From positions 62,001-126,000 of the forward strand of contig JAFWQU010000021.1 of the NCBI GenBank assembly GCA_017508975.1: a stretch of DNA of 64,000 nt, written 5' to 3'. The position numbers were made by a program, and so were the translations under genes. The DNA comes from Clostridia bacterium. GTDB taxonomy: Bacteria; Bacillota; Clostridia; Christensenellales; Aristaeellaceae. The number at the start of each line of letters is the position of its first letter. Position 1 is the stretch's first letter. Shown in pieces: positions 1 through 64,000 of this stretch. The notes beneath the pieces are model-generated. The model was given only the letters and a program-made list of their open reading frames with translations, was not told where the DNA came from and ran no database searches.

Positions 1-596
1 GGCTCCGGTTCCGTCTCCAGCTGGGTCAGTGCCGGGCGCGGCTGAATCAGATGATGTCCCAGCGCCGTCAGCAGTTCGTATGCGCTGCCATCCGAACCAA
101 GTTTGGGCTGGGCACGGCCGCCGCCGGTCACGATCACGCGGTCAAATCGCTCCTCCCCCGCAGCGCTGCGCACGATCCATTCTGCGCCGGACGGGACGAG
201 CGCTTTCACCTGCGCCTCCGTCACGGTCCGGACCCGCAGCCGCTGCAGCTGATAGCGGAGCACATCCAGCACCGTGCTCGCCTGTCCGCTCAGCGGGTAG
301 ACGCGGCCCTCCCCCTCCTGCCGGAGTTCCAGGCCGAGCGCGCGCCAAAAGACTGTCTGCTGTTCCGCGCCGCACCGCTCCAGAACCGCGCGGGCGAGTT
401 TGCTCCCGCCCGGATATCGGAGTCCGTCCGTGTTCATCAGGTTGCAGCGGCCGTTTCCGGTGGACAACAGCTTTTTACCGACCCGATCCAGGCGCTCCAG
501 CACCGTCACCCGATCCCCGCAGGAGGCTGCCGCCAGCGCCGCGGCCATTCCGGCGGCGCCTCCGCCGATCACCGCCACTCGCATGGATTGATTCAT
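1..596 (-). CDS. HI0933/YhiN (BaiN-like) FAD-dependent flavoprotein, partial
   Basis: Predicted cytoplasmic FAD-dependent oxidoreductase; family members are annotated as aminoacetone oxidase or BaiN-like, but the true substrate of this one cannot be read from sequence. The gene runs off the window, leaving the first 198 residues. These show an N-terminal dinucleotide-binding loop (GGGAAG, residues 11-16) and the family hallmark GKKLLSTGNGRCNL (40-53). The ATG at 594-596 overlaps the TGA of the upstream trmN6 gene as ATGA, so the two are translationally coupled. A second in-frame ATG lies four codons downstream. Family assignment is firm; function is not. Confidence 0.9.
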   Translation of the reverse strand, partial: MNQSMRVAVIGGGAAGMAAALAAASCGDRVTVLERLDRVGKKLLSTGNGRCNLMNTDGLRYPGGSKLARAVLERCGAEQQTVFWRALGLELRQEGEGRVYPLSGQASTVLDVLRYQLQRLRVRTVTEAQVKALVPSGAEWIVRSAAGEERFDRVIVTGGGRAQPKLGSDGSAYELLTALGHHLIQPRPALTQLETEPE

Positions 597-1333
597 TCTA
601 CTCCGGTCTCCATATGATAGATTCTTCTGAGCTCAGGGGTCATGCTCCCGTCCGCCTCATAGACGATCAGCGGCGGGCAGGGCTCCAGCATGGGCCGCCC
701 GTCCTTGACCGCCTCGAGCAGCACCAGGTTTGCCGGCTTGTCAGCCGCCGGATAGACCAGCCGGAAGCGCTTGGGCGACAGGCGCGCCTCCTCCAGCAGC
801 TTCATCAGCTGCAGCATCGCCGGGGCCGGATAAACCAGAAAGACCCTGCCCTTTCCCCGCAGCACCTGATATGCGCTCTTCAGCCAGGGCAGCAGCCCGT
901 CCGCGTCCTGGTGCCGTGCCAGATCCAGCTCTGCCGCGGGACACCGCAGCGTTCGCCCGGGCGTCCCGTAGGGGGGATTGCAGACCACGGCGTCCACGCT
1001 GCAGCGGCCGATCTCCTCGGCCGCCGTGCGCACATCGGCGCAGCGCACGTGGATCTGCTCCTCCAGCCCGTTCAGCGCCATGGTCCGCGCGGCCATCTCG
1101 GCATACTCCGGCTGCAGCTCCAGCGCCTCGCAGCGCTTTCCCTTATCTCTCCCGAACAGAAGCAGCGGCAGGATTCCGCTCCCTGTTCCGAAATCCGCGT
1201 AGTGCGTCTCCGGACTCATCCGGACGAAGTCCGCCAGCAGGACCGAGTCCATGCCGTAGCGGAAGCCCTTCTTTTTCTGCAGAAGGCGCAGCCCTCTCAG
1301 CTGCAGATCCTCCAGCGCCTCGTCCTCGCGCAT
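593..1333 (-). CDS. trmN6: tRNA1(Val) (adenine(37)-N6)-methyltransferase TrmN6 (YfiC family)
   Basis: SAM-dependent methyltransferase expected to make m6A37 in tRNA1(Val). The 246-residue protein has the SAM loop DFGTGSG (residues 47-53) and the adenine-N6 catalytic motif NPPY (119-122), after the family-typical N-terminal stretch GFRYGMDSVLLADF. I chose the ATG at 1333 because GGAG lies 8 nt upstream; the frame is open further upstream but those starts lack a ribosome binding site and would overlap the promoter. It has its own promoter just behind the pur operon terminator and is coupled to the flavoprotein gene by an ATGA overlap. Confidence 0.88.
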   Translation of the reverse strand: MREDEALEDLQLRGLRLLQKKKGFRYGMDSVLLADFVRMSPETHYADFGTGSGILPLLLFGRDKGKRCEALELQPEYAEMAARTMALNGLEEQIHVRCADVRTAAEEIGRCSVDAVVCNPPYGTPGRTLRCPAAELDLARHQDADGLLPWLKSAYQVLRGKGRVFLVYPAPAMLQLMKLLEEARLSPKRFRLVYPAADKPANLVLLEAVKDGRPMLEPCPPLIVYEADGSMTPELRRIYHMETGVE

Positions 1334-1373
1334 GCGCCGCACTCCTATCCCGGCCGTTTTACAGACCGCGCTC

Positions 1374-1402
1374 ATTTTAACATATCCCCATTCCGATTGC
1401 AA
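1374..1402 (-). promoter_or_regulatory. Sigma-A-type promoter of trmN6
   Basis: On the minus strand TTGCAA (1397-1402), a 17-nt spacer, then TAAAAT (1374-1379), about 40 nt before the trmN6 start and directly downstream of the pur operon terminator. The position between terminator and gene makes it credible. Confidence 0.65.
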
Positions 1403-1405
1403 CGC

Positions 1406-1426
1406 AAAAAGCCGGCGAACCGGCTC
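1406..1426 (-). terminator. Rho-independent terminator of the pur operon
   Basis: Minus strand: AGCCGG-TTCG-CCGGCT followed by TTTTTG. The stem is 1410-1415/1420-1425, with the T-run at 1406-1410. It lies about 140 nt after the purB stop, so the repeat at 1470-1568 would be in the purB 3' UTR. Confidence 0.82.
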
Positions 1427-1469
1427 TTTACGCTGTATCTCGGTTTATTGTGCTTATTCAGCGACAGGA

Positions 1470-1568
1470 TTTCGCGCCTGCGGGCCGCGGCCAGGTCCGC
1501 AGCCAGACTGGTGGCTTACCGATCTATACTGTTACTGGATTTGCAGTTTTTATTTGAGATCAGAATCA
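1470..1568 (-). repeat. 3'-UTR hairpin repeat, copy A (after purB)
   Basis: Member of a dispersed family in this window. On the plus strand it opens TTTCGCGCCTGCGGG, continues with the long-subtype insert (tccgcagccagactgg), lacks part of the second hairpin seen in copies C-E (no GCCCTGGACCTTCGG), and ends in the shared tail GTTACTGGATTTGCAG...GAGATCAGAATCAG. The tail end contains the purB stop codon (1566-1568). Seen from purB the tail comes first and the hairpins after. Confidence 0.8.
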
Positions 1569-2999
1569 GACATTCAGTTCCTGGCGCTCGCCCAGCAGTT
1601 CGCGGTTTTCCTCCAGGATCGGGCGGATCACGGAGGCCAGGTAGGCCTCGACCTGCTCCTTGCAGCGGCCGGTGTAGCGCTCCGGCTGCAGGAGGCCGCG
1701 GACCTCCGCCTCGCTCAGCTGGAAGAGCGGGTCCCCGCAAATCCGCTGGATCAGATCGTTCTCTCCGCCCTCGGCCTTGACATGGTTTGCCGCGGCCTGA
1801 GCGTGCACGCGGAGCCGCTCGTGCAGCTCCTGCCGGTTGCCGCCCCGCTGCACCGCATCCATCATGATGTTCTCGGTAGCCATGAAAGGCAGCTCGTTCA
1901 TCACCCGCTGGCGGATGACCTTCTCGTAGACCACCAGCCCGTCGCAGACGTTCACGAGGATGTTCAGGATGCCGTCCACCGCCAGGAAAGCCTCGGCCAT
2001 CGCGATGCGCTTGTTGGCGCTGTCGTCCAGCGTCCGCTCGAAGAACTGACAGGAGGCGGTCCAGGCCGGATTCAGCGCGTCGCTCATCACATAGCGCGCC
2101 AGCGCGTCGATCCGCTCGCAGCGCATGGGATTGCGCTTATAGGGCATGGCGGAAGAGCCGATCTGGGATTTCTCGAAGGGCTCTTCCATCTCCTTGAAGC
2201 TGGCCAGCAGGCGCAGGTCATAGGCGAACTTGGCCGCGCTCTGCGCGACGCCGGAGAGCACTGAAGCGATCTGATAGTCGATCTTCCGGGAGTAGGTCTG
2301 CCCGGAGACCGGCACCACCCGCTCGAAGCCGAAGGATTCCGCGATCAGCCGCTCGAGCTGCTCAACCTTCGCGTGGTCGCCAGCGAACAGCTCCAGGAAG
2401 CTGGCCTGGGTGCCGGTGGTTCCCTTGGAGCCCAGCATGGGCAGCGTCGCCAGCCGGTGCTCAATCTCCTGGTAGTCCATCCAGAGCTCGTTCAGCCAAA
2501 GCGTGGCCCGCTTTCCGACGGTCGTCAGCTGCGCGGGCTGCAGATGGGTATAGGCCAGGCAGGGCAGGCTCTTGTACTTATCGGCGAAGTCCGCCAGTAG
2601 CGCCATCGCGTTCAGCAGCTTCCGGCGGATTACCCGCAGGCCCTGCCGCATAACGAGGAGATCGGTGTTATCGCCCACATAGCAGGATGTGGCGCCCAGA
2701 TGGATGATGCCCGCCGCCTTGGGGCACTGCAGCCCGTAGGCGTAGACATGGCTCATCACATCGTGGCGAACCTCCCGCTCCCGGCGCTCCGCGTCCTCGA
2801 AATTGATGTCGTCCGCATGCGCCTCCAGCTCGGCGATCTGCTCCTCCGTGATGGCGAGGCCTAGACTTCTCTCCGCCTTCGCCAGGGCAATCCAGAGGCG
2901 CCGCCAGGTGCGGAACTTGTTCTGCTCCGAGAAGATCTGCTGCATCTCGGTGCTGGCATAGCGGGCGGAGAAAGGACTTGTATAGCGATCGTGCGCCAC
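1566..2999 (-). CDS. purB: Adenylosuccinate lyase PurB
   Basis: Cleaves SAICAR to AICAR and adenylosuccinate to AMP, both with release of fumarate. The 477-residue protein has the fumarate lyase superfamily signature GSSAMPYKRNP at 281-291 and the TH-LQPAQ segment with the expected His at 152; length is normal for the family. The start is a GTG at 2997-2999 with AGGAGG 9 nt upstream. It is the last gene of the pur operon, 26 nt after purL. Its TGA lies inside the conserved tail of repeat copy A. Confidence 0.97.
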   Translation of the reverse strand: MAHDRYTSPFSARYASTEMQQIFSEQNKFRTWRRLWIALAKAERSLGLAITEEQIAELEAHADDINFEDAERREREVRHDVMSHVYAYGLQCPKAAGIIHLGATSCYVGDNTDLLVMRQGLRVIRRKLLNAMALLADFADKYKSLPCLAYTHLQPAQLTTVGKRATLWLNELWMDYQEIEHRLATLPMLGSKGTTGTQASFLELFAGDHAKVEQLERLIAESFGFERVVPVSGQTYSRKIDYQIASVLSGVAQSAAKFAYDLRLLASFKEMEEPFEKSQIGSSAMPYKRNPMRCERIDALARYVMSDALNPAWTASCQFFERTLDDSANKRIAMAEAFLAVDGILNILVNVCDGLVVYEKVIRQRVMNELPFMATENIMMDAVQRGGNRQELHERLRVHAQAAANHVKAEGGENDLIQRICGDPLFQLSEAEVRGLLQPERYTGRCKEQVEAYLASVIRPILEENRELLGERQELNV

Positions 3000-3025
3000 G
3001 GTGGGACGCCTCCTTTTTATCTGGC

Positions 3026-6000
3026 TCAGCGGAAGTAGGATACTCCGCCCTCAAAGATCGGCTGCAGCTTGTTGCCGGGGATGTTCTGGTACAGGCCGCT
3101 GCCGCTGCGCTCCGAGTGGCCCATCTTGCCCAGGATCCGTCCATCCGGGCTGGTGATGCCCTCCACGGCGAAGAGGCTCGCATTGGGATTCCACTGCAGA
3201 TCCATCGTCGGGACGCCGTCCGCGTCCACGTACTGCGTCGCGATCTGTCCGCGCTCCGCCAGCTGCCGGATCAGGGAGACCGGTCCGACAAAGCGTCCCT
3301 CTCCGTGGCTGATTGCCACGGTGTGGATGTCGCCGGTCTCGCACAGGCTCAGCCACGGGGAGAGGTTGGACGCGACCCGGGTCCGCACGGTCATGGACTG
3401 GTGACGGCCGATCTCGTTGAAGGTCAGCGTCGGGCACTGATCGTCGGTCTCGAGGATCCGTCCAAAGGGCACCAGGCCCAGCTTGATCAGCGCCTGGAAA
3501 CCATTGCAGATGCCGAGCATCAGGCCTCCGCGCTGCTCCAGCAGTTCCGTCACCGCCTCCCGCATGGCGGGATTGCGGAAGAACGCCGTGATGAATTTCG
3601 CGGAGCCCTCCGGCTCGTCACCGCCGGAGAAGCCGCCGGGGAGAATGATCATCTGGCTCTCCCGGATCGCCTTCACCGCGGTCTGGATGCTCTCCGTGAT
3701 GTCCTGCGGCGTGAGGTTGCGGATCACCAGGATGTCCGCCTTGCCGCCCGCCCGCTCCAAGGCCGCCGCCGTGTCATACTCGCAGTTGGTCCCGGGAAAG
3801 ACCGGGATCAAAGCTTTGGGCTTCGCGAAAGAGGCCGCCGCATGAACCTTCCGTTCTGTCCGGAAGGAGAAGGGCTCCACATGCTCGTTCGGATGACCGC
3901 GCCAGGGATAGACCTTCTCCAGCTTGCTCTCGTAGAGCTCCTGCAGCGGGGCCAGCTCCACCTGGTCGCCCTCGTAGGCGAAGGCCCACTGAGCGAACGT
4001 GTCGCCGACCTTCTCGCCCAGTTCACAGCCCGCGTGGCACTCCAGGAGCAGCGCGCCGGGCATCTGCGCGAACAGATCACCCTCGAAGTCCTCGTCGATC
4101 CGGGTGCCGATCCGGTTGCCCAGACCCATCTTGAACAGGCCCTCCGCGATGCCGCCCAGGCCGACCGCCCACGCGGACACGGTCTCCCCCGCGTGGATCG
4201 AGGCGGTCACCGCGTCCAGCGCCTTGTTCATGGCGTCCGCATCAAAGGGGTTATAGCGCACCAGGCGGATCTCATGGCCGGGCTTCTTCATCTCCGGGGA
4301 GATCACTTTCGAAGCCTTCCCGGGCGCCACCGCGAAGGAGCAGAGCGTCGGCGGGACATGCATCTGTTCGAAGGAGCCGGACATGGAGTCCTTGCCGCCG
4401 ATGGCCGCGATCTCCAGATTCAGCTGCGCATCCAGCGCGCCCAGCAGCGCGGAGAGCGGCTTGCCCCAGGTATGGGGGTCCGCGGTCATCCGCTCAAAGT
4501 ATTCCTGGAGTGTCAGATAAGCGTCCTGCCGCCGGAAACCCGCCGCAATCAGCTTCGCGACGCTCTCCACAACCGCCAGGTAGCTGCCCTCGTAGGGGCT
4601 CTGCTTCTGCAGTTCCGGGTGGAAGGCGTAGGACATGCCCGAGACCGTGTCCGTGTCCATGCCGGGCACGGGCAGCTTCGCCACCATCGTCTGAATCGGC
4701 GTCTCCTGATACAGGCCTCCGAAGGGCATCAGCACGGTCCCCGCGCCGATCGTTGCATCAAAGCGCTCAGACAGGCCCTGCTTGGAGCAGATATTCAGGT
4801 TTTCGAGCATCCGGGTCAGCTTCTCGGTGAAGGTCGCGCCCTCAAAGGCCACTGGCTTGATGCCGTCCTCGGGAACAGCCGCGTCCGCATGCTTTTCCGC
4901 GCCGTTGCTGTTCATGAAGTCGCGGCTGATATCGACGATCGTCTTGCCGCGCCAGGCCATCCGCAGACGGGGCTGCTCAGTCACCTTCGCGACACAGACC
5001 GCCTCGAGGTTCTCGCGTCCGGCTGCCGCCAGGAAGGCGTCCACGTCCGCAGGCGCCAGAACTACCGCCATGCGCTCCTGGCTCTCGGAGATTGCGAGCT
5101 CAGTTCCGTCCAGGCCCTCGTACTTGCGCGGCACCGCGTCCAGGTTGATCTCCAGCCCGTCGGCCAGCTCGCCGATCGCGACGCTGACGCCGCCGGCGCC
5201 GAAATCGTTGCAGCGCTTGATCAGCCGGGTGACCTCGCCGTCCCGGAAGAGGCGCTGCAGCTTGCGCTCGGTCGGTGCGTTGCCCTTCTGCACCTCCGCG
5301 CCGCAGGTCTCCAGCGAACTGCGCTTGTGGCTCTTGGAGGAGCCCGTCGCGCCGCCGATGCCGTCCCGGCCGGTCCGTCCGCCCACCAGGACGATCACGT
5401 CGCCGGGCTCGGGCCGCTCACGGCGGATATGGTCCCAGGGCGCCGCGCCCAGCACCGCGCCGATCTCCATGTGTTTCGCGGCGTAGCCCGGGTGATAGAC
5501 CTCGTCCACGAGCCCCGTGGCCAAGCCGATCTGGTTGCCGTAGGAGGAGTAGCCCGCCGCGGCGGTCGTCACCAGCTTGCGCTGGGGCAGCTTGCCGGGG
5601 ATGGTCTCCGCGACCGGCTTGAGCGGATCCGCAGCGCCGGTCACGCGCATCGCCTGGTAGACATAGGTCCGCCCGGAGAGCGGATCACGGATCGCGCCGC
5701 CGATGCAGGTCGCCGCGCCGCCGAAGGGCTCGATCTCCGTGGGATGGTTGTGGGTCTCGTTCTTGAACATGAGGACCCAGGGTTCGGTTTTGCCCGCCAC
5801 GTCCACGTCGATCCGGATGGAGCAGGCGTTGATCTCCTCGCTCACGTCGATGTTCGGCGTCTTGCCGCGCTTGCGGAGCACCTTGCCGCCGATGGTCGCA
5901 ACGTCCATCAGGTTGACCGGTCGGCTCTCCGCGCGATCCCCATAGACTTCCCGCCGGGCATCCAGATAGCGCCGGAAAGCCTTCTCCACCGCCTGCTTCT

Positions 6001-6715
6001 CGATCTGCACATGATCCAGCGTGGTTAGGAAGGTTGTGTGCCGGCAGTGGTCCGACCAGTAGGTGTCGATCACGCGGATCTCCGTGAGCGTCGGATCGCG
6101 CTGCTCAGACCGGAAGTAGCGCTGGCAGAAGGCGAGATCCTCCTCGTCCATGGCCAGGCCGCGCTCCCGGATGAAAGCCCGCAGGCCTTCCCGATCCAGC
6201 TGATTGAAGCCGTTCAGCACCTCCACGTCCGCCGGAACGCTGTACTCCATCTGCAGCGTCTCCGGCAGCTCCAGGGCCGCCTCCCGGGACTCCACCGGGT
6301 TGATCAGGTGGTGCTTGATCTGCTCCAGCTCCGCCTCGGTGGGGGTACCCTGCAGGAGATAGATCTTCGCGTAGCGGACCGTCGGCCGCTCGCACTGACC
6401 CACCAGCTGAATGCACTCCTCGCAGCTGGCCGCCCGCTGGTCGAACTGTCCGGGCAGGGATTCCACCGCAAACAGCCGGGTGTCCGGTCCCACAGTCAGC
6501 TCTGTGGAGACCGTATCCAGCTGCGGCTCCGAGAAGACGATCGGCAGGCAGCGCTGATAGAGCTCCTCCGCCATCCCTTCCACGTCATAGCGGTTCACGA
6601 TCCGCAGTCCGGTAACAGAGCGGATCAGCAGGATATGCCGGATCTCGTGCAGCAGCTGTTTGGCCTCAACCGCGTAGGCCTCTTTTTTCTCCACATAGAC
6701 GCGTCTGACGCTCAT
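3026..6715 (-). CDS. purL: Phosphoribosylformylglycinamidine synthase, single-chain PurL
   Basis: Converts FGAR plus glutamine and ATP to FGAM, fourth step of purine synthesis. At 1229 residues it is the large single-chain form with the glutaminase fused at the C terminus, so no separate purS or purQ is needed. The last roughly 260 residues form the class I amidotransferase: the domain opens at VFPGTNCEYD (about residue 973), the nucleophile Cys sits in LGICNGFQ (about 1068), and ISHGEGRF supplies the catalytic His and Glu. ATP-binding PurM-like repeats fill the middle. Start ATG 6713-6715 overlaps the purD stop as ATGA. Confidence 0.97.
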   Translation of the reverse strand: MSVRRVYVEKKEAYAVEAKQLLHEIRHILLIRSVTGLRIVNRYDVEGMAEELYQRCLPIVFSEPQLDTVSTELTVGPDTRLFAVESLPGQFDQRAASCEECIQLVGQCERPTVRYAKIYLLQGTPTEAELEQIKHHLINPVESREAALELPETLQMEYSVPADVEVLNGFNQLDREGLRAFIRERGLAMDEEDLAFCQRYFRSEQRDPTLTEIRVIDTYWSDHCRHTTFLTTLDHVQIEKQAVEKAFRRYLDARREVYGDRAESRPVNLMDVATIGGKVLRKRGKTPNIDVSEEINACSIRIDVDVAGKTEPWVLMFKNETHNHPTEIEPFGGAATCIGGAIRDPLSGRTYVYQAMRVTGAADPLKPVAETIPGKLPQRKLVTTAAAGYSSYGNQIGLATGLVDEVYHPGYAAKHMEIGAVLGAAPWDHIRRERPEPGDVIVLVGGRTGRDGIGGATGSSKSHKRSSLETCGAEVQKGNAPTERKLQRLFRDGEVTRLIKRCNDFGAGGVSVAIGELADGLEINLDAVPRKYEGLDGTELAISESQERMAVVLAPADVDAFLAAAGRENLEAVCVAKVTEQPRLRMAWRGKTIVDISRDFMNSNGAEKHADAAVPEDGIKPVAFEGATFTEKLTRMLENLNICSKQGLSERFDATIGAGTVLMPFGGLYQETPIQTMVAKLPVPGMDTDTVSGMSYAFHPELQKQSPYEGSYLAVVESVAKLIAAGFRRQDAYLTLQEYFERMTADPHTWGKPLSALLGALDAQLNLEIAAIGGKDSMSGSFEQMHVPPTLCSFAVAPGKASKVISPEMKKPGHEIRLVRYNPFDADAMNKALDAVTASIHAGETVSAWAVGLGGIAEGLFKMGLGNRIGTRIDEDFEGDLFAQMPGALLLECHAGCELGEKVGDTFAQWAFAYEGDQVELAPLQELYESKLEKVYPWRGHPNEHVEPFSFRTERKVHAAASFAKPKALIPVFPGTNCEYDTAAALERAGGKADILVIRNLTPQDITESIQTAVKAIRESQMIILPGGFSGGDEPEGSAKFITAFFRNPAMREAVTELLEQRGGLMLGICNGFQALIKLGLVPFGRILETDDQCPTLTFNEIGRHQSMTVRTRVASNLSPWLSLCETGDIHTVAISHGEGRFVGPVSLIRQLAERGQIATQYVDADGVPTMDLQWNPNASLFAVEGITSPDGRILGKMGHSERSGSGLYQNIPGNKLQPIFEGGVSYFR

Positions 6716-7995
6716 GCCTGTCCCTCCGCAGATAAGGCCCGCTGTCCGATATCCCGGCGCATCTGCCTTCCCTCAAATGTGATCTTCTCCGCCGCTGCGC
6801 GGGCTTTGGCGACCGCCTCGCGCAGGGTCGGGGCGACGCAGGTCACGCCGAGCACGCGTCCGCCGGCGGTCACCAGCTCTCCGTTCTCCGCGCGTTTGGT
6901 GCCGGCGTGATAGATGCGGGCGTCCTTCGCCGCCTCCTCCAGCCCGTGGATCGGATACCCTGTCGTGTACTTGAGCGGATACCCGCCGGAGGCCAGCACC
7001 ACGCAGCAGGCGGCCTCGTCCGCGAACTCCACCGGGCAGCGGTCCAGCGTTCCCTCGGTGGTCGCCTTCATCACCGTCAGCAGATCGGATTTCAACAGGG
7101 GCAATACCACCTGCGTCTCCGGATCACCGAAACGGCAGTTGTACTCGATGACCTTCGGGCCGTCCTTGGTCAGCATCAGGCCGAAATAGAGGCAGCCCTT
7201 GAAGGGACAGCCCTCCGCCTGCATCGCCGCCACGGTGGGCAGCATGATCTCACGCAGGGTGCGCTCCGCGATCTCCGGCGTATAGAAGGGATTCGGAGCC
7301 ACGGTGCCCATGCCGCCGGTGTTGAGGCCCTGATCTCCGTCCAGCGCGCGCTTGTGGTCCATGGAGGACACCATCGGCCGGAGCGTCTTGCCGTCCGTGA
7401 ACGCCAGTACGGACACCTCGAGTCCCTCGAGGAACTCCTCGATGACCACCCGATGGCCGGACGCGCCGAATTTGCTCTCCAGCATCATCTGCCGGAGGGC
7501 CTCCTCCGCCTCATCCCGGGTCTGACAGATCAGTACGCCCTTGCCGAGCGCCAGGCCGTCCGCCTTGACGACGATCGGGCAGGGAGCCGTCTCCCGCACA
7601 TAGCGGCGGGCCGCCTCGAAATCGTCAAAGGTCTCGCAGCGGGCGGTCGGGATGCCGTACTTCCGCATAAGCTGCTTCGCGAAAATCTTGCTGCCCTCGA
7701 TCCGCGCAGCCGCGCGATCCGGTCCGAAGGCGGGGATGCCGATCTCCGCCAGCGCGTCCACCATGCCGAGGCAGAGCGGATCGTCCTGGGCAACCACCAC
7801 ATAGTCCACCGCGTGATCACGGCAGAAGGCGGTGATGACCTGCACGTCGGTCGCCTTGAGCGGCACCAGCTCACAGAAGGAAGCCATCCCGCCGTTTCCG
7901 GGCGCCGCCCAGATCTTTTCCACATCCGGATTCTCGGCAATCCTGGAGGCGATCGCGTGCTCGCGTCCGCCGCCGCCCACAATCAGAATCTTCAT
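6712..7995 (-). CDS. purD: Phosphoribosylamine-glycine ligase PurD (GARS)
   Basis: Joins glycine to phosphoribosylamine with ATP to make GAR, second step of the pathway. The 427-residue protein is a complete ATP-grasp ligase: N-terminal MKILIVGGGGREHAIA, the glycine-rich VKADGLALGKGV loop, and the metal-site strand GPKVIEYNCRFGDPETQ. AGGAGG lies 5 nt before the ATG. It starts 13 nt after the AICAR transformylase stop and its own stop overlaps the purL start by 4 nt. Confidence 0.97.
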   Translation of the reverse strand: MKILIVGGGGREHAIASRIAENPDVEKIWAAPGNGGMASFCELVPLKATDVQVITAFCRDHAVDYVVVAQDDPLCLGMVDALAEIGIPAFGPDRAAARIEGSKIFAKQLMRKYGIPTARCETFDDFEAARRYVRETAPCPIVVKADGLALGKGVLICQTRDEAEEALRQMMLESKFGASGHRVVIEEFLEGLEVSVLAFTDGKTLRPMVSSMDHKRALDGDQGLNTGGMGTVAPNPFYTPEIAERTLREIMLPTVAAMQAEGCPFKGCLYFGLMLTKDGPKVIEYNCRFGDPETQVVLPLLKSDLLTVMKATTEGTLDRCPVEFADEAACCVVLASGGYPLKYTTGYPIHGLEEAAKDARIYHAGTKRAENGELVTAGGRVLGVTCVAPTLREAVAKARAAAEKITFEGRQMRRDIGQRALSAEGQA

Positions 7996-8008
7996 GCAAG
8001 CCTCCTGC

Positions 8009-9190
8009 TCAATGGTGGAACAGCCGCTGGTGCGTGAAGCACATCACCATGTTCAGCGCATTGCAGGTGTCGATGACCTGCTGGTCGCGGATCGAGCCGC
8101 CGGGCTGCGCGACATACTCCACGCCGGAGCGGCGGGCACGCTCGATGTTGTCGCCGAAGGGGAAGAAGGCGTCGCTGCCCAGGGAGACCCCGGTCTGCTG
8201 ATCCAGCCAGGCACGCTGCTCCGCGGGCGTGAGCGCCTCGGGCTTCCGGGTGAAGAAACGCTGCCAGCGGCCCTCCGCCAGCACCTCCTCCGGCTCTTCG
8301 GAGAGGTAGATGTCGATCGTGTTGTCCCGGTCGGGGCGGCCGATGGTCTCCAGGAAGGGCAGCTCCAGCACGGCGGGATGCTGCCGCAACAGCCAGCGGT
8401 CGGCCTTCTGGCCCGCCAGGCGCGTGCAGTGGATCCGGCTCTGCTGTCCGGCGCCGACGCCGATCGCCTGGCCGTCCTTGACGTAGCAGACCGAGTTGGA
8501 CTGCGTGTATTTGAGCGTGATCAGGGAGATCAACAGGTCGCGCACGGCCGCCTCGGGCAGATTCTTCCGCTCGGTCACGACCTCCGAGAGCATCTCCCGG
8601 TCGATCTTGCAGGTATTGCGGCCCTGCTCGAAGGTGATGCCGAACACCTGCTTGCGCTCCAGCTCCTGCGGCTGATAGGCGGGATCCATCTGCACGATGT
8701 TGTAGCCACCCTTGCGCTTGGTCTTCAGAATCTCCAGCGCCTCGGGGGTGTATCCGGGGGCGATGACGCCGTCGGAGACCTCGGGCTTGATCAGCAGCGC
8801 GGTCTCCCGGTCGCAGACATCGCTCAGGGAGATCCAGTCGCCGAAGGAGGACATGCGGTCCGCGCCGCGCGCCCGCGCGTACGCGCAGGCCAGCGGGGAC
8901 AGCACCCCGATCTCCTCCGGAACCCAGTAGCAGCGGCGCAGCGTCGCGTCCAGCGGGTTTCCGACCGCGGCGCCCGCGGGGCTTACATGCTTGAAGGAGG
9001 CGGCCGCCGGCATGCCGGTCGCTTCGCGCAGCTCCCTGACAAGCTGCCAGCCGTTGAAGGCGTCCAGGAAGTTGATATAGCCTGGGCGGCCGTTGAGCAC
9101 CTTCACCGGCAGTTCACCCTGCTCCACGTAGATTCGGGCAGGCTTCTGATTCGGGTTGCAGCCGTACTTCAGTTCGAGTTCCTGTGCCAT
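8009..9190 (-). CDS. purH: Stand-alone AICAR transformylase (PurH C-terminal domain only)
   Basis: Transfers a formyl group from 10-formyl-THF to AICAR to give FAICAR. The protein has 393 residues, against about 510-530 for usual bifunctional PurH. It matches only the transformylase part (SFKHVSPAGAA, KYTQSNSVCYVKDGQAIGVGAGQQSR, SLGSDAFFPF). The N-terminal MGS-like IMP cyclohydrolase domain is absent, and an unrelated PurO-type enzyme is encoded next to it. GGAGG lies 7 nt before the ATG. This split arrangement is known in Clostridia, so it is not a truncated gene. Confidence 0.95.
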   Translation of the reverse strand: MAQELELKYGCNPNQKPARIYVEQGELPVKVLNGRPGYINFLDAFNGWQLVRELREATGMPAAASFKHVSPAGAAVGNPLDATLRRCYWVPEEIGVLSPLACAYARARGADRMSSFGDWISLSDVCDRETALLIKPEVSDGVIAPGYTPEALEILKTKRKGGYNIVQMDPAYQPQELERKQVFGITFEQGRNTCKIDREMLSEVVTERKNLPEAAVRDLLISLITLKYTQSNSVCYVKDGQAIGVGAGQQSRIHCTRLAGQKADRWLLRQHPAVLELPFLETIGRPDRDNTIDIYLSEEPEEVLAEGRWQRFFTRKPEALTPAEQRAWLDQQTGVSLGSDAFFPFGDNIERARRSGVEYVAQPGGSIRDQQVIDTCNALNMVMCFTHQRLFHH

Positions 9191-9205
9191 AATCTTGCCT
9201 CCATC

Positions 9206-9928
9206 TCAGACGTTCTTGTTGTGGATCAGAGTGCGGACCGCCGCGCCGGTTGCCAGGTTGATCTGCGCGGTGAAGAGGGAGATCTTGTTCTCCGCGTTCA
9301 GGGATTCCCAGATACCCTCGGTGAAGGCGTCGAAATCATCGCCGACCGCCACAAGCTCCGGCTCGCCCTCAAAGGAGGGCAGCGGGTTTCCGTCGCCGCT
9401 GTAGGTGTGCAGGAAGTGTCCCTCCCCCGCCACCGGCTGCTCATATTCCCAGAAGATGCGCTGAACGCTGTCGCCGTTCCCGTTGTCGCTCTTACTAATC
9501 GCCAGCCGGTAGCAGAGCCTGCCGTCCTTTACCTCGACGAGGCCGGAGATGCGGGGCGTGAAGTTCGGCGCGTCCGGCTCGAAGCAGCGCGTGCGCAGCG
9601 CCTCCTCAAAGGTTTTGCCCTCCTTCAGGAACGCGTCGACGGTGTCCGTCTGGTCGCCGTTGGTCACGATCCAGGTGCCCTGAGCCGGCACCCGCACGGG
9701 CGTGTAGATGATCAGGGAGGGGTCCACGACCTTGCTCTCGTCGAAGGCCTTCGTGATGATGCCGCCGTCGGGCTGGCCGACAAAGACCCGGTTCCGGCTG
9801 TTGACGCTGCGGCCCATGATCATGTAGGCCACAAAGGCGGAACGGCCGTCCGCGGACCTGCCCAGGACGATGCCGCGTCCGGGATAGGGGTTGCCGTTCA
9901 GAAGCGCAGTCAAATCCATCTTCTTCAT
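9206..9928 (-). CDS. purO: PurO-type IMP cyclohydrolase
   Basis: Closes FAICAR to IMP, the last step of the pathway. The 240-residue protein belongs to the archaeal-type PurO family (NPYPGRGIVLGRS near the N terminus, then MGRSVNSRNRVFV, IVTNGDQTDT and PRISGLV), which is unrelated to the PurH cyclohydrolase domain. The ATG directly follows the purN TAA, and its GAGG ribosome binding site lies inside the last purN codons, so the two are coupled. The substitution of the PurH N-terminal domain by this gene is what makes the neighbouring short purH complete in function. Confidence 0.93.
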   Translation of the reverse strand: MKKMDLTALLNGNPYPGRGIVLGRSADGRSAFVAYMIMGRSVNSRNRVFVGQPDGGIITKAFDESKVVDPSLIIYTPVRVPAQGTWIVTNGDQTDTVDAFLKEGKTFEEALRTRCFEPDAPNFTPRISGLVEVKDGRLCYRLAISKSDNGNGDSVQRIFWEYEQPVAGEGHFLHTYSGDGNPLPSFEGEPELVAVGDDFDAFTEGIWESLNAENKISLFTAQINLATGAAVRTLIHNKNV

Positions 9929-10531
9929 TTATGCTTCCTCCTCTGTCAGTCTCCTGGCCACTTCCTCCAGCGCGCGGGGCAGGAGGATCCATTCCGCCTG
10001 CTCCATCACCCGCCGCTGCAGCTTCTCCGGGGTGTCGTCCGGGAGCACCTCCACCGCCTTCTGGAAGAGGATGTCGCCCCCGTCCGGGATCTCATTGACG
10101 AAGTGCACCGTGGCGCCGGTGAGCTTTACGCCGCGCCGGAGTGCCTCCTCGTGCACCCGCAGTCCGTAGTACCCTTTCCCGCAGAAGGCGGGGATCAGGC
10201 TTGGATGGATGTTCAGGATCCGGTGGTCGTAGGCCGTGATGACCTGCGGCGGCAGGATCGTCAGATATCCCGCGAGCACGACGATCTCGATCCCGGCCTC
10301 CCGGAGAATACCCAGCAGCCGCTCCGAGAACGCCTCGTCGCTGTCCCTGCCCCGGCCGCAGACCGCCGTCGGCACCCCCGCCAGCCGCGCGCGCTCCAGG
10401 GCGTACGCGTTCGGATTGGAGGCGACCACCAGCGCGATCTCCGCGTGGGGGATCTTTCCGGCGGCCTTCGCGTCCAGAATGGCCTGCAGATTGGTTCCGC
10501 CGCCGGAGACCAGCACCGCCGCTTTCAGCAC
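9929..10531 (-). CDS. purN: Phosphoribosylglycinamide formyltransferase PurN
   Basis: Formylates GAR to FGAR with 10-formyl-THF. The 200-residue protein has the GGGTNLQAI substrate loop (10-18), the catalytic N107-x-H109 in NIHPSLIPAF, and the third catalytic residue D150 in NEIPDGGD. The start is a GTG (10529-10531) that overlaps the end of purM by 7 nt. Size and motifs are those of a complete enzyme. Confidence 0.96.
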   Translation of the reverse strand: MLKAAVLVSGGGTNLQAILDAKAAGKIPHAEIALVVASNPNAYALERARLAGVPTAVCGRGRDSDEAFSERLLGILREAGIEIVVLAGYLTILPPQVITAYDHRILNIHPSLIPAFCGKGYYGLRVHEEALRRGVKLTGATVHFVNEIPDGGDILFQKAVEVLPDDTPEKLQRRVMEQAEWILLPRALEEVARRLTEEEA

Positions 10532-11562
10532 AGCTGCACGCCCCTCTCGCCCGCCGTGATCTCGCCCAGTACCCAGGCGTCCGGCTCACCGTTGGCGCGG
10601 AGAATCTCCAGCGCCCGGTCCGCGTCGTTCTTGCCCACGACGATCGTCATGCCCACGCCCATGTTGTAGGTGTTGAACATGTCGCGCTCCGGTACATTGC
10701 CCTCCCGGGCAATGATGTCGAAGATCGGCGGGGTCTTCACGCCCGCACGCTCAATCCGGGCCACGCAGCCCTCCCCGAGGGAGCGCGGAATGTTTTCGTA
10801 GAAGCCGCCGCCGGTCACATGGCTGATGCCGCTGGGGCGAATCTCCTTCAGCAGGGCGAGCACCGGCTTGACATAGATCTTCGTGGGCGTGAGCAGCGTC
10901 TCCCACAGCGGCTCCGCGAGCTCCTTGTAGCGGCGGTTCTCCCCGCCGATCCCGATGCCGAAGATCTTGCGCACCAGCGAGAAGCCGTTAGAGTGAACGC
11001 CCGAGGAGGGCAGCGCCAGGATCACGTCGCCCGGCTTCATGCGCTCCTTGTCCAGGATTTTCTCCTTGTCGACAATGCCGACCGCGAAGCCCGCGAGGTC
11101 GTACTCGTTCGGCGCGTAGAAGCCCGGCATCTCCGCCGTCTCACCGCCGACCAGCGCAGCCCTGGCCTGCACGCAGCCTTCCGCCACGCCGGAGACGATC
11201 TCCGCGACCTTCTCGGGGATGTTTTTCCCCACCGCGATATAGTCCAGGAAGAACAGCGGCGCCGCGCCGCAGCAGATCACGTCGTTGACGCACATCGCCA
11301 CACAGTCGATGCCGACGGTGGAATGCCGCTCCAGCAGGAACGCCAGCTTGAGCTTGGTGCCCACGCCGTCCGTGCCGGAAACCAGCACGGGCTCCCGCAT
11401 GCCGCCCAGCTCCGGCTTGAACAGGCCGCCGAAGCCGCCCAGTCCGCCGAGCACGCCCGGCGTCTCTGTCCGGGCCACATGCTGCTTCATCAGTTCAACC
11501 GCCCGATAGCCCGCCGTGATATCCACCCCGGCAGCCTGATAGCTCGCGCTCTCGCTCTTCAT
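10525..11562 (-). CDS. purM: Phosphoribosylformylglycinamidine cyclo-ligase PurM (AIR synthase)
   Basis: ATP-dependent ring closure of FGAM to AIR. The 345-residue protein has the glycine-rich segment GGLGGFGGLF and ATP/metal-site stretch VSGTDGVGTKLKLAF near the N terminus, VGGETAEMPGFY, and SHVTGGGFYENIPR in the C-terminal half, all typical of PurM. It overlaps purN by 7 nt and starts 14 nt after the purF stop. Confidence 0.97.
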   Translation of the reverse strand: MKSESASYQAAGVDITAGYRAVELMKQHVARTETPGVLGGLGGFGGLFKPELGGMREPVLVSGTDGVGTKLKLAFLLERHSTVGIDCVAMCVNDVICCGAAPLFFLDYIAVGKNIPEKVAEIVSGVAEGCVQARAALVGGETAEMPGFYAPNEYDLAGFAVGIVDKEKILDKERMKPGDVILALPSSGVHSNGFSLVRKIFGIGIGGENRRYKELAEPLWETLLTPTKIYVKPVLALLKEIRPSGISHVTGGGFYENIPRSLGEGCVARIERAGVKTPPIFDIIAREGNVPERDMFNTYNMGVGMTIVVGKNDADRALEILRANGEPDAWVLGEITAGERGVQLC

Positions 11563-11575
11563 GCGCTCGTCCTCC

Positions 11576-13006
11576 TCATTCCCTGGTCCGCAGCGGAATC
11601 TCGAACTTGTGCTTCTCTGTCTTCGCGGGCGGCGCCACCGGATACTCCCCGTTGAAGCAGCCCTTGCACAGTGCCAGGTGCATCTCGCCGGTCAGCTTGT
11701 CCAGATCCTCCATGCGCAGGAAGCCGATGCTGTCCGCACCGATGATTTTTCCGATCTCCTCCTCGGAGTGGTGGTTCGCGATCAGATGCTCCTCTGAGTC
11801 AATGTCCGTGCCGAACCAGCAGGGGTGGCGGAAGGGCGGTGCGGAGAAGATCACGTGGACCTCCTTGGCGCCTGCCTCGCGGAGAATCCGTACCACGCGC
11901 GCCGAGGTGGTGCCGCGCACAATCGAGTCGTCCACCATGATGACCCGCTTGCCCTGGACCGTGGCGCGCACCGCGTTGAGCTTGATGCGCACGCTGTCCC
12001 GCCGCTGCTCCTGCTTGGGCTGGATGAAAGTCCGGCCGATGTATTTGTTCTTGACCAGGCCGATCCCGTAGGGGATGCCGCTCTCATAGCTGTAGCCCAG
12101 CGCCGCGTCCAGACCGCTGTCCGGCGCGCCGATCACCACGTCCGCGTCCACGGGGTGCGACTTGGCCAGGAGACGGCCCGCGCGGATTCGTGCCTCGTGC
12201 ACCGAGACGCCGTCAATCACGGAGTCCGGCCGGGCGAAATAGATGAACTCGAAGACGCACAGGCCGCTGCCCTCGCGGCGTAGCGGAGGCCAAGCCTGGA
12301 TGCCCTCGCGGCTCACGACGACCATCTCGCCGGGCAGGATGTCCCGCACGAAGGTCGCACCCACCGCGTCCAGCGCGCAGGTCTCGGAGGCGAAGAGGAT
12401 GTCCTCCCCGAGCCGGCCCATGCACAGCGGGCGGAAGCCGTGCGGATCCCGCACCGCAATCATCTTGGTCGCGCTCATGATCACCATGGAGTAGGCGCCC
12501 TCGATGATCTCCATCGCGGCGCGCACAGCGTCCTCGATGGAATTGCTGTTGATCCGCTGCTGGGTGATCGTGTAGGCGATCACCTCGCTGTCGGAGGTGG
12601 CGTGGAAGATCGCGCCGTTCATCTCGTACTGCTGCCGGAGTTCCGCCGCGTTGGTCAGGTTTCCGTTATGGCACAGCGCCATGGCGCCCTTCAGATGGTT
12701 GACAAACAGCGGCTGCGCGTTCGCGCTGTTCTGGGTGCCCGTCGTGCCGTAGCGGCAGTGGCCGATCGCCATCTGTCCCTCCGGGATGCGGCTCAGCCGG
12801 TCCGCGGTAAATACCTCCGTCACCAGGCCCACGTCCTTGTGGCACTGGATGACGCCGTCCGTGTTCACCGCGATGCCGCAGCTCTCCTGTCCCCGGTGCT
12901 GCAGCGCGTACAGTGCATGATAGCTCTCCGCCACCACGCCCTCGCCGCTCCTGCGGTAGATACCGAAGACGCCGCACTCCTCGTGAAGCTTATCGTCTTT
13001 GTACAT
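11576..13006 (-). CDS. purF: Amidophosphoribosyltransferase PurF
   Basis: Committed step: PRPP plus glutamine to phosphoribosylamine. The 476-residue protein is the B. subtilis-like type: a 10-residue propeptide before the N-terminal nucleophile C11 (CGVFGIYR), the PRPP loop VIMVDDSIVRGTTS, and Fe-S ligand cysteines including CKGC near the C terminus, which suggests an oxygen-sensitive 4Fe-4S cluster. GGAGG is 11 nt before the ATG. A strong hairpin sits between this gene and purC. Confidence 0.97.
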   Translation of the reverse strand: MYKDDKLHEECGVFGIYRRSGEGVVAESYHALYALQHRGQESCGIAVNTDGVIQCHKDVGLVTEVFTADRLSRIPEGQMAIGHCRYGTTGTQNSANAQPLFVNHLKGAMALCHNGNLTNAAELRQQYEMNGAIFHATSDSEVIAYTITQQRINSNSIEDAVRAAMEIIEGAYSMVIMSATKMIAVRDPHGFRPLCMGRLGEDILFASETCALDAVGATFVRDILPGEMVVVSREGIQAWPPLRREGSGLCVFEFIYFARPDSVIDGVSVHEARIRAGRLLAKSHPVDADVVIGAPDSGLDAALGYSYESGIPYGIGLVKNKYIGRTFIQPKQEQRRDSVRIKLNAVRATVQGKRVIMVDDSIVRGTTSARVVRILREAGAKEVHVIFSAPPFRHPCWFGTDIDSEEHLIANHHSEEEIGKIIGADSIGFLRMEDLDKLTGEMHLALCKGCFNGEYPVAPPAKTEKHKFEIPLRTRE

Positions 13007-13041
13007 AATTCAGGTTTTCCTCCCCGCCGGTCAAAGAGAAA

Positions 13042-13086
13042 CACCCCCATCTGTCCTTCGACTGCTGTCAGGGGCAGATGGGGGTG
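13042..13086 (-). terminator. Intercistronic hairpin between purC and purF (attenuator-like)
   Basis: Perfect 12-bp inverted repeat CACCCCCATCTG/CAGATGGGGGTG (13042-13053 and 13075-13086), followed on the minus strand by TTTCTCTTTG. It is inside the operon, so it may terminate part of the transcripts or stabilise a processed end. Confidence 0.7.
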
Positions 13087-13093
13087 CATGTCG

Positions 13094-13804
13094 TCACTCA
13101 CCCATCAAACGGTGGCTGATTTCCTGATAGGCCTCCTCCACACCGCCCAGGTCGCGGCGGAAGCGGTCCTTGTCCAGTTTTTCGTGGGTCGCGGAATCCC
13201 AGAAACGGCAGGTATCCGGGCTGATCTCGTCCGCCAGCACGAGGGTGCCGTCGGCGGTCAGGCCGAACTCGAGCTTGAAGTCGATCAGGTCGATGTTCAG
13301 CGGCTTGAAGTAGCGGATCAGCAGATCGTTGATCCGCTGCGCGTAGTCCGCGATCAGCTTCATCGTCTCATCGCTGGCCCAGCCCATGGCGGCGATATGG
13401 TACTCGTTGACCATGGGGTCGCCCAGCTCGTCGTTCTTGTAGCAGAACTCGAGCACGGTACGCTTGAGGGGCGTCCCCTCCTCGAGGCCCAGACGCTTGG
13501 AGAGGCTGCCCGCGGCCACATTGCGGACGATCACCTCCAGCGGGACGATGGTCACCCGCTTCACCAGGGTCTCCCGGTCGGAAATTTCCTCCACAAAATG
13601 CGTGGGAATGCCGTTCTTCTCCAGCATCTGCATCAGGAAGTTGGTCATCCGGTTGTTGATGGCGCCCTTGCCCTCGATCGTGCCCTTCTTCAGGCCGTTG
13701 AAAGCGGTCGCGTCGTCCTTGTAATCCACGATCACCAGATTGGGATCGTCCGTGGCAAAAACCTTCTTCGCCTTGCCCTCATATAACTGTTGCATCTTCT
13801 TCAT
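13094..13804 (-). CDS. purC: SAICAR synthase PurC
   Basis: ATP-dependent condensation of CAIR with aspartate to SAICAR. The 236-residue protein opens with [10 protein letters not shown] (ATP loop) and has both family signatures, [14 protein letters not shown] and [10 protein letters not shown], followed by [13 protein letters not shown]. It begins 2 nt after purE ends, so translation is probably coupled. Confidence 0.97.
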
Positions 13805-13806
13805 AG

Positions 13807-14298
13807 TCAGTTCTCCTTTCTCTGGAGCGCTTCGTCCTTTTCCAGCACCTGCCGCTGCATGCGTCCGCGCATGTCGTTCAGGCGATCCGCAAGTTCACTG
13901 TCCTCCACCGCCAGGATCTGTGCCGCCAGCAGCGCCGCGTTCTTGGCGCCGTCGATGGCAACGGTGGCCACCGGGATGCCGCTGGGCATCTGCACGGTGG
14001 AAAGCAGCGCGTCCAGTCCGTCCAGCGTGGAGCTGCGGACGGGCACGCCGATCACCGGGAGCGTGGTGCGCGCCGCCAGGGCGCCGGCCAGGTGGGCCGC
14101 CTTCCCCGCCGCGGCGATGATCACGCCGAAGTCGTTCTCCCGGGCGTTCTTCGCGAAATCTGCGGCAGCGTCCGGCGTCCTGTGCGCCGAGAAGATGTGC
14201 GTCTCACTGGAAATTCCCAGCTCGCGCAGCTGCGTCAGACAGGCCTCCATCGTGGGGAGATCACTGTCCGATCCGACGATCACCGCTACCCGCTTCAT
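13807..14298 (-). CDS. purE: 5-(carboxyamino)imidazole ribonucleotide mutase / AIR carboxylase PurE
   Basis: Makes CAIR. The 163-residue protein has VGSDSDLP (substrate loop), SAHRTP, and [11 protein letters not shown] in place of the GGAAHLPG seen in textbook class I PurE. No purK lies in the operon, so either purK is elsewhere or this PurE carboxylates AIR directly; the sequence alone does not decide. I start it at the ATG at 14298 with AGGAGG 9 nt upstream. The open frame reaches 81 codons further but that part covers the promoter and leader. First gene of the pur operon. Confidence 0.95.
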
Positions 14299-14348
14299 CC
14301 GAACCACCCTCCTGGTCGTTCCTCCCGGAATGGGATCATGTCCGGCGA

Positions 14349-14361
14349 AGTTCCGAACATT
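14349..14361 (+). promoter_or_regulatory. PurBox-like operator at the pur transcription start
   Basis: AGTTCCGAACATT matches the B. subtilis PurR PurBox (AWWWCCGAACWWT) at 12 of 13 positions. It sits immediately downstream of the purE -10 element, where a repressor could block initiation. Confidence 0.5.
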
Positions 14362-14368
14362 ACGCCTT

Positions 14369-14397
14369 ATTCTATGCGTATCATTCGTCCTTGTCAA
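14369..14397 (-). promoter_or_regulatory. Sigma-A promoter of the pur operon
   Basis: Minus strand TTGACA (14392-14397), 17-nt spacer, TAGAAT (14369-14374). It is about 70 nt before the purE ATG. The leader of about 60 nt has no purine riboswitch core that I can recognise. Confidence 0.85.
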
Positions 14398-14525
14398 GCC
14401 ATTTCGAAAGAAGTTTCGCTTTCCCCGAAAACATTTCGTATTGCATGAAATATATGGTTTTCCTTTTACCAGAATGACATGTCTGGTTTTTGCCCGTTCT
14501 GTACATTTTTGTTCTTTGCGGTTCG

Positions 14526-14538
14526 AATGTTCGGAAAA
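14526..14538 (-). promoter_or_regulatory. Second PurBox-like site upstream of the pur promoter
   Basis: Minus strand TTTTCCGAACATT, 12 of 13 to the PurBox consensus, inverted relative to the first and about 165 bp away. The spacing is much longer than the 16-17 bp usual for paired PurBoxes, so its role is uncertain. Confidence 0.35.
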
Positions 14539-14564
14539 CAAAAACCCGGACGGTTCAGCGTCCG
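14535..14564 (-). terminator. Terminator of the luxS/exporter/glycosyltransferase run
   Basis: Minus strand CGGACG-6 nt-CGTCCG followed by GGTTTTTGTTTT. The stem (14547-14552/14559-14564) includes the last codons and the stop of the glycosyltransferase gene. Confidence 0.85.
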
Positions 14565-15445
14565 AGCATTTTCTTGATCTTTTGTTTCCAGCAGAGAATC
14601 CGCTCCATCCGTTCGGCCTTTCGGGGTTTCAGTACCCGGACCGAGCGCCAGTAGGCCAGCACCGGGTCGGCGCTCCAGGCGTTCAGCTGCTCGCTCTCCA
14701 GGAGCTGCCGCGTCCGGAGCTCCGGAAAGCACTCCCCCATGTGTTCCTCGTACAGTCCGCGGTGGCGTACGTAGAGCTTCCGGAAGGTCTCCCGCACCGC
14801 GTCGGGGTCCGCCGCCAGCGCCCGGGAGCGCGATGAGGGCTTGATTCTATAGTGAAAAAAGGTCTCCGGCAGCTGCTCCACCCCTACGCCCAGCTCGATC
14901 AGGCTCAGGAAGAAATCGTAGTCCTCCATGCCCGCGCGGAATTCCTCCGAGAAGCCGCCCACCCGCTCCCAGCCGCTCTTTCGGAAGAAGGACGTGACGA
15001 AGAGGCAGTTGCCCAGCAGTTCCTCCCGCAGCGAGTAGGGCGGCAGCTCCCAGGGGCCCCGGCGCGTGCCGAAGAAGTCCGCGCGGCAGGTGACAATACT
15101 GATCTCCGGCCGGGTCCGCAGGATCTCCGCCGCGCGCCGGATATACGCCGGCTCGATCCGATCGTCCGCGTCCAGCGGCAGGATGTACTCCCCCCTCGCC
15201 GCGCGGATCGCCGCGTTGCGGGCGGCTGCGGGCCCAGCATGCTCCGTGCGCAGGCGCGTCAGCCTCGGGAAGGAGAGCTCCCGGATCACGCGCAGGGTTT
15301 CAGGGTCGTCGGATCCGTCGTCCACAATGATCAGCTCGAGCGGAACGCCCGTGTCCCCCCGCAGGGAGTCCACCGCCTCCGGCAGATATTTCCCGTCGTT
15401 GTGGCAGGGCATGACGACGCTGACCAGCACTCTCTCGTCCGCCAT
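14555..15445 (-). CDS. Family 2 glycosyltransferase
   Basis: GT-A fold glycosyltransferase expected to add a sugar to a cell-surface glycan. The 296-residue protein opens VSVVMPCHNDGKYLPEAV, has the nucleotide-sugar segment IIVDDGSDD and the metal site LDADDRI. No membrane segment is seen, so it should act on the cytoplasmic face. The ATG overlaps the stop of the ABC ATPase gene (TGATG), which ties it to the exporter. The frame is open 35 codons upstream, but that part only shadows the ATPase. Donor and acceptor are unknown. Confidence 0.9.
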   Translation of the reverse strand: MADERVLVSVVMPCHNDGKYLPEAVDSLRGDTGVPLELIIVDDGSDDPETLRVIRELSFPRLTRLRTEHAGPAAARNAAIRAARGEYILPLDADDRIEPAYIRRAAEILRTRPEISIVTCRADFFGTRRGPWELPPYSLREELLGNCLFVTSFFRKSGWERVGGFSEEFRAGMEDYDFFLSLIELGVGVEQLPETFFHYRIKPSSRSRALAADPDAVRETFRKLYVRHRGLYEEHMGECFPELRTRQLLESEQLNAWSADPVLAYWRSVRVLKPRKAERMERILCWKQKIKKMLGR

Positions 15446-16191
15446 CAGGCACCTCCGGCTTCCAGCCACTGCGTGTACGCGTCGCAGACCGGCGCGACCT
15501 CCCCCGACATGCGGAGGCTGCCGTGGTCCAGCCAGATCGCCCGCTGGCACATCGACCGGATCTGGTCAATGTTGTGGCTCACCATCAGGACGGTGGTGCC
15601 GCTGGACATCATCTCCATCATGCGGGCGTAGCTCTTCTTCTGGAAGGCCGCGTCGCCCACCGACAGGATCTCGTCCACGATCAGGATCTCCGGGCTGACG
15701 AGCGTCGCCACCGCGAAGGCCAGGCGCATCACCATGCCGGAGGAGTAGGTCTTGATCGGCTGATCGATGAACTCCCCGAGCTCGGAGAATTCCACGATCT
15801 CGTCATAGCGGTCATGAAGAAACTTCTCGTCGAAGCCCAGGATCGCGCCGTTGAGGAAGATGTTGTCCCGCCCGGACAGCTCGTAGTCAAAGCCGCTGCC
15901 CAGCTCCAGCATGGGCGCGATCCGTCCGCGGGTCACCACGCTGCCGCTGGTCGGGCGGTAGATGCCGGAGATCACCTTGAGCAAGGTGCTCTTGCCGGCG
16001 CCGTTGCGGCCCAGGATTCCCAGGATCTCCCCCTGCTGAACGGAAAAGGTCACGTCCCGCAGCGCCTGGAAGTTCTCATAGCGCAGCCGGCCCTTGAGCT
16101 TTGCGACAAAATACTCCTTCAGGGAATTTGTCCGGCTGACGTTGATCCGGAAATTCATCGTGACATGCTCCACCGTGATGATCGGTTCCAT
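15445..16191 (-). CDS. Polysaccharide/teichoic acid ABC exporter, ATPase (TagH/Wzt/KpsT type)
   Basis: Nucleotide-binding subunit that powers export of a lipid-linked polymer with the permease encoded just upstream. The 248-residue protein has Walker A GRNGAGKST (61-69), signature YSSGMVMRL (149-157), Walker B ILIVDE (169-174) and the H-loop SHN (His206). The first 40 residues, rich in basic residues, are typical of the TagH/Wzt branch, but the C-terminal carbohydrate-binding domain of Wzt is missing. Fifteen nt separate it from the permease gene. Confidence 0.93.
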   Translation of the reverse strand: MEPIITVEHVTMNFRINVSRTNSLKEYFVAKLKGRLRYENFQALRDVTFSVQQGEILGILGRNGAGKSTLLKVISGIYRPTSGSVVTRGRIAPMLELGSGFDYELSGRDNIFLNGAILGFDEKFLHDRYDEIVEFSELGEFIDQPIKTYSSGMVMRLAFAVATLVSPEILIVDEILSVGDAAFQKKSYARMMEMMSSGTTVLMVSHNIDQIRSMCQRAIWLDHGSLRMSGEVAPVCDAYTQWLEAGGA

Positions 16192-16206
16192 CTCCAGCGC
16201 ACCTCC

Positions 16207-17640
16207 TCACAGATAGAGCACAAAGCGGTCCTGGGTCTTCCGGAAGACCGTCCAGCCGATGAGCAGCGTGCCCACCGAGGCCAGGATACAATAGAAGTAG
16301 GTGATCGGCGTGGGCGACACGCCGCCGATGGTGATCGAGCGCACAAAGAAGATCAGCTGATAGAGCGGATTGCAGTGGTATAACCCCCGGAATGCCGTCG
16401 GGATGATTGTCTCCGGGTAGAAGATCGGGGTCAGGAAGTTCCAGACCGTGAGCATCACGCCCCAGAGAAACTGCGTGTCCCGGAAGAACACCATCAGCGC
16501 GGAGAGCAGCAGCGCCATGCCCGTGCAGAAGATCAGCAGGAAGACCAGCCCGAGGGGCAGGAGCAGGATCGATTTCTGCAGCTGCACCCCGGAGAGCAGC
16601 ATGATCGCCATCAGCGGAATCAGCGAGATCGCCAGGTTGATGGATGAGGAGAGCACCTTGGAGAGCGGGTAGATGAACTTGGGCATATAGACCTTCGTGA
16701 TCAGCGATGCGTTTCCGACGATCGCGAACAGGCCCAGGTTTGTCGCCTCCGAGAAGTAGTTGAAAATGATGATGCCGCTCATCAGATAGGCGGTAAAATT
16801 CTCGATATCCGAGTGGAAGAGCGTATTGAAGACGAAGTAATAGACGAAGGTCATCAGCAGCGGGTTGAGGAACGACCACAGCACGCCCAGCACGCTCGCC
16901 TTGTACTTCACCCGGAAGTCACGCACCACCAGCGTCTTGAGCAGATAGCTGTAGCGCCGCGCAATCTCCATTGCCCGCAGGACCAGGCCGCCCTGCCCGT
17001 TCTTCTTTCTCCGACGGGTGTCCAGCACGATTCCCATACAGGCAATCCAGATCACCGCCGCCACGGGCCAGATCCAGCGGGTGCCGTTCAGCCGGTTGCT
17101 GCCCGACTGCCGCATGACCAGCGAACCCGGCTGCGGATTCCCGTCCAGCGTCAGCTCTCCCAGCTTCTCCACCTGTGCAGAGAAGCGCCAGGTATTGACG
17201 GAGGTGCCGGTCCAGAAGGAGAGGCCGCCCGCCGCGCGCAGGGTGAGCTCTGCCACCTGTCCGCGCAGACCGGTGACGGCCTCCGGAAAGCGGATCTCCG
17301 TCAGTCCGTCCACCTGGAATTCCGACGGCAGCACCCACATGGCGGCCAGCTCCCGGCCGGTCTCCTTCAGCGCAACCCGCAGCTCCACCGGCTGATCCGA
17401 AGGGTTCCACAGGCTGCAGTCCAGCCAGACGGAGGTCCACTCGTCCGACGCGATCGGAAAGCTCTGCCGGATCTCCCGGCCCTCGGTCAGCTCCTCCAGC
17501 ACCGCGCTGCGCGAGACCGGCTCGGTCGTCACCGCAGTCCTGGACCAGTCCTCCCGCACAATCCAGAAGAAGAGCGCCGTCAGTACAAAAAAGCCAGCTG
17601 TGAACAGCGCCAGCTTTTTCCAGACGTGATCCGCCTTCAT
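16207..17640 (-). CDS. ABC-2 polysaccharide exporter permease with N-terminal extracytoplasmic domain
   Basis: Membrane subunit of the exporter. The C-terminal part (about residue 230 on) is a normal TagG/Wzm-type ABC-2 permease, with VVRDFRVKYKASVLGVLWSFLNPL and six hydrophobic segments. In front of it is something extra: a membrane segment (about 9-28), a soluble domain of about 160 residues that looks beta-rich, and another membrane segment (about 187-206). The hydrophobic pattern puts this domain outside the cell. The ATG overlaps the luxS stop as ATGA. The function of the added domain is unknown; polymer binding is a guess. Confidence 0.88.
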   Translation of the reverse strand: MKADHVWKKLALFTAGFFVLTALFFWIVREDWSRTAVTTEPVSRSAVLEELTEGREIRQSFPIASDEWTSVWLDCSLWNPSDQPVELRVALKETGRELAAMWVLPSEFQVDGLTEIRFPEAVTGLRGQVAELTLRAAGGLSFWTGTSVNTWRFSAQVEKLGELTLDGNPQPGSLVMRQSGSNRLNGTRWIWPVAAVIWIACMGIVLDTRRRKKNGQGGLVLRAMEIARRYSYLLKTLVVRDFRVKYKASVLGVLWSFLNPLLMTFVYYFVFNTLFHSDIENFTAYLMSGIIIFNYFSEATNLGLFAIVGNASLITKVYMPKFIYPLSKVLSSSINLAISLIPLMAIMLLSGVQLQKSILLLPLGLVFLLIFCTGMALLLSALMVFFRDTQFLWGVMLTVWNFLTPIFYPETIIPTAFRGLYHCNPLYQLIFFVRSITIGGVSPTPITYFYCILASVGTLLIGWTVFRKTQDRFVLYL

Positions 17641-18125
17641 CCGACATCACCCTCTCCCGGACATTGGTCATACGCAAAGGTCTCCGCGCTGCAATTCTCC
17701 AGCACCCGGACATACGCCGCGGCCTCGCGCTTCGCGCCCGCCAGGTCGTGGCCGCGGTAATTGCCGCACTCAACCCGTCTGGCGCCGGGAATGCTCCCGG
17801 TGAAATCCCGCGCGAAGCGGAAGGTCTCCCGGCAGAGCGCCAGCACCCGCTCCCGATCCACCGAGTCGCGCATCACCAGATAGAATCCCGTCCGGCAGCC
17901 CATCGGCCCGAAGTAGACCACCCGGTCCGACCACTCGGAGGACCGGAGCCAGGTCGCGCCCAGGTGTTCCAGCGTGTGCAGCGCGCCCTGTCCGAGATAG
18001 TCCCCCGCGTTGGGCGTCTTCATCCGCAGATCGTAGGTCACGCAGTCTCCGTCGATCCGGGAGATATACAGGCCCGGCCGGAGGGTGTCATGGTTGACCG
18101 TGAAGGAGGCAATCTTTTTCAGCAA
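17637..18125 (-). CDS. luxS: S-ribosylhomocysteine lyase LuxS
   Basis: Splits S-ribosylhomocysteine into homocysteine and DPD, the precursor of autoinducer-2. The 162-residue protein has H50-TLE-H54 (zinc ligands with catalytic E53), the catalytic C77 in GPMGCRTG, and the third zinc ligand C120 in ECGNYR. I chose the TTG at 18123-18125 as start: AAGGAG lies 8 nt upstream and the protein then begins MLKKIASFTVNHD like other LuxS; an ATG 14 codons upstream would add residues not seen in the family. It is coupled to an exporter permease by ATGA. Confidence 0.95.
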   Translation of the reverse strand: MLKKIASFTVNHDTLRPGLYISRIDGDCVTYDLRMKTPNAGDYLGQGALHTLEHLGATWLRSSEWSDRVVYFGPMGCRTGFYLVMRDSVDRERVLALCRETFRFARDFTGSIPGARRVECGNYRGHDLAGAKREAAAYVRVLENCSAETFAYDQCPGEGDVG

Positions 18126-18189
18126 GGCTCTTTCTCCTTTGTGGTTGAATCCATCGGAATCCGTCATGCGATGCAGGATGAAAGGTTAA

Positions 18190-18897
18190 CTATGAAAACA
18201 GTGTTCCGTTCATAATGGAGGTGATCAGCGTTCCGGAGTTGAACAGCGTGGCCAGCCGGCTCTGGCTGATCAGTTCGGTCACCGACTGGATCGGGATCAC
18301 CGTCTCCAGGATCGGCATCAGCGTGAACAGCGCGAAGACGAACACCACGCCGCGCAGCAGGCCGAATACGCCGCCCGCCAGCCCATCCATCTGCTTGAGC
18401 ACCGGGAATTTGACGACCGCCCGCAGCGCGCTGAGCACCAGGGTGATGACCAGGAACAGCAGACCGAATGCTACCAGGAAGCACAGGATATTGATGCAGG
18501 CCTCCACAATCGTCTCGCTGACATAGTCCTTGACGCTGTCGATGCCCGTGTAGATCTGGTTCTCCAGGTTGGAGCGCAGGATCTCCCCCAGGGAGCCCGG
18601 CAGGTGCGCGCGCTCCACAATCTCGGCGATCTGATTCTTGGTGAGGGTCGCCACGTTCTGCGCGCTGAGGGTCAGGTCGCCCAAGCGGCGCTCCGCGTCC
18701 GTATAGCTCAGCAGCGTCCGCTGCCACTGCGGGTTGGACTGGATCACCGCCGTGAACTTCGGATAGAGCCAGTAGGCCAGGCCGAAGGAGATCAGCGTTC
18801 CGCCCGTGTTCAGCATGGAGGCCACAAAGCCCCGGTAGATGCCAAACAGGATGCTGACCCCGATCACACCCAGGATGCAATAGTCGACAACATTCAT
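18190..18897 (-). CDS. CvpA family membrane protein
   Basis: Small integral membrane protein of the CvpA (colicin V production) family, linked in other bacteria to envelope stability; its molecular role is not established. The 235-residue protein has a hydrophobic start (NVVDYCILGVIGVSILFGIYRGF), further hydrophobic segments around 140-165 and 175-200, and GLLRGVVFVFALF. A polar stretch lies between. It starts 10 nt after the L,D-transpeptidase stop, so the two are cotranscribed. Confidence 0.85.
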   Translation of the reverse strand: MNVVDYCILGVIGVSILFGIYRGFVASMLNTGGTLISFGLAYWLYPKFTAVIQSNPQWQRTLLSYTDAERRLGDLTLSAQNVATLTKNQIAEIVERAHLPGSLGEILRSNLENQIYTGIDSVKDYVSETIVEACINILCFLVAFGLLFLVITLVLSALRAVVKFPVLKQMDGLAGGVFGLLRGVVFVFALFTLMPILETVIPIQSVTELISQSRLATLFNSGTLITSIMNGTLFS

Positions 18898-18907
18898 AGG
18901 CAGCCTC

Positions 18908-20818
18908 CTAGAAGCCCTGCTTGATCCGCGCTTCCGTCATCACCGGGCTGTGGTCCCCGCCGGGCGCGTAGACGTCGTTGATCTCGGCAATCTCACTCAG
19001 ACGCAGCGGCGGTGTGCAGAAAGCGCAGCGCTTCAGGGAGGCATAAGGCTCCGTTTCCAGCTCGCCGTAGGTGAAGGCGGTGAACGTCTTGCCTGTCGCG
19101 GCATAGCAGGTCTCATGGGAGTGATAGTCTTTCCCGCCCTTGGGATTATAGTAGAGCACCGTGTCCTCCGACGGCGGGATAATCTGCCTCCCCTGCCAGT
19201 CCTCCCAGATCACGATCTTGGTGTTCATGTGGCGGTGGATGTTCTCCCAGATCCACTTCATGTTGACGCCGTTTGGATACTTTTTGCGCTGTACGCGGAT
19301 GCAGCCGTGGCTTGCCCGGTTGCCGAGCTTGGGCTCGCTGCCCGTGAAGTTCTTGCCGCCGTCCTTCATCTTGGTGTGGGTGACCTCGTGGAGCAGGTCG
19401 CCGCTGTTGTAGCGCAGCGCCATGGAGCCGTAGATATTGTCGCTTTTGATCTCGCCGACCGCGGAACAGATCACGAACTCGCCGGATCGGGACTCGTTGT
19501 AGGGCTGTCTCGGATTGGCGAGGCCGGTGGAGACCAGCAGCATCGCATGCAGCTTTCCGTCCATGAAGATATACAGCCGCTGCGTCAGCTTGTCGACCAC
19601 CATGGCGATGTGCTCATAGGGCTTGACCGTCCGGATATACTTGCTCGGCACCCAGCCCTGCACCAACATGTTCCAGGCCTTGACCTTGCTGTCGTGGAAG
19701 GAGGAGGAGTAGCACTCGATGTGCGTCCACTCCCCGTCCTCGCTCTCCCCCAGCACATGGACGCCCTGGCTGACGCAGGTCACCACGCCGACGCCGTCCG
19801 ATTCCTCGTTCGGCTCCCTCCGGATGGTGATCTGCGCCTTCTGCGCATTCTTCTTGCCCGTGTGAACCACGGTCATCGGCTGCATGAGCATCTCCCACAC
19901 GGCCGCCTCGTTCGTAATATCCATCGGCAGGGTCCAGTAGTTCAGGCTGGTGTCCTGTCCGGCAAAGGGGCTGCCGTAGGAGGGCGTATACTGCCTCTGG
20001 TCGTTGCCGTTCAGCCAGGCGATCTGGTGGAGATTCGTTTCCGACCGCTCGGGGAGCTGCACATGCTCCGTCTCCAGATCTTCCGCGTCCTGCAGGTCCG
20101 CCGTGTCGTCCACCAGCGCCTCCTCGACCAGCAGCTCTCCCGCGGCCTCCGGAGGCTCCTGCCCCAGCAGATTGCCGAAGACCGCGAAGACGACCTGCAC
20201 CGGATCCGAGACAGCGTCCCCGTCCCAGAGCTGCAGGCTCAGCTGGTAGTTTCCGTCCACCAGGCCGAGGGTTCGCGCGTCGATCTCGATCGCGTAACTG
20301 CCGCTGGCGGCGATCTCCGTCTCCAGATCCTGCAGGGGCTCCGCGGGATCCTGTCCGACCGGAGTGATACTCTGCCGCACGCTCCCCGCCCGGGAGGCGG
20401 TGTACTGCACCCGCAGCACCGGCTTCTCCGGGGTCAGCAGCGTCTGCGCAGCCACCACGGAGGTCAGGAAGGGCGCGGGTTCGCCGATGGTCACCGGGGC
20501 GGCCGCGCGCTCGCCGTTATAGTGCAGCGCCAGGAACGCCTCCCCCGCCGGGGCGGCGACGCCGTTGTAGGTTCCGTTCCACCAGACACGGTTCTCGCCC
20601 GCCGGGTATTCCGCCTCCTCCGCGACCACGCAGAGCGTCTCCCCCGCCTCGTTCTCCAGTGCGATGGCGGCTTTTCCCGCCTCTGGGAGCACGAACCGGA
20701 GCAGCACCGCCCGCGCCGGCAGCACCGGATCCTTCGGCGAATCGATCGAAAACTCGGCCAGTGCGGCGGTCGGGATGATAAAAAGCAGTGTCAGGAACAT
20801 CAGAAAGATTTTGCGCAT
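18908..20818 (-). CDS. Secreted L,D-transpeptidase (YkuD) with N-terminal accessory domains and C-terminal Cys motif
   Basis: Predicted peptidoglycan cross-linking enzyme outside the membrane. The 636-residue protein starts with a signal peptide (MRKIFLMFLTLLFIIPTAALA). Two beta-rich stretches and an acidic linker follow, then a probable SH3-like segment (GVGVVTCVSQGVHVLGESEDG) and the YkuD domain with its active-site ASHGCIR near residue 503. The last 80 residues carry YHSHETCYAATGK...LKRCAFC, a Cys/His pattern that could bind metal. GGAGG lies 7 nt before the chosen ATG; another ATG is one codon upstream. Confidence 0.9.
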   Translation of the reverse strand: MRKIFLMFLTLLFIIPTAALAEFSIDSPKDPVLPARAVLLRFVLPEAGKAAIALENEAGETLCVVAEEAEYPAGENRVWWNGTYNGVAAPAGEAFLALHYNGERAAAPVTIGEPAPFLTSVVAAQTLLTPEKPVLRVQYTASRAGSVRQSITPVGQDPAEPLQDLETEIAASGSYAIEIDARTLGLVDGNYQLSLQLWDGDAVSDPVQVVFAVFGNLLGQEPPEAAGELLVEEALVDDTADLQDAEDLETEHVQLPERSETNLHQIAWLNGNDQRQYTPSYGSPFAGQDTSLNYWTLPMDITNEAAVWEMLMQPMTVVHTGKKNAQKAQITIRREPNEESDGVGVVTCVSQGVHVLGESEDGEWTHIECYSSSFHDSKVKAWNMLVQGWVPSKYIRTVKPYEHIAMVVDKLTQRLYIFMDGKLHAMLLVSTGLANPRQPYNESRSGEFVICSAVGEIKSDNIYGSMALRYNSGDLLHEVTHTKMKDGGKNFTGSEPKLGNRASHGCIRVQRKKYPNGVNMKWIWENIHRHMNTKIVIWEDWQGRQIIPPSEDTVLYYNPKGGKDYHSHETCYAATGKTFTAFTYGELETEPYASLKRCAFCTPPLRLSEIAEINDVYAPGGDHSPVMTEARIKQGF

Positions 20819-20964
20819 CATTCTGCCTCCAAACTCATCAGAATCCACGCATCATAAACGAATCAGCGCGGGATTTTGTTCCCGCTTTTCCATCATAACA
20901 AAAAAGAAGCAGAAAATCCAGTCATTTGAAAGGGATTTCACAGGAATTGACGTTTCGGGTCCGC
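20819..20964. other. Divergent intergenic region between L,D-transpeptidase and psuK
   Basis: AT-richer stretch. The L,D-transpeptidase ribosome binding site lies here. On the minus strand there are TATGAT-like -10 candidates (for example in TTGTTATGATGG) but no convincing -35, so I do not call a promoter for that gene. Confidence 0.4.
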
Positions 20965-20993
20965 TTGACGCTCCCGGATGCCGGGAGTATAAT
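20965..20993 (+). promoter_or_regulatory. Promoter of psuK-psuG with palindromic spacer
   Basis: TTGACG (20965-20970), exactly 17 nt, TATAAT (20988-20993). The whole spacer is the inverted repeat CTCCCG-GATGC-CGGGAG, a likely operator for a repressor or activator. Confidence 0.85.
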
Positions 20994-21021
20994 TTCCCTG
21001 TCAGAAACGGAGGTGAGCGTC

Positions 21022-21933
21022 TTGGGAAACCCGTTCCGCGTCTGTGTGGTCGGCGGAAGCAACATGGATCTCGTGGCCACCTCCTTTGCCGCCGTGCGTG
21101 ACTGCGACTCCAACCCCGGGAAGCTGACGCTGAATCCCGGCGGCGTGGGCCGCAATATCGCGGAGAATCTGCAGCATCTGGGGGTTGAGACCCATCTGAT
21201 CACCGTCTTCGGGGACGATCCCTTCGGTGAGCAGATCCGCGCCTCCTGCCGTTCGTCGGGCATGGATCTGGCCGGATCGGCCGTCTATCCGGGCATCCGC
21301 AGCGGGACCTATCTCTGCCTGAACGAGCCGGACGGAAGCCTCTACGCCGCGGTCTCCGACATGGACGCCTGCGACGCCGTCACCCCCGCCTTCCTGGCCG
21401 AGCGGCAGGCGATCCTGGACCGCGCGGATCTGGTCGTCGCGGAGGCGAACCTCCCGGAGGAGAGTCTGCGCTGGCTGGCGGAGCACTGCAAGGCACCGCT
21501 GGCCATGGATCCTGTCTCCGTCCCCAAGTCCTCCCGGCTGATCTCCGTTCTGCCCCGGCTGACGCTGATCAAGCCCAACCTCTCGGAAGCCCGGGCGCTG
21601 ACCGGCTGTGAGGGACCGCAGGAGACCGCCGAGGCTCTGCACCGGCTCGGCATTCCCTGCGTTCTGGTCTCGCTGGGCGCGAACGGGATCTGGTACTGCG
21701 GCGCGGAGGGGGAAGCCTGCCAGCCCTGCATTCCCGCCTCCGTCATCAACACCAACGGCTGCGGCGACGCCTGTTTCGCCGCCTGCATCCGCGCCTATCT
21801 GGAGGGGATGGATCTCTGCGCCATCGCCCGTATGGGGCAGGCGGCCGCCTCGCTGAGCGCGGAATACGCAGGCACCGTCAGCCCGCATCTGAACTGGTCC
21901 GGCGTGCTGGCCCGGGCCGCGGAAGCAATCTGA
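21022..21933 (+). CDS. psuK: Pseudouridine kinase (PfkB family)
   Basis: Expected to phosphorylate pseudouridine to pseudouridine 5'-phosphate, the substrate of the next gene. The 303-residue protein is a PfkB-type sugar kinase: GGSNMDLVA at the N terminus, LNPGGVGRNIAENL, and the C-terminal anion hole/catalytic segment NTNGCGDACFAA, with Cys where Ala is usual (GAGD). I start at the TTG at 21022, 8 nt after GGAGG; earlier codons lie over the promoter. Assignment as PsuK rather than another PfkB kinase rests on the psuG neighbour 24 nt downstream. Confidence 0.88.
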   Translation: MGNPFRVCVVGGSNMDLVATSFAAVRDCDSNPGKLTLNPGGVGRNIAENLQHLGVETHLITVFGDDPFGEQIRASCRSSGMDLAGSAVYPGIRSGTYLCLNEPDGSLYAAVSDMDACDAVTPAFLAERQAILDRADLVVAEANLPEESLRWLAEHCKAPLAMDPVSVPKSSRLISVLPRLTLIKPNLSEARALTGCEGPQETAEALHRLGIPCVLVSLGANGIWYCGAEGEACQPCIPASVINTNGCGDACFAACIRAYLEGMDLCAIARMGQAAASLSAEYAGTVSPHLNWSGVLARAAEAI

Positions 21934-21957
21934 TTATCTGAATTGGAGGAATTATCC

Positions 21958-22884
21958 ATGAGTCATGAAGCCCTCGCCCGTTACCTGCAGGTGTCCGATG
22001 AAGTCCAGGCCGCGCTCCGGGAAGGCAAGCCCGTCGTCGCGCTGGAGTCCACGATCATCTCCCACGGCATGCCCTACCCCAAGAACGTGGAGACCGCCCT
22101 GCATGTGGAGGAGATCATCCGCCAGCACGGCGCGGTCCCCGCGACCATCGCCATCATCCGCGGCAAGATGACCGTCGGCTGCACGGCGGAGCAGATCGAG
22201 TATCTCGGAAAGCGCGGTCTTGACGTGTCGAAGGCCAGCCGCCGGGATTTGCCGGTGCTGCTGGCGAAGGGTGAGGACGGCGCCACCACCGTGACCACTA
22301 CCATGATTGCCGCGTCCCTGGCCGGCATCCGCGTCTTCGCCACTGGCGGCATCGGCGGCGTCCACCGCGGCGCAACGACCACCATGGACATCTCCGCGGA
22401 CCTGGAGGAACTGGCCCAGACCCCGGTGCTGGTCGTGTGCGCGGGCTGCAAGTCCATCCTGGACATCGGCCTGACCCTCGAATATCTCGAGACCAAGGGC
22501 GTTCCGGTGCTCGGCTACAAGACACAGGAGATGCCCGCCTTCTACACGACCCACTCCGGCTTCCAGGTGGACTACGCGATGTCCTCCCCGGAGGAGGCCG
22601 CGGCCGTCTTCCGCGCCAAACTGGACTGCGGGCTGCGCGGCGGCATGCTGCTCGCGAACCCGATCCCCGACGCCTACGCGATGGATCTGGACTATATCAA
22701 CGCCAACATTGAGGCCGCTCTCGCGGAGTGCGACCGGCTGGGCATCCACGGAAAGGCCATCACGCCATTCCTGCTGGACAAGATCCAGAAGCTGACCGGC
22801 GGCGCCAGCCTCGAGGCCAACATTCAACTGGTCTACAACAACGTCGCCCTCGGCGCGGAGGTCGCCAAAGCGCTGGTGAAATAA
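21958..22884 (+). CDS. psuG: Pseudouridine-5'-phosphate glycosidase PsuG
   Basis: Breaks the C-C glycosidic bond of pseudouridine 5'-phosphate to uracil and ribose 5-phosphate; with PsuK it recycles modified nucleoside from RNA turnover. The 308-residue protein shows VALESTIISHGMPYPKN, ATTVTTTMIAASLAGI, FATGGIGGVHRG and YNNVALGAEVAKAL, the full PsuG/IndA pattern. GGAGG lies 8 nt before the ATG at 21958. The 3' UTR holds a long imperfect palindrome and then a bidirectional terminator. Confidence 0.95.
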   Translation: MSHEALARYLQVSDEVQAALREGKPVVALESTIISHGMPYPKNVETALHVEEIIRQHGAVPATIAIIRGKMTVGCTAEQIEYLGKRGLDVSKASRRDLPVLLAKGEDGATTVTTTMIAASLAGIRVFATGGIGGVHRGATTTMDISADLEELAQTPVLVVCAGCKSILDIGLTLEYLETKGVPVLGYKTQEMPAFYTTHSGFQVDYAMSSPEEAAAVFRAKLDCGLRGGMLLANPIPDAYAMDLDYINANIEAALAECDRLGIHGKAITPFLLDKIQKLTGGASLEANIQLVYNNVALGAEVAKALVK

Positions 22885-22900
22885 TCCTTATGCAGAAGAG

Positions 22901-23133
22901 TTTCGCGCCTGCGGGCGCGACCAGGGCTTTCCGATCGCCCTGGACCTTCGGCAATGCACCTTTTTGGTGGTTTGGGGAAAGCGTGGACAGCCCCTCCGCC
23001 CTTCGGGCACCTCCCCAGCAAGCTGGGGCGGCACAGGTTACTGGACAATGCTTACCCATATACTCCAAAAAGGTGCAGCCCCGAAGAGTCCAGAGGCGAT
23101 CGGAAAGCCTCTGGCCGCGCCCGCAGGCGCGGA
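22901..23133. repeat. 3'-UTR hairpin repeat, copy B: inverted pair forming a 233-nt imperfect palindrome
   Basis: Left arm 22901-22967 and right arm 23065-23133 are inverted copies of the short-subtype repeat (CGCGCC-TGCG-GGCGCG hairpin, then CCAGGGC...GCCCTGG). They end at TGCACCTTTTTGG and its complement. The 97-nt centre carries GCCC-TTC-GGGC and CCCCAG-CAAG-CTGGGG hairpins and continues to pair loosely. The AT-richer tail of the other copies is missing. No coding frame in it looks real. Confidence 0.8.
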
Positions 23134-23156
23134 ACACTTTCTCTATAGAGACAGAA

Positions 23157-23191
23157 AACGCAGAGGTATCAATCTTCCTCTGCGTTTTTTT
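23157..23191. terminator. Bidirectional terminator between psuG and rmuC
   Basis: AACGCAGAGG-10 nt-CCTCTGCGTT followed by TTTTT on the plus strand and, read the other way, by TTTTCTG. The rmuC stop codon (23169-23171) lies in the loop. Confidence 0.85.
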
Positions 23192-24428
23192 CGTCCAAAC
23201 GGGCTTCCGGATTCTCCGGAAACGCCTCCATCGCGTTCAGGCGGCGCTGGATCGTCTGGCTGCGGCTGACGGCCGTGTCAATGGACTCGCTGGCCTGCTG
23301 CAGCCGCTGCCGGGTCTTCTCGAGGGTCTCCGCGAAACGGCCGAAGTCCGTCCGGACCTCCCCCAGCAGGCGCCAGACCTCCCCGGTGCGCTGCTCGATC
23401 GCCAGTGTCCGGAATCCCATCTGCAGCGCGTTGAGCAGCGCCGTGCAGGTGGTCGGCCCGGTCACCGTGACGCGCCAGTCGCGCTGCAGCTCCTCCATCA
23501 GGCCCGTCTCCCGCACAGCCTCCGCGTACAGCCCCTCCACCGGGAGGAACATGACCGCGAAATCCGTCGAATAGGGCGGATGGATGTATTTTGTGGCGAT
23601 CCGTTTGGCCTCCGTCCGCAGCCGCTGCCGCAGCGCGCGCCGGCACTCCTCCAGCTTCGCCTTGTCGCCCGCGTCGGCGGCCTCCTGCAGCCGCAGGTAG
23701 TCCTCCTGCGGGAACTTGCTGTCGATCGGAAGCAAGATTTCCCCGCCCTCGCGCCCGGGGAGCCGGATGGCGTACTCAACCCGCTCCTGGCTGCCGGGGA
23801 CAATGCTGACGTTCTCCTCATACTGCCCCGGAGAGAGCATCGCCGAGAGCAGTGCGCCCAGCTGCATCTCGCCCCAGATGCCGCGGCTCTTGACATTGGT
23901 CAGGACCTTTTTGAGATCGCCCACGCCGGCCGCCAGGCTCTGCATCTCGCCGAGCCCGCGCCAGACCTGCTCCAGCCGCCTGGAAACCTGCGCGAAGCTC
24001 TCCGTGAGCCGCTTCTCCAGGGATTCCTCGAGGCGCTCGTCCACCGTGCGGCGCATCTCCGTCAATTGCGTCTGGTTCTCCTCGCGCAGCTTATCGATAG
24101 CGCCCGCGGTAGCTTGCCGCATCTGCTCCACGCGCCGGTCGAGCTGTCCGACCGTCTCCAGCATGGAGGCCAGCTGCGCGCGCTGTCCCTGGCCGATCTC
24201 GCTCTGGACGGCGGTCATGGCCGTCTCCGCAGCGCGCAGGCTCTCCCGCAGTTCGCGGCTCCGCTGGTCCAGCGCGTCCAGGATCTCGTCCGCCACCTGG
24301 TTCTGCAGATCCTCCTGCCGCCGGGCCAGCTGCCGGACTTCCCGCTGCCGGATCAGCACCGCGATGAGTAGCGCGAGGACTGCCGCAAGCAGCGTCAGCC
24401 CGATCAGCTCCGTTGCAGACAGTGTCAA
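23169..24428 (-). CDS. rmuC: DNA recombination protein RmuC family
   Basis: RmuC proteins limit inversions between inverted repeats and are predicted nuclease-like; biochemical activity is not firmly known. The 419-residue protein has an N-terminal membrane anchor (about 7-27, LIGLTLLAAVLALLIAVLI), a long coiled coil to about residue 160, then the RmuC core (GIWGEMQLGALLSAMLSPGQYEENV, LPIDSKFPQEDYLRL, FLPVEGLYAEAV). The start is a TTG at 24428 preceded by GGGGGAG; no ATG lies near the N terminus. It follows recR by 13 nt. Confidence 0.92.
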   Translation of the reverse strand: MTLSATELIGLTLLAAVLALLIAVLIRQREVRQLARRQEDLQNQVADEILDALDQRSRELRESLRAAETAMTAVQSEIGQGQRAQLASMLETVGQLDRRVEQMRQATAGAIDKLREENQTQLTEMRRTVDERLEESLEKRLTESFAQVSRRLEQVWRGLGEMQSLAAGVGDLKKVLTNVKSRGIWGEMQLGALLSAMLSPGQYEENVSIVPGSQERVEYAIRLPGREGGEILLPIDSKFPQEDYLRLQEAADAGDKAKLEECRRALRQRLRTEAKRIATKYIHPPYSTDFAVMFLPVEGLYAEAVRETGLMEELQRDWRVTVTGPTTCTALLNALQMGFRTLAIEQRTGEVWRLLGEVRTDFGRFAETLEKTRQRLQQASESIDTAVSRSQTIQRRLNAMEAFPENPEARLDEKNAEED

Positions 24429-24441
24429 GGCGCTCCCCCTC

Positions 24442-25041
24442 TCACATCTCCCGGCGCCCCTCCAGCGCCTTGGAGAGCGTCACTTCGTCCGCGTACTCCA
24501 GGTCCGCGCCGACGGGGATGCCGTGCGCGATCCGGGTGACCCGGATGCCCATCGGCTTGATCAGCCGCGCGATATAGCTCGCCGTGGCCTCGCCCTCAAT
24601 ATCGGGGTTCGTCGCCAGAATGACCTCCTCCACGCCGCCCGCCTGCAGGCGCTCGATCAGCTCCCGGATGCGGATGTCGTCCGGCCCGACGCCGTTCATC
24701 GGCGAGAGGGTCCCGTGCAGCACATGATAAAGACCCCGGTACTCGTGCATCCGCTCCACCGCAGACACGTCCCGGGGATCCCTGACCACGCAGATCTCAT
24801 GCTGGTCCCGGCTCTCATCCGAACAGATCTCGCACCGCTCGTCCTCGGAGAAATTCCCGCAGACCGTGCAGTAGCGGATCGACTTCCGCCCCTGCCACAG
24901 CGCGGTGGCCAGGCTCCGGACCTCCTCCAGGGGAAGCGTGGCGATGTGGTAGGCCAGCCGCTGGGCGCTCTTCTGCCCGATGCCGGGCAGATGGCTCAGC
25001 TCCGTCACCATGCGCTGAATCGGCTCGATATTCCCCGCCAT
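24442..25041 (-). CDS. recR: Recombination mediator RecR
   Basis: Acts with RecF/RecO to load RecA at gaps. The 199-residue protein has the HhH-like [15 protein letters not shown], the C4 zinc knuckle [17 protein letters not shown], and the Toprim segment [15 protein letters not shown] continuing to [18 protein letters not shown]. Length is normal. It starts 3 nt after the ybaB stop, the common ybaB-recR pairing, but no dnaX precedes ybaB here. Confidence 0.97.
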
Positions 25042-25044
25042 GGC

Positions 25045-25380
25045 TCAGAACAGTCCGCCCATGCCGGGCGCCATCTTGCCCATCGCGGCCTCGCGGGCTT
25101 CCTCGCCCTTGCGCAGCGCCTCGTTGACCGCGGCCTTGATCAGATCCTCCAGCATCTCCACGTCGTCCGGGTCCACCACCTGCGGGTTGATGGCAATCTC
25201 CGTCAGCTCGCGTTTGCCGGAGACCTTCACCGTCACCATGCCGCCGCCGCTGGCCGCCTCGTATTCCTTCTGGTCCAGCTGTTCCTGCATCTCGGTCATC
25301 TGCTGCTGCATCTTCTGCGCCTGGCGCATGAGCTGCTGCATATTGGCGCCGCCAAAGCCGCCGAAATTGGGTCTTGCCAT
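25045..25380 (-). CDS. YbaB/EbfC family nucleoid-associated protein
   Basis: Small DNA-binding dimer often encoded before recR. The 111-residue protein has a Gly/Asn-rich start (ARPNFGGFGG), a helix MQQLMRQAQKMQQQMTEMQEQL, then the core VTVKVSGKRELTEIAINPQVVDPDD and EMLEDLIKAAVNEAL. The tail is Gly/Met-rich. Start ATG 25380 is well conserved in position. Confidence 0.93.
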   Translation of the reverse strand: MARPNFGGFGGANMQQLMRQAQKMQQQMTEMQEQLDQKEYEAASGGGMVTVKVSGKRELTEIAINPQVVDPDDVEMLEDLIKAAVNEALRKGEEAREAAMGKMAPGMGGLF

Positions 25381-25416
25381 TGCCTTATCCTCCTTGTCGC
25401 TCTCCCCCGCCGCCGA

Positions 25417-26157
25417 TCAGCGGGGTTCCTTGTAAGTCACGGTCAGTATGCCGGAGACAGTCGTGGCGCGGATCACCGGTCCGTCGTCCGTGATGGAGAC
25501 GCCGCCGGTCCGCAGGCGCCCGGTCTCCTTGCGCAGGGTGATGTTCGCAGCCTCCACCGGCGCGAGGATCTCGATGTTGCCCGCCACGCTGTTCGCCTCG
25601 ACCGTCTCGAAGGGCTCGTCGAACTCCGCACGCAGGTCGGAGCTGGCGCTGACCAGCTTCAGGTTCCGGAAACGGGCGCCCTCCAGCTGGAAGCTGCCCG
25701 AAACGGTCCGGAGCAGCCCCTTCTCCGCGCGCGCCTCCCGGCAGTTCAGCGCGCCGGTCACCGTCCGCATCTTCAGCGTGATCGCGTGCAGATCGCTGCC
25801 CCACAGATCGCCGCTGACGGTTCGCAGCACCACGTCCGACCCCTGGATACCCCGGGCGCGGAGCGGTCCTGCCACCGTGTTCAGGGAGACCGCTCCCTTC
25901 CAGTTCATCGGCAGCCGGATCACCACCTGCATCCAGCGCACCATGCCCAGGTGCGCCGTCAGCCCGTAGGCGGGCTGTTCCGCACGCAGAATCCCGTCGG
26001 TCAGGCCGACCCGCAGGTCGTCCACGTCCTCCTCATTCCCGGAGATCAGCATCTGGATCTCCGAGACATTATCCGTCACCGCCTCCAGGGTCGCCCAGGC
26101 GAGATTGATTTCCAGCGCGGAAACGCCGGAGGCTGGGAAGCTCTCATTCCGATTCAT
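25417..26157 (-). CDS. DUF4097-type beta-helix protein
   Basis: Unknown function. The 246-residue protein consists of short repeating strands (GDLWGSDLHAITLKMRTVTG, LLRTVSGSFQLEGA, EANSVAGNIEILAPV, RATTVSGILTVTY) typical of the DUF4097 right-handed beta-helix. There is no signal peptide or membrane segment, so it is probably cytoplasmic or depends on a partner. It lies between the topoisomerase subunit A gene (60 nt upstream) and ybaB (36 nt downstream) on the same strand. Confidence 0.75.
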   Translation of the reverse strand: MNRNESFPASGVSALEINLAWATLEAVTDNVSEIQMLISGNEEDVDDLRVGLTDGILRAEQPAYGLTAHLGMVRWMQVVIRLPMNWKGAVSLNTVAGPLRARGIQGSDVVLRTVSGDLWGSDLHAITLKMRTVTGALNCREARAEKGLLRTVSGSFQLEGARFRNLKLVSASSDLRAEFDEPFETVEANSVAGNIEILAPVEAANITLRKETGRLRTGGVSITDDGPVIRATTVSGILTVTYKEPR

Positions 26158-26217
26158 GTCCTCGACCTCCTGAATTGCGCCCCTATTGTAGCATCTTTGG
26201 CGCGAGATGTAAAGCTG

Positions 26218-28683
26218 TCAGGTCAGCGGGTACGCGTCGGTCACCACGTCGGAGAGCACCGCCATCACGACCGGGAGTCCCTTTCCGGACGTCCCCTGCA
26301 GGGGGAAAGCCGCCCGGTCCAGCTCCGAGGCGCCGCTCTGCGCCTGGAGCACCACCGCGCCCCTGGTCTCCGGGGTCAGTTTGAAGACCGCCGCAAGGCC
26401 GGTGCCGTTCGTCCCGTTCTTCGCGAAGGGGAACGCCCGCACACCCTTGCCGCTCCGGTTCTGCCGCTCAAAGCCGATGGCGGGGATCCGCTTGCCGTAG
26501 CCCCGGTCGCTGATCAGGAGCAGCTCCTCCTCCCGGGACAATTGCTCCGCGAGCACGACCGCGTCCTCCGGGTTCGTCTGGATCACCCGGACGCCCGCCG
26601 ACGCGCGGCCCTGCGTGGGAATGGTGTCCATCGCCACGCGGATGGACATGCCCTGACGGGTCACGAAGAGCAGATCCTCCCGGCTCCGGAGCGGCAGCAC
26701 CTGCACCAGCCGGTCGCCCTCCTTGAGGCCGAGCGCGGTCAGCTTCTTGGAGCGGACATCGAAGGACACCGCCGGGATCCGCTTGGCCATGCCCTGGGCG
26801 CTGACCAGCAGATAGTCCGGCTGGTCCGCCAGCGCGGATGAGAGTCCGCAGTGGATCCAGACGATCTCCTCCCCGTCGCTCCACTTGGGCAGGATGCCCT
26901 CCGGCAGCTGTCCGCGGTCCTTGGGCCGGCACTCGTTGAGCGCGCTGACCGGCAGCGGATAGCAGTTGCCGTAGTTTGTGAAGATGAACAGCGTCTCGTT
27001 GGTCCTCGTGGAGAAGAGCATCCGCGCGGCCTCCCGCGGTTCCTCAAGGCGTGGTGGCAGCGGGTTCTTCTTCAGCGCCGCGGGGGACATCCGCTTGAAC
27101 TGTCCGGCGCCGGTCAGCGCGACCACGGTCTCCTCCGGCACGGGCTGCGTGTCCTCCTTCTCGAGCTGGATCTCCTCCACCTGCTCGATGGTCGTCCGGC
27201 GCTCGTCCGGGAACTGCTGCTCAATCTCGCGGAGCTCCTTGGCGATCAGCGCAATCAGCTTTTTCTCGCTCTTCAGGATGCCCTGCAGGCGCTCGATCAG
27301 CTTCTGCAGCTCCTCGAACTCCTTGCGCAGGGCCAGGATCTCCAGATTGGTCAGCCGCTGGAGGCGCATGTCCAGGATCGCCTGCGCCTGAACCTCGTCC
27401 AGCGCGAACGCGGCCATCAGGGCGAGGCGCGCGTCCTTGGGCGTCTTGCTGGCGCGGATCAGCCGGATGACCTCGTCCAGGTTGTCCACCGCCACCATCA
27501 GGCCCTCGAGAATGTGGGCACGGGCCTGCGCCTGCTTGAGATCGAACTGTGTCCGCCGGGTCACCACGCGTTTCTGGTGCTCGATGAAGTAGCCGAGCAT
27601 GGCCTTGAGGCCCATCTGCACGGGCTTGCCGTCCGCGATGGCGACCATGTTGACGCCGAAGGTCACCTGCAGATCGCTGTATTTATAGAGGTAGGCCAGG
27701 ATCTTCTGCGGGTCCGCGTCGCGCTTCAGCTCGATCACCGCGCGCATGCCCTCGCGGTCGCTCTCGTCCCGGATCTCGTATACGCCACTCAGCGCCGACT
27801 TTTTCTCGTCCACCAGCCGCTGGATCTTCTCCAGCATGGCGGCCTTGTTTACGCCGTAGGGGATCTCGGTGACCACCAGCAGCGTTCTGCCGGAGGCACC
27901 CTCCTCGGAGTGGATGCGTGCGCGCAGCTGCAGCTTGCTGCGGCCGGTGGTGTAGCCCTGCCGGATCTCGTCGCTCTCCACCAGCACGCCGCCGGTGGGG
28001 AAATCCGGTCCCGGCAGGATCTCCATCAGCTCCTCCAGCGGGATATCCGGCCGCTCCATCTGCGCGATCGCCGCGCGGATGCTCTCCCCCAGGTTGTGGG
28101 GCGGGATATTCGTCGCCAGGCCCACCGCGATGCCGCTGGCGCCGTTGACCAGCAGGTTCGGGAACCGCGCGGGCAGCATGTCCGGCTCCTTGAGGGTATC
28201 GTCGAAGTTCAGCCGGAAGGGGACCGTGTCCTTCTCGATGTCGCGCAGCATCTGCATCGCCAGCGGCGCCATCCGGGCCTCGGTGTACCGCATGGCGGCG
28301 GCGCTGTCGCCGTCGATGGAGCCGAAGTTGCCGTGGCCGTCCACCATCGGTCCGCGCATGGAAAAAGGCTGCGCCATGCGGACCAGCGCGTCGTAGACGG
28401 AGGAATCGCCGTGGGGGTGGTATTTGCCCAAGCAGTCGCCGACGATTCTCGCGCACTTGCGGTGCGGCTTGTCCGGCGTGGTGCCCAGCTCCATCATTGT
28501 ATAGAGGATGCGCCGCTGCACGGGCTTCAGGCCGTCCTCCACGCGGGGCAGCGCCCGCTCCAGGATCACGTGCTCCGCGTAGGGGATCATGGAGTTGTGC
28601 ATCACATCCTCCATGCTGGTGACCAGAATCCGGGAGGGATCGTCCTTTGCGATCGGCCTCTCGGGCGTTTTTTTCTTCGCCAT
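26218..28683 (-). CDS. parC: Type IIA topoisomerase subunit A, ParC-like (or second GyrA)
   Basis: DNA breakage-reunion subunit of a type IIA topoisomerase. The 821-residue protein has the quinolone-region segment [20 protein letters not shown], the catalytic Tyr in [11 protein letters not shown], and a C-terminal beta-pinwheel. The GyrA box (QRRGGKG type) expected in the first blade, shortly after [11 protein letters not shown], is missing; only NRSGKG appears in a late blade. Lack of the box argues for topoisomerase IV, while the [13 protein letters not shown] segment is GyrA-like. It starts 19 nt after its partner subunit gene. Confidence 0.7.
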
Positions 28684-28702
28684 GGTTCAAAGCGCCTTTC
28701 TG

Positions 28703-30697
28703 TCAGGGTGTCCGGGTCGGGGCGGCCATCGGGTTGACCTGTCCCTCCGGCAACTCGAAGGTGTCCTGCCGGTTGAAGTCCGCAAACTCGCTGATGTAGT
28801 CCCGTCGGGGCTCCACCTTGTCGCCCATCAGGATGGTCACCAGGCGGTCCGCCTGCACCGCGTCGTCGATGGAAACCTGCATGAGCTTGCGCTGTCCGGG
28901 ATCCATGGTGGTGTCCCAGAGCTGCTCGGGGTTCATCTCGCCCAGGCCCTTATAGCGCTGCAGCGTGTAGCCCTTGCCGAGCTTCGCCGTCACCCGCTCC
29001 AGCTCCTTGTCGTCGTAGCAGTAGATCGTCTGGCTCCCCTTGGACACCTTGTACAGGGGAGGCATGCCGATATAGACGTGTCCCGCGTGGATCAGCTCCC
29101 GCATATACCGGAAGAAGAAGGTCAGCAGGATCGCGCGGATATGCGCGCCGTCCTGGTCCGCGTCGGAGAGGATGATAACCTTGTGGTAGCGGAGATTGGC
29201 AAGGGAGAAACTCTCGCCGATCGAGGTCCCAAGCGCCGTGATCAGGCTGCGGATCTCCTCGTTGGAGAGCACCTGGTCGATGCTCTTCTTCTCCGCGTTG
29301 AGCGGCTTTCCGCGCAGCGGCAGGATCGCCTGGAAGCGGCTGTCGCGCCCCTGCTTGGCGCTGCCGCCTGCAGAGTCGCCCTCCACGATGAACAGCTCGT
29401 TGTCCTCCGGCTTATGCCCGCGGGCCGCAGAGAGCTTGCCCACCAGCGGCTGCGCCTCAAGCGCCTTGGAGGAGCGCACCGTGTCGCGCGCCTTGCGGGC
29501 GGCCTCCCGCGCCTGGGCCGCGCGCATCGCCTTGCCGACGATCTGCTGGGCCATCTCCTGGTTCTTGAGATTGTCCAGCCAGTCGGCCATCTTCTCCGCG
29601 ATGATGGTCTCCACGGCCGGCCGCACCTCGCTGTTTCCCAGCCGGCCCTTGGTCTGTCCCTCGAACTGCGGGTTCTTGACCATGGTGACCAGCACGCAGG
29701 TCATGCCCTCCCGGAAGTCCTCGCCGGCGAGGTTCGCGTCCTTCTCCTTCAGCAGGCCGGAGCGCCGGGCATAGTCGTTCAGCGCCTTGGTGAAGGCTGC
29801 CTTGAAGCCGGCCTCGTGGCTGCCGCCCTCCGGCGTGGGAATATTGTTGACATAGGAGAACACATTCTCCGCGAACTCCGACGTATACTGGATCGCCACC
29901 CGGCAGATGGTGGTGCCCTGCTGCCCTTCCAGATAGATGACGTCCTCCGTGAGCGGGGACCGCTCCACGTTCAGATAGCGGACGTAGTCGATGATGCCGC
30001 CCTCGTAGCAGAACTCCTGGGTGCGCTTCTCCGCGTCCCGGATATTCTCGTCCACGAAGGTGATCGAAAGGCCCCGGTTGAGGTACGCAAGCTCCTGTAG
30101 GCGCCGGGCGATCAGCGTACTGTTCCAGCGGATGTCCTCGAAGATCCGGTCGTCCGGGAGAAAACGCACCAGCGTTCCGCGCCGGCGGGTATTGCGGACC
30201 TTCTCCAGCGGGCCGTCCGGCTTTCCCGCCTCGAGTTTTCCGGTCTTGGGGTCGACCTCGGAGGTGAAGCGGATATGGTAGTGTCCGAAATCCCGGTAGG
30301 AGTCCACCGTCAGCCAGCGGGAGAGCGCATTCACCACGGAGGCGCCCACGCCGTGCAAACCGCCGGAGTAGGCGTAGCTGTCGTTGCCAAACTTGCCGCC
30401 CGCGTGCAGCCGCGTATAGATGACCTCCACGCCGGAGATGTGCAGCACCGGGTGTTCGTCCACCGGCACGCCGCGCCCGTCGTCCCAGACGCTGGCCGAG
30501 CCGTCCGTGTGCAGGGTGACCGTCACCTCGCTGGCGTAGCCGTTGCTGGCCTCGTCGATCGCGTTGTCCACGATCTCCCAGAGCAGATGGTGCAGTCCGC
30601 GGCTGGAGGTTGAACCGATATACATGCTCGGCCGCATGCGCACGCCCTCGAGCCCTTCCAGCACCCGGATATTCGAGGCGTCATAAACCTGTGTCAA
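28703..30697 (-). CDS. parE: Type IIA topoisomerase subunit B, ParE-like (or second GyrB)
   Basis: ATPase subunit. The 664-residue protein shows the GHKL site EIVDNAIDEA and DDGRGVPVD, GGLHGVGASVVNALS, and the Toprim motifs EGDSAGGSAKQGRD and SDADQDGAHI. The stretch GKLSAARGHKPEDNELFIVEGD is closer to ParE than to GyrB. No dnaA, dnaN or recF is nearby, which also fits ParE. The start is a TTG at 30695-30697 (TTGACACAGGTTTATGAC), 10 nt after GGAG; no ATG is near enough to keep the conserved N terminus. Confidence 0.72.
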   Translation of the reverse strand: MTQVYDASNIRVLEGLEGVRMRPSMYIGSTSSRGLHHLLWEIVDNAIDEASNGYASEVTVTLHTDGSASVWDDGRGVPVDEHPVLHISGVEVIYTRLHAGGKFGNDSYAYSGGLHGVGASVVNALSRWLTVDSYRDFGHYHIRFTSEVDPKTGKLEAGKPDGPLEKVRNTRRRGTLVRFLPDDRIFEDIRWNSTLIARRLQELAYLNRGLSITFVDENIRDAEKRTQEFCYEGGIIDYVRYLNVERSPLTEDVIYLEGQQGTTICRVAIQYTSEFAENVFSYVNNIPTPEGGSHEAGFKAAFTKALNDYARRSGLLKEKDANLAGEDFREGMTCVLVTMVKNPQFEGQTKGRLGNSEVRPAVETIIAEKMADWLDNLKNQEMAQQIVGKAMRAAQAREAARKARDTVRSSKALEAQPLVGKLSAARGHKPEDNELFIVEGDSAGGSAKQGRDSRFQAILPLRGKPLNAEKKSIDQVLSNEEIRSLITALGTSIGESFSLANLRYHKVIILSDADQDGAHIRAILLTFFFRYMRELIHAGHVYIGMPPLYKVSKGSQTIYCYDDKELERVTAKLGKGYTLQRYKGLGEMNPEQLWDTTMDPGQRKLMQVSIDDAVQADRLVTILMGDKVEPRRDYISEFADFNRQDTFELPEGQVNPMAAPTRTP

Positions 30698-30739
30698 AGC
30701 TGTTTCACTCCACTCTCGAAGTTGGTCAGAACCGCGTCC

Positions 30740-30768
30740 ATTCTATCACAAAACCCACCTCCGGGCAA
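30740..30768 (-). promoter_or_regulatory. Probable promoter of parE-parC and following genes
   Basis: Minus strand TTGCCC (30763-30768), 17-nt spacer, TAGAAT (30740-30745), about 45 nt before the TTG start. Confidence 0.6.
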
Positions 30769-30838
30769 GAGAGCCCGCGCAAAGCCTGCCCTCCGGCCGA
30801 AAAACGCAAAGAAATTGCAAGGGAATTCCAAAAAGGTA

Positions 30839-30867
30839 TTGCATTCGCCGCGGTTTTGTGTTACTAT
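30839..30867 (+). promoter_or_regulatory. Probable promoter of rpmE
   Basis: TTGCAT (30839-30844), 17-nt spacer, TACTAT (30862-30867), about 50 nt before the rpmE ATG. No zinc-repressor palindrome is evident. Confidence 0.6.
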
Positions 30868-30919
30868 CACTCCTGCGGCATAGCCGATCATTGCATGCGC
30901 GAAAGAGGTGAGACAAGCA

Positions 30920-31120
30920 ATGAAGGAGAAGATCCATCCCAAGTATGGCAAGTGCATCGTTCGCTGCGTATGCGGTGAGACGTTCGAGACCGGTTCTACC
31001 AAGAAAGAGATGAAGGTTGATATCTGTTCCAAGTGCCATCCTTTCTACACCGGCAAGCAGAAGCTGGTGGACACGGGCGGACGTATCGAACGCTTCAAGA
31101 AGCGCTTCGGCATCGAGTAA
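30920..31120 (+). CDS. rpmE: 50S ribosomal protein L31, zinc-binding type
   Basis: Large-subunit protein at the central protuberance. The 66-residue protein [16 protein letters not shown] keeps the zinc cysteines (CIVRCVCG and CSKCHPF), so it is the C+ form that stores zinc. I start at the ATG at 30920 rather than the GTG four codons earlier; GAGGTGAG precedes it. A terminator follows within 10 nt of the stop, so it can be a single-gene unit before the DUF1385 gene. Confidence 0.97.
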
Positions 31121-31127
31121 GACAAGG

Positions 31128-31160
31128 ACAGGGTTCGACCATCGGATCCTGTTTTTGTTT
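31128..31160 (+). terminator. Terminator after rpmE
   Basis: ACAGGGTTCG-ACCAT-CGGATCCTGT (10 pairs, two G-U) followed by TTTTGTTT. Confidence 0.8.
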
Positions 31161-31207
31161 AATCGCCGCAATCCCTGCATATAATATATGAAAAGAGGGG
31201 AAAGCAT

Positions 31208-32251
31208 ATGGCAAAGAACAACCCTTCGGCCTGCCCCCGCGTGGATATCGGCGGACAGGCGGTTATGGAAGGCGTGATGATGCGCTCACCGGACGCAACC
31301 GCCATCGCCGTGCGGCGCCCGGACCACTCGATCGTGGTCAAGCGGACGCCCTACGAGCCGATCAGCAAAAAGCACCCCTGGATGGGCAAGCCCGTCATCC
31401 GCGGCGCGGTCAACATGGTCACCATGCTGATCTTCGGCATGACCACCCTGCAGGATTCCACCCAGATGCTGGGCGTCCTGGACGAGGAGCCCACTGCCTT
31501 TGAGAAGTGGCTCGCAAAAAAGCTCGGCAAGGGCATCGACAAGATTGTCATGGCCACCGCGATCGTGCTGGCCGTCGCCCTCTCGATCGGCCTGTTCATG
31601 GCGATTCCTGCGGGCGTCGAGAGCCTGCTCAAGTCCAGCGGCATGTCTCCCCTGGGATACACCCTGCTGGGCGGTCTGGTGAAGATCGCGATCCTGCTGG
31701 GCTATATGTCCCTGGTGGCGCTGGTGCCGGACGTCCGGAGAACCTTCCAATATCATGGAGCGGAGCACAAGACCGTATACTGCCATGAGGCGGAGCTGCC
31801 CCTGACCCCGGAGAACGCGCAGACCTTCTCCACCCTGCACCCCCGGTGCGGCACCGCCTTCCTGCTGATCGTGTTCACCATCAGCATTCTGCTGTTCCTG
31901 GTCTTGAATATTCTGCTGCCGATCAGCAACTATTTCCTGCGCCTGTTCGCGCACCTGCTGATGCTGCCGCTGGTCGCCGGCATCAGCTATGAGGTGCTCA
32001 AAGGCCTCGCCCACTCCGACAGCAGGATCGCCCATATCCTGCGCTGGCCGGGACTGCAGCTGCAGCGGCTGACCACCCGCCGCCCGGACGAGGGCATGCT
32101 GGAGTGCGCCATCAGCGCCATGAACGCGGCGCTTTACGGGCTGCCAAAGCACGCGCCGAGGACGGCCGAGGGCTGGGCGATCCTGCACAGCTACCGCGAG
32201 TCGGATCCCGATTACGTGCCGCCGCAGCCGGAACCCGCGCCCGAGGCATGA
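31208..32251 (+). CDS. DUF1385 family membrane protein (YqhQ-like)
   Basis: Conserved Firmicutes membrane protein of unknown biochemical role, commonly found before prmC-prfA as here. The 347-residue protein opens with IGGQAVMEGVMMRSPDATAIAVR (family hallmark), then has KPVIRGAVNM, several membrane segments (about 110-135, 150-170, 215-240, 245-265), and the conserved loop QYHGAEHKTVYCHE followed by STLHPRCGTAFL. The His/Glu/Cys loop suggests a metal site, but none is proven. Its TGA overlaps the prmC ATG. Confidence 0.9.
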   Translation: MAKNNPSACPRVDIGGQAVMEGVMMRSPDATAIAVRRPDHSIVVKRTPYEPISKKHPWMGKPVIRGAVNMVTMLIFGMTTLQDSTQMLGVLDEEPTAFEKWLAKKLGKGIDKIVMATAIVLAVALSIGLFMAIPAGVESLLKSSGMSPLGYTLLGGLVKIAILLGYMSLVALVPDVRRTFQYHGAEHKTVYCHEAELPLTPENAQTFSTLHPRCGTAFLLIVFTISILLFLVLNILLPISNYFLRLFAHLLMLPLVAGISYEVLKGLAHSDSRIAHILRWPGLQLQRLTTRRPDEGMLECAISAMNAALYGLPKHAPRTAEGWAILHSYRESDPDYVPPQPEPAPEA

Positions 32252-33108
32252 GTCCGCAGGAGGCCATCCGCGCCGCCGCGCGCAGATTTACCGAGGCGGG
32301 CGTACCGGATCCGGTCTACGACGCGGCGGCGCTGCTCGCCCATCTGACCGGCCGGGAGCCATTGCTGTTGCGCACCGACCGGGACACGGTCCTCTTCCCG
32401 GAGACGCTGGACGCCTACCGGGAGCTGACGGAACGCCGCGCCCAGCGGATCCCGCTGCAGCATCTGCTGGGCTCTGCCTGGTTTTGCGACCGGGAATGGC
32501 TTGTGACGCCGGATGTGCTGATTCCGCGCTGGGAGACCGAGCTGCTGGTGCGGCGGGCCCTCGCCCACCCCTCCGGCGCCCCGATCGCGGATATCGGAAC
32601 CGGGAGCGGCTGCCTGGCCGTCACCCTCGCGCTGGAGACGCACTGCCCGGTCTTTGCGGTGGACATCAGCCCCGCGGCCCTGGCCGTCGCTCAGAAGAAC
32701 GCAGCCCGGCAGCAGGCTTCAAATCGGATCACTTTCCTGCAGGGAGACGGACTCTCCGCCTTCCGGAATCAGGCCAGGTTCGGCCGGATTGTCTCGAACC
32801 CGCCCTATATTCCCACGGACGAGTGCCGCCGCCTCCAGCCGGAGGTGCTGCGGGATCCCCTGCTGGCGCTGGACGGCGGGCCGGACGGACTGGATATCCT
32901 TCGCGCGCTGATCGCGGACGCACCCGGAGCGCTGGTCAAAGGCGGCTGGCTCCTGCTGGAGATCGGCTCGGACCAGGCCGCGCAGGTCGTCGAACTGATG
33001 CGCGCGCAGCCGCTGTTCGGCGAACCGCATGTTTTTCAGGACGACGCGGGTCTGGACCGCGTCGTCGAAGTACAAAAGGTGAGTACGGATGTTGGAGAGA
33101 CTCTTTGA
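32248..33108 (+). CDS. prmC: Peptide chain release factor N5-glutamine methyltransferase PrmC
   Basis: Methylates the Gln of the GGQ motif in release factors. The 286-residue protein has an N-terminal helical domain, IPRWETE (usually IPRPETE), the SAM loop IADIGTGSGCLAV (113-125) and the catalytic NPPYIP (184-189). The ATG at 32248 overlaps the DUF1385 stop as ATGA. It overlaps its own substrate gene prfA by 20 nt, a common arrangement. Confidence 0.95.
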   Translation: MSPQEAIRAAARRFTEAGVPDPVYDAAALLAHLTGREPLLLRTDRDTVLFPETLDAYRELTERRAQRIPLQHLLGSAWFCDREWLVTPDVLIPRWETELLVRRALAHPSGAPIADIGTGSGCLAVTLALETHCPVFAVDISPAALAVAQKNAARQQASNRITFLQGDGLSAFRNQARFGRIVSNPPYIPTDECRRLQPEVLRDPLLALDGGPDGLDILRALIADAPGALVKGGWLLLEIGSDQAAQVVELMRAQPLFGEPHVFQDDAGLDRVVEVQKVSTDVGETL

Positions 33109-34159
33109 GCGGATCATGAGCCGCTACGCCGAGCTGGAGGCCGAGATCGCCGAGCCGGAGGTGCTGGCGGACCCCGCGCGCTATCAGGAGGCGCTGCAGG
33201 AGCTGGCGGCTATCCGCGAACAGGCGGACGCCTGGAAGCGCTACCAGCAGACGCGTGAGCAGCTGCAGGGGCTTCAGGAGCTGCTTTCAGACCCGGAGAT
33301 GCGCGAGATCGCGCTCACGGAGCAGGAGGAGCTCTCCGTTTCTTTGTCCGCGCAGGAGGAGGAGCTGCACCATCTGCTGCTCCCCCACGACCCATCGGAC
33401 GGCCGGAACGTGATTCTCGAGATCCGCGCCGGCGCGGGCGGCGAGGAGTCCGCGCTGTTCGCGGCGGATCTCGCGCGCATGTACGAGCATTTCGCCGCAC
33501 GCCACGGCTGGAGTCTCTCCCCGCTCTCCCTCTCCCCCACGGAGCTGCATGGGCTGAAGGAGGCTGTCTACTCCGTCACAGGCCTGAATGTCTGGGCCCT
33601 GATGAAATACGAGAGCGGTGTGCACCGCGTGCAGCGCGTGCCGGTCACCGAGGCTTCCGGGCGGAAACAGACCTCCACCTGCACGGTCGCCGTACTCCCG
33701 GAGGCCAGGGAGATCGAGTTCCGGCTGGATCCCGCGGATCTGCGGATCGACACCTACCGGGCCTCGGGCGCCGGCGGACAGTACGTCAACCGGACGGACT
33801 CCGCGGTGCGGATTACCCATCTGCCGACCGGCATCGTCGCCACCTGCCAGAACGAGAAGAGCCAGCTCCGCAACAAGGAGCAGGCGATGAAGGTATTGCG
33901 CGCGCGGCTGGCGGAGAAGATGCAGCAGGAGGCCGACGCCGAGCAGTCCGCGTCCCGCCGGCAGCAGGTCGGCACCGGCGACCGCAGCGAGCGGATCCGG
34001 ACCTACAATTTCCACGAGGGCCGTGTGACGGACCACCGGATCGGCCTGACGCTCTACCGCATTCAGGAGATCATGGACGGCGATCTCGACGAGATCATCG
34101 ACGCCCTGCGCCGGGCCGACGAGGCCGAGCGCTGGCGTCAGCTCTCACTGGCCAATTAA
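33089..34159 (+). CDS. prfA: Peptide chain release factor 1
   Basis: Reads UAA and UAG and triggers release of the finished protein. The 356-residue protein has the codon-reading tripeptide P185-V186-T187 (PVT, the RF1 PxT form, in HRVQRVPVTE) and the catalytic G229-G230-Q231 in RASGAGGQYVNRTDSAVR. No frameshift site is present, unlike RF2. ATG 33089 lies inside the prmC end. Confidence 0.97.
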   Translation: MLERLFERIMSRYAELEAEIAEPEVLADPARYQEALQELAAIREQADAWKRYQQTREQLQGLQELLSDPEMREIALTEQEELSVSLSAQEEELHHLLLPHDPSDGRNVILEIRAGAGGEESALFAADLARMYEHFAARHGWSLSPLSLSPTELHGLKEAVYSVTGLNVWALMKYESGVHRVQRVPVTEASGRKQTSTCTVAVLPEAREIEFRLDPADLRIDTYRASGAGGQYVNRTDSAVRITHLPTGIVATCQNEKSQLRNKEQAMKVLRARLAEKMQQEADAEQSASRRQQVGTGDRSERIRTYNFHEGRVTDHRIGLTLYRIQEIMDGDLDEIIDALRRADEAERWRQLSLAN

Positions 34160-34192
34160 TCTTATACAGGTATTAGAGAAAGAAGGCATTCC

Positions 34193-35257
34193 ATGCAGAC
34201 CCAGGTGCTGCCGCCGAGTGCGGAGGCTCTCGCGCTGGCGGCGGATCTTCTGCGCCGGGGACAGCTCGTCGCCTTCCCCACCGAGACCGTGTACGGTCTG
34301 GGCGCCAACGCCCTCGACGCCGACGCGGTGCGGGCCATTTTCGCGGCCAAGGGGCGCCCGGCGGACAACCCGCTGATCGTCCATATCTGGTCCACCGCGC
34401 AGATTGAGGCTTTCGCGGAGCTTCCGGAGGGTGCGGAGGCGCTGATCGAGCGCTTCTGGCCCGGGCCGCTGACTCTGCTGATGCGCCGGAAACCGGCCAT
34501 CCCCGATGTGGTCACCGCCGGGCTCGACACGGTTGCCGTCCGGATGCCCTCCCATCCCACCGCCCGGGCGCTGCTCCGGGCCTGCGGTCTGCCCGTCGCG
34601 GCCCCCTCGGCCAACCGGTCCGGCCGCCCCAGTCCCACAACCGCGGCCCATGTCTCCGAGGATCTCAACGGCGTTGTCCCGCTGATCCTGGACGGCGGCG
34701 CCTGCGAAGTCGGGCTGGAATCCACAGTGCTGGATCTCTGTCATGGGACGCCCTGCATCCTGCGACCCGGCGGGGTCACGCAGGAGCAGTTGTCCTCCGT
34801 CCTCGGTCCGGTGGATATCGCCGGGAGCGTGCTGCGTCCCCTGCAGACCGGCGAGGTCGCGCGTTCCCCCGGCATGCGCTACCGGCACTACGCCCCCAAA
34901 GGCGACCTGACGCTCGTAACCGGCCCGGAGGAGGAAACCCTGTCCGCGCTCCGGCTTCTGTATGAGCGGGACACCGCCGCGGGATACCGGACCGGCGTGT
35001 TCTGCTTCGAGGAGCACGCCAAAACACTCGCGGACTGCCACCCCTTCCGCATGGGGCGGCTCAGCGATCCCGCCAGCGTCGCGGAGCGGCTCTTCGACCT
35101 GCTCCGGCAGGCGGACGACGCGGGCATCGAGCGCATCTACAGCGAGGTGGTCCCGCCGACGGGCATCGGCCTGGCGGTTATGAACCGGCTGGGCCGCGCC
35201 GCCGCTTTCAAAAGTATCCCCGCCAGAGAGGTTCTGGATCAGATAAAGGAGGAGTAA
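34193..35257 (+). CDS. sua5: Threonylcarbamoyl-AMP synthase (Sua5/YwlC type)
   Basis: Makes threonylcarbamoyl-AMP from Thr, bicarbonate and ATP for tRNA t6A37. The 354-residue protein has the YrdC core ([48 protein letters not shown]) and, after about residue 215, a Sua5 C-terminal domain joined by a linker with the conserved [13 protein letters not shown]. That makes it the long Sua5 form, not the short TsaC. The gene ends 2 nt before the araD ATG. Confidence 0.95.
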
Positions 35258-35259
35258 CC

Positions 35260-35964
35260 ATGCTCGAGGAACTCAAAAAGGCTGTCTATGAAGCCAACAT
35301 GCTGCTGCCCGCCTACCACCTGGTCACCTTCACCTGGGGCAACGTCTCGGGCATCGACCGCGAGAAGGGCCTCTTTGTGATCAAGCCCAGCGGCGTCCCC
35401 TACGAGGATCTGAAGCCGGAGGACATGGTCGTGATGGATCTGGATGGCAGCAAGGTGGAAGGGCGGCTGAATCCGTCCACGGACACCCCCACCCACATGG
35501 AGCTGTACCGGCGCTTCCCCACCGTCGGCGGCGTCGTCCACACCCACAGCCGCTGGGCCACCATCTGGGCCCAGGCCGGCCGCGACATTCCCGCCTACGG
35601 CACTACCCACGCGGACTATATCTACGGCCCTGTGCCCTGCTGCCGCGATCTCACCCCGGAGGAGGTCGACCGCGCCTATGAGCTGGAGACCGGCCGGGTC
35701 ATCGCCGCGCATTTCGAGGCCCATCATCTGAATCCCGATCACGTCCCCTGCGTGCTGGCGCGCCACCACGGCCCCTTCGCCTGGGGCAAGGATCCCCTGA
35801 ACGCCGTCCACAACGCGGTGGTGCTGGAGGAGGTCGCCATGATGGCCTGGCACACCGAGGCGCTGCCGCAGGCGCAGCCCCGGGAGAGCCTGCCGGATCA
35901 CGTCCGCGACAAGCACTTCCTGCGCAAGCACGGGCCGAACGCCTACTACGGCCAGAAGGGCTGA
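35260..35964 (+). CDS. araD: L-ribulose-5-phosphate 4-epimerase AraD family
   Basis: Interconverts L-ribulose 5-phosphate and D-xylulose 5-phosphate. The 234-residue protein keeps the class II aldolase-like metal site: H94-T-H96 and H170 ([10 protein letters not shown]), plus catalytic D76 region NPSTDTPTH and a C-terminal Tyr (NAYYGQ). Size and motifs fit AraD rather than fuculose aldolase. No other arabinose gene is present; it seems to be read through from sua5 (2-nt gap). Possible substrate variants such as UlaF or SgbE cannot be excluded. Confidence 0.9.
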
Positions 35965-36009
35965 TCCGCGCGGCATCCACAAATTCATGTCAATTTCTTT
36001 GAAAAGTAG

Positions 36010-36038
36010 TTTACAAACCGCATGCTTTCTGTTACAAT
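36010..36038 (+). promoter_or_regulatory. Promoter of rpsO
   Basis: TTTACA (36010-36015), 17-nt spacer, TACAAT (36033-36038). Confidence 0.8.
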
Positions 36039-36044
36039 CAGCTT

Positions 36045-36162
36045 TGGGCTTTGCTGAACCGCCCGCTCGGGCTGCCGAACACTCCGACGGCGCGCTGGGA
36101 GGGACGGCGATTGCTGCCTGCCGGGTATGAACCCGAGACAGAATTATTTGGAGGAGAGAACC
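36045..36162 (+). promoter_or_regulatory. rpsO 5' leader, likely structured
   Basis: About 118 nt of GC-rich leader with pairing potential, for example CGGGT-ATGA-ACCCG at 36122-36135. Ribosomal protein S15 represses its own mRNA in several bacteria through unrelated leader folds; such control here is an inference. Confidence 0.4.
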
Positions 36163-36417
36163 ATGACCAAGACCGAGATCATCCAAGCCTATGCCCTGCA
36201 TGAGGGCGACACCGGATCCCCCGAGGTGCAGATCGCGCTCCTGACCGACCGCATCAACCACCTCAACGAGCACCTCAAGAAGAACAAGAACGACCATCAC
36301 TCCAACCGCGGTCTGCTCCTGATGGTTGGCCGCCGCCGCGGCATGCTGGAGTATCTGAAGAAGACGGACATCGAGCGCTACCGCAGCCTGATCGCCCGCC
36401 TGAACCTGCGCAAGTAA
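36163..36417 (+). CDS. rpsO: 30S ribosomal protein S15
   Basis: Binds the 16S central domain three-way junction early in assembly. The 84-residue protein has [23 protein letters not shown] and [22 protein letters not shown], both fully typical. I start at the ATG at 36163 (GGAGGAG just upstream) and not 12 codons earlier. The gene is followed by a set of hairpins and then pnp, the classic rpsO-pnp pair. Confidence 0.98.
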
Positions 36418-36428
36418 GGCGAGGACAC

Positions 36429-36462
36429 GCCGCCGGGACAGGCCAGGATGCCTCCCGGCGGC
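36429..36462 (+). terminator. Strong hairpin after rpsO
   Basis: GCCGCCGGGA/TCCCGGCGGC, 10 bp, loop 14 nt, followed by TGTTTATG. The T-tract is poor, so it may act as a weak terminator or a 3'-end stabiliser between rpsO and pnp. Confidence 0.6.
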
Positions 36463-36497
36463 TGTTTATGCCCGGAAGAAGGATGTTCGGCGGATGT

Positions 36498-36579
36498 TAT
36501 GCCCTGCCGCGGCCGCACGGCGGCAGAGCATAGCACCCGGCGAACAGGTACCGGACGGGGAGCGGGGTGTCCCCGTCCG
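36498..36579 (+). promoter_or_regulatory. pnp leader with two long hairpins
   Basis: First hairpin 36498-36510/36520-36532 (TATGCCCTGCCGC against GCGGCAGAGCATA, 12 of 13 paired). Second hairpin 36552-36561/36570-36579 (CGGACGGGGA/TCCCCGTCCG, perfect). Double-stranded leaders before pnp are RNase III targets in E. coli and allow PNPase autoregulation; the parallel is inferred. Confidence 0.55.
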
Positions 36580-36608
36580 ATGGGAGAGAAGAGAAGGAGA
36601 CACGAACA

Positions 36609-38756
36609 ATGGATTACAGATCTTTCAGCATGGAGCTGGGCGGCAAGACCCTGACTCTGGAATTCGGCAAGTACTGTGAGCAGGCCAACGGCTCCGTCTG
36701 GGTGCACCTGGGCGACACCGTGGTCATGGTCAACGCCACCATGGCTCCCACCCCCCGCGAGGGTGTAGATTTCTTCCCGCTCGCCGTGGACGTGGAGGAG
36801 AAGCAGTATTCCGTCGGCAAGATTCCCGGCGGTTTCATCAAGCGGGAAGGCCGCCCCACAGACAAGGCGACCCTGACCTGCCGCCTGATCGACCGGCCTC
36901 TGCGCCCCCTGTTCAACAAGGGCATGCGCAACGACGTGCAGGTCGTGGTCACCATCCTGAGCGTGGAGCAGGACGTGCCGCCGGAAATTCCGGCCATGAT
37001 CGGCTCCTCCATCGCCATCGCGGTGTCCGATATCCCCTGGGGCGGCCCCACCGGCGCGGTGCATGTGGGCCGTGTGAACGGACAGTATGTGCTCAACCCC
37101 AATGAGGAGCAGCGCAAGGTCTCCGACATGAGCCTGTATGTGGCCGGCACCAAGGAAGCCATCATGATGGTGGAAGCCGGCGCCAACGAGCTCAGCGAGG
37201 AAGTCATGCTGGACGGCATCCTCTTCGCCCACGAGGCCATCAAGAAGCTCGTCGAGTTCCAGGACATGATCGTGGCGGAGATCGGCAAGGAAAAGGCCGT
37301 CGTGCCGCTGATCAAGACCGGCGACGACGTGAAGGCCGCCGTCCGCGAGTTCGCCCTGGAGAAGGCCCGCTGGACCTTCGACACCTTTGACCGCCACGAG
37401 CGTCAGACCCGTGAGGCCCAGGTGAAGCAGGAGACCATCGCCGCCCTGTCCGAGCAGTTCCCCGGCCGCGAGGACGAGATCGCCGACGCCCTGTACTATC
37501 TGAACAAGGAAGTCATGCGCCGCCGCATTCTCGACGAGGGCATCCGCGCCGACGGCCGGAAGCTCACTGAGATCCGCCCCATCTGGTGCGAAGTCGGCGT
37601 GCTGCCCCGCGTGCACGGTTCCGCCGTGTTCACCCGCGGCCAGACCCAGGCTCTGACCGTGACCACCCTCGGCCCCGTGAGCGAGGGCCAGGTGCTCGAC
37701 GGCCTGTCCAACGAGACCTTCAAGCGCTACATCCACCAGTACAACATGCCGCCGTACGCCACCGGCGAGGCCGGCCGTCTGAAGAGCCCCGGCCGCCGCG
37801 AGATCGGCCACGGCGCCCTGGCGGAGCGCGCGCTGATTCCCGTGATTCCCCCGGAGGAGGACTTCCCCTACGCGCTGCGTCTGGTGAGTGAGATCCTCTC
37901 CTCCAACGGTTCCTCCTCCATGGCCTCCGTATGCGGCTCCACCCTGTCCCTGATGGACGCGGGCGTGCCGATCACCGCACCGGTGGCCGGCGTCGCCATG
38001 GGCCTGATCAAGGACACCGAGAGCGACAAGCTGGCCGTCCTGACCGATATCCAGGGTCTGGAAGACTTCCTGGGCGACATGGACTTCAAGGTGGCCGGCT
38101 CCATGAACGGCATCACCGCGATCCAGATGGATATCAAGATCAGCGGCATCAGCCGTGAGATTCTGCAGACCGCGCTGAACCAGGCGCTGCAGGGCCGCCT
38201 CTTCATTCTCGAGAAGATGCTCGCCTGCCTGCCCGGCCCGCGTGAGAGCCTGAACCCCTACGCCCCCAAGATCGTGACCTTCACCATCAACCCCGAGAAG
38301 ATCTCCGAGGTCATCGGCCCGCGCGGCAAGATGATCAACAAGATCATCGAGGAGACCGGCGTGAAGATCGACATCGAGGATGACGGCCGCGTCTTCATCT
38401 CCACCCCCGATACCGACGCCGCCGACAAGGCCCGCCGGATCATCGAGGGCATCGCCCGGGACTTCCAGGTGGGCGACGTGTTCACCGGCCGCGTGGTCCG
38501 GCTCATGAACTTCGGAGCCTTCGTGGAGCTGGCCCCCGGCAAGGACGGCATGATCCACATCTCCAAGCTGGCAAACCACCGCGTGGAGAAGGTGGAAGAC
38601 GTCGTGAAGATCGGCGACGAACTCGAGGTCCGCATCAGCGAGATCGGCCCGAAGGGCATCGACCTGGTCCGCAACGACATCACCTACGAGAACAATGCTC
38701 CCCGCCGCAGCGAGGGCGGCAACCGCAGACCGCCCCGCCGGGAGAGCAACAACTGA
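36609..38756 (+). CDS. pnp: Polyribonucleotide nucleotidyltransferase (PNPase)
   Basis: Phosphorolytic 3'-5' exoribonuclease of RNA decay. The 715-residue protein has two RNase PH domains (first with PGGFIKREGRPTDKATLTCRLIDRPLRPLF; second with GRREIGHGALAERAL and SNGSSSMASVCGSTL), then KH (EVIGPRGKMINKIIEETG) and S1 (VGDVFTGRVVRLMNFGAFVEL) domains, complete in order and length. I start at ATG 36609 (MDYRSFSMELGG) because the upstream 14 codons of open frame cover the leader hairpin. Confidence 0.97.
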   Translation: MDYRSFSMELGGKTLTLEFGKYCEQANGSVWVHLGDTVVMVNATMAPTPREGVDFFPLAVDVEEKQYSVGKIPGGFIKREGRPTDKATLTCRLIDRPLRPLFNKGMRNDVQVVVTILSVEQDVPPEIPAMIGSSIAIAVSDIPWGGPTGAVHVGRVNGQYVLNPNEEQRKVSDMSLYVAGTKEAIMMVEAGANELSEEVMLDGILFAHEAIKKLVEFQDMIVAEIGKEKAVVPLIKTGDDVKAAVREFALEKARWTFDTFDRHERQTREAQVKQETIAALSEQFPGREDEIADALYYLNKEVMRRRILDEGIRADGRKLTEIRPIWCEVGVLPRVHGSAVFTRGQTQALTVTTLGPVSEGQVLDGLSNETFKRYIHQYNMPPYATGEAGRLKSPGRREIGHGALAERALIPVIPPEEDFPYALRLVSEILSSNGSSSMASVCGSTLSLMDAGVPITAPVAGVAMGLIKDTESDKLAVLTDIQGLEDFLGDMDFKVAGSMNGITAIQMDIKISGISREILQTALNQALQGRLFILEKMLACLPGPRESLNPYAPKIVTFTINPEKISEVIGPRGKMINKIIEETGVKIDIEDDGRVFISTPDTDAADKARRIIEGIARDFQVGDVFTGRVVRLMNFGAFVELAPGKDGMIHISKLANHRVEKVEDVVKIGDELEVRISEIGPKGIDLVRNDITYENNAPRRSEGGNRRPPRRESNN

Positions 38757-38773
38757 GTCTGAATAACAAACTT

Positions 38774-38801
38774 CCAAAGCCCCGCACCCGCGGGGCTTTG
38801 G
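38774..38801 (+). terminator. Terminator after pnp
   Basis: CCAAAGCCCCGC-ACCC-GCGGGGCTTTGG, perfect 12-bp stem, then TTAG. The stem is strong but the T-run is short. Confidence 0.7.
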
Positions 38802-38822
38802 TTAGTCGAAAGGGAGAAACCC

Positions 38823-40082
38823 ATGGCAGCGGAATTCGATCTCTGGACGCTCTCCAACGGCCTGCGCGTCATCGGCAGGCGTATGCCGCATCTGCGCTCG
38901 CTCTCCGTCGGCATCTCGGTGCACGCAGGTTCCCTGATGGAGCTCCCGGAGGAGAACGGCATTTCCCATTTTCTGGAGCACATGGCCTTCAAGGGCACGG
39001 CCCGCCGCAGCGCGCGGCAGATCGCCGTGGAGATGGACGCCATCGGCGCGCAGATCAATGCCTACACCACCACCGACTGTACCTGCTTCTACGCCAAGCT
39101 GATCGACGAGGATCTCCCCCAGGTGATGGACGTCCTCTCCGATATTTTCCTGCACGCCGCCTATGACCCCGTGGAGCTGGACAAGGAGCGCGGCGTGGTG
39201 CTGGAGGAGATTGCCGCCTCGCTGGAGAGCCCGGACGACATCGTCTCGGATCTCCTGAACCGCGCGCAGTACGGCGATACCCCGGCCGGCCGGCCCGTGC
39301 TGGGCACGCCGGAGCTGGTCTCCTCCTTCCGCCGCGAGGATCTCCTCGCCTACCGGGCCAAGCACTACACGCCCGCCAGCACCGTGGTCTCCCTCTGCGG
39401 CAACTACGATCCGGAGGCTCTCCGGGAGTTGATCGAGACCACCTTCGGCGGCTGGGCCTCGGAGACGCCATTCCGTTCCGCGCAGGAGGAGACCTCGCGC
39501 CAGGGCATTGTGCTGACCCAGGATAAGGAGGACGTGGAGCAGCTCAAGCTCTGCCTCGGCTTCCCGGCCTTCAAGTCCGGCGACGACCGCAACCTGCCGC
39601 TTTCCGTGATGAACAACGTCTTCGGCGGCTCCATGTCCTCCCGCCTTTTCCAGCGGGTTCGCGAGGAGCTGGGCCTGGTCTATGCGATCTCCTCCTCCCC
39701 CTATAACGACGAGGCGCGGGGGTCTCTGGATCTCTACGCCGCGGTCTCCCCCAGGAATGCCGGACGGGTGATGGAGGAGATCGACCGGGAGCGCCGCCGT
39801 CTGCTCGCGGAACATCTGACGGAGAACGAACTGCGGGAGGTCAAGAACCGCATCCGGGTCTCGACGCTCTTCGGTCTGGAGAATCCGAGTTCCCAGATGC
39901 ACTTTATGGGCGACAGCCTGCTGGTGCTGGGCCGCGTGCGCACCACCGACGAGCGGCTTGCGCGCATCGAGGCGGTTACGCTCGCAGATGTGGAGGAGGT
40001 TGCGCACCAGGTGCTGGAGTGCAAACCATGCCTGTCCATTGTCGGTCCCTCCGCCTCCGAGCTGGGAGGTCTGCTGGCATGA
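38823..40082 (+). CDS. M16 family zinc peptidase (YmxG/MlpA-like)
   Basis: Predicted processing protease of the pitrilysin family, encoded after pnp as in B. subtilis. The 419-residue protein has the inverted zinc motif HFLEH (active Glu between the two His) at about residues 49-53, the downstream Glu in KERGVVLEEIAASLESPDD, and the C-terminal RVREELGLVYAISSS. No signal peptide, so it is cytoplasmic. Natural substrate is not known. Its TGA overlaps the ruvX start. Confidence 0.92.
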   Translation: MAAEFDLWTLSNGLRVIGRRMPHLRSLSVGISVHAGSLMELPEENGISHFLEHMAFKGTARRSARQIAVEMDAIGAQINAYTTTDCTCFYAKLIDEDLPQVMDVLSDIFLHAAYDPVELDKERGVVLEEIAASLESPDDIVSDLLNRAQYGDTPAGRPVLGTPELVSSFRREDLLAYRAKHYTPASTVVSLCGNYDPEALRELIETTFGGWASETPFRSAQEETSRQGIVLTQDKEDVEQLKLCLGFPAFKSGDDRNLPLSVMNNVFGGSMSSRLFQRVREELGLVYAISSSPYNDEARGSLDLYAAVSPRNAGRVMEEIDRERRRLLAEHLTENELREVKNRIRVSTLFGLENPSSQMHFMGDSLLVLGRVRTTDERLARIEAVTLADVEEVAHQVLECKPCLSIVGPSASELGGLLA

Positions 40083-40513
40083 ACGAGCGGATTGTCTGCC
40101 TGGACATCGGGGACGTGCGCATCGGCGTGGCCGTCAGCGACCCCGCGCGGATCATCGCCAGCCCGGTGGAGGTCATCACCCGGATCGGCTGGGGCCCGGA
40201 CACCCGGAAGATCGCCGAGATCTGCCGGCGCTATGAGACGGTGAACGTTCTCAGCGGCCTCCCGCTGAACATGGACGGCACCGAGGGCTTCCAGGCGGAG
40301 AAGGTCCGCGCCCTCTGCCGGCAGCTGGAGCTGGCGGGCCTGCAGGTGCGCTTTCAGGACGAGCGGCTGACCACCGTCTCCGCCGAGCAGTCCCTGCTGG
40401 AGGGAAACGTCCACCGCGCCAAACGCAAAACCACCATCGACAAGGTCGCCGCCGCCGTGATCCTGCAGAGCTGGCTGGATACGGCGCCGGAAGCCCGCGA
40501 AAACTTTGATTGA
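40079..40513 (+). CDS. ruvX: Pre-16S rRNA nuclease / RuvX (YqgF family)
   Basis: RNase H-like nuclease; YqgF trims the 16S rRNA 5' end, and the family is also annotated as a putative Holliday junction resolvase. The 144-residue protein has CLDIGDVRIGVAVSDP with the first catalytic Asp, LSGLPLNMDGTEG, FQDERLTTVSAEQSL and the final acid in TTIDKVAAAVILQSWL. The start at ATG 40079 overlaps the peptidase stop as ATGA; the frame is open 20 codons further upstream within that gene. Confidence 0.94.
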   Translation: MNERIVCLDIGDVRIGVAVSDPARIIASPVEVITRIGWGPDTRKIAEICRRYETVNVLSGLPLNMDGTEGFQAEKVRALCRQLELAGLQVRFQDERLTTVSAEQSLLEGNVHRAKRKTTIDKVAAAVILQSWLDTAPEARENFD

Positions 40514-40526
40514 GAGGAAATCGGCC

Positions 40527-41450
40527 ATGCAGATGCTCTGGAATCCTTCCCAAATGCAGGCGTGCGTGCTGGTTCTGGGCATGTTCGACGGAGTTCACCG
40601 TGCCCACCGGACGCTTTTTGCCGAGGGAAGAACGCTGGCCGATGCATACGGTGTGCCGCTGTGCGTCTGCACCTTCGAGCCGCACCCTCTGGAGCTGCTG
40701 GCCCCGGCGGCAGCCCCCGCGCGGCTGAGCACGCAATCAGAGCGCGCTCAGCTGATCGCGGAGGCCGGCGTGGACTTTCTCTGCGTGCACCGGTTCACCC
40801 GCGAGCTTGCGGATCAGGAGCCGGACGACTTCCTGCGGGATATTCTGCGCATCTATCGGCCGGTTGCGCTGGTCTGCGGCTATAATTTCACCTTCGGCAG
40901 ACGCGGCGCGGGCACCGTGGACCGGATCCGCGCATTCTGCGCCGCCCAGGGCATCCGGGCCTCCGTGATCCCGCCGGTGCTGTGGGAGGGACAGCCGATC
41001 AGCTCCACCCGCGTCCGCGCGGCACTGGAGGCGGGCGATCTCCCGCTGGCCAACCAGCTGCTGGGGCATCCCTATTCACTGTGCGGGACCGTGGTCCACG
41101 GCAAGGGGCTCGGGCACACCCTCTCCTACCCTACCGCCAATCTTCAGGTCTCCTCGAAAAAGCTTCTGCCCGCCTACGGCGTCTACGTCTGCACGCTGGA
41201 GACCGCTGACCGGCGCTGGCCGGCAGTGGTCAACATCGGGCGGCATCCCACGGTGCCGGACGGATCCGTGACTGTGGAGGCCTTCGTGCTGGAGGGATCC
41301 CCGGAACTGTACGGCGCGCAGGCACGGCTCCGGCTCCTGGAGCGGCTCCGCGCCGAGCAGACCTTCGCCGGCCTGGACGCGCTCCATCAACAGCTCTCGC
41401 GGGACGCCGGGGCTGCCCGCACCTGGTTTTCGCAGACAAAGGGGGACTGA
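40527..41450 (+). CDS. ribF: Bifunctional riboflavin kinase / FAD synthetase RibF
   Basis: Turns riboflavin into FMN and then FAD. The 307-residue protein has an N-terminal FAD synthetase (LGMFDGVHRAHRTL with the nucleotidyl-transfer HxxH-like motif at 21-27, CGYNFTFGRRGAG, ISSTRVRAALEAGD) and a C-terminal riboflavin kinase (GTVVHGKGLGHTLSYPTANL, YGVYVCTLE). The usual GNFDGVH reads GMFDGVH. I start at the ATG at 40527, 9 nt after AGAGG. Confidence 0.95.
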   Translation: MQMLWNPSQMQACVLVLGMFDGVHRAHRTLFAEGRTLADAYGVPLCVCTFEPHPLELLAPAAAPARLSTQSERAQLIAEAGVDFLCVHRFTRELADQEPDDFLRDILRIYRPVALVCGYNFTFGRRGAGTVDRIRAFCAAQGIRASVIPPVLWEGQPISSTRVRAALEAGDLPLANQLLGHPYSLCGTVVHGKGLGHTLSYPTANLQVSSKKLLPAYGVYVCTLETADRRWPAVVNIGRHPTVPDGSVTVEAFVLEGSPELYGAQARLRLLERLRAEQTFAGLDALHQQLSRDAGAARTWFSQTKGD

Positions 41451-41453
41451 GCC

Positions 41454-42149
41454 ATGCACATGCGGACCAAAAAGTGGGCCCGGCCGGAGCTGGCGGCCTG
41501 CCCCTGGTTTGTCGCCGAGCCGGAGCACTGCCGCGGACACTGGCGGGAGCTCTACCCCCGGGAAGCGCCCTTCCATCTGGAGCTGGGCTGCGGCAAAGGC
41601 GTCGCCACCGCCGCCATGGCAAAGGACCATCCGGAGATCAACTATCTGGCGATGGACATCTCCCCGGACGTGCTGGGGGACGCCCGCCGCAACATCGTGA
41701 AAGCCTGCGGGGAGGAGGCGGACAACATCCGCCTCGCGCGCGGGAACATCGAGCAGCTGCAGTGGTTTCTCGCCCCGGAGGACCGGGTGGAGCGGATCTA
41801 TATCCGGTTTTGCAATCCCTGGCCCCGCCGCCGTCACGCCAAGCGCCGCCTGACACACCCGCGGCAGCTGGTCCAGTACCGTGCCCTACTGCCCGAGAAC
41901 GGCGAAATCTGGTTCAAGACCGACGATGACGCGCTCTTCGAGATCAGCCTGCTGTATTTCCAGACCGCGGGCTTCGACTGTGTCCGGATGACCCGCGATC
42001 TGCACGCCTCTGGCTTCGCCCCGAACTACGTCAGCGAGCACGAACAGCGCTTCGCCGCGCAGGGGATTCCGATCAAGGCGGGCATCTGGAGAAAAAACAG
42101 CGAGGTCATCACGGAGGATTTCACCCGCTGGGAGCCGGACGAGTCTTGA
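41454..42149 (+). CDS. trmB: tRNA (guanine-N7)-methyltransferase TrmB
   Basis: Makes m7G46 in tRNA. The 231-residue protein opens MRTKKWARPELAAC (or two codons earlier), has the SAM loop LELGCGKGVATAAMA, ISPDVLGDARRNI, and the catalytic region YIRFCNPWPRRRHAKRRLTHP, with FCNPWPR in place of the usual FSDPWPK. That swap is worth noting but the region is otherwise intact. The gene follows ribF by 3 nt. Confidence 0.94.
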   Translation: MHMRTKKWARPELAACPWFVAEPEHCRGHWRELYPREAPFHLELGCGKGVATAAMAKDHPEINYLAMDISPDVLGDARRNIVKACGEEADNIRLARGNIEQLQWFLAPEDRVERIYIRFCNPWPRRRHAKRRLTHPRQLVQYRALLPENGEIWFKTDDDALFEISLLYFQTAGFDCVRMTRDLHASGFAPNYVSEHEQRFAAQGIPIKAGIWRKNSEVITEDFTRWEPDES

Positions 42150-42167
42150 AGGACGGAGCGCGCCATC

Positions 42168-42196
42168 TTGCAATCTGCTGAAATATCTGTTACAAT
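42168..42196 (+). promoter_or_regulatory. Promoter of plsX-acpP-rnc
   Basis: TTGCAA (42168-42173), 17-nt spacer, TACAAT (42191-42196). No FapR-type palindrome is seen around it. Confidence 0.78.
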
Positions 42197-42225
42197 AGGA
42201 GCGTTTTCGTGAGGAGGTGGAGTTT

Positions 42226-43215
42226 GTGCGGATCTTTGTAGACGCCATGGGCGGCGACAACGCACCGCAGGCGCCTGTAGAGGGCTGTCTGGAAGCGCTG
42301 CGCAGGTTTCCCGCGCTGGAGATCACGCTGGCCGGCGTGCTCAGCGAGGTGGAGCCGCTGCTCAAGGACTGCGATGACGTGCGCGGCCGGATCACCCTGG
42401 TGGACGCGCCGGAGATCATCACCAACCATGACCACCCGGTGATGGGTGTCCGCACCAAGAAGCAGTCCGCCACCGTGATCGGCATGCTGCAGGTCCGCGA
42501 CGGACAGGCCGACGGCTTTGTCTCCGCGGGTTCCACCGGTGCGACGCTGGCGGGCGGCATGTTCCGGCTGGGGCGGATTCCCGGCATCGAGCGACCGGCG
42601 CTGGCCCCGATCCTGCCCAACGGCAAGCGCGGCGCCCTGCTGATCGACTGCGGCGCCAACGTGGACTGCAAAGCGGATTACCTCGTGCAGTTCGGCCTGA
42701 TGGGACACGCCTATATGAAGGGCGTCATGGGCATCGAACAGCCCCGCGTCGGCCTGATCAACATCGGTGCCGAGGCGGAGAAGGGCAACGCGCTGGTCAA
42801 GGAGACCTACCCGCTGATGGAGCAGGCTCCCTACCGATTCGTCGGAAACGTCGAGGCCCGCGACCTGCTCGCGGACACCGCGGACGTTCTCGTCTGCGAC
42901 GGCTTCTGCGGCAATCTCGTGCTGAAATTCATGGAGGGTGTGGCCGGCACGCTGATGGGCATCATCAAGACCGAGCTGATGGCGGACACCCGCTCCAAGA
43001 TCGGCGCGCTCATCGCGAAACCCGCTTTCCGCCGGGTCAAGCACGCCATGGACTATTCGGAGGTCGGCGGCGCGCCGCTCCTGGGCGTCCAGGGTGCCGT
43101 GATCAAAGCCCACGGCTCCTCCAACGGACACGCCTTCGCCTGCGCCATCGCCCAGTGCGTCAAGGTGATCGAGGGCAAGGTCCCGCAGATCATCGCCGAC
43201 GGGCTGAATCATTAA
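42226..43215 (+). CDS. plsX: Phosphate acyltransferase PlsX
   Basis: Makes acyl phosphate from acyl-ACP for phospholipid synthesis. The 329-residue protein has VDAMGGDNAPQAPVEG, GFVSAGSTGATLAGG, IDCGANVDCKADYLVQF, VLVCDGFCGNLVLKFMEG and DYSEVGGAPLLGVQGAVIKAHG, the full PlsX set. The start is GTG at 42226, 8 nt after AGGAGG; the frame is open three codons more upstream. It is followed by acpP, its acyl carrier. Confidence 0.96.
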   Translation: MRIFVDAMGGDNAPQAPVEGCLEALRRFPALEITLAGVLSEVEPLLKDCDDVRGRITLVDAPEIITNHDHPVMGVRTKKQSATVIGMLQVRDGQADGFVSAGSTGATLAGGMFRLGRIPGIERPALAPILPNGKRGALLIDCGANVDCKADYLVQFGLMGHAYMKGVMGIEQPRVGLINIGAEAEKGNALVKETYPLMEQAPYRFVGNVEARDLLADTADVLVCDGFCGNLVLKFMEGVAGTLMGIIKTELMADTRSKIGALIAKPAFRRVKHAMDYSEVGGAPLLGVQGAVIKAHGSSNGHAFACAIAQCVKVIEGKVPQIIADGLNH

Positions 43216-43267
43216 CCGCGTTCTTCCCGCTTGTCGGGTTGGAATGAATAACAAGGAGGAATTCCGG

Positions 43268-43492
43268 ATGTTTGAGACCGTCGCTGGCATGATTGCCAAT
43301 CAGCTGAAGGTGGACGCCGCTTCCATCAAGCCCGAGACCCGTCTGGTGGAGGATCTCAAGGCCGACAGCGCCAACATCATGATCATGATCATGAATCTGG
43401 AGGACCAGTTCGGCATCGTCGTCGAGGACGACCAGATCATGAAGATGAAGACCGTGGCCGACGTGGTGAGCTACATCGAGAGCCATCAGTGA
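43268..43492 (+). CDS. acpP: Acyl carrier protein
   Basis: Carries acyl chains on a phosphopantetheine arm. The 74-residue protein has the attachment Ser34 in ADSANIM, where most ACPs read DSL; the rest (VEDLKADSANIMIMIMNLED, KTVADVVSYIE) is a normal four-helix ACP. AAGGAGG lies 8-9 nt before ATG 43268. Its place between plsX and rnc is the standard one, so it should be the fatty acid synthesis ACP in spite of the DSA motif. Confidence 0.93.
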   Translation: MFETVAGMIANQLKVDAASIKPETRLVEDLKADSANIMIMIMNLEDQFGIVVEDDQIMKMKTVADVVSYIESHQ

Positions 43493-43502
43493 CCTTTTGG
43501 AC

Positions 43503-43535
43503 GAGAGGGCGCAGCCTGAGCGGTTGCGCCCTTCG
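43503..43535 (+). terminator. Hairpin between acpP and rnc
   Basis: AGGGCGCA (43506-43513) pairs with TGCGCCCT (43525-43532), with extra pairs inside and outside, then TTCGTTGT. It could be a weak terminator, or a site that RNase III cuts to regulate its own message. Confidence 0.5.
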
Positions 43536-43559
43536 TTGTACATCATCCGGGAGGAAGCC

Positions 43560-44213
43560 ATGTCCGACAGGAAAACCATCCTGGGCCACTCGTTCCGGGA
43601 TCCGGAGCTATTGCGGCTCGCCCTGACCCACCGCTCCATCGGGTCTCCGAACAACCAGCGTCTGGAGTTTCTCGGGGACGCCGTGCTGGAGTACCTGGTC
43701 TCGCGGATGCTCTTCGACCGCTATCCGAACGCGGACGAGGGCGACCTGACCGCGCGCCGGATCAGTCTCGTCTGCGAGGAGACGCTGAGTGTGGTCGCCC
43801 GCCGGGAGCACCTGGGCGAGGCGCTGCAGATGAGCCCCGGGGAACTGCAGCAGGGCGGCCGGGAGAAGCCCTCCGTGCTCTGCGACACCTTTGAGGCGGT
43901 GCTCGCGGCCATCTATCTGGACGGCGGCATCGAGGCGGCCGACCAGGCGGTCCGGCGCTGCCTGCCCTCCCCCGAGGAGGCTCCGCGGCCCATTCAGAGC
44001 CCCAAGAGCGCCCTGCAGGAGTGGACGCAGCGGGGCGGCGGTTCCCTGCCGGTCTATACGCTGCTGGAGCGCTCCGGCCCGCCGCACAAGCCTGTTTTTC
44101 AGGTTTCCGTCAGTCTGAACGGCCGGGAACTGGCCCGGGGCACCGGCTCCAGCAAGCAGCTGGCGGAGCAGACCGCCGCGGAGGAGGCGCTCCGCGTGCT
44201 GCAGCGCAAATGA
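43560..44213 (+). CDS. rnc: Ribonuclease III
   Basis: Cuts double-stranded RNA in rRNA and mRNA processing. The 217-residue protein has the signature QRLEFLGDAVLEYLVS with E36 and D40, the second acid pair in CDTFEAVLAAIYLDGG, and a C-terminal dsRNA-binding domain (SPKSALQEWTQRGGG to GSSKQLAEQTAAEEAL). I start at ATG 43560 after GGAGGAAG; upstream codons cover the hairpin. The smc and ftsY genes that often follow are not here. Confidence 0.96.
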   Translation: MSDRKTILGHSFRDPELLRLALTHRSIGSPNNQRLEFLGDAVLEYLVSRMLFDRYPNADEGDLTARRISLVCEETLSVVARREHLGEALQMSPGELQQGGREKPSVLCDTFEAVLAAIYLDGGIEAADQAVRRCLPSPEEAPRPIQSPKSALQEWTQRGGGSLPVYTLLERSGPPHKPVFQVSVSLNGRELARGTGSSKQLAEQTAAEEALRVLQRK

Positions 44214-44238
44214 AAAACGGCTCCGTCTCCGGAGCCGT
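44212..44238. terminator. Bidirectional terminator between rnc and the DUF1858 gene
   Basis: ACGGCTCCG-TCTC-CGGAGCCGT (44217-44225/44230-44238). On the minus strand it is followed by TTTTTCA, a good terminator for the DUF1858 gene; on the plus strand only by CTCGTT. Confidence 0.8.
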
Positions 44239-44252
44239 CTCGTTCGCCGGCT

Positions 44253-44480
44253 TTACTGCGCCTGCGTGGGGTCCTGGGCCTTCTTGAAGTCCAGATAAGC
44301 CTGGATGTCATCCAGCACCTGGTCCGGGTCCAGGCCGTGCACCTGGCAGGCCATCTCCAGCGACTCACCGATGGAGGAAGGGCAGCCCACGCAGTGCATT
44401 CCACAGCGCATCAGCACGCCCGCGATCCCCATGTCGTAGCGGAGCATTTCGCCCATGGTGGTTTCTTTCGTGATTTCCAT
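44253..44480 (-). CDS. DUF1858 (hybrid-cluster-associated redox disulfide) protein
   Basis: Small protein with a conserved Cys-x2-Cys in GMHCVGCPSS, the pattern of the DUF1858 domain found near hybrid cluster protein genes and thought to have a redox role. The 75-residue product MEITKETTMGEML... has no membrane segment. I start at ATG 44480 with AGGAGG 11 nt upstream, not the ATG nine codons earlier. It is a single minus-strand gene between plus-strand rnc and lspA, with its own promoter and terminator. No hybrid cluster protein gene is in the window. Confidence 0.88.
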   Translation of the reverse strand: MEITKETTMGEMLRYDMGIAGVLMRCGMHCVGCPSSIGESLEMACQVHGLDPDQVLDDIQAYLDFKKAQDPTQAQ

Positions 44481-44527
44481 ACGCTTTACAGCCTCCTGCC
44501 TTCTCACTTGCGGTCATCCGCGGGGGC

Positions 44528-44556
44528 ATTATACAACGTTCTCCCCCGCTGCGCAA
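44528..44556 (-). promoter_or_regulatory. Promoter of the DUF1858 gene with flanking inverted repeat
   Basis: Minus strand TTGCGC (44551-44556), 17-nt spacer, TATAAT (44528-44533). A perfect 7-bp inverted repeat (GCGGGGG at 44520-44526, CCCCCGC at 44543-44549) brackets the -10 and could be an operator. Confidence 0.7.
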
Positions 44557-44585
44557 GAGCGGTTTTCTCTTTTGTGGGGAATGCG

Positions 44586-45035
44586 ATGAAAAAGAGCATC
44601 TGGATCGCGGTCCTGGTTCTGGTCCTGGACCGCCTGACAAAAATCCTGGCCGTGCGGCTGCAGTCCCCGGTCCCGCTGATTCCGGGCGTGGTGCGGCTGA
44701 CCTGCGTGCAGAACACCGGCGTCGCCTTCTCGCTGCTGGCGGGGCATTCCCGGCTGCTTGGGCTGATCACGCCCCTGCTGATTGCCGTGGTATGGCTTTT
44801 CGTCCGGCGCTGCCGCCAGGGACCCTGGTCCCGCACCGGCCTGATGCTGGCGCTCGGCGGCTGCGTGGGAAACATGGTCGACCGGATTCTCTCGGGATCC
44901 GTGACCGACATGGTGGAGCTCCTCTTTGTGCGCTTCGCGGTGTTCAACCTGGCGGACGCCGCGCTGGTGATCGGCGCGGTGCTCGTGGGCATATCCCTTT
45001 GTTTCTGTCCGAAGGAGTGGGAGAAGAAATCATGA
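44586..45035 (+). CDS. lspA: Lipoprotein signal peptidase II
   Basis: Removes signal peptides from prolipoproteins in the membrane. The 149-residue protein has four hydrophobic segments, the conserved D15 (VLVLDRLTKI), N43 (CVQNTGVAFSL), GNMVDRI at 95-101, and the catalytic aspartates D108 (VTDMV) and D124 (FNLADAAL). I start at ATG 44586 (MKKSIWIAVL) after GGGGAATGCG; long open frame upstream is noise. It overlaps the next gene by 4 nt. Confidence 0.94.
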   Translation: MKKSIWIAVLVLVLDRLTKILAVRLQSPVPLIPGVVRLTCVQNTGVAFSLLAGHSRLLGLITPLLIAVVWLFVRRCRQGPWSRTGLMLALGGCVGNMVDRILSGSVTDMVELLFVRFAVFNLADAALVIGAVLVGISLCFCPKEWEKKS

Positions 45036-45961
45036 CCGACGCACAGACGGTGGAAATCACGGCGGCCGGCGGGCGGCTCGATGTGGAGCTGGCCGCGGCG
45101 GCCGGCATCACCCGCTCCCGGGCGGCCTCGCTGATGGAGCAGGGGCTCTGCCTCGTGGACGGGGAGCCTGAGCGCAAGGCCGGCGCCAAGCCCCGCGCGG
45201 GCGCCCGGGTGCGGCTCACGATCCCTGCGCCCCAGCCCGCTGAGCCGCAGCCGGAAAATATCCCCCTCGAGATTCTCTGGCAGGACAACGATCTGGCGGT
45301 GGTGGTCAAGCCCGCGGGCATGGTTGTGCATCCCGCCGCGGGAAACCCCGACGGCACGCTGGTCAACGCGCTGCTCTACGCCCTGGACCACCTGGGCGGC
45401 ATCGGCGGCGAGCTCCGCCCGGGGATCGTCCACCGCCTCGACAAGGACACCTCCGGCTTGCTGCTGGTCGCGAAGAACGACACCGCGCAGCTGGCGCTCA
45501 GCCGGCAGCTGCAGCAGCGGGAGATGGAGAAGCACTATCTGGCGCTCGCCGAGGGCATCCTGAGGGAGGACGCGGGGCGGATCGACATGCCCATCGCGCG
45601 CTCCAAGCGGGACCGGAAGCAAATGACGATCGATCCCCAGGGGCGCGAGGCTGTCACCGAGTGGCGCGTCCTGGCCCGGGGAAACGGCTGTACCCTGCTG
45701 GATGTGCATATTCTGACCGGCCGGACCCATCAGATCCGCGTGCATCTGCGCTCCATCGGGCATCCGGTGTGCGGCGATCCGATCTACGGCTATCCGAAAG
45801 GGCTGAAGGTGCCCCGACTGATGCTCCACGCGCGGTCGCTCGCCTTCACGCATCCGGCTTCCGGGGAGCGCATGTGCTTCACCGCGCCGCTGCCCGAGGC
45901 CTTCCTGCGCGGCATAAAAGCCGGCGGCATTCAGCTTCCGCCGGCTCTTGAAGAGACGTAA
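45032..45961 (+). CDS. RluA/RluD family pseudouridine synthase
   Basis: Isomerises uridine to pseudouridine in rRNA or tRNA; likely the RluD/YlyB type that follows lspA in Firmicutes. The 309-residue protein has an N-terminal S4-like domain (GGRLDVELAAAAGITRSRAASLM), then the catalytic HRLDKDTSG with D137, and VHILTGRTHQIRVHLRSIGHPV. ATG 45032 overlaps the lspA stop as ATGA. The exact target site is not predictable here. Confidence 0.93.
   Translation: MTDAQTVEITAAGGRLDVELAAAAGITRSRAASLMEQGLCLVDGEPERKAGAKPRAGARVRLTIPAPQPAEPQPENIPLEILWQDNDLAVVVKPAGMVVHPAAGNPDGTLVNALLYALDHLGGIGGELRPGIVHRLDKDTSGLLLVAKNDTAQLALSRQLQQREMEKHYLALAEGILREDAGRIDMPIARSKRDRKQMTIDPQGREAVTEWRVLARGNGCTLLDVHILTGRTHQIRVHLRSIGHPVCGDPIYGYPKGLKVPRLMLHARSLAFTHPASGERMCFTAPLPEAFLRGIKAGGIQLPPALEET
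45915..45946 (-). terminator. Terminator of uxaB-uxaA inside the 3' end of the pseudouridine synthase gene
   Basis: Minus strand AGCCGGCGG-10 nt-CCGCCGGCT followed by TTTTATG. It lies beyond repeat copy C as seen from uxaA. Confidence 0.75.
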
Positions 45962-46001
45962 TGCAGTTTTCTCTGGAAACTCGGAATTCTTACAAGGGGA
46001 A

Positions 46002-46121
46002 TTTCGCGCCTGCGGGCGCGACCAGGTCCGCAGCCGGACTGGCGGCTTTCCGATCGCCCTGGACCTTCGGTCACATGCTGTTGCTGGATTTGTAATTCTT
46101 ACTTGAGATTAGTATTATCAG
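46002..46121 (-). repeat. 3'-UTR hairpin repeat, copy C (after uxaA)
   Basis: Longest clean copy. Plus-strand order: CGCGCC-TGCG-GGCGCG hairpin, GTCCG-CAGC-CGGAC mini-hairpin (long subtype), GGCTTTCCGATCGCCCTGG, ACCTTCGG, then the tail TGTTGCTGGATTTG...TACTTGAGATTAGTATTATCAG. The tail faces uxaA, 15 nt from its stop. It lies in the shared 3' region of two convergent genes. Confidence 0.85.
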
Positions 46122-46127
46122 ATTTTT

Positions 46128-46157
46128 CGGCGTCGCTTAGAGGGTGACGCCGTTTTT
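46128..46157 (+). terminator. Terminator for the lspA/pseudouridine synthase unit, overlapping uxaA 3' end
   Basis: CGGCGTC (46128-46134) pairs with GACGCCG (46146-46152), followed by TTTTTG. The T-run lies inside the uxaA coding end. Confidence 0.78.
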
Positions 46158-47609
46158 GAATATCGCCAGGTCGTGGAAGCCGTGCTCCTCCGAGCAGACC
46201 TCCTGTCCGCCCGCGACCGCCAGCACCAGCTCTTCCAGTTCGGCGGCCAGGTCCTTCAGGCTCATGCCCTGGGACAGCAGCCGCCCCGCGTCGAAGTCGA
46301 TCCAGTTGCGCTTTTTCTTCGCCAGCGGCGTGTTGGAGGCAATCTTCACCGTGGGCACCGGGCAGGCGAAGGGCGTCCCGCGTCCCGTGGAGAAGAGCAC
46401 CATCTGCGCACCCGCCGCGGCCAGCGCCGTCGCGGCCACCAGATCGTTTCCGGGCGCGGAGAGGAGGTTCAGGCCCGGCGTCTTCACCTGCTCACCGTAG
46501 CGGAGCACGTCCCGCACCGGCCCGAAGCCGCTCTTCTGCGTGCAGCCCAGCGCCTTGTCCTCCAGCGTGGAGATGCCGCCGGCCTTGTTGCCCGGGGAGG
46601 GATTCTCGTAAATCGTCTGGTGGTGTTCCTCAAAGTAGTGCTTAAAGTCATTGATGAGCGAGACCGTCTTGCGGAAGACCTCCTCGTTCTCCGCGCGGGC
46701 CATCAGGATGGTCTCCGCGCCGAACATCTCCGGAACCTCCGTGAGGATCGTCGTGCCGCCTCGTGCGGTCAGCAGGTCCGAGAAGCCGCCGATCGTGGGG
46801 TTGGCCGTGATGCCGGAGAAACCGTCGGAGCCGCCGCACTTGAGTCCCACCACCAGCTTGGACGCCGGACAGGGCACCCGCTGCTCGTCCCGCATGCGGT
46901 CCGCCAGCTCGCCCAGCAGCCGCATGCCCTCCGCGAGCTCATCCTCCACATCCTGGCAGACCAGGAAGCGCACCCGGCTCTCGTCGAAGTCTCCCATGTA
47001 CTCGCGCAGGATCTTCACGCCGCTGTTCTCGCAGCCCAGACCCAGCACCAGTACGCCGCCGACGTTGGGGTGGGTCGCCAGGTTCGCCAGAATCCGGCGG
47101 GTGTTCTCCTGGTCCTCGCCCATCTGGGAGCAGCCGTAGGGGTGCCGGAACGCGGCGACGCGCTCCACGCCGCCCCCGACCAGCTCCTGCGCTTCCTGCT
47201 CCAGCGCCCGCGCCACGTCGTTGACACAGCCCACGGTCGGCAGAATGCACAGCTCATTGCGGATGCCCACGCGGCCGTCCCTGCGCGGATAGCCCGGGAA
47301 GGTGCGCTCCGGCAGCGGCTCCAGCGCCGGGTGGGTCGGCTGGTAGGTATAGGACAGCTCACCGGAGAGCCGCGTCTTGAGGTTGTGCACATGCACATGG
47401 CTGCCCGCGGGGATGTCCTCCTTCGCGGAGCCGATCGGGAAGCCATATTTGATCACCGGCTGTCCCGCGGGGATGTCCGCCAGCGCCACCTTATGTCCGG
47501 CCGGGACGTCGGTGCGGAGGGTAAGCCCCTCCACCGTCTCGCCCGCCGACAGCGGTTCCAGCGCCACCGCGACATTGTCCCGGGGGGTGATTCTGAGGCA
47601 TTTGTTCAT
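46137..47609 (-). CDS. uxaA: Altronate dehydratase UxaA
   Basis: Dehydrates D-altronate to 2-keto-3-deoxygluconate in galacturonate breakdown. The 490-residue protein has an N-terminal SAF domain (to about 80) and the large UxaA dehydratase domain (FPGYPRRDGRVGIRNELCILPTVGCVN, HPYGCSQMGEDQENT, GLKCGGSDGFSGITANPTIG, NPSPGNKAGGISTLEDKALG), with conserved Cys that may hold iron. It follows uxaB by 24 nt. The next steps, KdgK and Eda, are encoded 10 kb away. Confidence 0.95.
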   Translation of the reverse strand: MNKCLRITPRDNVAVALEPLSAGETVEGLTLRTDVPAGHKVALADIPAGQPVIKYGFPIGSAKEDIPAGSHVHVHNLKTRLSGELSYTYQPTHPALEPLPERTFPGYPRRDGRVGIRNELCILPTVGCVNDVARALEQEAQELVGGGVERVAAFRHPYGCSQMGEDQENTRRILANLATHPNVGGVLVLGLGCENSGVKILREYMGDFDESRVRFLVCQDVEDELAEGMRLLGELADRMRDEQRVPCPASKLVVGLKCGGSDGFSGITANPTIGGFSDLLTARGGTTILTEVPEMFGAETILMARAENEEVFRKTVSLINDFKHYFEEHHQTIYENPSPGNKAGGISTLEDKALGCTQKSGFGPVRDVLRYGEQVKTPGLNLLSAPGNDLVAATALAAAGAQMVLFSTGRGTPFACPVPTVKIASNTPLAKKKRNWIDFDAGRLLSQGMSLKDLAAELEELVLAVAGGQEVCSEEHGFHDLAIFKNGVTL

Positions 47610-47633
47610 GGATTCTTCCCTCCGTCCGGCCGC

Positions 47634-49106
47634 TCAGCCGCCAAACCGCTCGTCCACAACCGCCTTCATGCCCTTTTCCAGGATCTCCGTGAGCATATCG
47701 GTGACGGTATCCGCCAGGCACGGGATCTTCGTGAGGTCCTGTCCGAAGAAGGATTCATCGGAGAGGAAAGCCCGCACCTGCTCCGCGGGCGTCAGGCCGC
47801 TCGTCTCCGTGAAGAAGCGGAGCACCGCCGCGTCGTCCTGCAGCTCGTAGGGCTGTCCCGCGCGCTCGCAGTGCAGCTTGCCGTCCTCGCCCAGCTTGCC
47901 GCCGCGGTAGAGGCTCATCATCGCCGCGATGGAGAAGGTCAGGTGCGGCGGCAGGCTGCCGTTCTTCTCCACATAGCCCAGCAGGGAGGGCAGGCAGCGG
48001 GCGCGCCACTTGCTGACGCAGTTCAGACAGATCGACAGCAGCTGGTGACGGATGAAGGGGTTGGCAAAGCGTCCGGTCACCGCCTCCGCAAAGGCCGTCA
48101 GATCCTCCTTCGGCAGAGTCAGGGTCGGGATCACCTCATCGTAGAGGGTCTTCTGCATGAACGTGCGGATCACCGGCGCGTTCATCGCCTCCAGCACGAT
48201 GTCGCAGCCGTACTGGAACGCCATGGGCACAAAGGAGGTGTGGGCGCCGTTCAGGATGCGCACCTTGCGCTGCTTGTAGGGCTTCTGGTTGTCGGTATAG
48301 ATCACCGGCAGCCCGCAGGCCGGCAGCGGTAGCTCGTCGGAGAGATCCCGGCTGCTCTCAATCACCCACAGGCCGAAGGGCTCCGCGGTCACCAGGATCC
48401 GGTCCTCGTAGCCCAGCTTCTCCCAGATCGCCTGGTCCTCCCCGCGGGGATAGCCGGTCACGATCCGGTCCACCAGTGTGGAGGTGAAGACACAGGCGTT
48501 CTCCAGCCACTGCTCGAACCGCTCGCCCAGCCCCCAGATTTTCGCCAGCGCCTTCACGCAGCGCTTGAGCTCGATGCCGTTGTCGTCGATCAGCTCCACC
48601 GGCAGGATGATCAGGCCCTTGTCCGGCGCGTAGTCGAACGCCTCCGCGCGCTCGTAGAGGAACTTGGTCAGCTTGCCCGGATAGGTGTTGGGCGGGCAGA
48701 GGGAGATCTGATCGCTCTCGTCCAGCACAATGCCCGCCTCGGTGGTGTTCGAGATGATGAAGCGGAGCGTCTCGCAGCGGGCGTAGGCGGCATAGCGGTC
48801 ATACTCCCGGTAGGCGTCCACCGCGTCGGAGACGCTGGTGATCACGCGGGACTGCTCCACAGGCTTCCCGTCCACCAGGCCGCGGAGCATCACGGTATAG
48901 CGATAATCCTGCTCCCGGAAGGCCGGGAAGAGGGTGCCGATGTTGATGGGCTTCACCAGCACCACGCTGCCGTTGAAGTCCGTCTTCTCGTTGGCAATAT
49001 CGATCATCCAGTCCGCGAAGGCCCTGAGGAAGTTTCCCTCGCCGAACTGCAGCACCCGGACCGGGCGCTCGGGGGCGGGCGCCATCGTCGCATTCAGTCT
49101 ATCCAT
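47634..49106 (-). CDS. uxaB: Tagaturonate reductase (altronate oxidoreductase) UxaB
   Basis: NADH-linked reduction of tagaturonate to altronate. The 490-residue protein belongs to the long-chain mannitol dehydrogenase family: N-terminal VLQFGEGNFLRAFADWMID (nucleotide site), and the signature KVRILNGAHTSFVP in the middle with catalytic Lys. GGAGG is 8 nt before the ATG. First gene of uxaBA, with a promoter divergent from lacZ. The isomerase UxaC that would feed it is not in the window. Confidence 0.95.
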   Translation of the reverse strand: MDRLNATMAPAPERPVRVLQFGEGNFLRAFADWMIDIANEKTDFNGSVVLVKPINIGTLFPAFREQDYRYTVMLRGLVDGKPVEQSRVITSVSDAVDAYREYDRYAAYARCETLRFIISNTTEAGIVLDESDQISLCPPNTYPGKLTKFLYERAEAFDYAPDKGLIILPVELIDDNGIELKRCVKALAKIWGLGERFEQWLENACVFTSTLVDRIVTGYPRGEDQAIWEKLGYEDRILVTAEPFGLWVIESSRDLSDELPLPACGLPVIYTDNQKPYKQRKVRILNGAHTSFVPMAFQYGCDIVLEAMNAPVIRTFMQKTLYDEVIPTLTLPKEDLTAFAEAVTGRFANPFIRHQLLSICLNCVSKWRARCLPSLLGYVEKNGSLPPHLTFSIAAMMSLYRGGKLGEDGKLHCERAGQPYELQDDAAVLRFFTETSGLTPAEQVRAFLSDESFFGQDLTKIPCLADTVTDMLTEILEKGMKAVVDERFGG

Positions 49107-49152
49107 TTTTCATTCCTCCATCCCGGCGGCTCCCGGCCGCTCCTTATAATCT

Positions 49153-49182
49153 ATTTTACAACGTTTCTGCGGATTCCGTCAA
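49153..49182 (-). promoter_or_regulatory. Promoter of uxaB-uxaA
   Basis: Minus strand TTGACG (49177-49182), 18-nt spacer, TAAAAT (49153-49158). Confidence 0.7.
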
Positions 49183-49220
49183 GGCTGTCCGGACGCAGAA
49201 AAGAAATTCCGTGGGAGGGC

Positions 49221-49248
49221 TTGCAAAAACATCCCTACGTTTTATAAT
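49221..49248 (+). promoter_or_regulatory. Promoter of lacZ
   Basis: TTGCAA (49221-49226), 16-nt spacer, TATAAT (49243-49248), about 28 nt before the ATG. The -35 elements of this and the uxaB promoter are about 40 bp apart, so one regulator could serve both. Confidence 0.75.
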
Positions 49249-49276
49249 GATTTAGAGAACGCCGAGGAGGTGCACT

Positions 49277-52255
49277 ATGTTCGCAGAACAATTCAATCCC
49301 GCCTGGCTGGCTGACCCGGAGGTTTTCTCCGTCAATCAGCTCTCCGCCTGCTCCGACCATGAGATTTTCGCGTCCGCAGAGGAACGGGAGAGCAGCCTGG
49401 TCCGCTCCCTGAACGGCACCTGGCGCGCGCATTTCGCGATGAACCCCGGCACGGCGCCGGACTGTCTGCTGACCGACGGCAGCTCGGATGCGTCGCTGGA
49501 GGCGATCGAGGTCCCCTGTGAATTCCAGCTGCTGCGCCCGGACTGGGATCCGCCGCACTATGTGAACGTTCAGTATCCCTGGGACGGCCACGAGGCACTG
49601 GTGCCTCCGCAGGTCTCCGAGCTGTACAACCCCACCGTCACGGCCGTACGCCGCTTCACCGTGGAAGAGCAGGAGCTCCGCTGCGGCCGCGCGGTGCTGA
49701 CCTTCGAGGGCGTGGAGGCCGCGGTTGCCGTCTGGCTGAACGGCCGTTTTGTGGGCTACGCGGAGGACAGCTTCACCCCGCACCGCTTCGACGTCACCGC
49801 TGTTCTGCAGGCCGGCGAGAACCGGCTTGTCGCCCGCGTCTTCAAGCGCTGCACCGGCACCTGGATGGAGGATCAGGATTTCTGGCGGTTCAGCGGCATC
49901 CACCGCGATGTGACGCTGACCTTCGAGCCCGCCGTCCACCTGGCGGATCTCTTTGTCCGCACCCCGCTGGAGGAGCAGTACACCCGCGCGTTCCTCGAGG
50001 CGGATCTGACCCTCGACCGCCCGCAGGGCACCGTCCAGGTGCAGCTCACCGATCCCAGCGGCGCCGTGCTGCTGGACGAGACGCTGGACGCCTCCGCCGC
50101 GCTCTCGCTGCGGCGCGAGATTCCGGGCGTGCACCTCTGGTCCGCGGAGGAGCCCTGCCTGTATCCGCTGACAGTCACCCTGCGCGACGCACAGGGCGCG
50201 GTCGTGGAGGTCTCCCGGCTGCAGGTCGGCTTCCGGCAGTTTGAGATGATCGACAAGGTCATGTGCCTGAACGGCCGGCGGATCGTCTTCCACGGCGTCA
50301 ACCGGCACGAGTTCGACTGCGACCGGGGCCGCGTGATGACGCACGAGCTGCTCCTGCACGACCTGCGAGACATGAAGGGCATGAACGTCAACGCCATCCG
50401 CACCTGTCATTATCCGAACAACTCGATGCTGTACCGTCTCTGCGACCAGTACGGCTTCTATGTGATCGACGAGACCAATATCGAAACTCACGGCACCTGG
50501 GCGCGGGAGGACCGGGGCGCGGGCGCGGTGCCCGGCTCGCGGCCCGACTGGCTGGAGGCCGTGCTCGCCCGCGGCCGCGCCATGCAGGAGCGCGACAAGA
50601 ACCACCCCTGCATCCTGCTGTGGTCCTGCGGCAACGAGAGCTGGTTCGGCGAGGACCTGCTGGCCCTGTCCAACCTCTTCCGCCGCCGCGACCCCACCCG
50701 CCTGGTGCACTACGAGGGCTGCTGGCCCAGCGAACAGTACAGCGCCACCTCCGATGTCTACTCCCGGATGTACTACAAGGTGGCGGACATTGAGAACTAT
50801 CTGAACGGCAATCCCCAGAAACCCTTCATCAACTGCGAGTACACCCACGCCATGGGCAACTCCTGCGGCGGCATGTGCCATTACCGGGACCTGGAGGACC
50901 GCTACCCCATGTACCAGGGCGGCTTCATCTGGGACTATGTGGACCAGGCGCTGCGGGTCAAAAACATTAACGGAAAGACCCGCCTGGCCTACGGCGGCGA
51001 TTTCGGTGACAAGCCCAACGACTGGCACTTCAACACCAACGGCATCATCCTGGGCGACCGGACGCTGACCCCCAAGGTACAGGAAATCCGCCAGCTCTTC
51101 GCAGACGTCACGCTGATCCCGGACCTGCAGGGCGTCGAGGTCCGGAACCGCAAGGTCTTCGCTCCCCTGAAGGGCTATGAGCTGCGCTGGCGGGCGCTGT
51201 ACAACCGGGAGACCTGGGAGGAGGGCATTGCCGCCCTGCCGGAGATCCCCGCGGGCGGTTCCGCGCACGTTCAGCTGCCGCTGGAGGAGCTGGCGGAGCG
51301 CGACGGCGAGATTATCCTGACCGCCTGGCTGGTGACCGCGCAGGAGGGGCTGCTTCCCAAGGGCTTTGCGCTGTCCTTCGGGCAGACGGTGTTCGGCGAA
51401 CTTCCGGCTGCGGCCAAGGCGGAGTCCCTGCCCTGGATTCTCTGCGACCACAACCTCGGCGTGCGGAAGCTGGGCGTGCTCGCCTCCCGCGGCGAAGGCA
51501 TCATCTCCCTGCGCGACGCGCTGGGCCGCGAGACGCTGCTGCGCGCGCCGCTGCTCTCCCTCTTCCGCGCCCCCACGGACAACGACCGCGGCAACAAGGA
51601 CGCCCTGCGCCAGGGCATATGGCACCTGGTGAGCCGCTACAGCCGTATGTCCTCCGCGGAGGTGGAGGGCGATACCGTCACCTGGCGCTATACCAACGAG
51701 ACGGTGCCGGGCATGGATCTCTCCCTCTCCCTGACCCCGCAGACGGACGGCCTGTGCTTCCGGCTGCACTGGCGCGGCACGGCGGGGCTGCCGGATCTGC
51801 CCGCCTTCGGCCTCTCGCTGCAGATGGATCCGCGGCTGCATGAGGTCACCTACTTCGGCGCCGGCCCCGACGAGAACTACGCGGACCGCTGCCGGGGCGC
51901 CTGGCTGGACTGGCACCGCTATGACAGCCGGACCGCGCTGACACGCTACGCCAAGCCCCAGGAGTGCGCCAACCGCCGCCAGGTCTCCGTGCTGCGCCTC
52001 ACCGACGAGACCGGCCACGGCGTCGAGCTGACGGGCGAGAATCTCGAGGTGCATGTGCTCCCCTATCTGCCGGAGGAGATCGGCGCGGTCTGGCATCCGG
52101 ACGAGCTGGGCGAGACCTGCCGCACGGTCCTGGACGTCGCGCTCTTCCGCAAGGGCGTGGGCGGCGACGACAGCTGGGGCGCGCCGGTGCTGCCCGTTTA
52201 CACCTATCCCTCGGACCGCGACTGGACGCTCACCTTCAAGCTGCGCGGCATCTGA
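49277..52255 (+). CDS. lacZ: Beta-galactosidase, GH2 family (LacZ)
   Basis: Hydrolyses terminal beta-galactosides such as lactose. The 992-residue protein has the five-part LacZ layout: sugar-binding beta domain, two immunoglobulin-like parts, TIM barrel and C-terminal small chain (from about 720). Acid/base is E454 in WSCGNESWFG and nucleophile E521 in INCEYTHAMGNS. No signal peptide, so it acts in the cytoplasm on imported sugar; no transporter gene is adjacent. AGGAGG lies 7 nt before the ATG. Confidence 0.96.
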   Translation: MFAEQFNPAWLADPEVFSVNQLSACSDHEIFASAEERESSLVRSLNGTWRAHFAMNPGTAPDCLLTDGSSDASLEAIEVPCEFQLLRPDWDPPHYVNVQYPWDGHEALVPPQVSELYNPTVTAVRRFTVEEQELRCGRAVLTFEGVEAAVAVWLNGRFVGYAEDSFTPHRFDVTAVLQAGENRLVARVFKRCTGTWMEDQDFWRFSGIHRDVTLTFEPAVHLADLFVRTPLEEQYTRAFLEADLTLDRPQGTVQVQLTDPSGAVLLDETLDASAALSLRREIPGVHLWSAEEPCLYPLTVTLRDAQGAVVEVSRLQVGFRQFEMIDKVMCLNGRRIVFHGVNRHEFDCDRGRVMTHELLLHDLRDMKGMNVNAIRTCHYPNNSMLYRLCDQYGFYVIDETNIETHGTWAREDRGAGAVPGSRPDWLEAVLARGRAMQERDKNHPCILLWSCGNESWFGEDLLALSNLFRRRDPTRLVHYEGCWPSEQYSATSDVYSRMYYKVADIENYLNGNPQKPFINCEYTHAMGNSCGGMCHYRDLEDRYPMYQGGFIWDYVDQALRVKNINGKTRLAYGGDFGDKPNDWHFNTNGIILGDRTLTPKVQEIRQLFADVTLIPDLQGVEVRNRKVFAPLKGYELRWRALYNRETWEEGIAALPEIPAGGSAHVQLPLEELAERDGEIILTAWLVTAQEGLLPKGFALSFGQTVFGELPAAAKAESLPWILCDHNLGVRKLGVLASRGEGIISLRDALGRETLLRAPLLSLFRAPTDNDRGNKDALRQGIWHLVSRYSRMSSAEVEGDTVTWRYTNETVPGMDLSLSLTPQTDGLCFRLHWRGTAGLPDLPAFGLSLQMDPRLHEVTYFGAGPDENYADRCRGAWLDWHRYDSRTALTRYAKPQECANRRQVSVLRLTDETGHGVELTGENLEVHVLPYLPEEIGAVWHPDELGETCRTVLDVALFRKGVGGDDSWGAPVLPVYTYPSDRDWTLTFKLRGI

Positions 52256-52275
52256 CCGCCGGAAGGAGAATCCCC

Positions 52276-53193
52276 ATGTGGATTGCGGATACTCATTCGG
52301 ATACCCTCTGGGCCGCCGGCGTCCGCCGGATGGACCCGGAGACGCTGATGATCACCCCGGAGAAGCTGACCCAAGGCGGCGTCGGCCTGCAGGTTTTCGC
52401 CCTGTGGACCGGTCCGGAAGGGAATAAAGGCGACGTCGCCGGCACCATCACAGCGGAGCTGGTTGCCCTTGAGCGGCACTGGCTGGCGGCCGGTTTCCGG
52501 CAGGTGGATGATCCCGCGGAGGCCCTGGGCCGGGAGAAACCCTGTCTGATGCTCTCCTTCGAGGGCTGCGAAGCGTTTGAGTCCGGCCTTCACACCGTGC
52601 GCGAGTGGCGCGCGAAGGGCATCCGCATGGCCGCGCTGGTCTGGAACAATCCCAACGCGATCGGTTTTCCCGCCAAGGGCAGTTCCACAGACGGCCTGAC
52701 CGCCTACGGGCTCTCCGTTGTGCGGGAGATGCAGCGCTGCGGGATCGCGGTGGATACCAGCCATCTGAACGAGGCGGGCTTCTGGGATATCCTGCGCAGA
52801 ACCGACGTGCCGCCCCTGGCCTCCCACTCCTGCTGCCGCGGCCTGTGCGACCATTTCCGGAATCTCACCGACGAGCAGCTCAAGGCGCTGATCCGCTCCG
52901 GCGGCTATGTGGGCGTCAACTTTTATCCCTGGTTTCTGAGCAAGGACGGCAGGGCCGACGCGGACCGCGTTGCGGAACACATCGACCACATCTGCCAGCT
53001 CGGCGGCACGGAGAACGTGGGCTTCGGCTCGGACTTCGACGGGATCGAGGTCACCCCGTCAGACCTGCGCCACGCGGGAGAGTTCCCGAACCTTCTCGAT
53101 GCGCTGCGCCGACGCGGCTACGGAGAAGACGCCCTGGAAAAGATCGCCGGAGACAACCTGGTTCGCTACTACCGGCGGATCGCGCAATTTTGA
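52276..53193 (+). CDS. Membrane dipeptidase family (peptidase M19)
   Basis: Zinc dipeptidase; bacterial members cleave L,D- and L,L-dipeptides. The 305-residue protein has DTHSDTLW (H7 and D9), SFEGCE (bridging Glu), DTSHLNE and LASHSCCRG (zinc His residues) and GFGSDFDGIE near the C terminus. No signal peptide or lipobox, so a cytoplasmic location is expected in spite of the family name. AAGGAG precedes ATG 52276, 20 nt after the lacZ stop, so the two are probably cotranscribed. Confidence 0.93.
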   Translation: MWIADTHSDTLWAAGVRRMDPETLMITPEKLTQGGVGLQVFALWTGPEGNKGDVAGTITAELVALERHWLAAGFRQVDDPAEALGREKPCLMLSFEGCEAFESGLHTVREWRAKGIRMAALVWNNPNAIGFPAKGSSTDGLTAYGLSVVREMQRCGIAVDTSHLNEAGFWDILRRTDVPPLASHSCCRGLCDHFRNLTDEQLKALIRSGGYVGVNFYPWFLSKDGRADADRVAEHIDHICQLGGTENVGFGSDFDGIEVTPSDLRHAGEFPNLLDALRRRGYGEDALEKIAGDNLVRYYRRIAQF

Positions 53194-53272
53194 ATCCCGG
53201 GCAGCAGGATTTTCCAGCTGCTCCCCGAAATAGAAAAGCCATCGGCTCAACCGATGAAAAGGAGGATGAAAC

Positions 53273-53434
53273 ATGGATAAGTACGAGTGCCCCTGCAGCT
53301 ATGTCTATGACCCTGAGGTCGGCGATCCGGAAGGCGGCATCGCCCCCGGCACCCCCTGGGAAGATATCCCCGAGGATTGGGTCTGCCCCGTCTGCGGTCT
53401 CGGCAAGGATGCCTTCACCAAGGTCGAGGAGTAA
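53273..53434 (+). CDS. Rubredoxin with C-x-C first knuckle
   Basis: Small iron electron carrier. The 53-residue protein has the second knuckle C38-PV-C41 in WVCPVCG as usual, and the conserved [15 protein letters not shown] core. The first knuckle reads Y-E-C6-P-C8-S-Y-V-Y-D, one residue short of the normal C-x-x-C. ATG 53273 has AAGGAGG 8 nt upstream, and a small CATCGG/CCGATG hairpin sits just before that. A strong terminator follows the stop. Likely partners are oxygen or peroxide reductases, none of which is nearby. Confidence 0.93.
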
Positions 53435-53452
53435 CACCCCCTCAAGATGACA

Positions 53453-53495
53453 CAGCCCCCGCAGTCCGGTTTTCCGGCTGCGGGGGCTGCGTTTT
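53453..53495 (+). terminator. Terminator after rubredoxin
   Basis: CAGCCCCCGCAG-T-CCGG-TTTT-CCGG-CTGCGGGGGCTG, 16 pairs with one bulge, then CGTTTTC. It may also stop minus-strand transcripts coming from the dinB unit. Confidence 0.85.
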
Positions 53496-53537
53496 CATAT
53501 CAATCTCAGTATCATGCGCTAAATGTCAGCAGGGAAA

Positions 53538-53637
53538 TTTCGCGGCCTGCGGGCCGCGACCAGGGCTTTCCAATCGCCCTGGACCTTCGGATACATACCG
53601 TTACTTGATTTGCAGTTTTACTTGAGATCAGTATCAC
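53538..53637 (-). repeat. 3'-UTR hairpin repeat, copy D (tandem pair, distal)
   Basis: Short subtype. CGCGGCC-TGCG-GGCCGCG (one pair longer than in copies B and C, same loop), CCAGGGC-TTTCCAATC-GCCCTGG, ACCTTCGG, then the tail CCGTTACTTGATTTGCAG...CTTGAGATCAGTATCA. It abuts copy E head-to-tail in the same orientation. Confidence 0.85.
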
Positions 53638-53750
53638 GGTCTGCGAACCGCAGCCAAGTCCGCAGCCGGACTGGCGGCTTTCCGATCGCTCTGGACCTTC
53701 GGATGCATACTGTTACTTGATCGATCGTTTTTGCTTTGGATCAGTATCAG
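53638..53750 (-). repeat. 3'-UTR hairpin repeat, copy E (tandem pair, next to the 81-residue gene)
   Basis: Long subtype with a different first hairpin (CTGCG-AAC-CGCAG), then AGTCCGCAGCCGGACTGG, GGCTTTCCGATCGCTCTGG, ACCTTCGG and the tail ending GGATCAGTATCAG. ATACTG and CAGTAT pair across the tail. The stop codon of the 81-residue gene (53747-53749) lies in the last bases. Confidence 0.83.
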
Positions 53751-53992
53751 TCCACCTCCATCGGTTCCACAAACCAGCAGCTCCGGTCGTGAAACAGGTA
53801 GAGCAGATGCTCCCCGACCCGGCAGGTGTAGCGCATGCCCTGTCCGCCGGACTTGAGCGCGGGCGCCGGACGGATATCCACAATCCGGTCGATGAGCATC
53901 GCCGGGCCCTCCTCCGTGCGGAACTTCAGGGGAATCACCCGCCCGTCCGGCATGAAATCCGCCCGGACCTTCACAAACTGTTTGTTCTGCAT
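53747..53992 (-). CDS. Uncharacterised 81-residue protein in the dinB operon
   Basis: Not recognised with a named family. The product MQNKQFVKVRADFMPDGRV...EPMEVD looks like one small beta-rich domain with IDRIVDIRPAPALKSGGQGMRYTCRVGEH and a C-terminal WFVE. No signal peptide, membrane segment or metal-site pattern. AAAGGAG lies 7 nt before the ATG. It follows dinB by 35 nt on the same strand, with no terminator between, so it should be induced by DNA damage with dinB. It is not YolD. The TGA is part of repeat copy E. Confidence 0.75.
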   Translation of the reverse strand: MQNKQFVKVRADFMPDGRVIPLKFRTEEGPAMLIDRIVDIRPAPALKSGGQGMRYTCRVGEHLLYLFHDRSCWFVEPMEVD

Positions 53993-54027
53993 TCAGATTC
54001 TCCTTTCCCATGCTTTCTCCCGCCCAC

Positions 54028-55269
54028 TCAGCGCGGCAGGGAAATCGGGTGAACGATATTGTCGTCCTTGGGATCCAGTTCCGCGAAGCCCTCGTCGCTC
54101 AGCACGATGCCCCGCCGCACCACCTGGTGGCCGAAGCGCCGGCGGAGTCCGTCCAGGGAGTCGTCCAGCGCCTCCAGCCGCTGCCTACGCTCCTCCCCCC
54201 AGAGCAGCACCTGCAGCGGATCCCGGTCTGAAACCAGGTCCCCGCAGCTGACGCCCAGGGAGCGCAGCGGCAGCTGATCCTCGAAGCGCCGTGCGAACAG
54301 CGCGCAGGCCGCCGCCCCGATCTCCTCCGTCACATGGCTCGGCGGACAGAGCGGGCATTGGTGGGAGGACCACTCCAGCTCCGTCGTCCGGGCGGAGAGG
54401 GTGACGCTTCCGGCCCGGAAGCCGCTCTCCCGCAGCCGCGCGCCGACGCTCTCCGCCAGGAGATAACACACGCAGCGCGCCCCCTCCGGCGAGGTGATGT
54501 CATAGGCGGTCGTGGCGCTGTTTCCGACGCTCTTGACCACCTCCGACAGATGGGACGGCCGGACGGGACTCTCGTCCAGGCCCCGGGCAAAGCACTGAAT
54601 CATCAGGCCGTTCTTCCCGAACTTGCGCAGGAGCACCTCCGTCGGCGCGCAGGCCAGATCCCCGATGGTGAAGATGCCCAGCGGCAGCAGCTTTCTCGTG
54701 GTGCGCGGACCGACAAAGAGCAGATCGCTCACCGGCAGCGGCCACACCCGCTCCCGCCAGTGCTCCGCATCCAGCACCGTCACCGCGTCCGGCTTTTTGA
54801 GGTCGCTGCCCAGCTTGGCCAGCACCTTGTTGAAGCTCACCCCCACGGACACGGTAATGCCCAGCTCCCGGCGGATCCGATTGCGGATCGCGTCCGCCGC
54901 CCGGGCTCCGTCCGCCATGGTGAAGCCCGGCTGTGTCAGCTCCAGCCAGTTCTCGTCCAGGCCGAAGGGCTCCACCCGGTCCGTCCAGCTCTCCTCAATC
55001 TCCCGGAGCATTCCGGAGAAATGGATATAGAGATCGTAGTGGGGCGGCACGCAGATCAGCTCCGGGCAGACCTGCTTTGCCTGCCAGATCGCCATGCCGG
55101 TCTTGACGCCCCGCCGCTTGGCCGGGATCGTGGAGGCCAGCACGATGCCGTGCCGCTCTCCCGGGTCCCCGCAGACCGAGACCGCCCTGCCCCGCAGCTC
55201 CGGGTGGTAGAGCACCTCCACAGAGGCATAGAAGCTGTTGGCGTCCACATGCAATACCACACGATCCAT
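54028..55269 (-). CDS. dinB: Y-family DNA polymerase IV (DinB-like)
   Basis: Translesion DNA polymerase. The 413-residue protein has the metal Asp D9 in HVDANSFYASVE, the second pair D105-E106 in GLDENWLEL (textbook SIDE), the steric-gate aromatic in SFYAS, a helix-hairpin-helix (LPLGIFTIGDLACAP) and a little-finger domain. No beta-clamp-binding tail of clear consensus is seen. Transcribed from a promoter whose spacer is a LexA box, so SOS control is well supported. Confidence 0.93.
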   Translation of the reverse strand: MDRVVLHVDANSFYASVEVLYHPELRGRAVSVCGDPGERHGIVLASTIPAKRRGVKTGMAIWQAKQVCPELICVPPHYDLYIHFSGMLREIEESWTDRVEPFGLDENWLELTQPGFTMADGARAADAIRNRIRRELGITVSVGVSFNKVLAKLGSDLKKPDAVTVLDAEHWRERVWPLPVSDLLFVGPRTTRKLLPLGIFTIGDLACAPTEVLLRKFGKNGLMIQCFARGLDESPVRPSHLSEVVKSVGNSATTAYDITSPEGARCVCYLLAESVGARLRESGFRAGSVTLSARTTELEWSSHQCPLCPPSHVTEEIGAAACALFARRFEDQLPLRSLGVSCGDLVSDRDPLQVLLWGEERRQRLEALDDSLDGLRRRFGHQVVRRGIVLSDEGFAELDPKDDNIVHPISLPR

Positions 55270-55309
55270 GGAACGGCTCCTCCGGATATCAGAACTGGTG
55301 TTCGCCTAT

Positions 55310-55338
55310 ATGATAGAACATATGTTCGCATTTGTCAA
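55310..55338 (-). promoter_or_regulatory. Promoter of dinB with LexA (SOS) box in the spacer
   Basis: Minus strand TTGACA (55333-55338), 17-nt spacer, TATCAT (55310-55315). The spacer holds CGAACATATGTTC, a full Gram-positive LexA box (CGAAC-N4-GTTC; core palindrome 55316-55327). Bound LexA would block RNA polymerase directly. Confidence 0.9.
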
Positions 55339-55352
55339 GCCTTTTCACATAC

Positions 55353-55375
55353 AAAAACGGGGACCGAAGTCCCCG
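55353..55375 (-). terminator. Terminator of the eda-kdgK-SH3 gene unit
   Basis: Minus strand CGGGGAC-TTCG-GTCCCCG followed by TTTTTG; stem 55358-55364/55369-55375. Confidence 0.9.
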
Positions 55376-55392
55376 CGAAAGAATCTGTTCTG

Positions 55393-55977
55393 TTACCGGC
55401 CTCTGCCGTAATCCATGTACGTCTCCTCGATGGCCCACTCCTTGACCCACGCGCGGCGGGTGCAGCCCATGCTGCGGTCGTAGAACTCGATCAGCACGAA
55501 GTCCGTGTCCTCGGCGCCGTTGTAGGCGTAGCCCCAGATCGTCACGCTGACGCCGCCCGGCACGTTCCGGGACATGCGCTTGTAGCTGTTGGCGCCGGGG
55601 CCCCACCAGGCCTCCACCGGGTAGCCGCCGGGCGTGCTTCCGGAACCCATCTGCACCTCCGTGGGCAGCCGGTCCAGGTTCAGATTGTCGAACCGCTTGG
55701 CGCCGGTGTAGGCGCGGTAGCGCATGCTCTTGTAGGAGAACTCGACCATCACCCACCAGACACCGTTGCGCTGGTCATAGGCTTTGGCCAGGAGGGTCAG
55801 GCTGGTTCCGGCGGAGAAATAGTTGACCGGCTCCTCGTACTGGGTCCCCGGTCCGGAGCGGCAGGAGAGCCGCTGGTTGAGCACGGCGTTGACCCGCGCG
55901 TAGCTGAAATCCGCCTGCGCCGCGGTCAGCGGTGTCAGCAGGCCGATCAGAAGAACGCAGGCGAGCAGCCGTCTCAT
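55393..55977 (-). CDS. Secreted SH3-like protein
   Basis: Unknown function, exported. The 194-residue protein has a signal peptide (MRRLLACVLLIGLLTPLTAAQA), then an SH3-type segment (LNQRLSCRSGPGTQYEEPVNYFSAGTSLTLLAKAY... WWVMVEF) and a second similar stretch (VSVTIWGYAYNGAEDTDFVLIEF). Such domains often bind peptidoglycan. AAAGGAG is 8 nt before the ATG. It starts 25 nt after kdgK on the same strand and a strong terminator follows, so it may be read with the sugar-acid genes although no functional link is clear. Confidence 0.78.
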   Translation of the reverse strand: MRRLLACVLLIGLLTPLTAAQADFSYARVNAVLNQRLSCRSGPGTQYEEPVNYFSAGTSLTLLAKAYDQRNGVWWVMVEFSYKSMRYRAYTGAKRFDNLNLDRLPTEVQMGSGSTPGGYPVEAWWGPGANSYKRMSRNVPGGVSVTIWGYAYNGAEDTDFVLIEFYDRSMGCTRRAWVKEWAIEETYMDYGRGR

Positions 55978-56002
55978 ATCTCAGACTCCTTTACGCCAAA
56001 GC

Positions 56003-57037
56003 TCAGCGCTGGACACGGCCGGTGCCGGAGCCCTTCATCAGGCTCTCGACCTCCGCCACGGTCACGCGGTTGTAGTCGCCGGGGATCGTGTGCTTCAGGC
56101 AGGAGGCCGCCACCGCGAACTCCAGCGCCTGCTGCTCGTCGCCGTAGACGTTCAGGCCGTAGATCAGGCCGCCGCCGAAGGAGTCGCCGCCGCCCACGCG
56201 GTCCACGATGTCCGTGATGCTGTACTTGCGGGAGTGGAAGAAGTCCTTGCCGTTGTACAGGCAGGCGCTCCAGTCGTTGTGGTTGGCGCTCTTGGATTCA
56301 CGCAGGGTGATCGCCACGCGCTTCACGTTCGGATAGGCCTCCATCACCTTGCCGGCGATGGCCTTGTAGAGCTCCACGTTGATCTCGCCTTCCTCCACGG
56401 CGGAGGCGGAGTCTGCGCTGATGCCCAGGGCCTTCTGCACGTCCTCCTCGTTGGCGATCACGGTGTCCACGAAGCGGACCAGTTCCTTCATGACCTCGTC
56501 CGCACGCTTGCCGTACTTCCAGAGGTTCTTGCGGTAGTTCAGGTCGCAGGACACGTGCACACCCAGCCGCTTGGCAGCCTGCACCGCCTCCAGGGAGAGC
56601 TCCGCGGCGCCGGCGCTGATGGCGGGGGTGATGCCGGTCAGGTGGAACCAGGTCGCGCCCTCAAAAACCTTCTCCCAGTCGATGTCGCCCGGCTTCGCCT
56701 CGGCGATCGTGGAGCCCGCGCGGTCATAGATCACCTTGGAGGGCCGCTGCACGGCGCCCGTCTCCAGATAGTAGATGCCCATCCGGCCGTCCTTGCGGAC
56801 GATCTTGCTGGTGTCCACGCCGAAGCCGCGCATCTCGCGGATGCAGGCGTCGCCGATCGCGCCTGTGGGGAGCACGGAGACAAAAGCCGTGTCCAGGCCG
56901 TAATTCGCCAGGGAGACCGAGACGTTCGCCTCGCCGCCGCCGAAGGTGGCCTCCAGCACCGGGGACTGGAACAGACGCTCGTAAGCCGGGCTCTTCAGCC
57001 GCAGCATGACCTCGCCGAAGGTGATAATCTTTGCCAT
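56003..57037 (-). CDS. kdgK: 2-keto-3-deoxygluconate kinase (PfkB family)
   Basis: Phosphorylates KDG to KDPG. The 344-residue protein has [27 protein letters not shown] at the N terminus, [12 protein letters not shown], and the C-terminal anion hole [16 protein letters not shown] with catalytic Asp. I start at ATG 57037 (MAKIITFGE) with GGAGGGG upstream, five codons inside the longest frame. It follows eda by 39 nt and acts between UxaA and Eda. Confidence 0.93.
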
Positions 57038-57076
57038 GGGAAACCCCTCCAATTCATCTTTCTATCGGTTTTGTTC

Positions 57077-58033
57077 TCACTTCTGCACCAGATGGAACGC
57101 GAAGCCCGCGATCTCGTCCTGCAGATAGATGGCCGTCAGCTTGCCGTTCTTCACAACCGCGCTGCTCTCGTCGAAGGTGTAGCCGCGCAGCTCCAGATGC
57201 CACTTGGCGCGTGCCACGCTGTTGCAGCCGATGGCGATGTGCCCGTGGGTGCCGCGGCCGGGCTTCTTCATGCACTCGAAGCCGGTGCCCGCGAAGTTGG
57301 AGGAGTTGCCCTCCTTGACCTCCCAGCCCAGGAGCTTGGCGATCAGCTGCGCGTCTTTGAGCGCCTTGTCGGGATCGCCGCTGTTGATGCCCACATGGCG
57401 GAGCTCCAAGCCCAGCATCTTGTCCACCGCGGAACGGGTCAGCGCCGTGATGCGCGCCCAGTCCTTGTTCTTCACCGCGTCGCCCGGCACCATCCAGGAG
57501 CCGCCGCAGCAGAGAATCTTGTCGAAGGACAGGTAGTCCAGCATGTTGTTCTCGTTCACGCCGCCCGTGGGCATGAAGTGCATGGAGCCGTAGGGAGCGG
57601 ACATCGCCTTGATCAGCTTGATGCCGCCGATCGCCTCCGCCGGGAACACCTTGACCGCGGTCAGGCCGAAGGACAGCGCCACCTCGATGTCGGAGGGGCT
57701 GGACGTTCCGGGGCAGACGGGAATCTGACGCTCCACGCACCAGCGGACCACCTCGGGATTCAGGCCCGGGGAGACGATCGCCGCCGCGCCGGCCTTGATG
57801 GCGCGCTCCGCCTGATCGGTGGTCAGCACCGTGCCCGCGCAGAGGATTACCTCGGGCAGCTGTTCATGCACCAGCCGGATGGCCTCCTCGGCCGCCGCCG
57901 TGCGGAAGGTGATCTCCGCCACGGGCAGTCCGCCCTCCGCCAGCGCACGGCAAAGCGGCACCGCGTCCTGTGCGTCGTCCACCTTGATGACCGGCACCAG
58001 GCCGGACAAGGCCAGTTTCTCAAGAATATCCAT
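57077..58033 (-). CDS. eda: KDPG aldolase fused to a C-terminal VOC-like domain
   Basis: Cleaves KDPG to pyruvate and glyceraldehyde 3-phosphate. Residues 1-205 are a full aldolase with E40 and R44 (EITFRT), and the Schiff-base K128 in VKVFPAEA. About 105 further residues (LRHVGINSGDPDKALKDAQLIAKLLG... GTHGHIAIGCN... FAFHLV) resemble a glyoxalase/VOC half-domain with possible metal His. Such fusions are known in Clostridia but the added part has no settled role. GGAGG is 10 nt before the ATG. Confidence 0.92.
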   Translation of the reverse strand: MDILEKLALSGLVPVIKVDDAQDAVPLCRALAEGGLPVAEITFRTAAAEEAIRLVHEQLPEVILCAGTVLTTDQAERAIKAGAAAIVSPGLNPEVVRWCVERQIPVCPGTSSPSDIEVALSFGLTAVKVFPAEAIGGIKLIKAMSAPYGSMHFMPTGGVNENNMLDYLSFDKILCCGGSWMVPGDAVKNKDWARITALTRSAVDKMLGLELRHVGINSGDPDKALKDAQLIAKLLGWEVKEGNSSNFAGTGFECMKKPGRGTHGHIAIGCNSVARAKWHLELRGYTFDESSAVVKNGKLTAIYLQDEIAGFAFHLVQK

Positions 58034-58098
58034 TTTCTGTCATCCTCCCTCAGCGCATTGGTCTGAGATGTCCGCCAAATCGCGGCTCCTCTATATTT

Positions 58099-58127
58099 AT
58101 ATTATCATGACCGTGCACCGCCGTCAA
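58099..58127 (-). promoter_or_regulatory. Promoter of eda-kdgK
   Basis: Minus strand TTGACG (58122-58127), 17-nt spacer, TAATAT (58099-58104). Confidence 0.78.
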
Positions 58128-58140
58128 GCAAACCCCCGCC

Positions 58141-58161
58141 AAAAAAACGGCGGAATCCGCC
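58141..58161 (-). terminator. Terminator-like hairpin just upstream of the eda promoter
   Basis: Minus strand GGCGG-ATT-CCGCC followed by G and TTTTTTT. No minus-strand gene lies before it, so it either insulates eda from antisense reading of the rpsM leader or ends an unknown short transcript. The stretch 58162-58252 beyond it holds nothing else that I can identify. Confidence 0.6.
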
Positions 58162-58252
58162 CGATTCATCCCCTGTTTTTCGGATAACGACGGCCGCGTC
58201 GAAAAAGCGGTCCGGATTCTCAAAATTTCTTTCAAAAAACCTGAAAAAAAGC

Positions 58253-58281
58253 TTTACACCCGGGACAATTTATGATAGTAT
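58253..58281 (+). promoter_or_regulatory. Promoter of rpsM-rpsK-rpsD-rpoA-rplQ
   Basis: TTTACA (58253-58258), 17-nt spacer, TAGTAT (58276-58281). Confidence 0.78.
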
Positions 58282-58287
58282 AGGTTG

Positions 58288-58550
58288 GTTTTTCACGCGG
58301 CTGAGAACCGTCGGGCGGCTGCATGTGCATCCCCGCACATGTTCCGGCGTCTCCCCCGCCTCTGGAAACCACTGCTCACCCGAGGCGCTCCTTCCCTTGG
58401 CGCCGGAGGCGGGCTGCCAGGCGCTTGCTTTCACCAGGCGCGGCAGGATCATGCGGAAAGGCTCCGCTCCGGGGTTGGGTTGCCCCTGAGAAAGTGCTGT
58501 TCCGCACCACTGGGATTATCCCACAAGACATTTGGAGGTGCATTGCACAC
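58288..58550 (+). promoter_or_regulatory. Long structured leader of the rpsM operon
   Basis: About 263 nt with no credible gene. Stems seen: CATGTGC/GCACATG (58322-58341), CCCGCCTCTGG/CCGGAGGCGGG (58355-58365 with 58403-58413, one G-U), CTGCC/GGCAG enclosing GCGC/GCGC (58414-58446), GGGG/CCCC near 58471-58486, GTGC/GCAC (about 58495-58508) and TGGG/CCCA (58511-58523) just before the ribosome binding site. In E. coli, S4 represses this operon through a leader ahead of rpsM, so autoregulation is a fair guess. Confidence 0.6.
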
Positions 58551-58928
58551 ATGGCACGCATTGCGGGCGTTGACCTGCCCAGAGAAAAGCGCGTGGAAAT
58601 CGGTCTGACCTACATCTACGGGATCGGCCTGACCACGTCCCAGAAACTGCTCGCCGAAGTCGGCATCAGTCCCGACATCCGGGTCAAAGACCTCTCCGAG
58701 ACCGACATCAGCAAGCTGCGCGATTACATCGAGCATCACCTGAAGGTTGAGGGCGACCTGCGCCGCGAAGTGAGCATGAACATCAAGCGGCTCACGGAGA
58801 TCGGCTCTTACCGTGGCATCCGTCATCGCCGCGGTCTTCCTGTTCGCGGACAGAACACCAAGCAGAATGCCCGCACCCGCAAGGGACCCAAGAAGACCAT
58901 CGCCGGCAAGAAGAAGGCCACCCGCTAA
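58551..58928 (+). CDS. rpsM: 30S ribosomal protein S13
   Basis: Head protein of the small subunit that contacts the P-site tRNA and the 50S bridge. The 125-residue protein [21 protein letters not shown]... has [26 protein letters not shown] and a basic tail [20 protein letters not shown] lies upstream of ATG 58551; the frame is open well upstream, but that is leader. First gene of an alpha-operon-like unit; infA and rpmJ are not directly before it. Confidence 0.98.
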
Positions 58929-58954
58929 GGGTTAAGATTCGGAGGGAATAGAGA

Positions 58955-59356
58955 ATGGCACCCAAATCCAAGATGAAGAAGGTCGTTCGCAAGCGCAAGG
59001 AGCGCAAGCTCGTGGAGCGCGGCGCGGCCCATATCACTTCTTCTTTCAATAATACCATCGTGACCATCACGGACACGCAGGGCAACGCCCTGTCCTGGGC
59101 TTCCGCCGGCGGCCTCGGCTTCCGCGGCAGCAAAAAGTCCACGCCCTTCGCGGCTCAGATGGCTGCGGAGACCGCTGCCAACGCGGCCAAGGAATATGGC
59201 CTGAAGTCGGTTGAGGTCTATGTGAAGGGTCCTGGTTCCGGCCGCGAGGCTGCGATCCGCTCCCTGCAGGCTGCCGGCCTGGATGTGAGCATGATCAAGG
59301 ACGTGACCCCCATCCCCCACAACGGATGCCGTCCGCCCAAGCGCCGTCGCGTGTAA
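58955..59356 (+). CDS. rpsK: 30S ribosomal protein S11
   Basis: Platform protein of the small subunit. The 133-residue protein has [40 protein letters not shown] and the C-terminal signature [17 protein letters not shown]. Length and start are typical; it lies 26 nt after rpsM. Confidence 0.98.
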
Positions 59357-59377
59357 GGCTTTGAAGGAGGAAATATC

Positions 59378-59977
59378 ATGGCAGTCAACAAGCAGCCGAT
59401 CGCCAAAAAGTGCCGGAGCTTTGAAATCTCCCCGGCAGTGATGGGCTACAGCAATAAGAAATCCACTCGCAATCCCGGCGGCAACACCCGCCGCCGCAAG
59501 GTTTCCGAATACGGCGCCCAGCTGAAAGAGAAGCAGAAGGTCAAGTTCGTCTACGGTATCCTGGAGAAGCAGTTCCATCACTACTTCCTCAAGGCCTCCA
59601 ACATGCGGGGCATCACCGGCGACAACATGCTCCGTCTGCTGGAGCTGCGCCTGGACAACGTCGTCTATCGCCTGGGCTTCGCCAAGACCCGCCGTCAGGC
59701 CCGTCAGATCGTTGTGCACGGCCACATCCGCGTCAACGGTCAGAAGGTGGACATCCCCTCCTATCAGGTGAAGGTGGATGACGTGATTACGCTCCGCAAG
59801 CGCTCCGAAGAGATCGAGATGTTCAAGGGCCTGCGCGAGGGCACTACGGTGCTCACGCCCAAGTGGCTTTCCTTCGACGCCGCGAATCTCACCGGCAAGG
59901 TTGTGGCGCTTCCCGCCCGCGAGGACATCGACCTGCAGCTGCAGGAGAACATGATCGTCGAGTACTACTCCCGTTAA
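59378..59977 (+). CDS. rpsD: 30S ribosomal protein S4, zinc-free form
   Basis: Primary 16S-binding protein and known translational repressor in other bacteria. The 199-residue protein has the S4 domain LLELRLDNVVYRLGFAKTRRQARQIVVHGHIRVNG. Its N terminus (MAVNKQPIAKKCRSFEISPAVMGYS) lacks the C4 zinc knuckle, a form common in some Clostridia. AAGGAGG precedes the ATG. Its position inside this operon makes it the candidate ligand of the rpsM leader. Confidence 0.97.
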   Translation: MAVNKQPIAKKCRSFEISPAVMGYSNKKSTRNPGGNTRRRKVSEYGAQLKEKQKVKFVYGILEKQFHHYFLKASNMRGITGDNMLRLLELRLDNVVYRLGFAKTRRQARQIVVHGHIRVNGQKVDIPSYQVKVDDVITLRKRSEEIEMFKGLREGTTVLTPKWLSFDAANLTGKVVALPAREDIDLQLQENMIVEYYSR

Positions 59978-60039
59978 GTCTGACAAGGCTCGCGGGGTGA
60001 ACACTCTGCGGGCGATCCGAACAGAGGAGGGTAAACGAA

Positions 60040-60993
60040 ATGATCACAGAATTCGAACAGGCACGCATCGATTGCGTCAGCGTCGATCAGAACGGGTGCC
60101 ACGCCGTCTTCACGGTGGAGCCCCTGGAGCGCGGGTTTGGCCACACGCTTGGCAACTCCCTGCGCCGTGTGCTGCTGTCCTCCCTCCCCGGCGCCGCGGT
60201 TACCTCTGTGCACATCGAGGGTGTGCAGCATGAGTTCACCACCATTCCCGGCGTCAAGGAGGACGTGACCGAGATCATCCTCAATCTCAAATCTCTGGCT
60301 GTCAGACTCTACAGCGATGAGCAGGTTCGCAAAACCGTATCGGTGGACGTCAAGGGTCCCTGCGAGGTGACCGGCGCGGACATCAAGGCGGACGACGAGG
60401 TCGAGATCATCAATCCCGAGCTCCACATCGCCACCCTGAACGAGGACGCGCATCTGCAGATGCAGCTGACGCTGGACCATGGCCGCGGCTATGTGAGCGC
60501 CGACAAGAACAAGGACGACTCCATGCCCATCGGCGTGATCCCCATCGACTCCATCTTTACGCCTGTGCGCAAGGTCAACTACACCGTCGAGGACACCCGC
60601 GTGGGTCAGGCGACGGACTATGACCGCCTGGTGCTGGAGATCTGGACCAACGGCACGATCAAGCCCGAGGACGCCATCAGCGGCGCCGCGCGGATCCTGA
60701 CCGAGCATCTGGCGCTCTTCACCACGCTGACCGACCAGGTGATCCCCGTGACGCTGGCTCAGCCCGAGCCGACGCCCGGCGAGAAAGTGCTTGAGATGAC
60801 CATTGAGGAGCTGGATCTGTCGGTCCGCGCCTACAATTGCCTGAAGCGCGCCAACATCAACACGGTGGCCGATCTGGTCATGCGCACCCAGGAGGACATG
60901 ATGAGAGTCCGCAACCTGGGCCGCAAGAGCCTGGTGGAGGTCGAGCAGAAGCTGGAAGCTCTGAACCTCAGCCTGCGCCCCAACGAAGAGTAA
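60040..60993 (+). CDS. rpoA: RNA polymerase subunit alpha
   Basis: Assembles beta and beta' and contacts promoter DNA and activators. The 317-residue protein has the assembly domain ([34 protein letters not shown]) and the C-terminal domain ([44 protein letters not shown]), joined by a short acidic/Pro linker. Full length. It begins 62 nt after rpsD. Confidence 0.98.
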
Positions 60994-61025
60994 TCACACG
61001 CATCCTGTGAAGGAGGAAAATTCCC

Positions 61026-61553
61026 ATGGCACATCAACGTAAGCTGGGCCGCACTGCCGATCAGCGCAAGGCTCTGCTCCGCAACCAGGTGACCAACCTC
61101 ATCTGGAACGGCCGTATTGTGACCACTGAGGCGAAGGCCAAGGAAGTCCGCTCGATGGCCGAAAAAATGATCACGCTCGCGATCCGTGAGTGCGACAACA
61201 ACGTGACCGTGACCAAGCAGACCCACAACGACAAGGGCCAGATGGTCACCCTGGAAGTCACCAACGACGCCCCGTCCAAGCTGCACGCCCGCCGCATGGT
61301 CATGGCCTATCTCTATGACATCAAGGAAGCCCGCAAGGTCGAGGACGGCAAGCGGGAGACCCGTGCGGAATACAAGGAGCGCACCCACGACGTGAAGCAT
61401 CCCGTGGTGGAGAAGCTCTTCCGCGAAATCGGCCCGAAGTACAAGGCCCGCAATGCGGAGAAGAAGACCGCCGGCGGCTACACCCGCATCATCAAGATGG
61501 GTCCGCGCCGCGGCGACGCCGCCGAGATGGTCATGCTCGAGCTGGTCGACTGA
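61026..61553 (+). CDS. rplQ: 50S ribosomal protein L17 with internal insertion
   Basis: Large-subunit protein near the exit tunnel. Core motifs are intact: [44 protein letters not shown], and the ending [25 protein letters not shown]. At 175 residues it is about 50 longer than usual. The extra part lies in the middle ([20 protein letters not shown] and [20 protein letters not shown]), highly charged. Similar long L17 proteins occur in related Clostridia. Last gene of the operon, followed by a hairpin. Confidence 0.96.
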
Positions 61554-61596
61554 TTTCTGAGAAACAAAACTGAATAAACGCACATCAAAGCAATCG

Positions 61597-61634
61597 AAAG
61601 ACCCGCAGCCACCGCACAATGGCCGCGGGTCTTT
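61597..61634 (+). terminator. Terminator of the rpsM-rplQ operon
   Basis: AAAGACCCGC/GCGGGTCTTT (61597-61606 and 61625-61634) with further inner pairs GCCA/TGGC. No long T-run follows. Confidence 0.7.
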
Positions 61635-61710
61635 GATGATATTCGGGACTGTTCAGCCGGGCAAAAGTATGGTATGATAGGATCGACCGAATATCGGGAG
61701 GGCTGCGGGG

Positions 61711-63168
61711 ATGGAGCGATGCTGCGCTGCGATTGATCTCAAGAGCTTTTACGCCAGCGTCGAATGCGTCGAGCGCGGTCTGGACCCGCTGACGACGAAT
61801 CTCGTGGTAGCCGATGCGCGCCGCACCGAAAAGACAATCTGCCTGGCGGTCTCCCCCAGTCTCAAGCGCTACGGGCTCTCCGGGCGCAGCCGCCTGTTCG
61901 AGGTGGTGGAGAAGGCGAAGGAGGTCCAAGCGCGGACAGGCCGCCCGCTGGAGTACATCGTCGCCCCGCCCCGGATGCGCCTGTACATGGAGTACAGCGG
62001 GCGCATCTACCAGAAGGTCTACCTGAAGTACCTGGCTCCGGAGGACATCCACGTCTATTCCATCGACGAGGTCTTTCTGGAGCTGACCCACTACCTGCAT
62101 CTCTACCAGTGCACTCCGCACGAGCTGGTGCGCCGGATGATCGGCGACATTCTCCGGGAGACCGGCGTCACCGCCACCGGCGGGATCGGCACCAATCTCT
62201 ATCTGGCCAAGATCGCCATGGACATCCAGGCCAAGCACGCGGAGCCGGACGCGGACGGAGTCCGGATCGCGGAGCTGGACGAGATCAGTTTCCGGGAGCG
62301 GCTCTGGAACCACCGGCCCCTGACGGACTTCTGGCGGATCGGCCGCGGGACGGTCCAGCGGCTGGAGCGGCTGGGCGTCACCTGCATGGGCGAGCTCGCC
62401 CGGCTGAGTATCACCGCCGAGGACACCCTCTACCGGGTCTTCGGCGTCGACGCGGAGCTGCTGATTGACCACGCCTGGGGCGTGGAGCCCTGCACGATCG
62501 CGGATATCAAGGCCTTCGTCCCGGAGGACCACTCGATCTCCGTCGGCCAGGTGCTGCCCGGCCCCTACCCCTTCGCCCATGGAAGGATCATCGTCCAGGA
62601 GATGGCGGGACAGCTGGCCATGGATCTGACCCGCAAGGGGCTGGTCACGGACGGCGTCACGCTGACCGTCGTCTATGACAAGATCGGTGCGGAGGGGAAC
62701 TACGCCGGGCTGACGCTGGTGGACCGCTACGGCATCACCATGCCCAAACCGGTGCACGGCACGGAGAATCTGCTGGACGCGGGCGGCTTTCCGATGCTCA
62801 GCGACTCCGTGCGGCGTGTGGAGCAGGCGGCGCTGGCCGTCTACGACCGGCTGTGCGACCGCTCCCTCCCGGTCCGCCGCTTCTACCTGGTCTGCAACCA
62901 CGTCCGCCGGCGGGATCAGCTCCCGGAGCAGACGCGTCAGATGGATTTCTTCTCCGACCCGGAGGAGCTGAGCCAGGAGCGCGAAACCGAGGCCCGGGAC
63001 AGCCGCATGCAGCAGGCGCTTCTGGGAATCCAGGAGCGGTTCGGGGCAAACGCCGTCCTGCGCGCGCTCAGCTACCAGGAGGGCGCGACCGCCCGCGAGC
63101 GCAGCCACACCATCGGCGGCCACGCCGCCGGGGACGGATTGGACGAGGTATATGGCGATGGAAAATGA
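61711..63168 (+). CDS. Y-family DNA polymerase, UmuC/UvrX-like
   Basis: Second translesion polymerase of the window, of the type found with YolD in Firmicutes. The 485-residue protein has D9 in AIDLKSFYASVECVERG, the pair D119-E120 in YSIDEVFLEL, TATGGIGTNLYLAKIAMD, the linker FWRIGRGTVQRLERLGV, and the C-terminal KxxGATxRERSHTIGGH-type ending typical of this branch. It differs from the DinB above in length and tail. GGAGGG precedes the ATG. I see no LexA box in front. It overlaps the YolD gene by 11 nt. Confidence 0.92.
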   Translation: MERCCAAIDLKSFYASVECVERGLDPLTTNLVVADARRTEKTICLAVSPSLKRYGLSGRSRLFEVVEKAKEVQARTGRPLEYIVAPPRMRLYMEYSGRIYQKVYLKYLAPEDIHVYSIDEVFLELTHYLHLYQCTPHELVRRMIGDILRETGVTATGGIGTNLYLAKIAMDIQAKHAEPDADGVRIAELDEISFRERLWNHRPLTDFWRIGRGTVQRLERLGVTCMGELARLSITAEDTLYRVFGVDAELLIDHAWGVEPCTIADIKAFVPEDHSISVGQVLPGPYPFAHGRIIVQEMAGQLAMDLTRKGLVTDGVTLTVVYDKIGAEGNYAGLTLVDRYGITMPKPVHGTENLLDAGGFPMLSDSVRRVEQAALAVYDRLCDRSLPVRRFYLVCNHVRRRDQLPEQTRQMDFFSDPEELSQERETEARDSRMQQALLGIQERFGANAVLRALSYQEGATARERSHTIGGHAAGDGLDEVYGDGK

Positions 63169-63589
63169 TCTGATTCACCGGAAGCCCTGGGAGCCTGGGC
63201 CCCGCCACCCCCGCATGCCCCGTGCCGAGCGCGCGAAAATCTTCATGCCCTTCGCGGCGCTGAAAGGCTTTGAGGAGGAGATTGCCTCCCGGAAGACCCG
63301 TCTTCTCCCCCGCCCCGCGCTCTCCGAGGAGCAGGCGGAGGAGATCAGCCGGACCCTGCGGAAGGCCGCCGCGCTTCTCCGCGGCGGCGGACGGCCGGAG
63401 GTCCGTTGCCGGGTCTTCCGGGAGAAACGCCCCGGCTGGGGGCAATACACGGAGATCACCGGCCGTGTCCGGCAGATTCTGGCCGAGAAAGGCCGGCTGA
63501 TCCTCGAGGAGGAGGAAATCCCTCTTCCCATGCTGACGGAGATCACTCTCATCTCCGAACCCGCACAGACGGAGGCGATCCGGGATTGA
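63158..63589 (+). CDS. YolD-like protein
   Basis: Companion of the UmuC/UvrX polymerases in Firmicutes; proposed to work like UmuD, though this is not proven. The 143-residue protein has HPRMPRAERAKIFMPFAALKGFEEEI, the family start, then a charged linker and a strand-rich end (VRQILAEKGRLILEEEEIPLPMLTEI). I start at ATG 63158, 9 nt after GAGG; an ATG two codons earlier is too close to it. It overlaps the polymerase gene and its TGA overlaps the next start. Confidence 0.85.
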   Translation: MENDLIHRKPWEPGPRHPRMPRAERAKIFMPFAALKGFEEEIASRKTRLLPRPALSEEQAEEISRTLRKAAALLRGGGRPEVRCRVFREKRPGWGQYTEITGRVRQILAEKGRLILEEEEIPLPMLTEITLISEPAQTEAIRD

Positions 63590-64000
63590 ATCCGTTTTCG
63601 AGAACCGCCCTGCTGCTGGGGCAGGAGGGCATGGAGCGTCTGGGACGCGCTCGGGTTGCCGTTTTCGGGCTCGGCGGTGTCGGCGGTCACGCGGCGGAGG
63701 CCCTGGCCCGCTCCGGGGTCGGCGCGCTGGACCTGGTGGACCGCGACCGCGTCAGCCTGACCAACCTGAACCGTCAGGTGATCGCGCTACGCAGCACCGT
63801 CGGCCGGCTCAAAACCGACGTCATGGCCGAACGCCTGCGGGAGATCAATCCGGATCTCTCCCTCCGGCTCCATCCGATCTTTTATCTGCCGGACACCGCG
63901 GACGAGCTCCCGCTTTCGGAGTATGACTATGTGGTGGACGCGGTGGACACCGTCACCGCCAAGCTGACGCTGATCACCCGCGCCCGGGAGGCCGGCGTGC
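63586..64000 (+). CDS. tcdA: tRNA threonylcarbamoyladenosine dehydratase (TcdA/ThiF family), partial
   Basis: ATP-dependent ring closure of t6A37 in tRNA to its cyclic form. The visible 138 residues have the E1-like nucleotide loop GLGGVGGH (28-35), DLVDRDRVSLTNLNRQ (Arg/Gln of the adenylation site) and DYVVDAVDTVTAK. The start is a TTG at 63586-63588 that overlaps the YolD stop as TTGA, with GGAGG 10 nt upstream. It runs off the window, so the C-terminal part is unseen. Together with sua5 it covers two steps of the same tRNA modification. Confidence 0.88.
   Translation, partial: MNPFSRTALLLGQEGMERLGRARVAVFGLGGVGGHAAEALARSGVGALDLVDRDRVSLTNLNRQVIALRSTVGRLKTDVMAERLREINPDLSLRLHPIFYLPDTADELPLSEYDYVVDAVDTVTAKLTLITRAREAGV

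Follow-up and report, generated by a model that had tools for sequence, protein, structure and literature searches.

MITEs tied to IS630-type elements, MITEs inserted into other MITEs and a MITE that sits mostly in 3′ untranslated regions are all known from published work. Relatives of IS630 are described, in the portions of the literature available, as duplicating TA rather than TNA (PMC2229807, PMC8533490). The RUP element of Streptococcus pneumoniae, associated with IS630-Spn1, is presented in the accessible parts of three sources as a non-coding repeat of ~107 bp in more than 100 copies, and it shares with the repeat described here IS-like ends of the IS630 family, an intergenic location and insertion of copies into each other (PMC2229807, PMC3049150, PMC10969869). 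Correia elements (NEMIS) of Neisseria come in forms of 107 and 155 bp, according to the excerpt available (PMC2229807). Our literature search, in sources available in part, found no description of the repeat family reported below, nor of a TNA duplication made by an IS630 element. As far as these searches go, three things are new: the family, its pairing of a TNA duplication with an IS630-type partner, and the common core module.

We analysed a stretch of 64,000 nt (the window), in which a sequence-only reading had found six related units, and the genome assembly to which it belongs (1,518,939 bases, 26 contigs, 66% complete). One of these units, copy C, gave 56 blastn matches in this assembly. 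From alignment A1, which holds 41 of 47 extracted copies (the six left out lacked the standard tail or were not needed), we built the covariance model R1. It recovers five units within the window (E 1.2e-7 to 6.5e-37, Table 1), and the sixth is among the genome-wide matches, in agreement with the earlier count. Against the whole genome R1 gave at least 150 matches, which rules out a chance resemblance and shows that further copies exist. The weakest among the best 150 matches scores 88.5 bits; since copies A and B of the window both score below it, the true copy number is higher. Likewise, 15 of the 100 end patterns listed lie away from the best 150 R1 matches, and most of the 12 stretches read around such patterns proved to be further copies, which again puts the true total above 150. 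A search of the window with Rfam returned no family at its gathering score; around copy C the sole match at E ≤ 1 was of 17.6 bits, with E 0.79, far under its cutoff.

Table 1. Coordinates of repeat features in the window
Feature	Position	Strand	R1 match	Remarks
MITE copy A, degenerate	1430..1565	+	1467-1572, 79.2 bits	left end approximate, right end read from sequence
TCA flank of copy A	1566..1568	.		stop codon (TGA) of called gene 1566-2999(-)
Copy B, inverted core pair without MITE ends	22899..23137	.	22898-22990 (+), 58.3 bits; 23037-23137 (-), 39.4 bits
MITE copy C, long form	45962..46114	+	45999-46121, 149.4 bits	TIR fit
GC-rich core of copy C	46001..46073	+		hairpin 1 CGCGCC-TGCG-GGCGCG, hairpin 2 CCAGG...CCTGG, ACCTTCGG
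Right flank of copy C, TTA	46115..46117	.		read beside right end
Left TCA target duplication, copy D	53495..53497	.		flanks TCA/TCA
MITE copy D, short form, complete, both TIRs	53498..53633	+	53535-53640, 114.0 bits	TIR mismatches 1 and 0
Right TCA target duplication, copy D	53634..53636	.		flanks TCA/TCA
MITE copy E, long form, left end missing	53637..53746	+	C21:115630-115753 (window 53630-53753), 95.3 bits
TCA flank of copy E	53747..53749	.		stop codon (TGA, minus strand) of called gene 53747-53992(-)

Alignment of the flanks showed that the unit reaches well to the left of where it had been placed. The earlier coordinates cover the middle of the unit and miss its left third; complete copies such as C and D start ~37 nt further left. 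The full unit measures 134-155 bp (51 copies with equal flanks) and is bounded by imperfect terminal inverted repeats (TIRs), TACYRATCTCA...TGAGATYRGTA. A complete copy runs from a TNA triplet through TACTGATCTCA..., an AT-rich left arm, a GC-rich core, an AT-rich right arm and ...TGAGATTGGTA to a second TNA. The core comprises hairpin 1, CGCG(G)CC-TGCG-GG(C)CGCG, hairpin 2, CCAGGGC-TTTCCGATC-GCCCTGG, and ACCTTCGG. Hairpin 1 is 6 or 7 bp long, and in the longer form a G and a C are gained jointly. A long form carries 18 more bases within hairpin 2. Among the best 150 copies, 59 combine a 7-bp hairpin 1 with the short form, 26 a 6-bp hairpin with the short form, 25 a 7-bp and 17 a 6-bp hairpin with the long form, and 23 are of other kinds. 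The presence of all four combinations points to recombination or gene conversion among copies. Coding capacity is slight, with a longest ATG-initiated ORF of 36 amino acids in the median and 50 at most (86 copies), and the R1 matches in the window have a GC content of 0.52-0.62.

Variants of this layout also occur. Two loci on contig C13 are fold-back forms, near-perfect palindromes of ~100 bp with MITE ends, in which the left end is followed by hairpin 1 and then by the left end again, inverted (L340, G000:C13:45000-45600; L341, G000:C13:51200-51800). At the edge of contig C7, a 168-nt stretch (L336 310-477, G000), examined as a possible partner, begins with a MITE-like left end and continues into unrelated sequence cut by the contig edge. 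Only its first ~29 bases recur, it has no notable Pfam match, and it could be a truncated copy or another element.

The units in the window differ in how much of this layout they keep. Copy C has an intact right end (TTGAGATTAGTA, 0 mismatches) and a degenerate left TIR (5/11 mismatches), and its hairpin 2 holds the 18-nt extra hairpin TCCGCAGCCGGA. Its left flank, TAA at 45959-45961, is the stop codon of the plus-strand gene 45032-45961 and differs from the TTA on its right, so either the target duplication is impaired or the left boundary has been misplaced. Copy C had been tied to a minus-strand gene; the terminator-like hairpin beside it (46128-46152) lies on the plus strand, which fits gene 45032-45961 instead. 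Copies D and E, read earlier as two units, both exist, but E is a left-truncated copy abutting the complete D. Copy B, too, is real but is built differently from the other units, with two cores arranged as an inverted pair that encloses a CCTCCGCCC...CTGGGG module. Within it, window positions 22975-23045 hold a CCTCCGCCCTTCGGGCACCTCCCCAGCAAGCTGGGG module, apparently a further repeat, which is met again in other elements of the genome with paired cores. At window positions 46090-46118 a promoter-like match (TTGTAA, 17, TATTAT; 9/12) points out of copy C across its right end, where one such match was found and 0.1 in shuffles; the left arm contains TTGACA, also reading outwards.

The flanks of the units argue that they have moved as DNA. 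Both ends are recognisable at no more than 2 mismatches of 11 in 86 of the 150 copies, and 51 of these 86 have identical 3-bp flanks, all of the form TNA (TCA 20, TGA 15, TAA 8, TTA 8); a permutation control gave a mean of 19.1 and a maximum of 33. In the first 26 two-ended copies the flanks were identical in 17. Agreement is confined to the adjoining triplet, the next triplets outwards being equal in just 3, 1 and 1 of 86 copies. The 14-base end pattern TNATACYRATCTCA has 159 exact matches in the genome and none when read backwards, and 0-13 matches in each of 11 other genomes of the genus. Moreover, 4 of the 51 equal-flank copies sit in another copy, and removal of the insert restores an intact element over the junction. 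These nested empty sites identify the duplicated unit as TNA, not TA, and together with the TCA and TGA flanks they cannot be explained by duplication of TA alone; the TA dinucleotide duplication of RUP-like elements is thus not what we find here, the N of TNA being variable. Another copy lies within 90 nt of 20 of the 150 copies. The flanks are unequal in 35 of the 86 two-ended copies, and one or both recognisable ends are missing in 64 of the 150. An empty site was also sought in the relative G005 (query window 40001-60000), where gene matches fell on many small contigs and synteny around copies C, D and E was too poor to use. With terminal inverted repeats, a target site duplication, a short, non-coding sequence in many copies and a partner with the same ends, the repeat family is a MITE. 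It has the appearance of mobile DNA spread through the genome of a gut bacterium, not of a signal for mRNA ends.

The likely source of transposition is an IS630-type element. In the sister species G007, facing end patterns bound an element of 1,107 bp that has TAA on both sides and the ends TACTAATCTCA; its two ORF products match the DDE_3 / transpos_IS630 and winged-helix families (second ORF 128.9 bits, over the cutoff; first ORF 49.6 bits, under it). By eye, the transposase of this element (L058 1504-2610) is split over two frames that overlap at an A run, an arrangement reminiscent of programmed frameshifting. In the MITE's own genome, an end TAA|TACTAATCTCAG at the edge of contig C15 adjoins a 40-aa transposase piece, and contig C11 carries a 148-aa piece with a diverged end; these pieces are cut by contig edges, and the assembly holds no complete IS630-type copy. 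Transposase homologues occur in 3 of 12 genomes of the genus and in 18 of 150 genomes sampled from the family. At 7 of 13 transposase loci, for which a TNA flank was a condition of the search, TAC...GTA inverted ends lie ~1.1 kb apart and are TNA-flanked, and in 3 of these 7 the flanks agree. The 11-bp end common to the MITE and the IS630-type element is identical in consensus. Past these 11 nt no significant likeness between MITE and IS was detected (best P 0.058, others 0.29-1.0), and we therefore rejected an origin of the MITE interior from the IS. Because the shared ends extend over 11 nt, with nothing significant beyond, and the genome's own transposase copies are cut off, the partner is likely, not proven. 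As a side observation, the IS630-type element appears by eye to abut gene stop codons itself, TAA and TGA, at two loci (L086 and L087; G000:C11, G001:C63).

The TNA duplication raises a different candidate. IS1031 and PIF/Harbinger relatives duplicate TNA, while IS630 duplicates TA, so the MITE could instead be moved by an IS5/IS1031-type or other TNA-duplicating transposase, its resemblance to IS630-type ends having arisen by chance or convergence. We find this very unlikely. PF13340 (DUF4096), which we take to be the N-terminal domain of the IS5/IS1031 group, is absent from all 12 genomes of the genus, on which ground an IS5/IS1031 partner was rejected, and the 11-bp end with a TNA flank is found at IS630-type genes across the family.

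We then turn to where the copies lie. The sequence-only reading had placed every unit between a stop codon and a terminator, outside genes and promoter regions, and had suggested a 3′-UTR element affecting mRNA ends or a mobile sequence tolerated only there. Genes were called with our own caller (62 genes, 93% of the window), which was applied to 92 stretches around copies. None of 150 copies lies in a gene interior, which upholds the first exclusion, and 7 overlap a gene 3′ end by 9-33 nt. Of the remaining 143, 47 fall between convergent, 82 between co-directional and 12 between divergent genes, while 2 border a contig edge. The 47 convergent against 12 divergent copies differ from an even split (P 5e-6), and in the same stretches, which were chosen around copies, the convergent:divergent ratio is 41:9 with a copy vs 8:13 for copy-free gaps of at least 50 nt (P 5e-4). 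The absence of copies from gene interiors and their deficit between divergent genes fit selection against broken genes and promoters.

Several of these figures would be accounted for if selection maintained a 3′-UTR RNA element at gene ends, be it a terminator, a processing site or a stabiliser of mRNA. The convergent, co-directional and one-sided copies, 131 of 143 in all, have a facing gene 3′ end or one side unknown; 65 of 143 copies lie no more than 40 nt from a stop codon; and the hairpins of copy D are stable (z -5.2). Other features of the same copies speak against it, and we consider it highly improbable. Start codons lie within 40 nt of 38 of the 143 copies, which, with the 12 copies between divergent genes, also shows that the claimed avoidance of promoter regions does not extend to the whole genome. 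Among the 82 co-directional copies, the upstream stop is the closer neighbour of 45 and the downstream start that of 36, and orientation relative to transcription is 44 vs 38 (P 0.58). Terminator-like hairpins were sought around the 156 gene 3′ ends that have a copy no more than 250 nt away. In 39 cases a hairpin precedes the copy and none follows, in 33 one follows and none precedes, 18 have hairpins both before and after, and 66 have none, according to a loose finder that also scores in 22 of 300 random 120-nt chunks; the proposed position between stop and terminator does not hold genome-wide, nor do we find a single orientation. Copy C folds barely better than its shuffles (z -1.5 and -1.8), and in the own genome two-sided compensatory change was seen in 0 of 14 pairs (41 copies). 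A terminator inside the element was rejected, since terminator-like patterns are no commoner in it than in shuffled copies (50/86 vs 46/86) and the strict form is absent. Given where the copies lie, how they are oriented and where terminators fall, we rejected a 3′-UTR function as the main explanation, although some copies might affect mRNA. The suggestion of a mobile sequence tolerated only there fared better in its first half: mobility is supported by the inverted ends, by the duplicated TNA, by empty sites within other copies and by a transposase gene that shares these ends.

Stop codons themselves could also be the target. In 25 copies, including A and E, the flank is the in-frame stop of a neighbouring gene. 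Relative to random TNA sites in the same gaps, this is the case for 15 of 50 copies with agreeing flanks, where 10.2 are expected (P 0.03), but the excess shrinks to 27 of 118 vs 21.2 (P 0.06) when all end-supported copies are counted, and TCA and TTA, which are stops on the other strand only, are as common as TGA and TAA. With so weak an excess (P 0.03-0.06) we rejected specific targeting of stop codons, to which we give hardly any credence. Of 410 called genes, 391 end in TGA or TAA, and nearly every gene end is therefore a TNA site. Most of the placement would then be what an element with a TNA target leaves after selection against damage.

The GC-rich hairpin core has a wider distribution than the MITE. 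R1 has matches in 11 of 12 genomes of the genus, with counts in the relatives of 102 (G009), 99 (G011), 34 (G005), 30 (G001), 20 (G004), 6 (G010) and 2 (G003), one in each of three genomes and none in another. Despite their 99 and 102 matches, G011 and G009 contain 0 and 1 exact end patterns. The DNA of copy C finds matches at E ≤ 0.001 in 8 of 40 relatives, all of the same genus, and a stricter core pattern occurs in at least 89 stretches of public genomes, nearly all labelled uncultured Clostridia and, among the matches listed, many from rumen or omasum. In the own genome the right end is missing in 35 of 150 copies, and in 10 of those 35 a second, inverted core lies within 330 nt (by eye), as in copy B. 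RGIG2676 has paired cores enclosed by different MITE-like ends, GGNTCTTCACG, with ~8-bp flanks (L224, L228, L261 and other loci). Of the 8 flanking bases, 7 or 8 are equal in 3 of 10 of these elements and in 0 in the control, one of 11 rows being excluded for want of a left flank. Such ends and flanks give an ISL3-like picture. The core is thus a separate, genus-wide module that is also present without MITE ends. One contig labelled Bacteroidales carries two cores (L284, JAFRQH010000040.1); its source is the goat omasum sample that also yielded RGIG2676, and its label is probably a binning error.

Cores without MITE ends, and inverted core pairs as in BIMEs, are what one would expect of a REP/BIME-type repeat moved by a Y1 (RAYT) transposase, an explanation that would apply to the core and its pairs and not to the flanking ends. 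REPs carry a GTAG foot, which was not seen in the copies read. Y1_Tnp (PF01797) has no match in the own genome and 4 loci in 3 of 12 genomes of the genus, none with a core in the flanks examined. Lacking any association with Y1_Tnp loci, a RAYT partner for the core was rejected, and we regard this explanation as unlikely.

Within the core, hairpin 2 has many arm sequences with pairing retained (361 cores, 35 types), and hairpin 1 varies with compensation between species (by eye); the sole within-species support for compensation is the paired 6/7-bp form of hairpin 1. In addition, 17 of 17 arm classes have equal C runs in two places, in the 3′ arm of hairpin 2 and at the end of the unpaired trailer, just ahead of TTCG; in AAA stems the mirror ends after two C. 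Shuffles gave a mean of 4.4, and none of 20,000 shuffles reached 17, a figure that is not a probability because the arm classes are related by descent and each contributes one trailer. For this comparison 23 rows were typed from the 35 types (7 loop variants merged, 5 types with 4-5-bp stems dropped), and each arm class was represented by its commonest trailer, so that minor trailers that break the rule, such as ATCC on a 3-C stem (1 head), are uncounted. The coupling of stem and trailer possibly reflects a third-strand contact or a guide. More speculatively, the core may be a mobile structured-DNA module in its own right, taken up by at least two unrelated transposon types (those with IS630-type ends and those with GGNTCTTCACG), in which the rule that the C run of the hairpin 2 3′ arm is mirrored in the unpaired trailer would serve a triplex-like third strand or a guide for a single-strand nuclease or transposase; we consider this rather unlikely.

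Taken as a whole, the repeat is, with high probability, a non-coding MITE with TACYRATCTCA ends and a TNA duplication, moved by an IS630-type transposase, placed by selection and carrying an acquired core. An IS630-type transposase would move the MITE, and most of the placement, intergenic and poor between divergent genes, would be what selection has left. Two stop codons, TAA and TGA, are themselves TNA triplets; when the element lands on one of them the stop is rebuilt, which makes gene ends safe sites. The MITE would have acquired its GC-rich double hairpin from a separate repeat module of the genus, whose role, at our best guess, may be to form a single-stranded DNA structure used in its own spread.

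An apparent 3′-UTR regulator thereby becomes a case of a mobile element with a simple and testable logic, in which a target triplet that covers two of the three stop codons may let an element settle on gene ends without harm. To the elements associated with bacterial IS630-type transposases the findings add one that duplicates 3 bp, TNA. They also describe a structured module that several types of mobile element share throughout an uncultured genus of ruminants, and the joint changes of its stem and trailer call for explanation.

Set against known systems, the core resembles the REP/BIME repeats of enterobacteria in being an abundant, intergenic hairpin module with inverted pairs; it differs in that no Y1 transposase is found in the genome or beside cores and in the ordinary cut-and-paste type ends around most copies. 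Zator elements duplicate TNA. Among relatives in the ITm (IS630-Tc1-mariner) group, Fot (TAA) and Sailor (TATA) are described in the available excerpts as departing from TA duplication as well (PMC7386202, PMC8533490). Fot, Sailor and Zator belong to eukaryotic or other groups, whereas here a bacterial IS630-type gene goes with any TNA. QMITE2 of Coxiella burnetii, a MITE reported in the accessible text to lie mainly in 3′ untranslated regions, sets a precedent for placement (PMC10969869), although the present repeat has no 3′-UTR specificity and the two were compared by description. Correia elements are similar in being short MITEs with TIRs and a shorter and a longer form that differ by an internal segment (PMC2229807, in part); their ends, TA-motif target and host are different, and the extra segment here is 18 nt. 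RUP, for its part, differs from the present repeat in end sequence and, as far as the excerpts describe it, in its TA target where ours is TNA. It is also AT-rich, at 27.5% GC (PMC3049150, in part), unlike the repeat in the window, whose higher GC content is due to the hairpin core.
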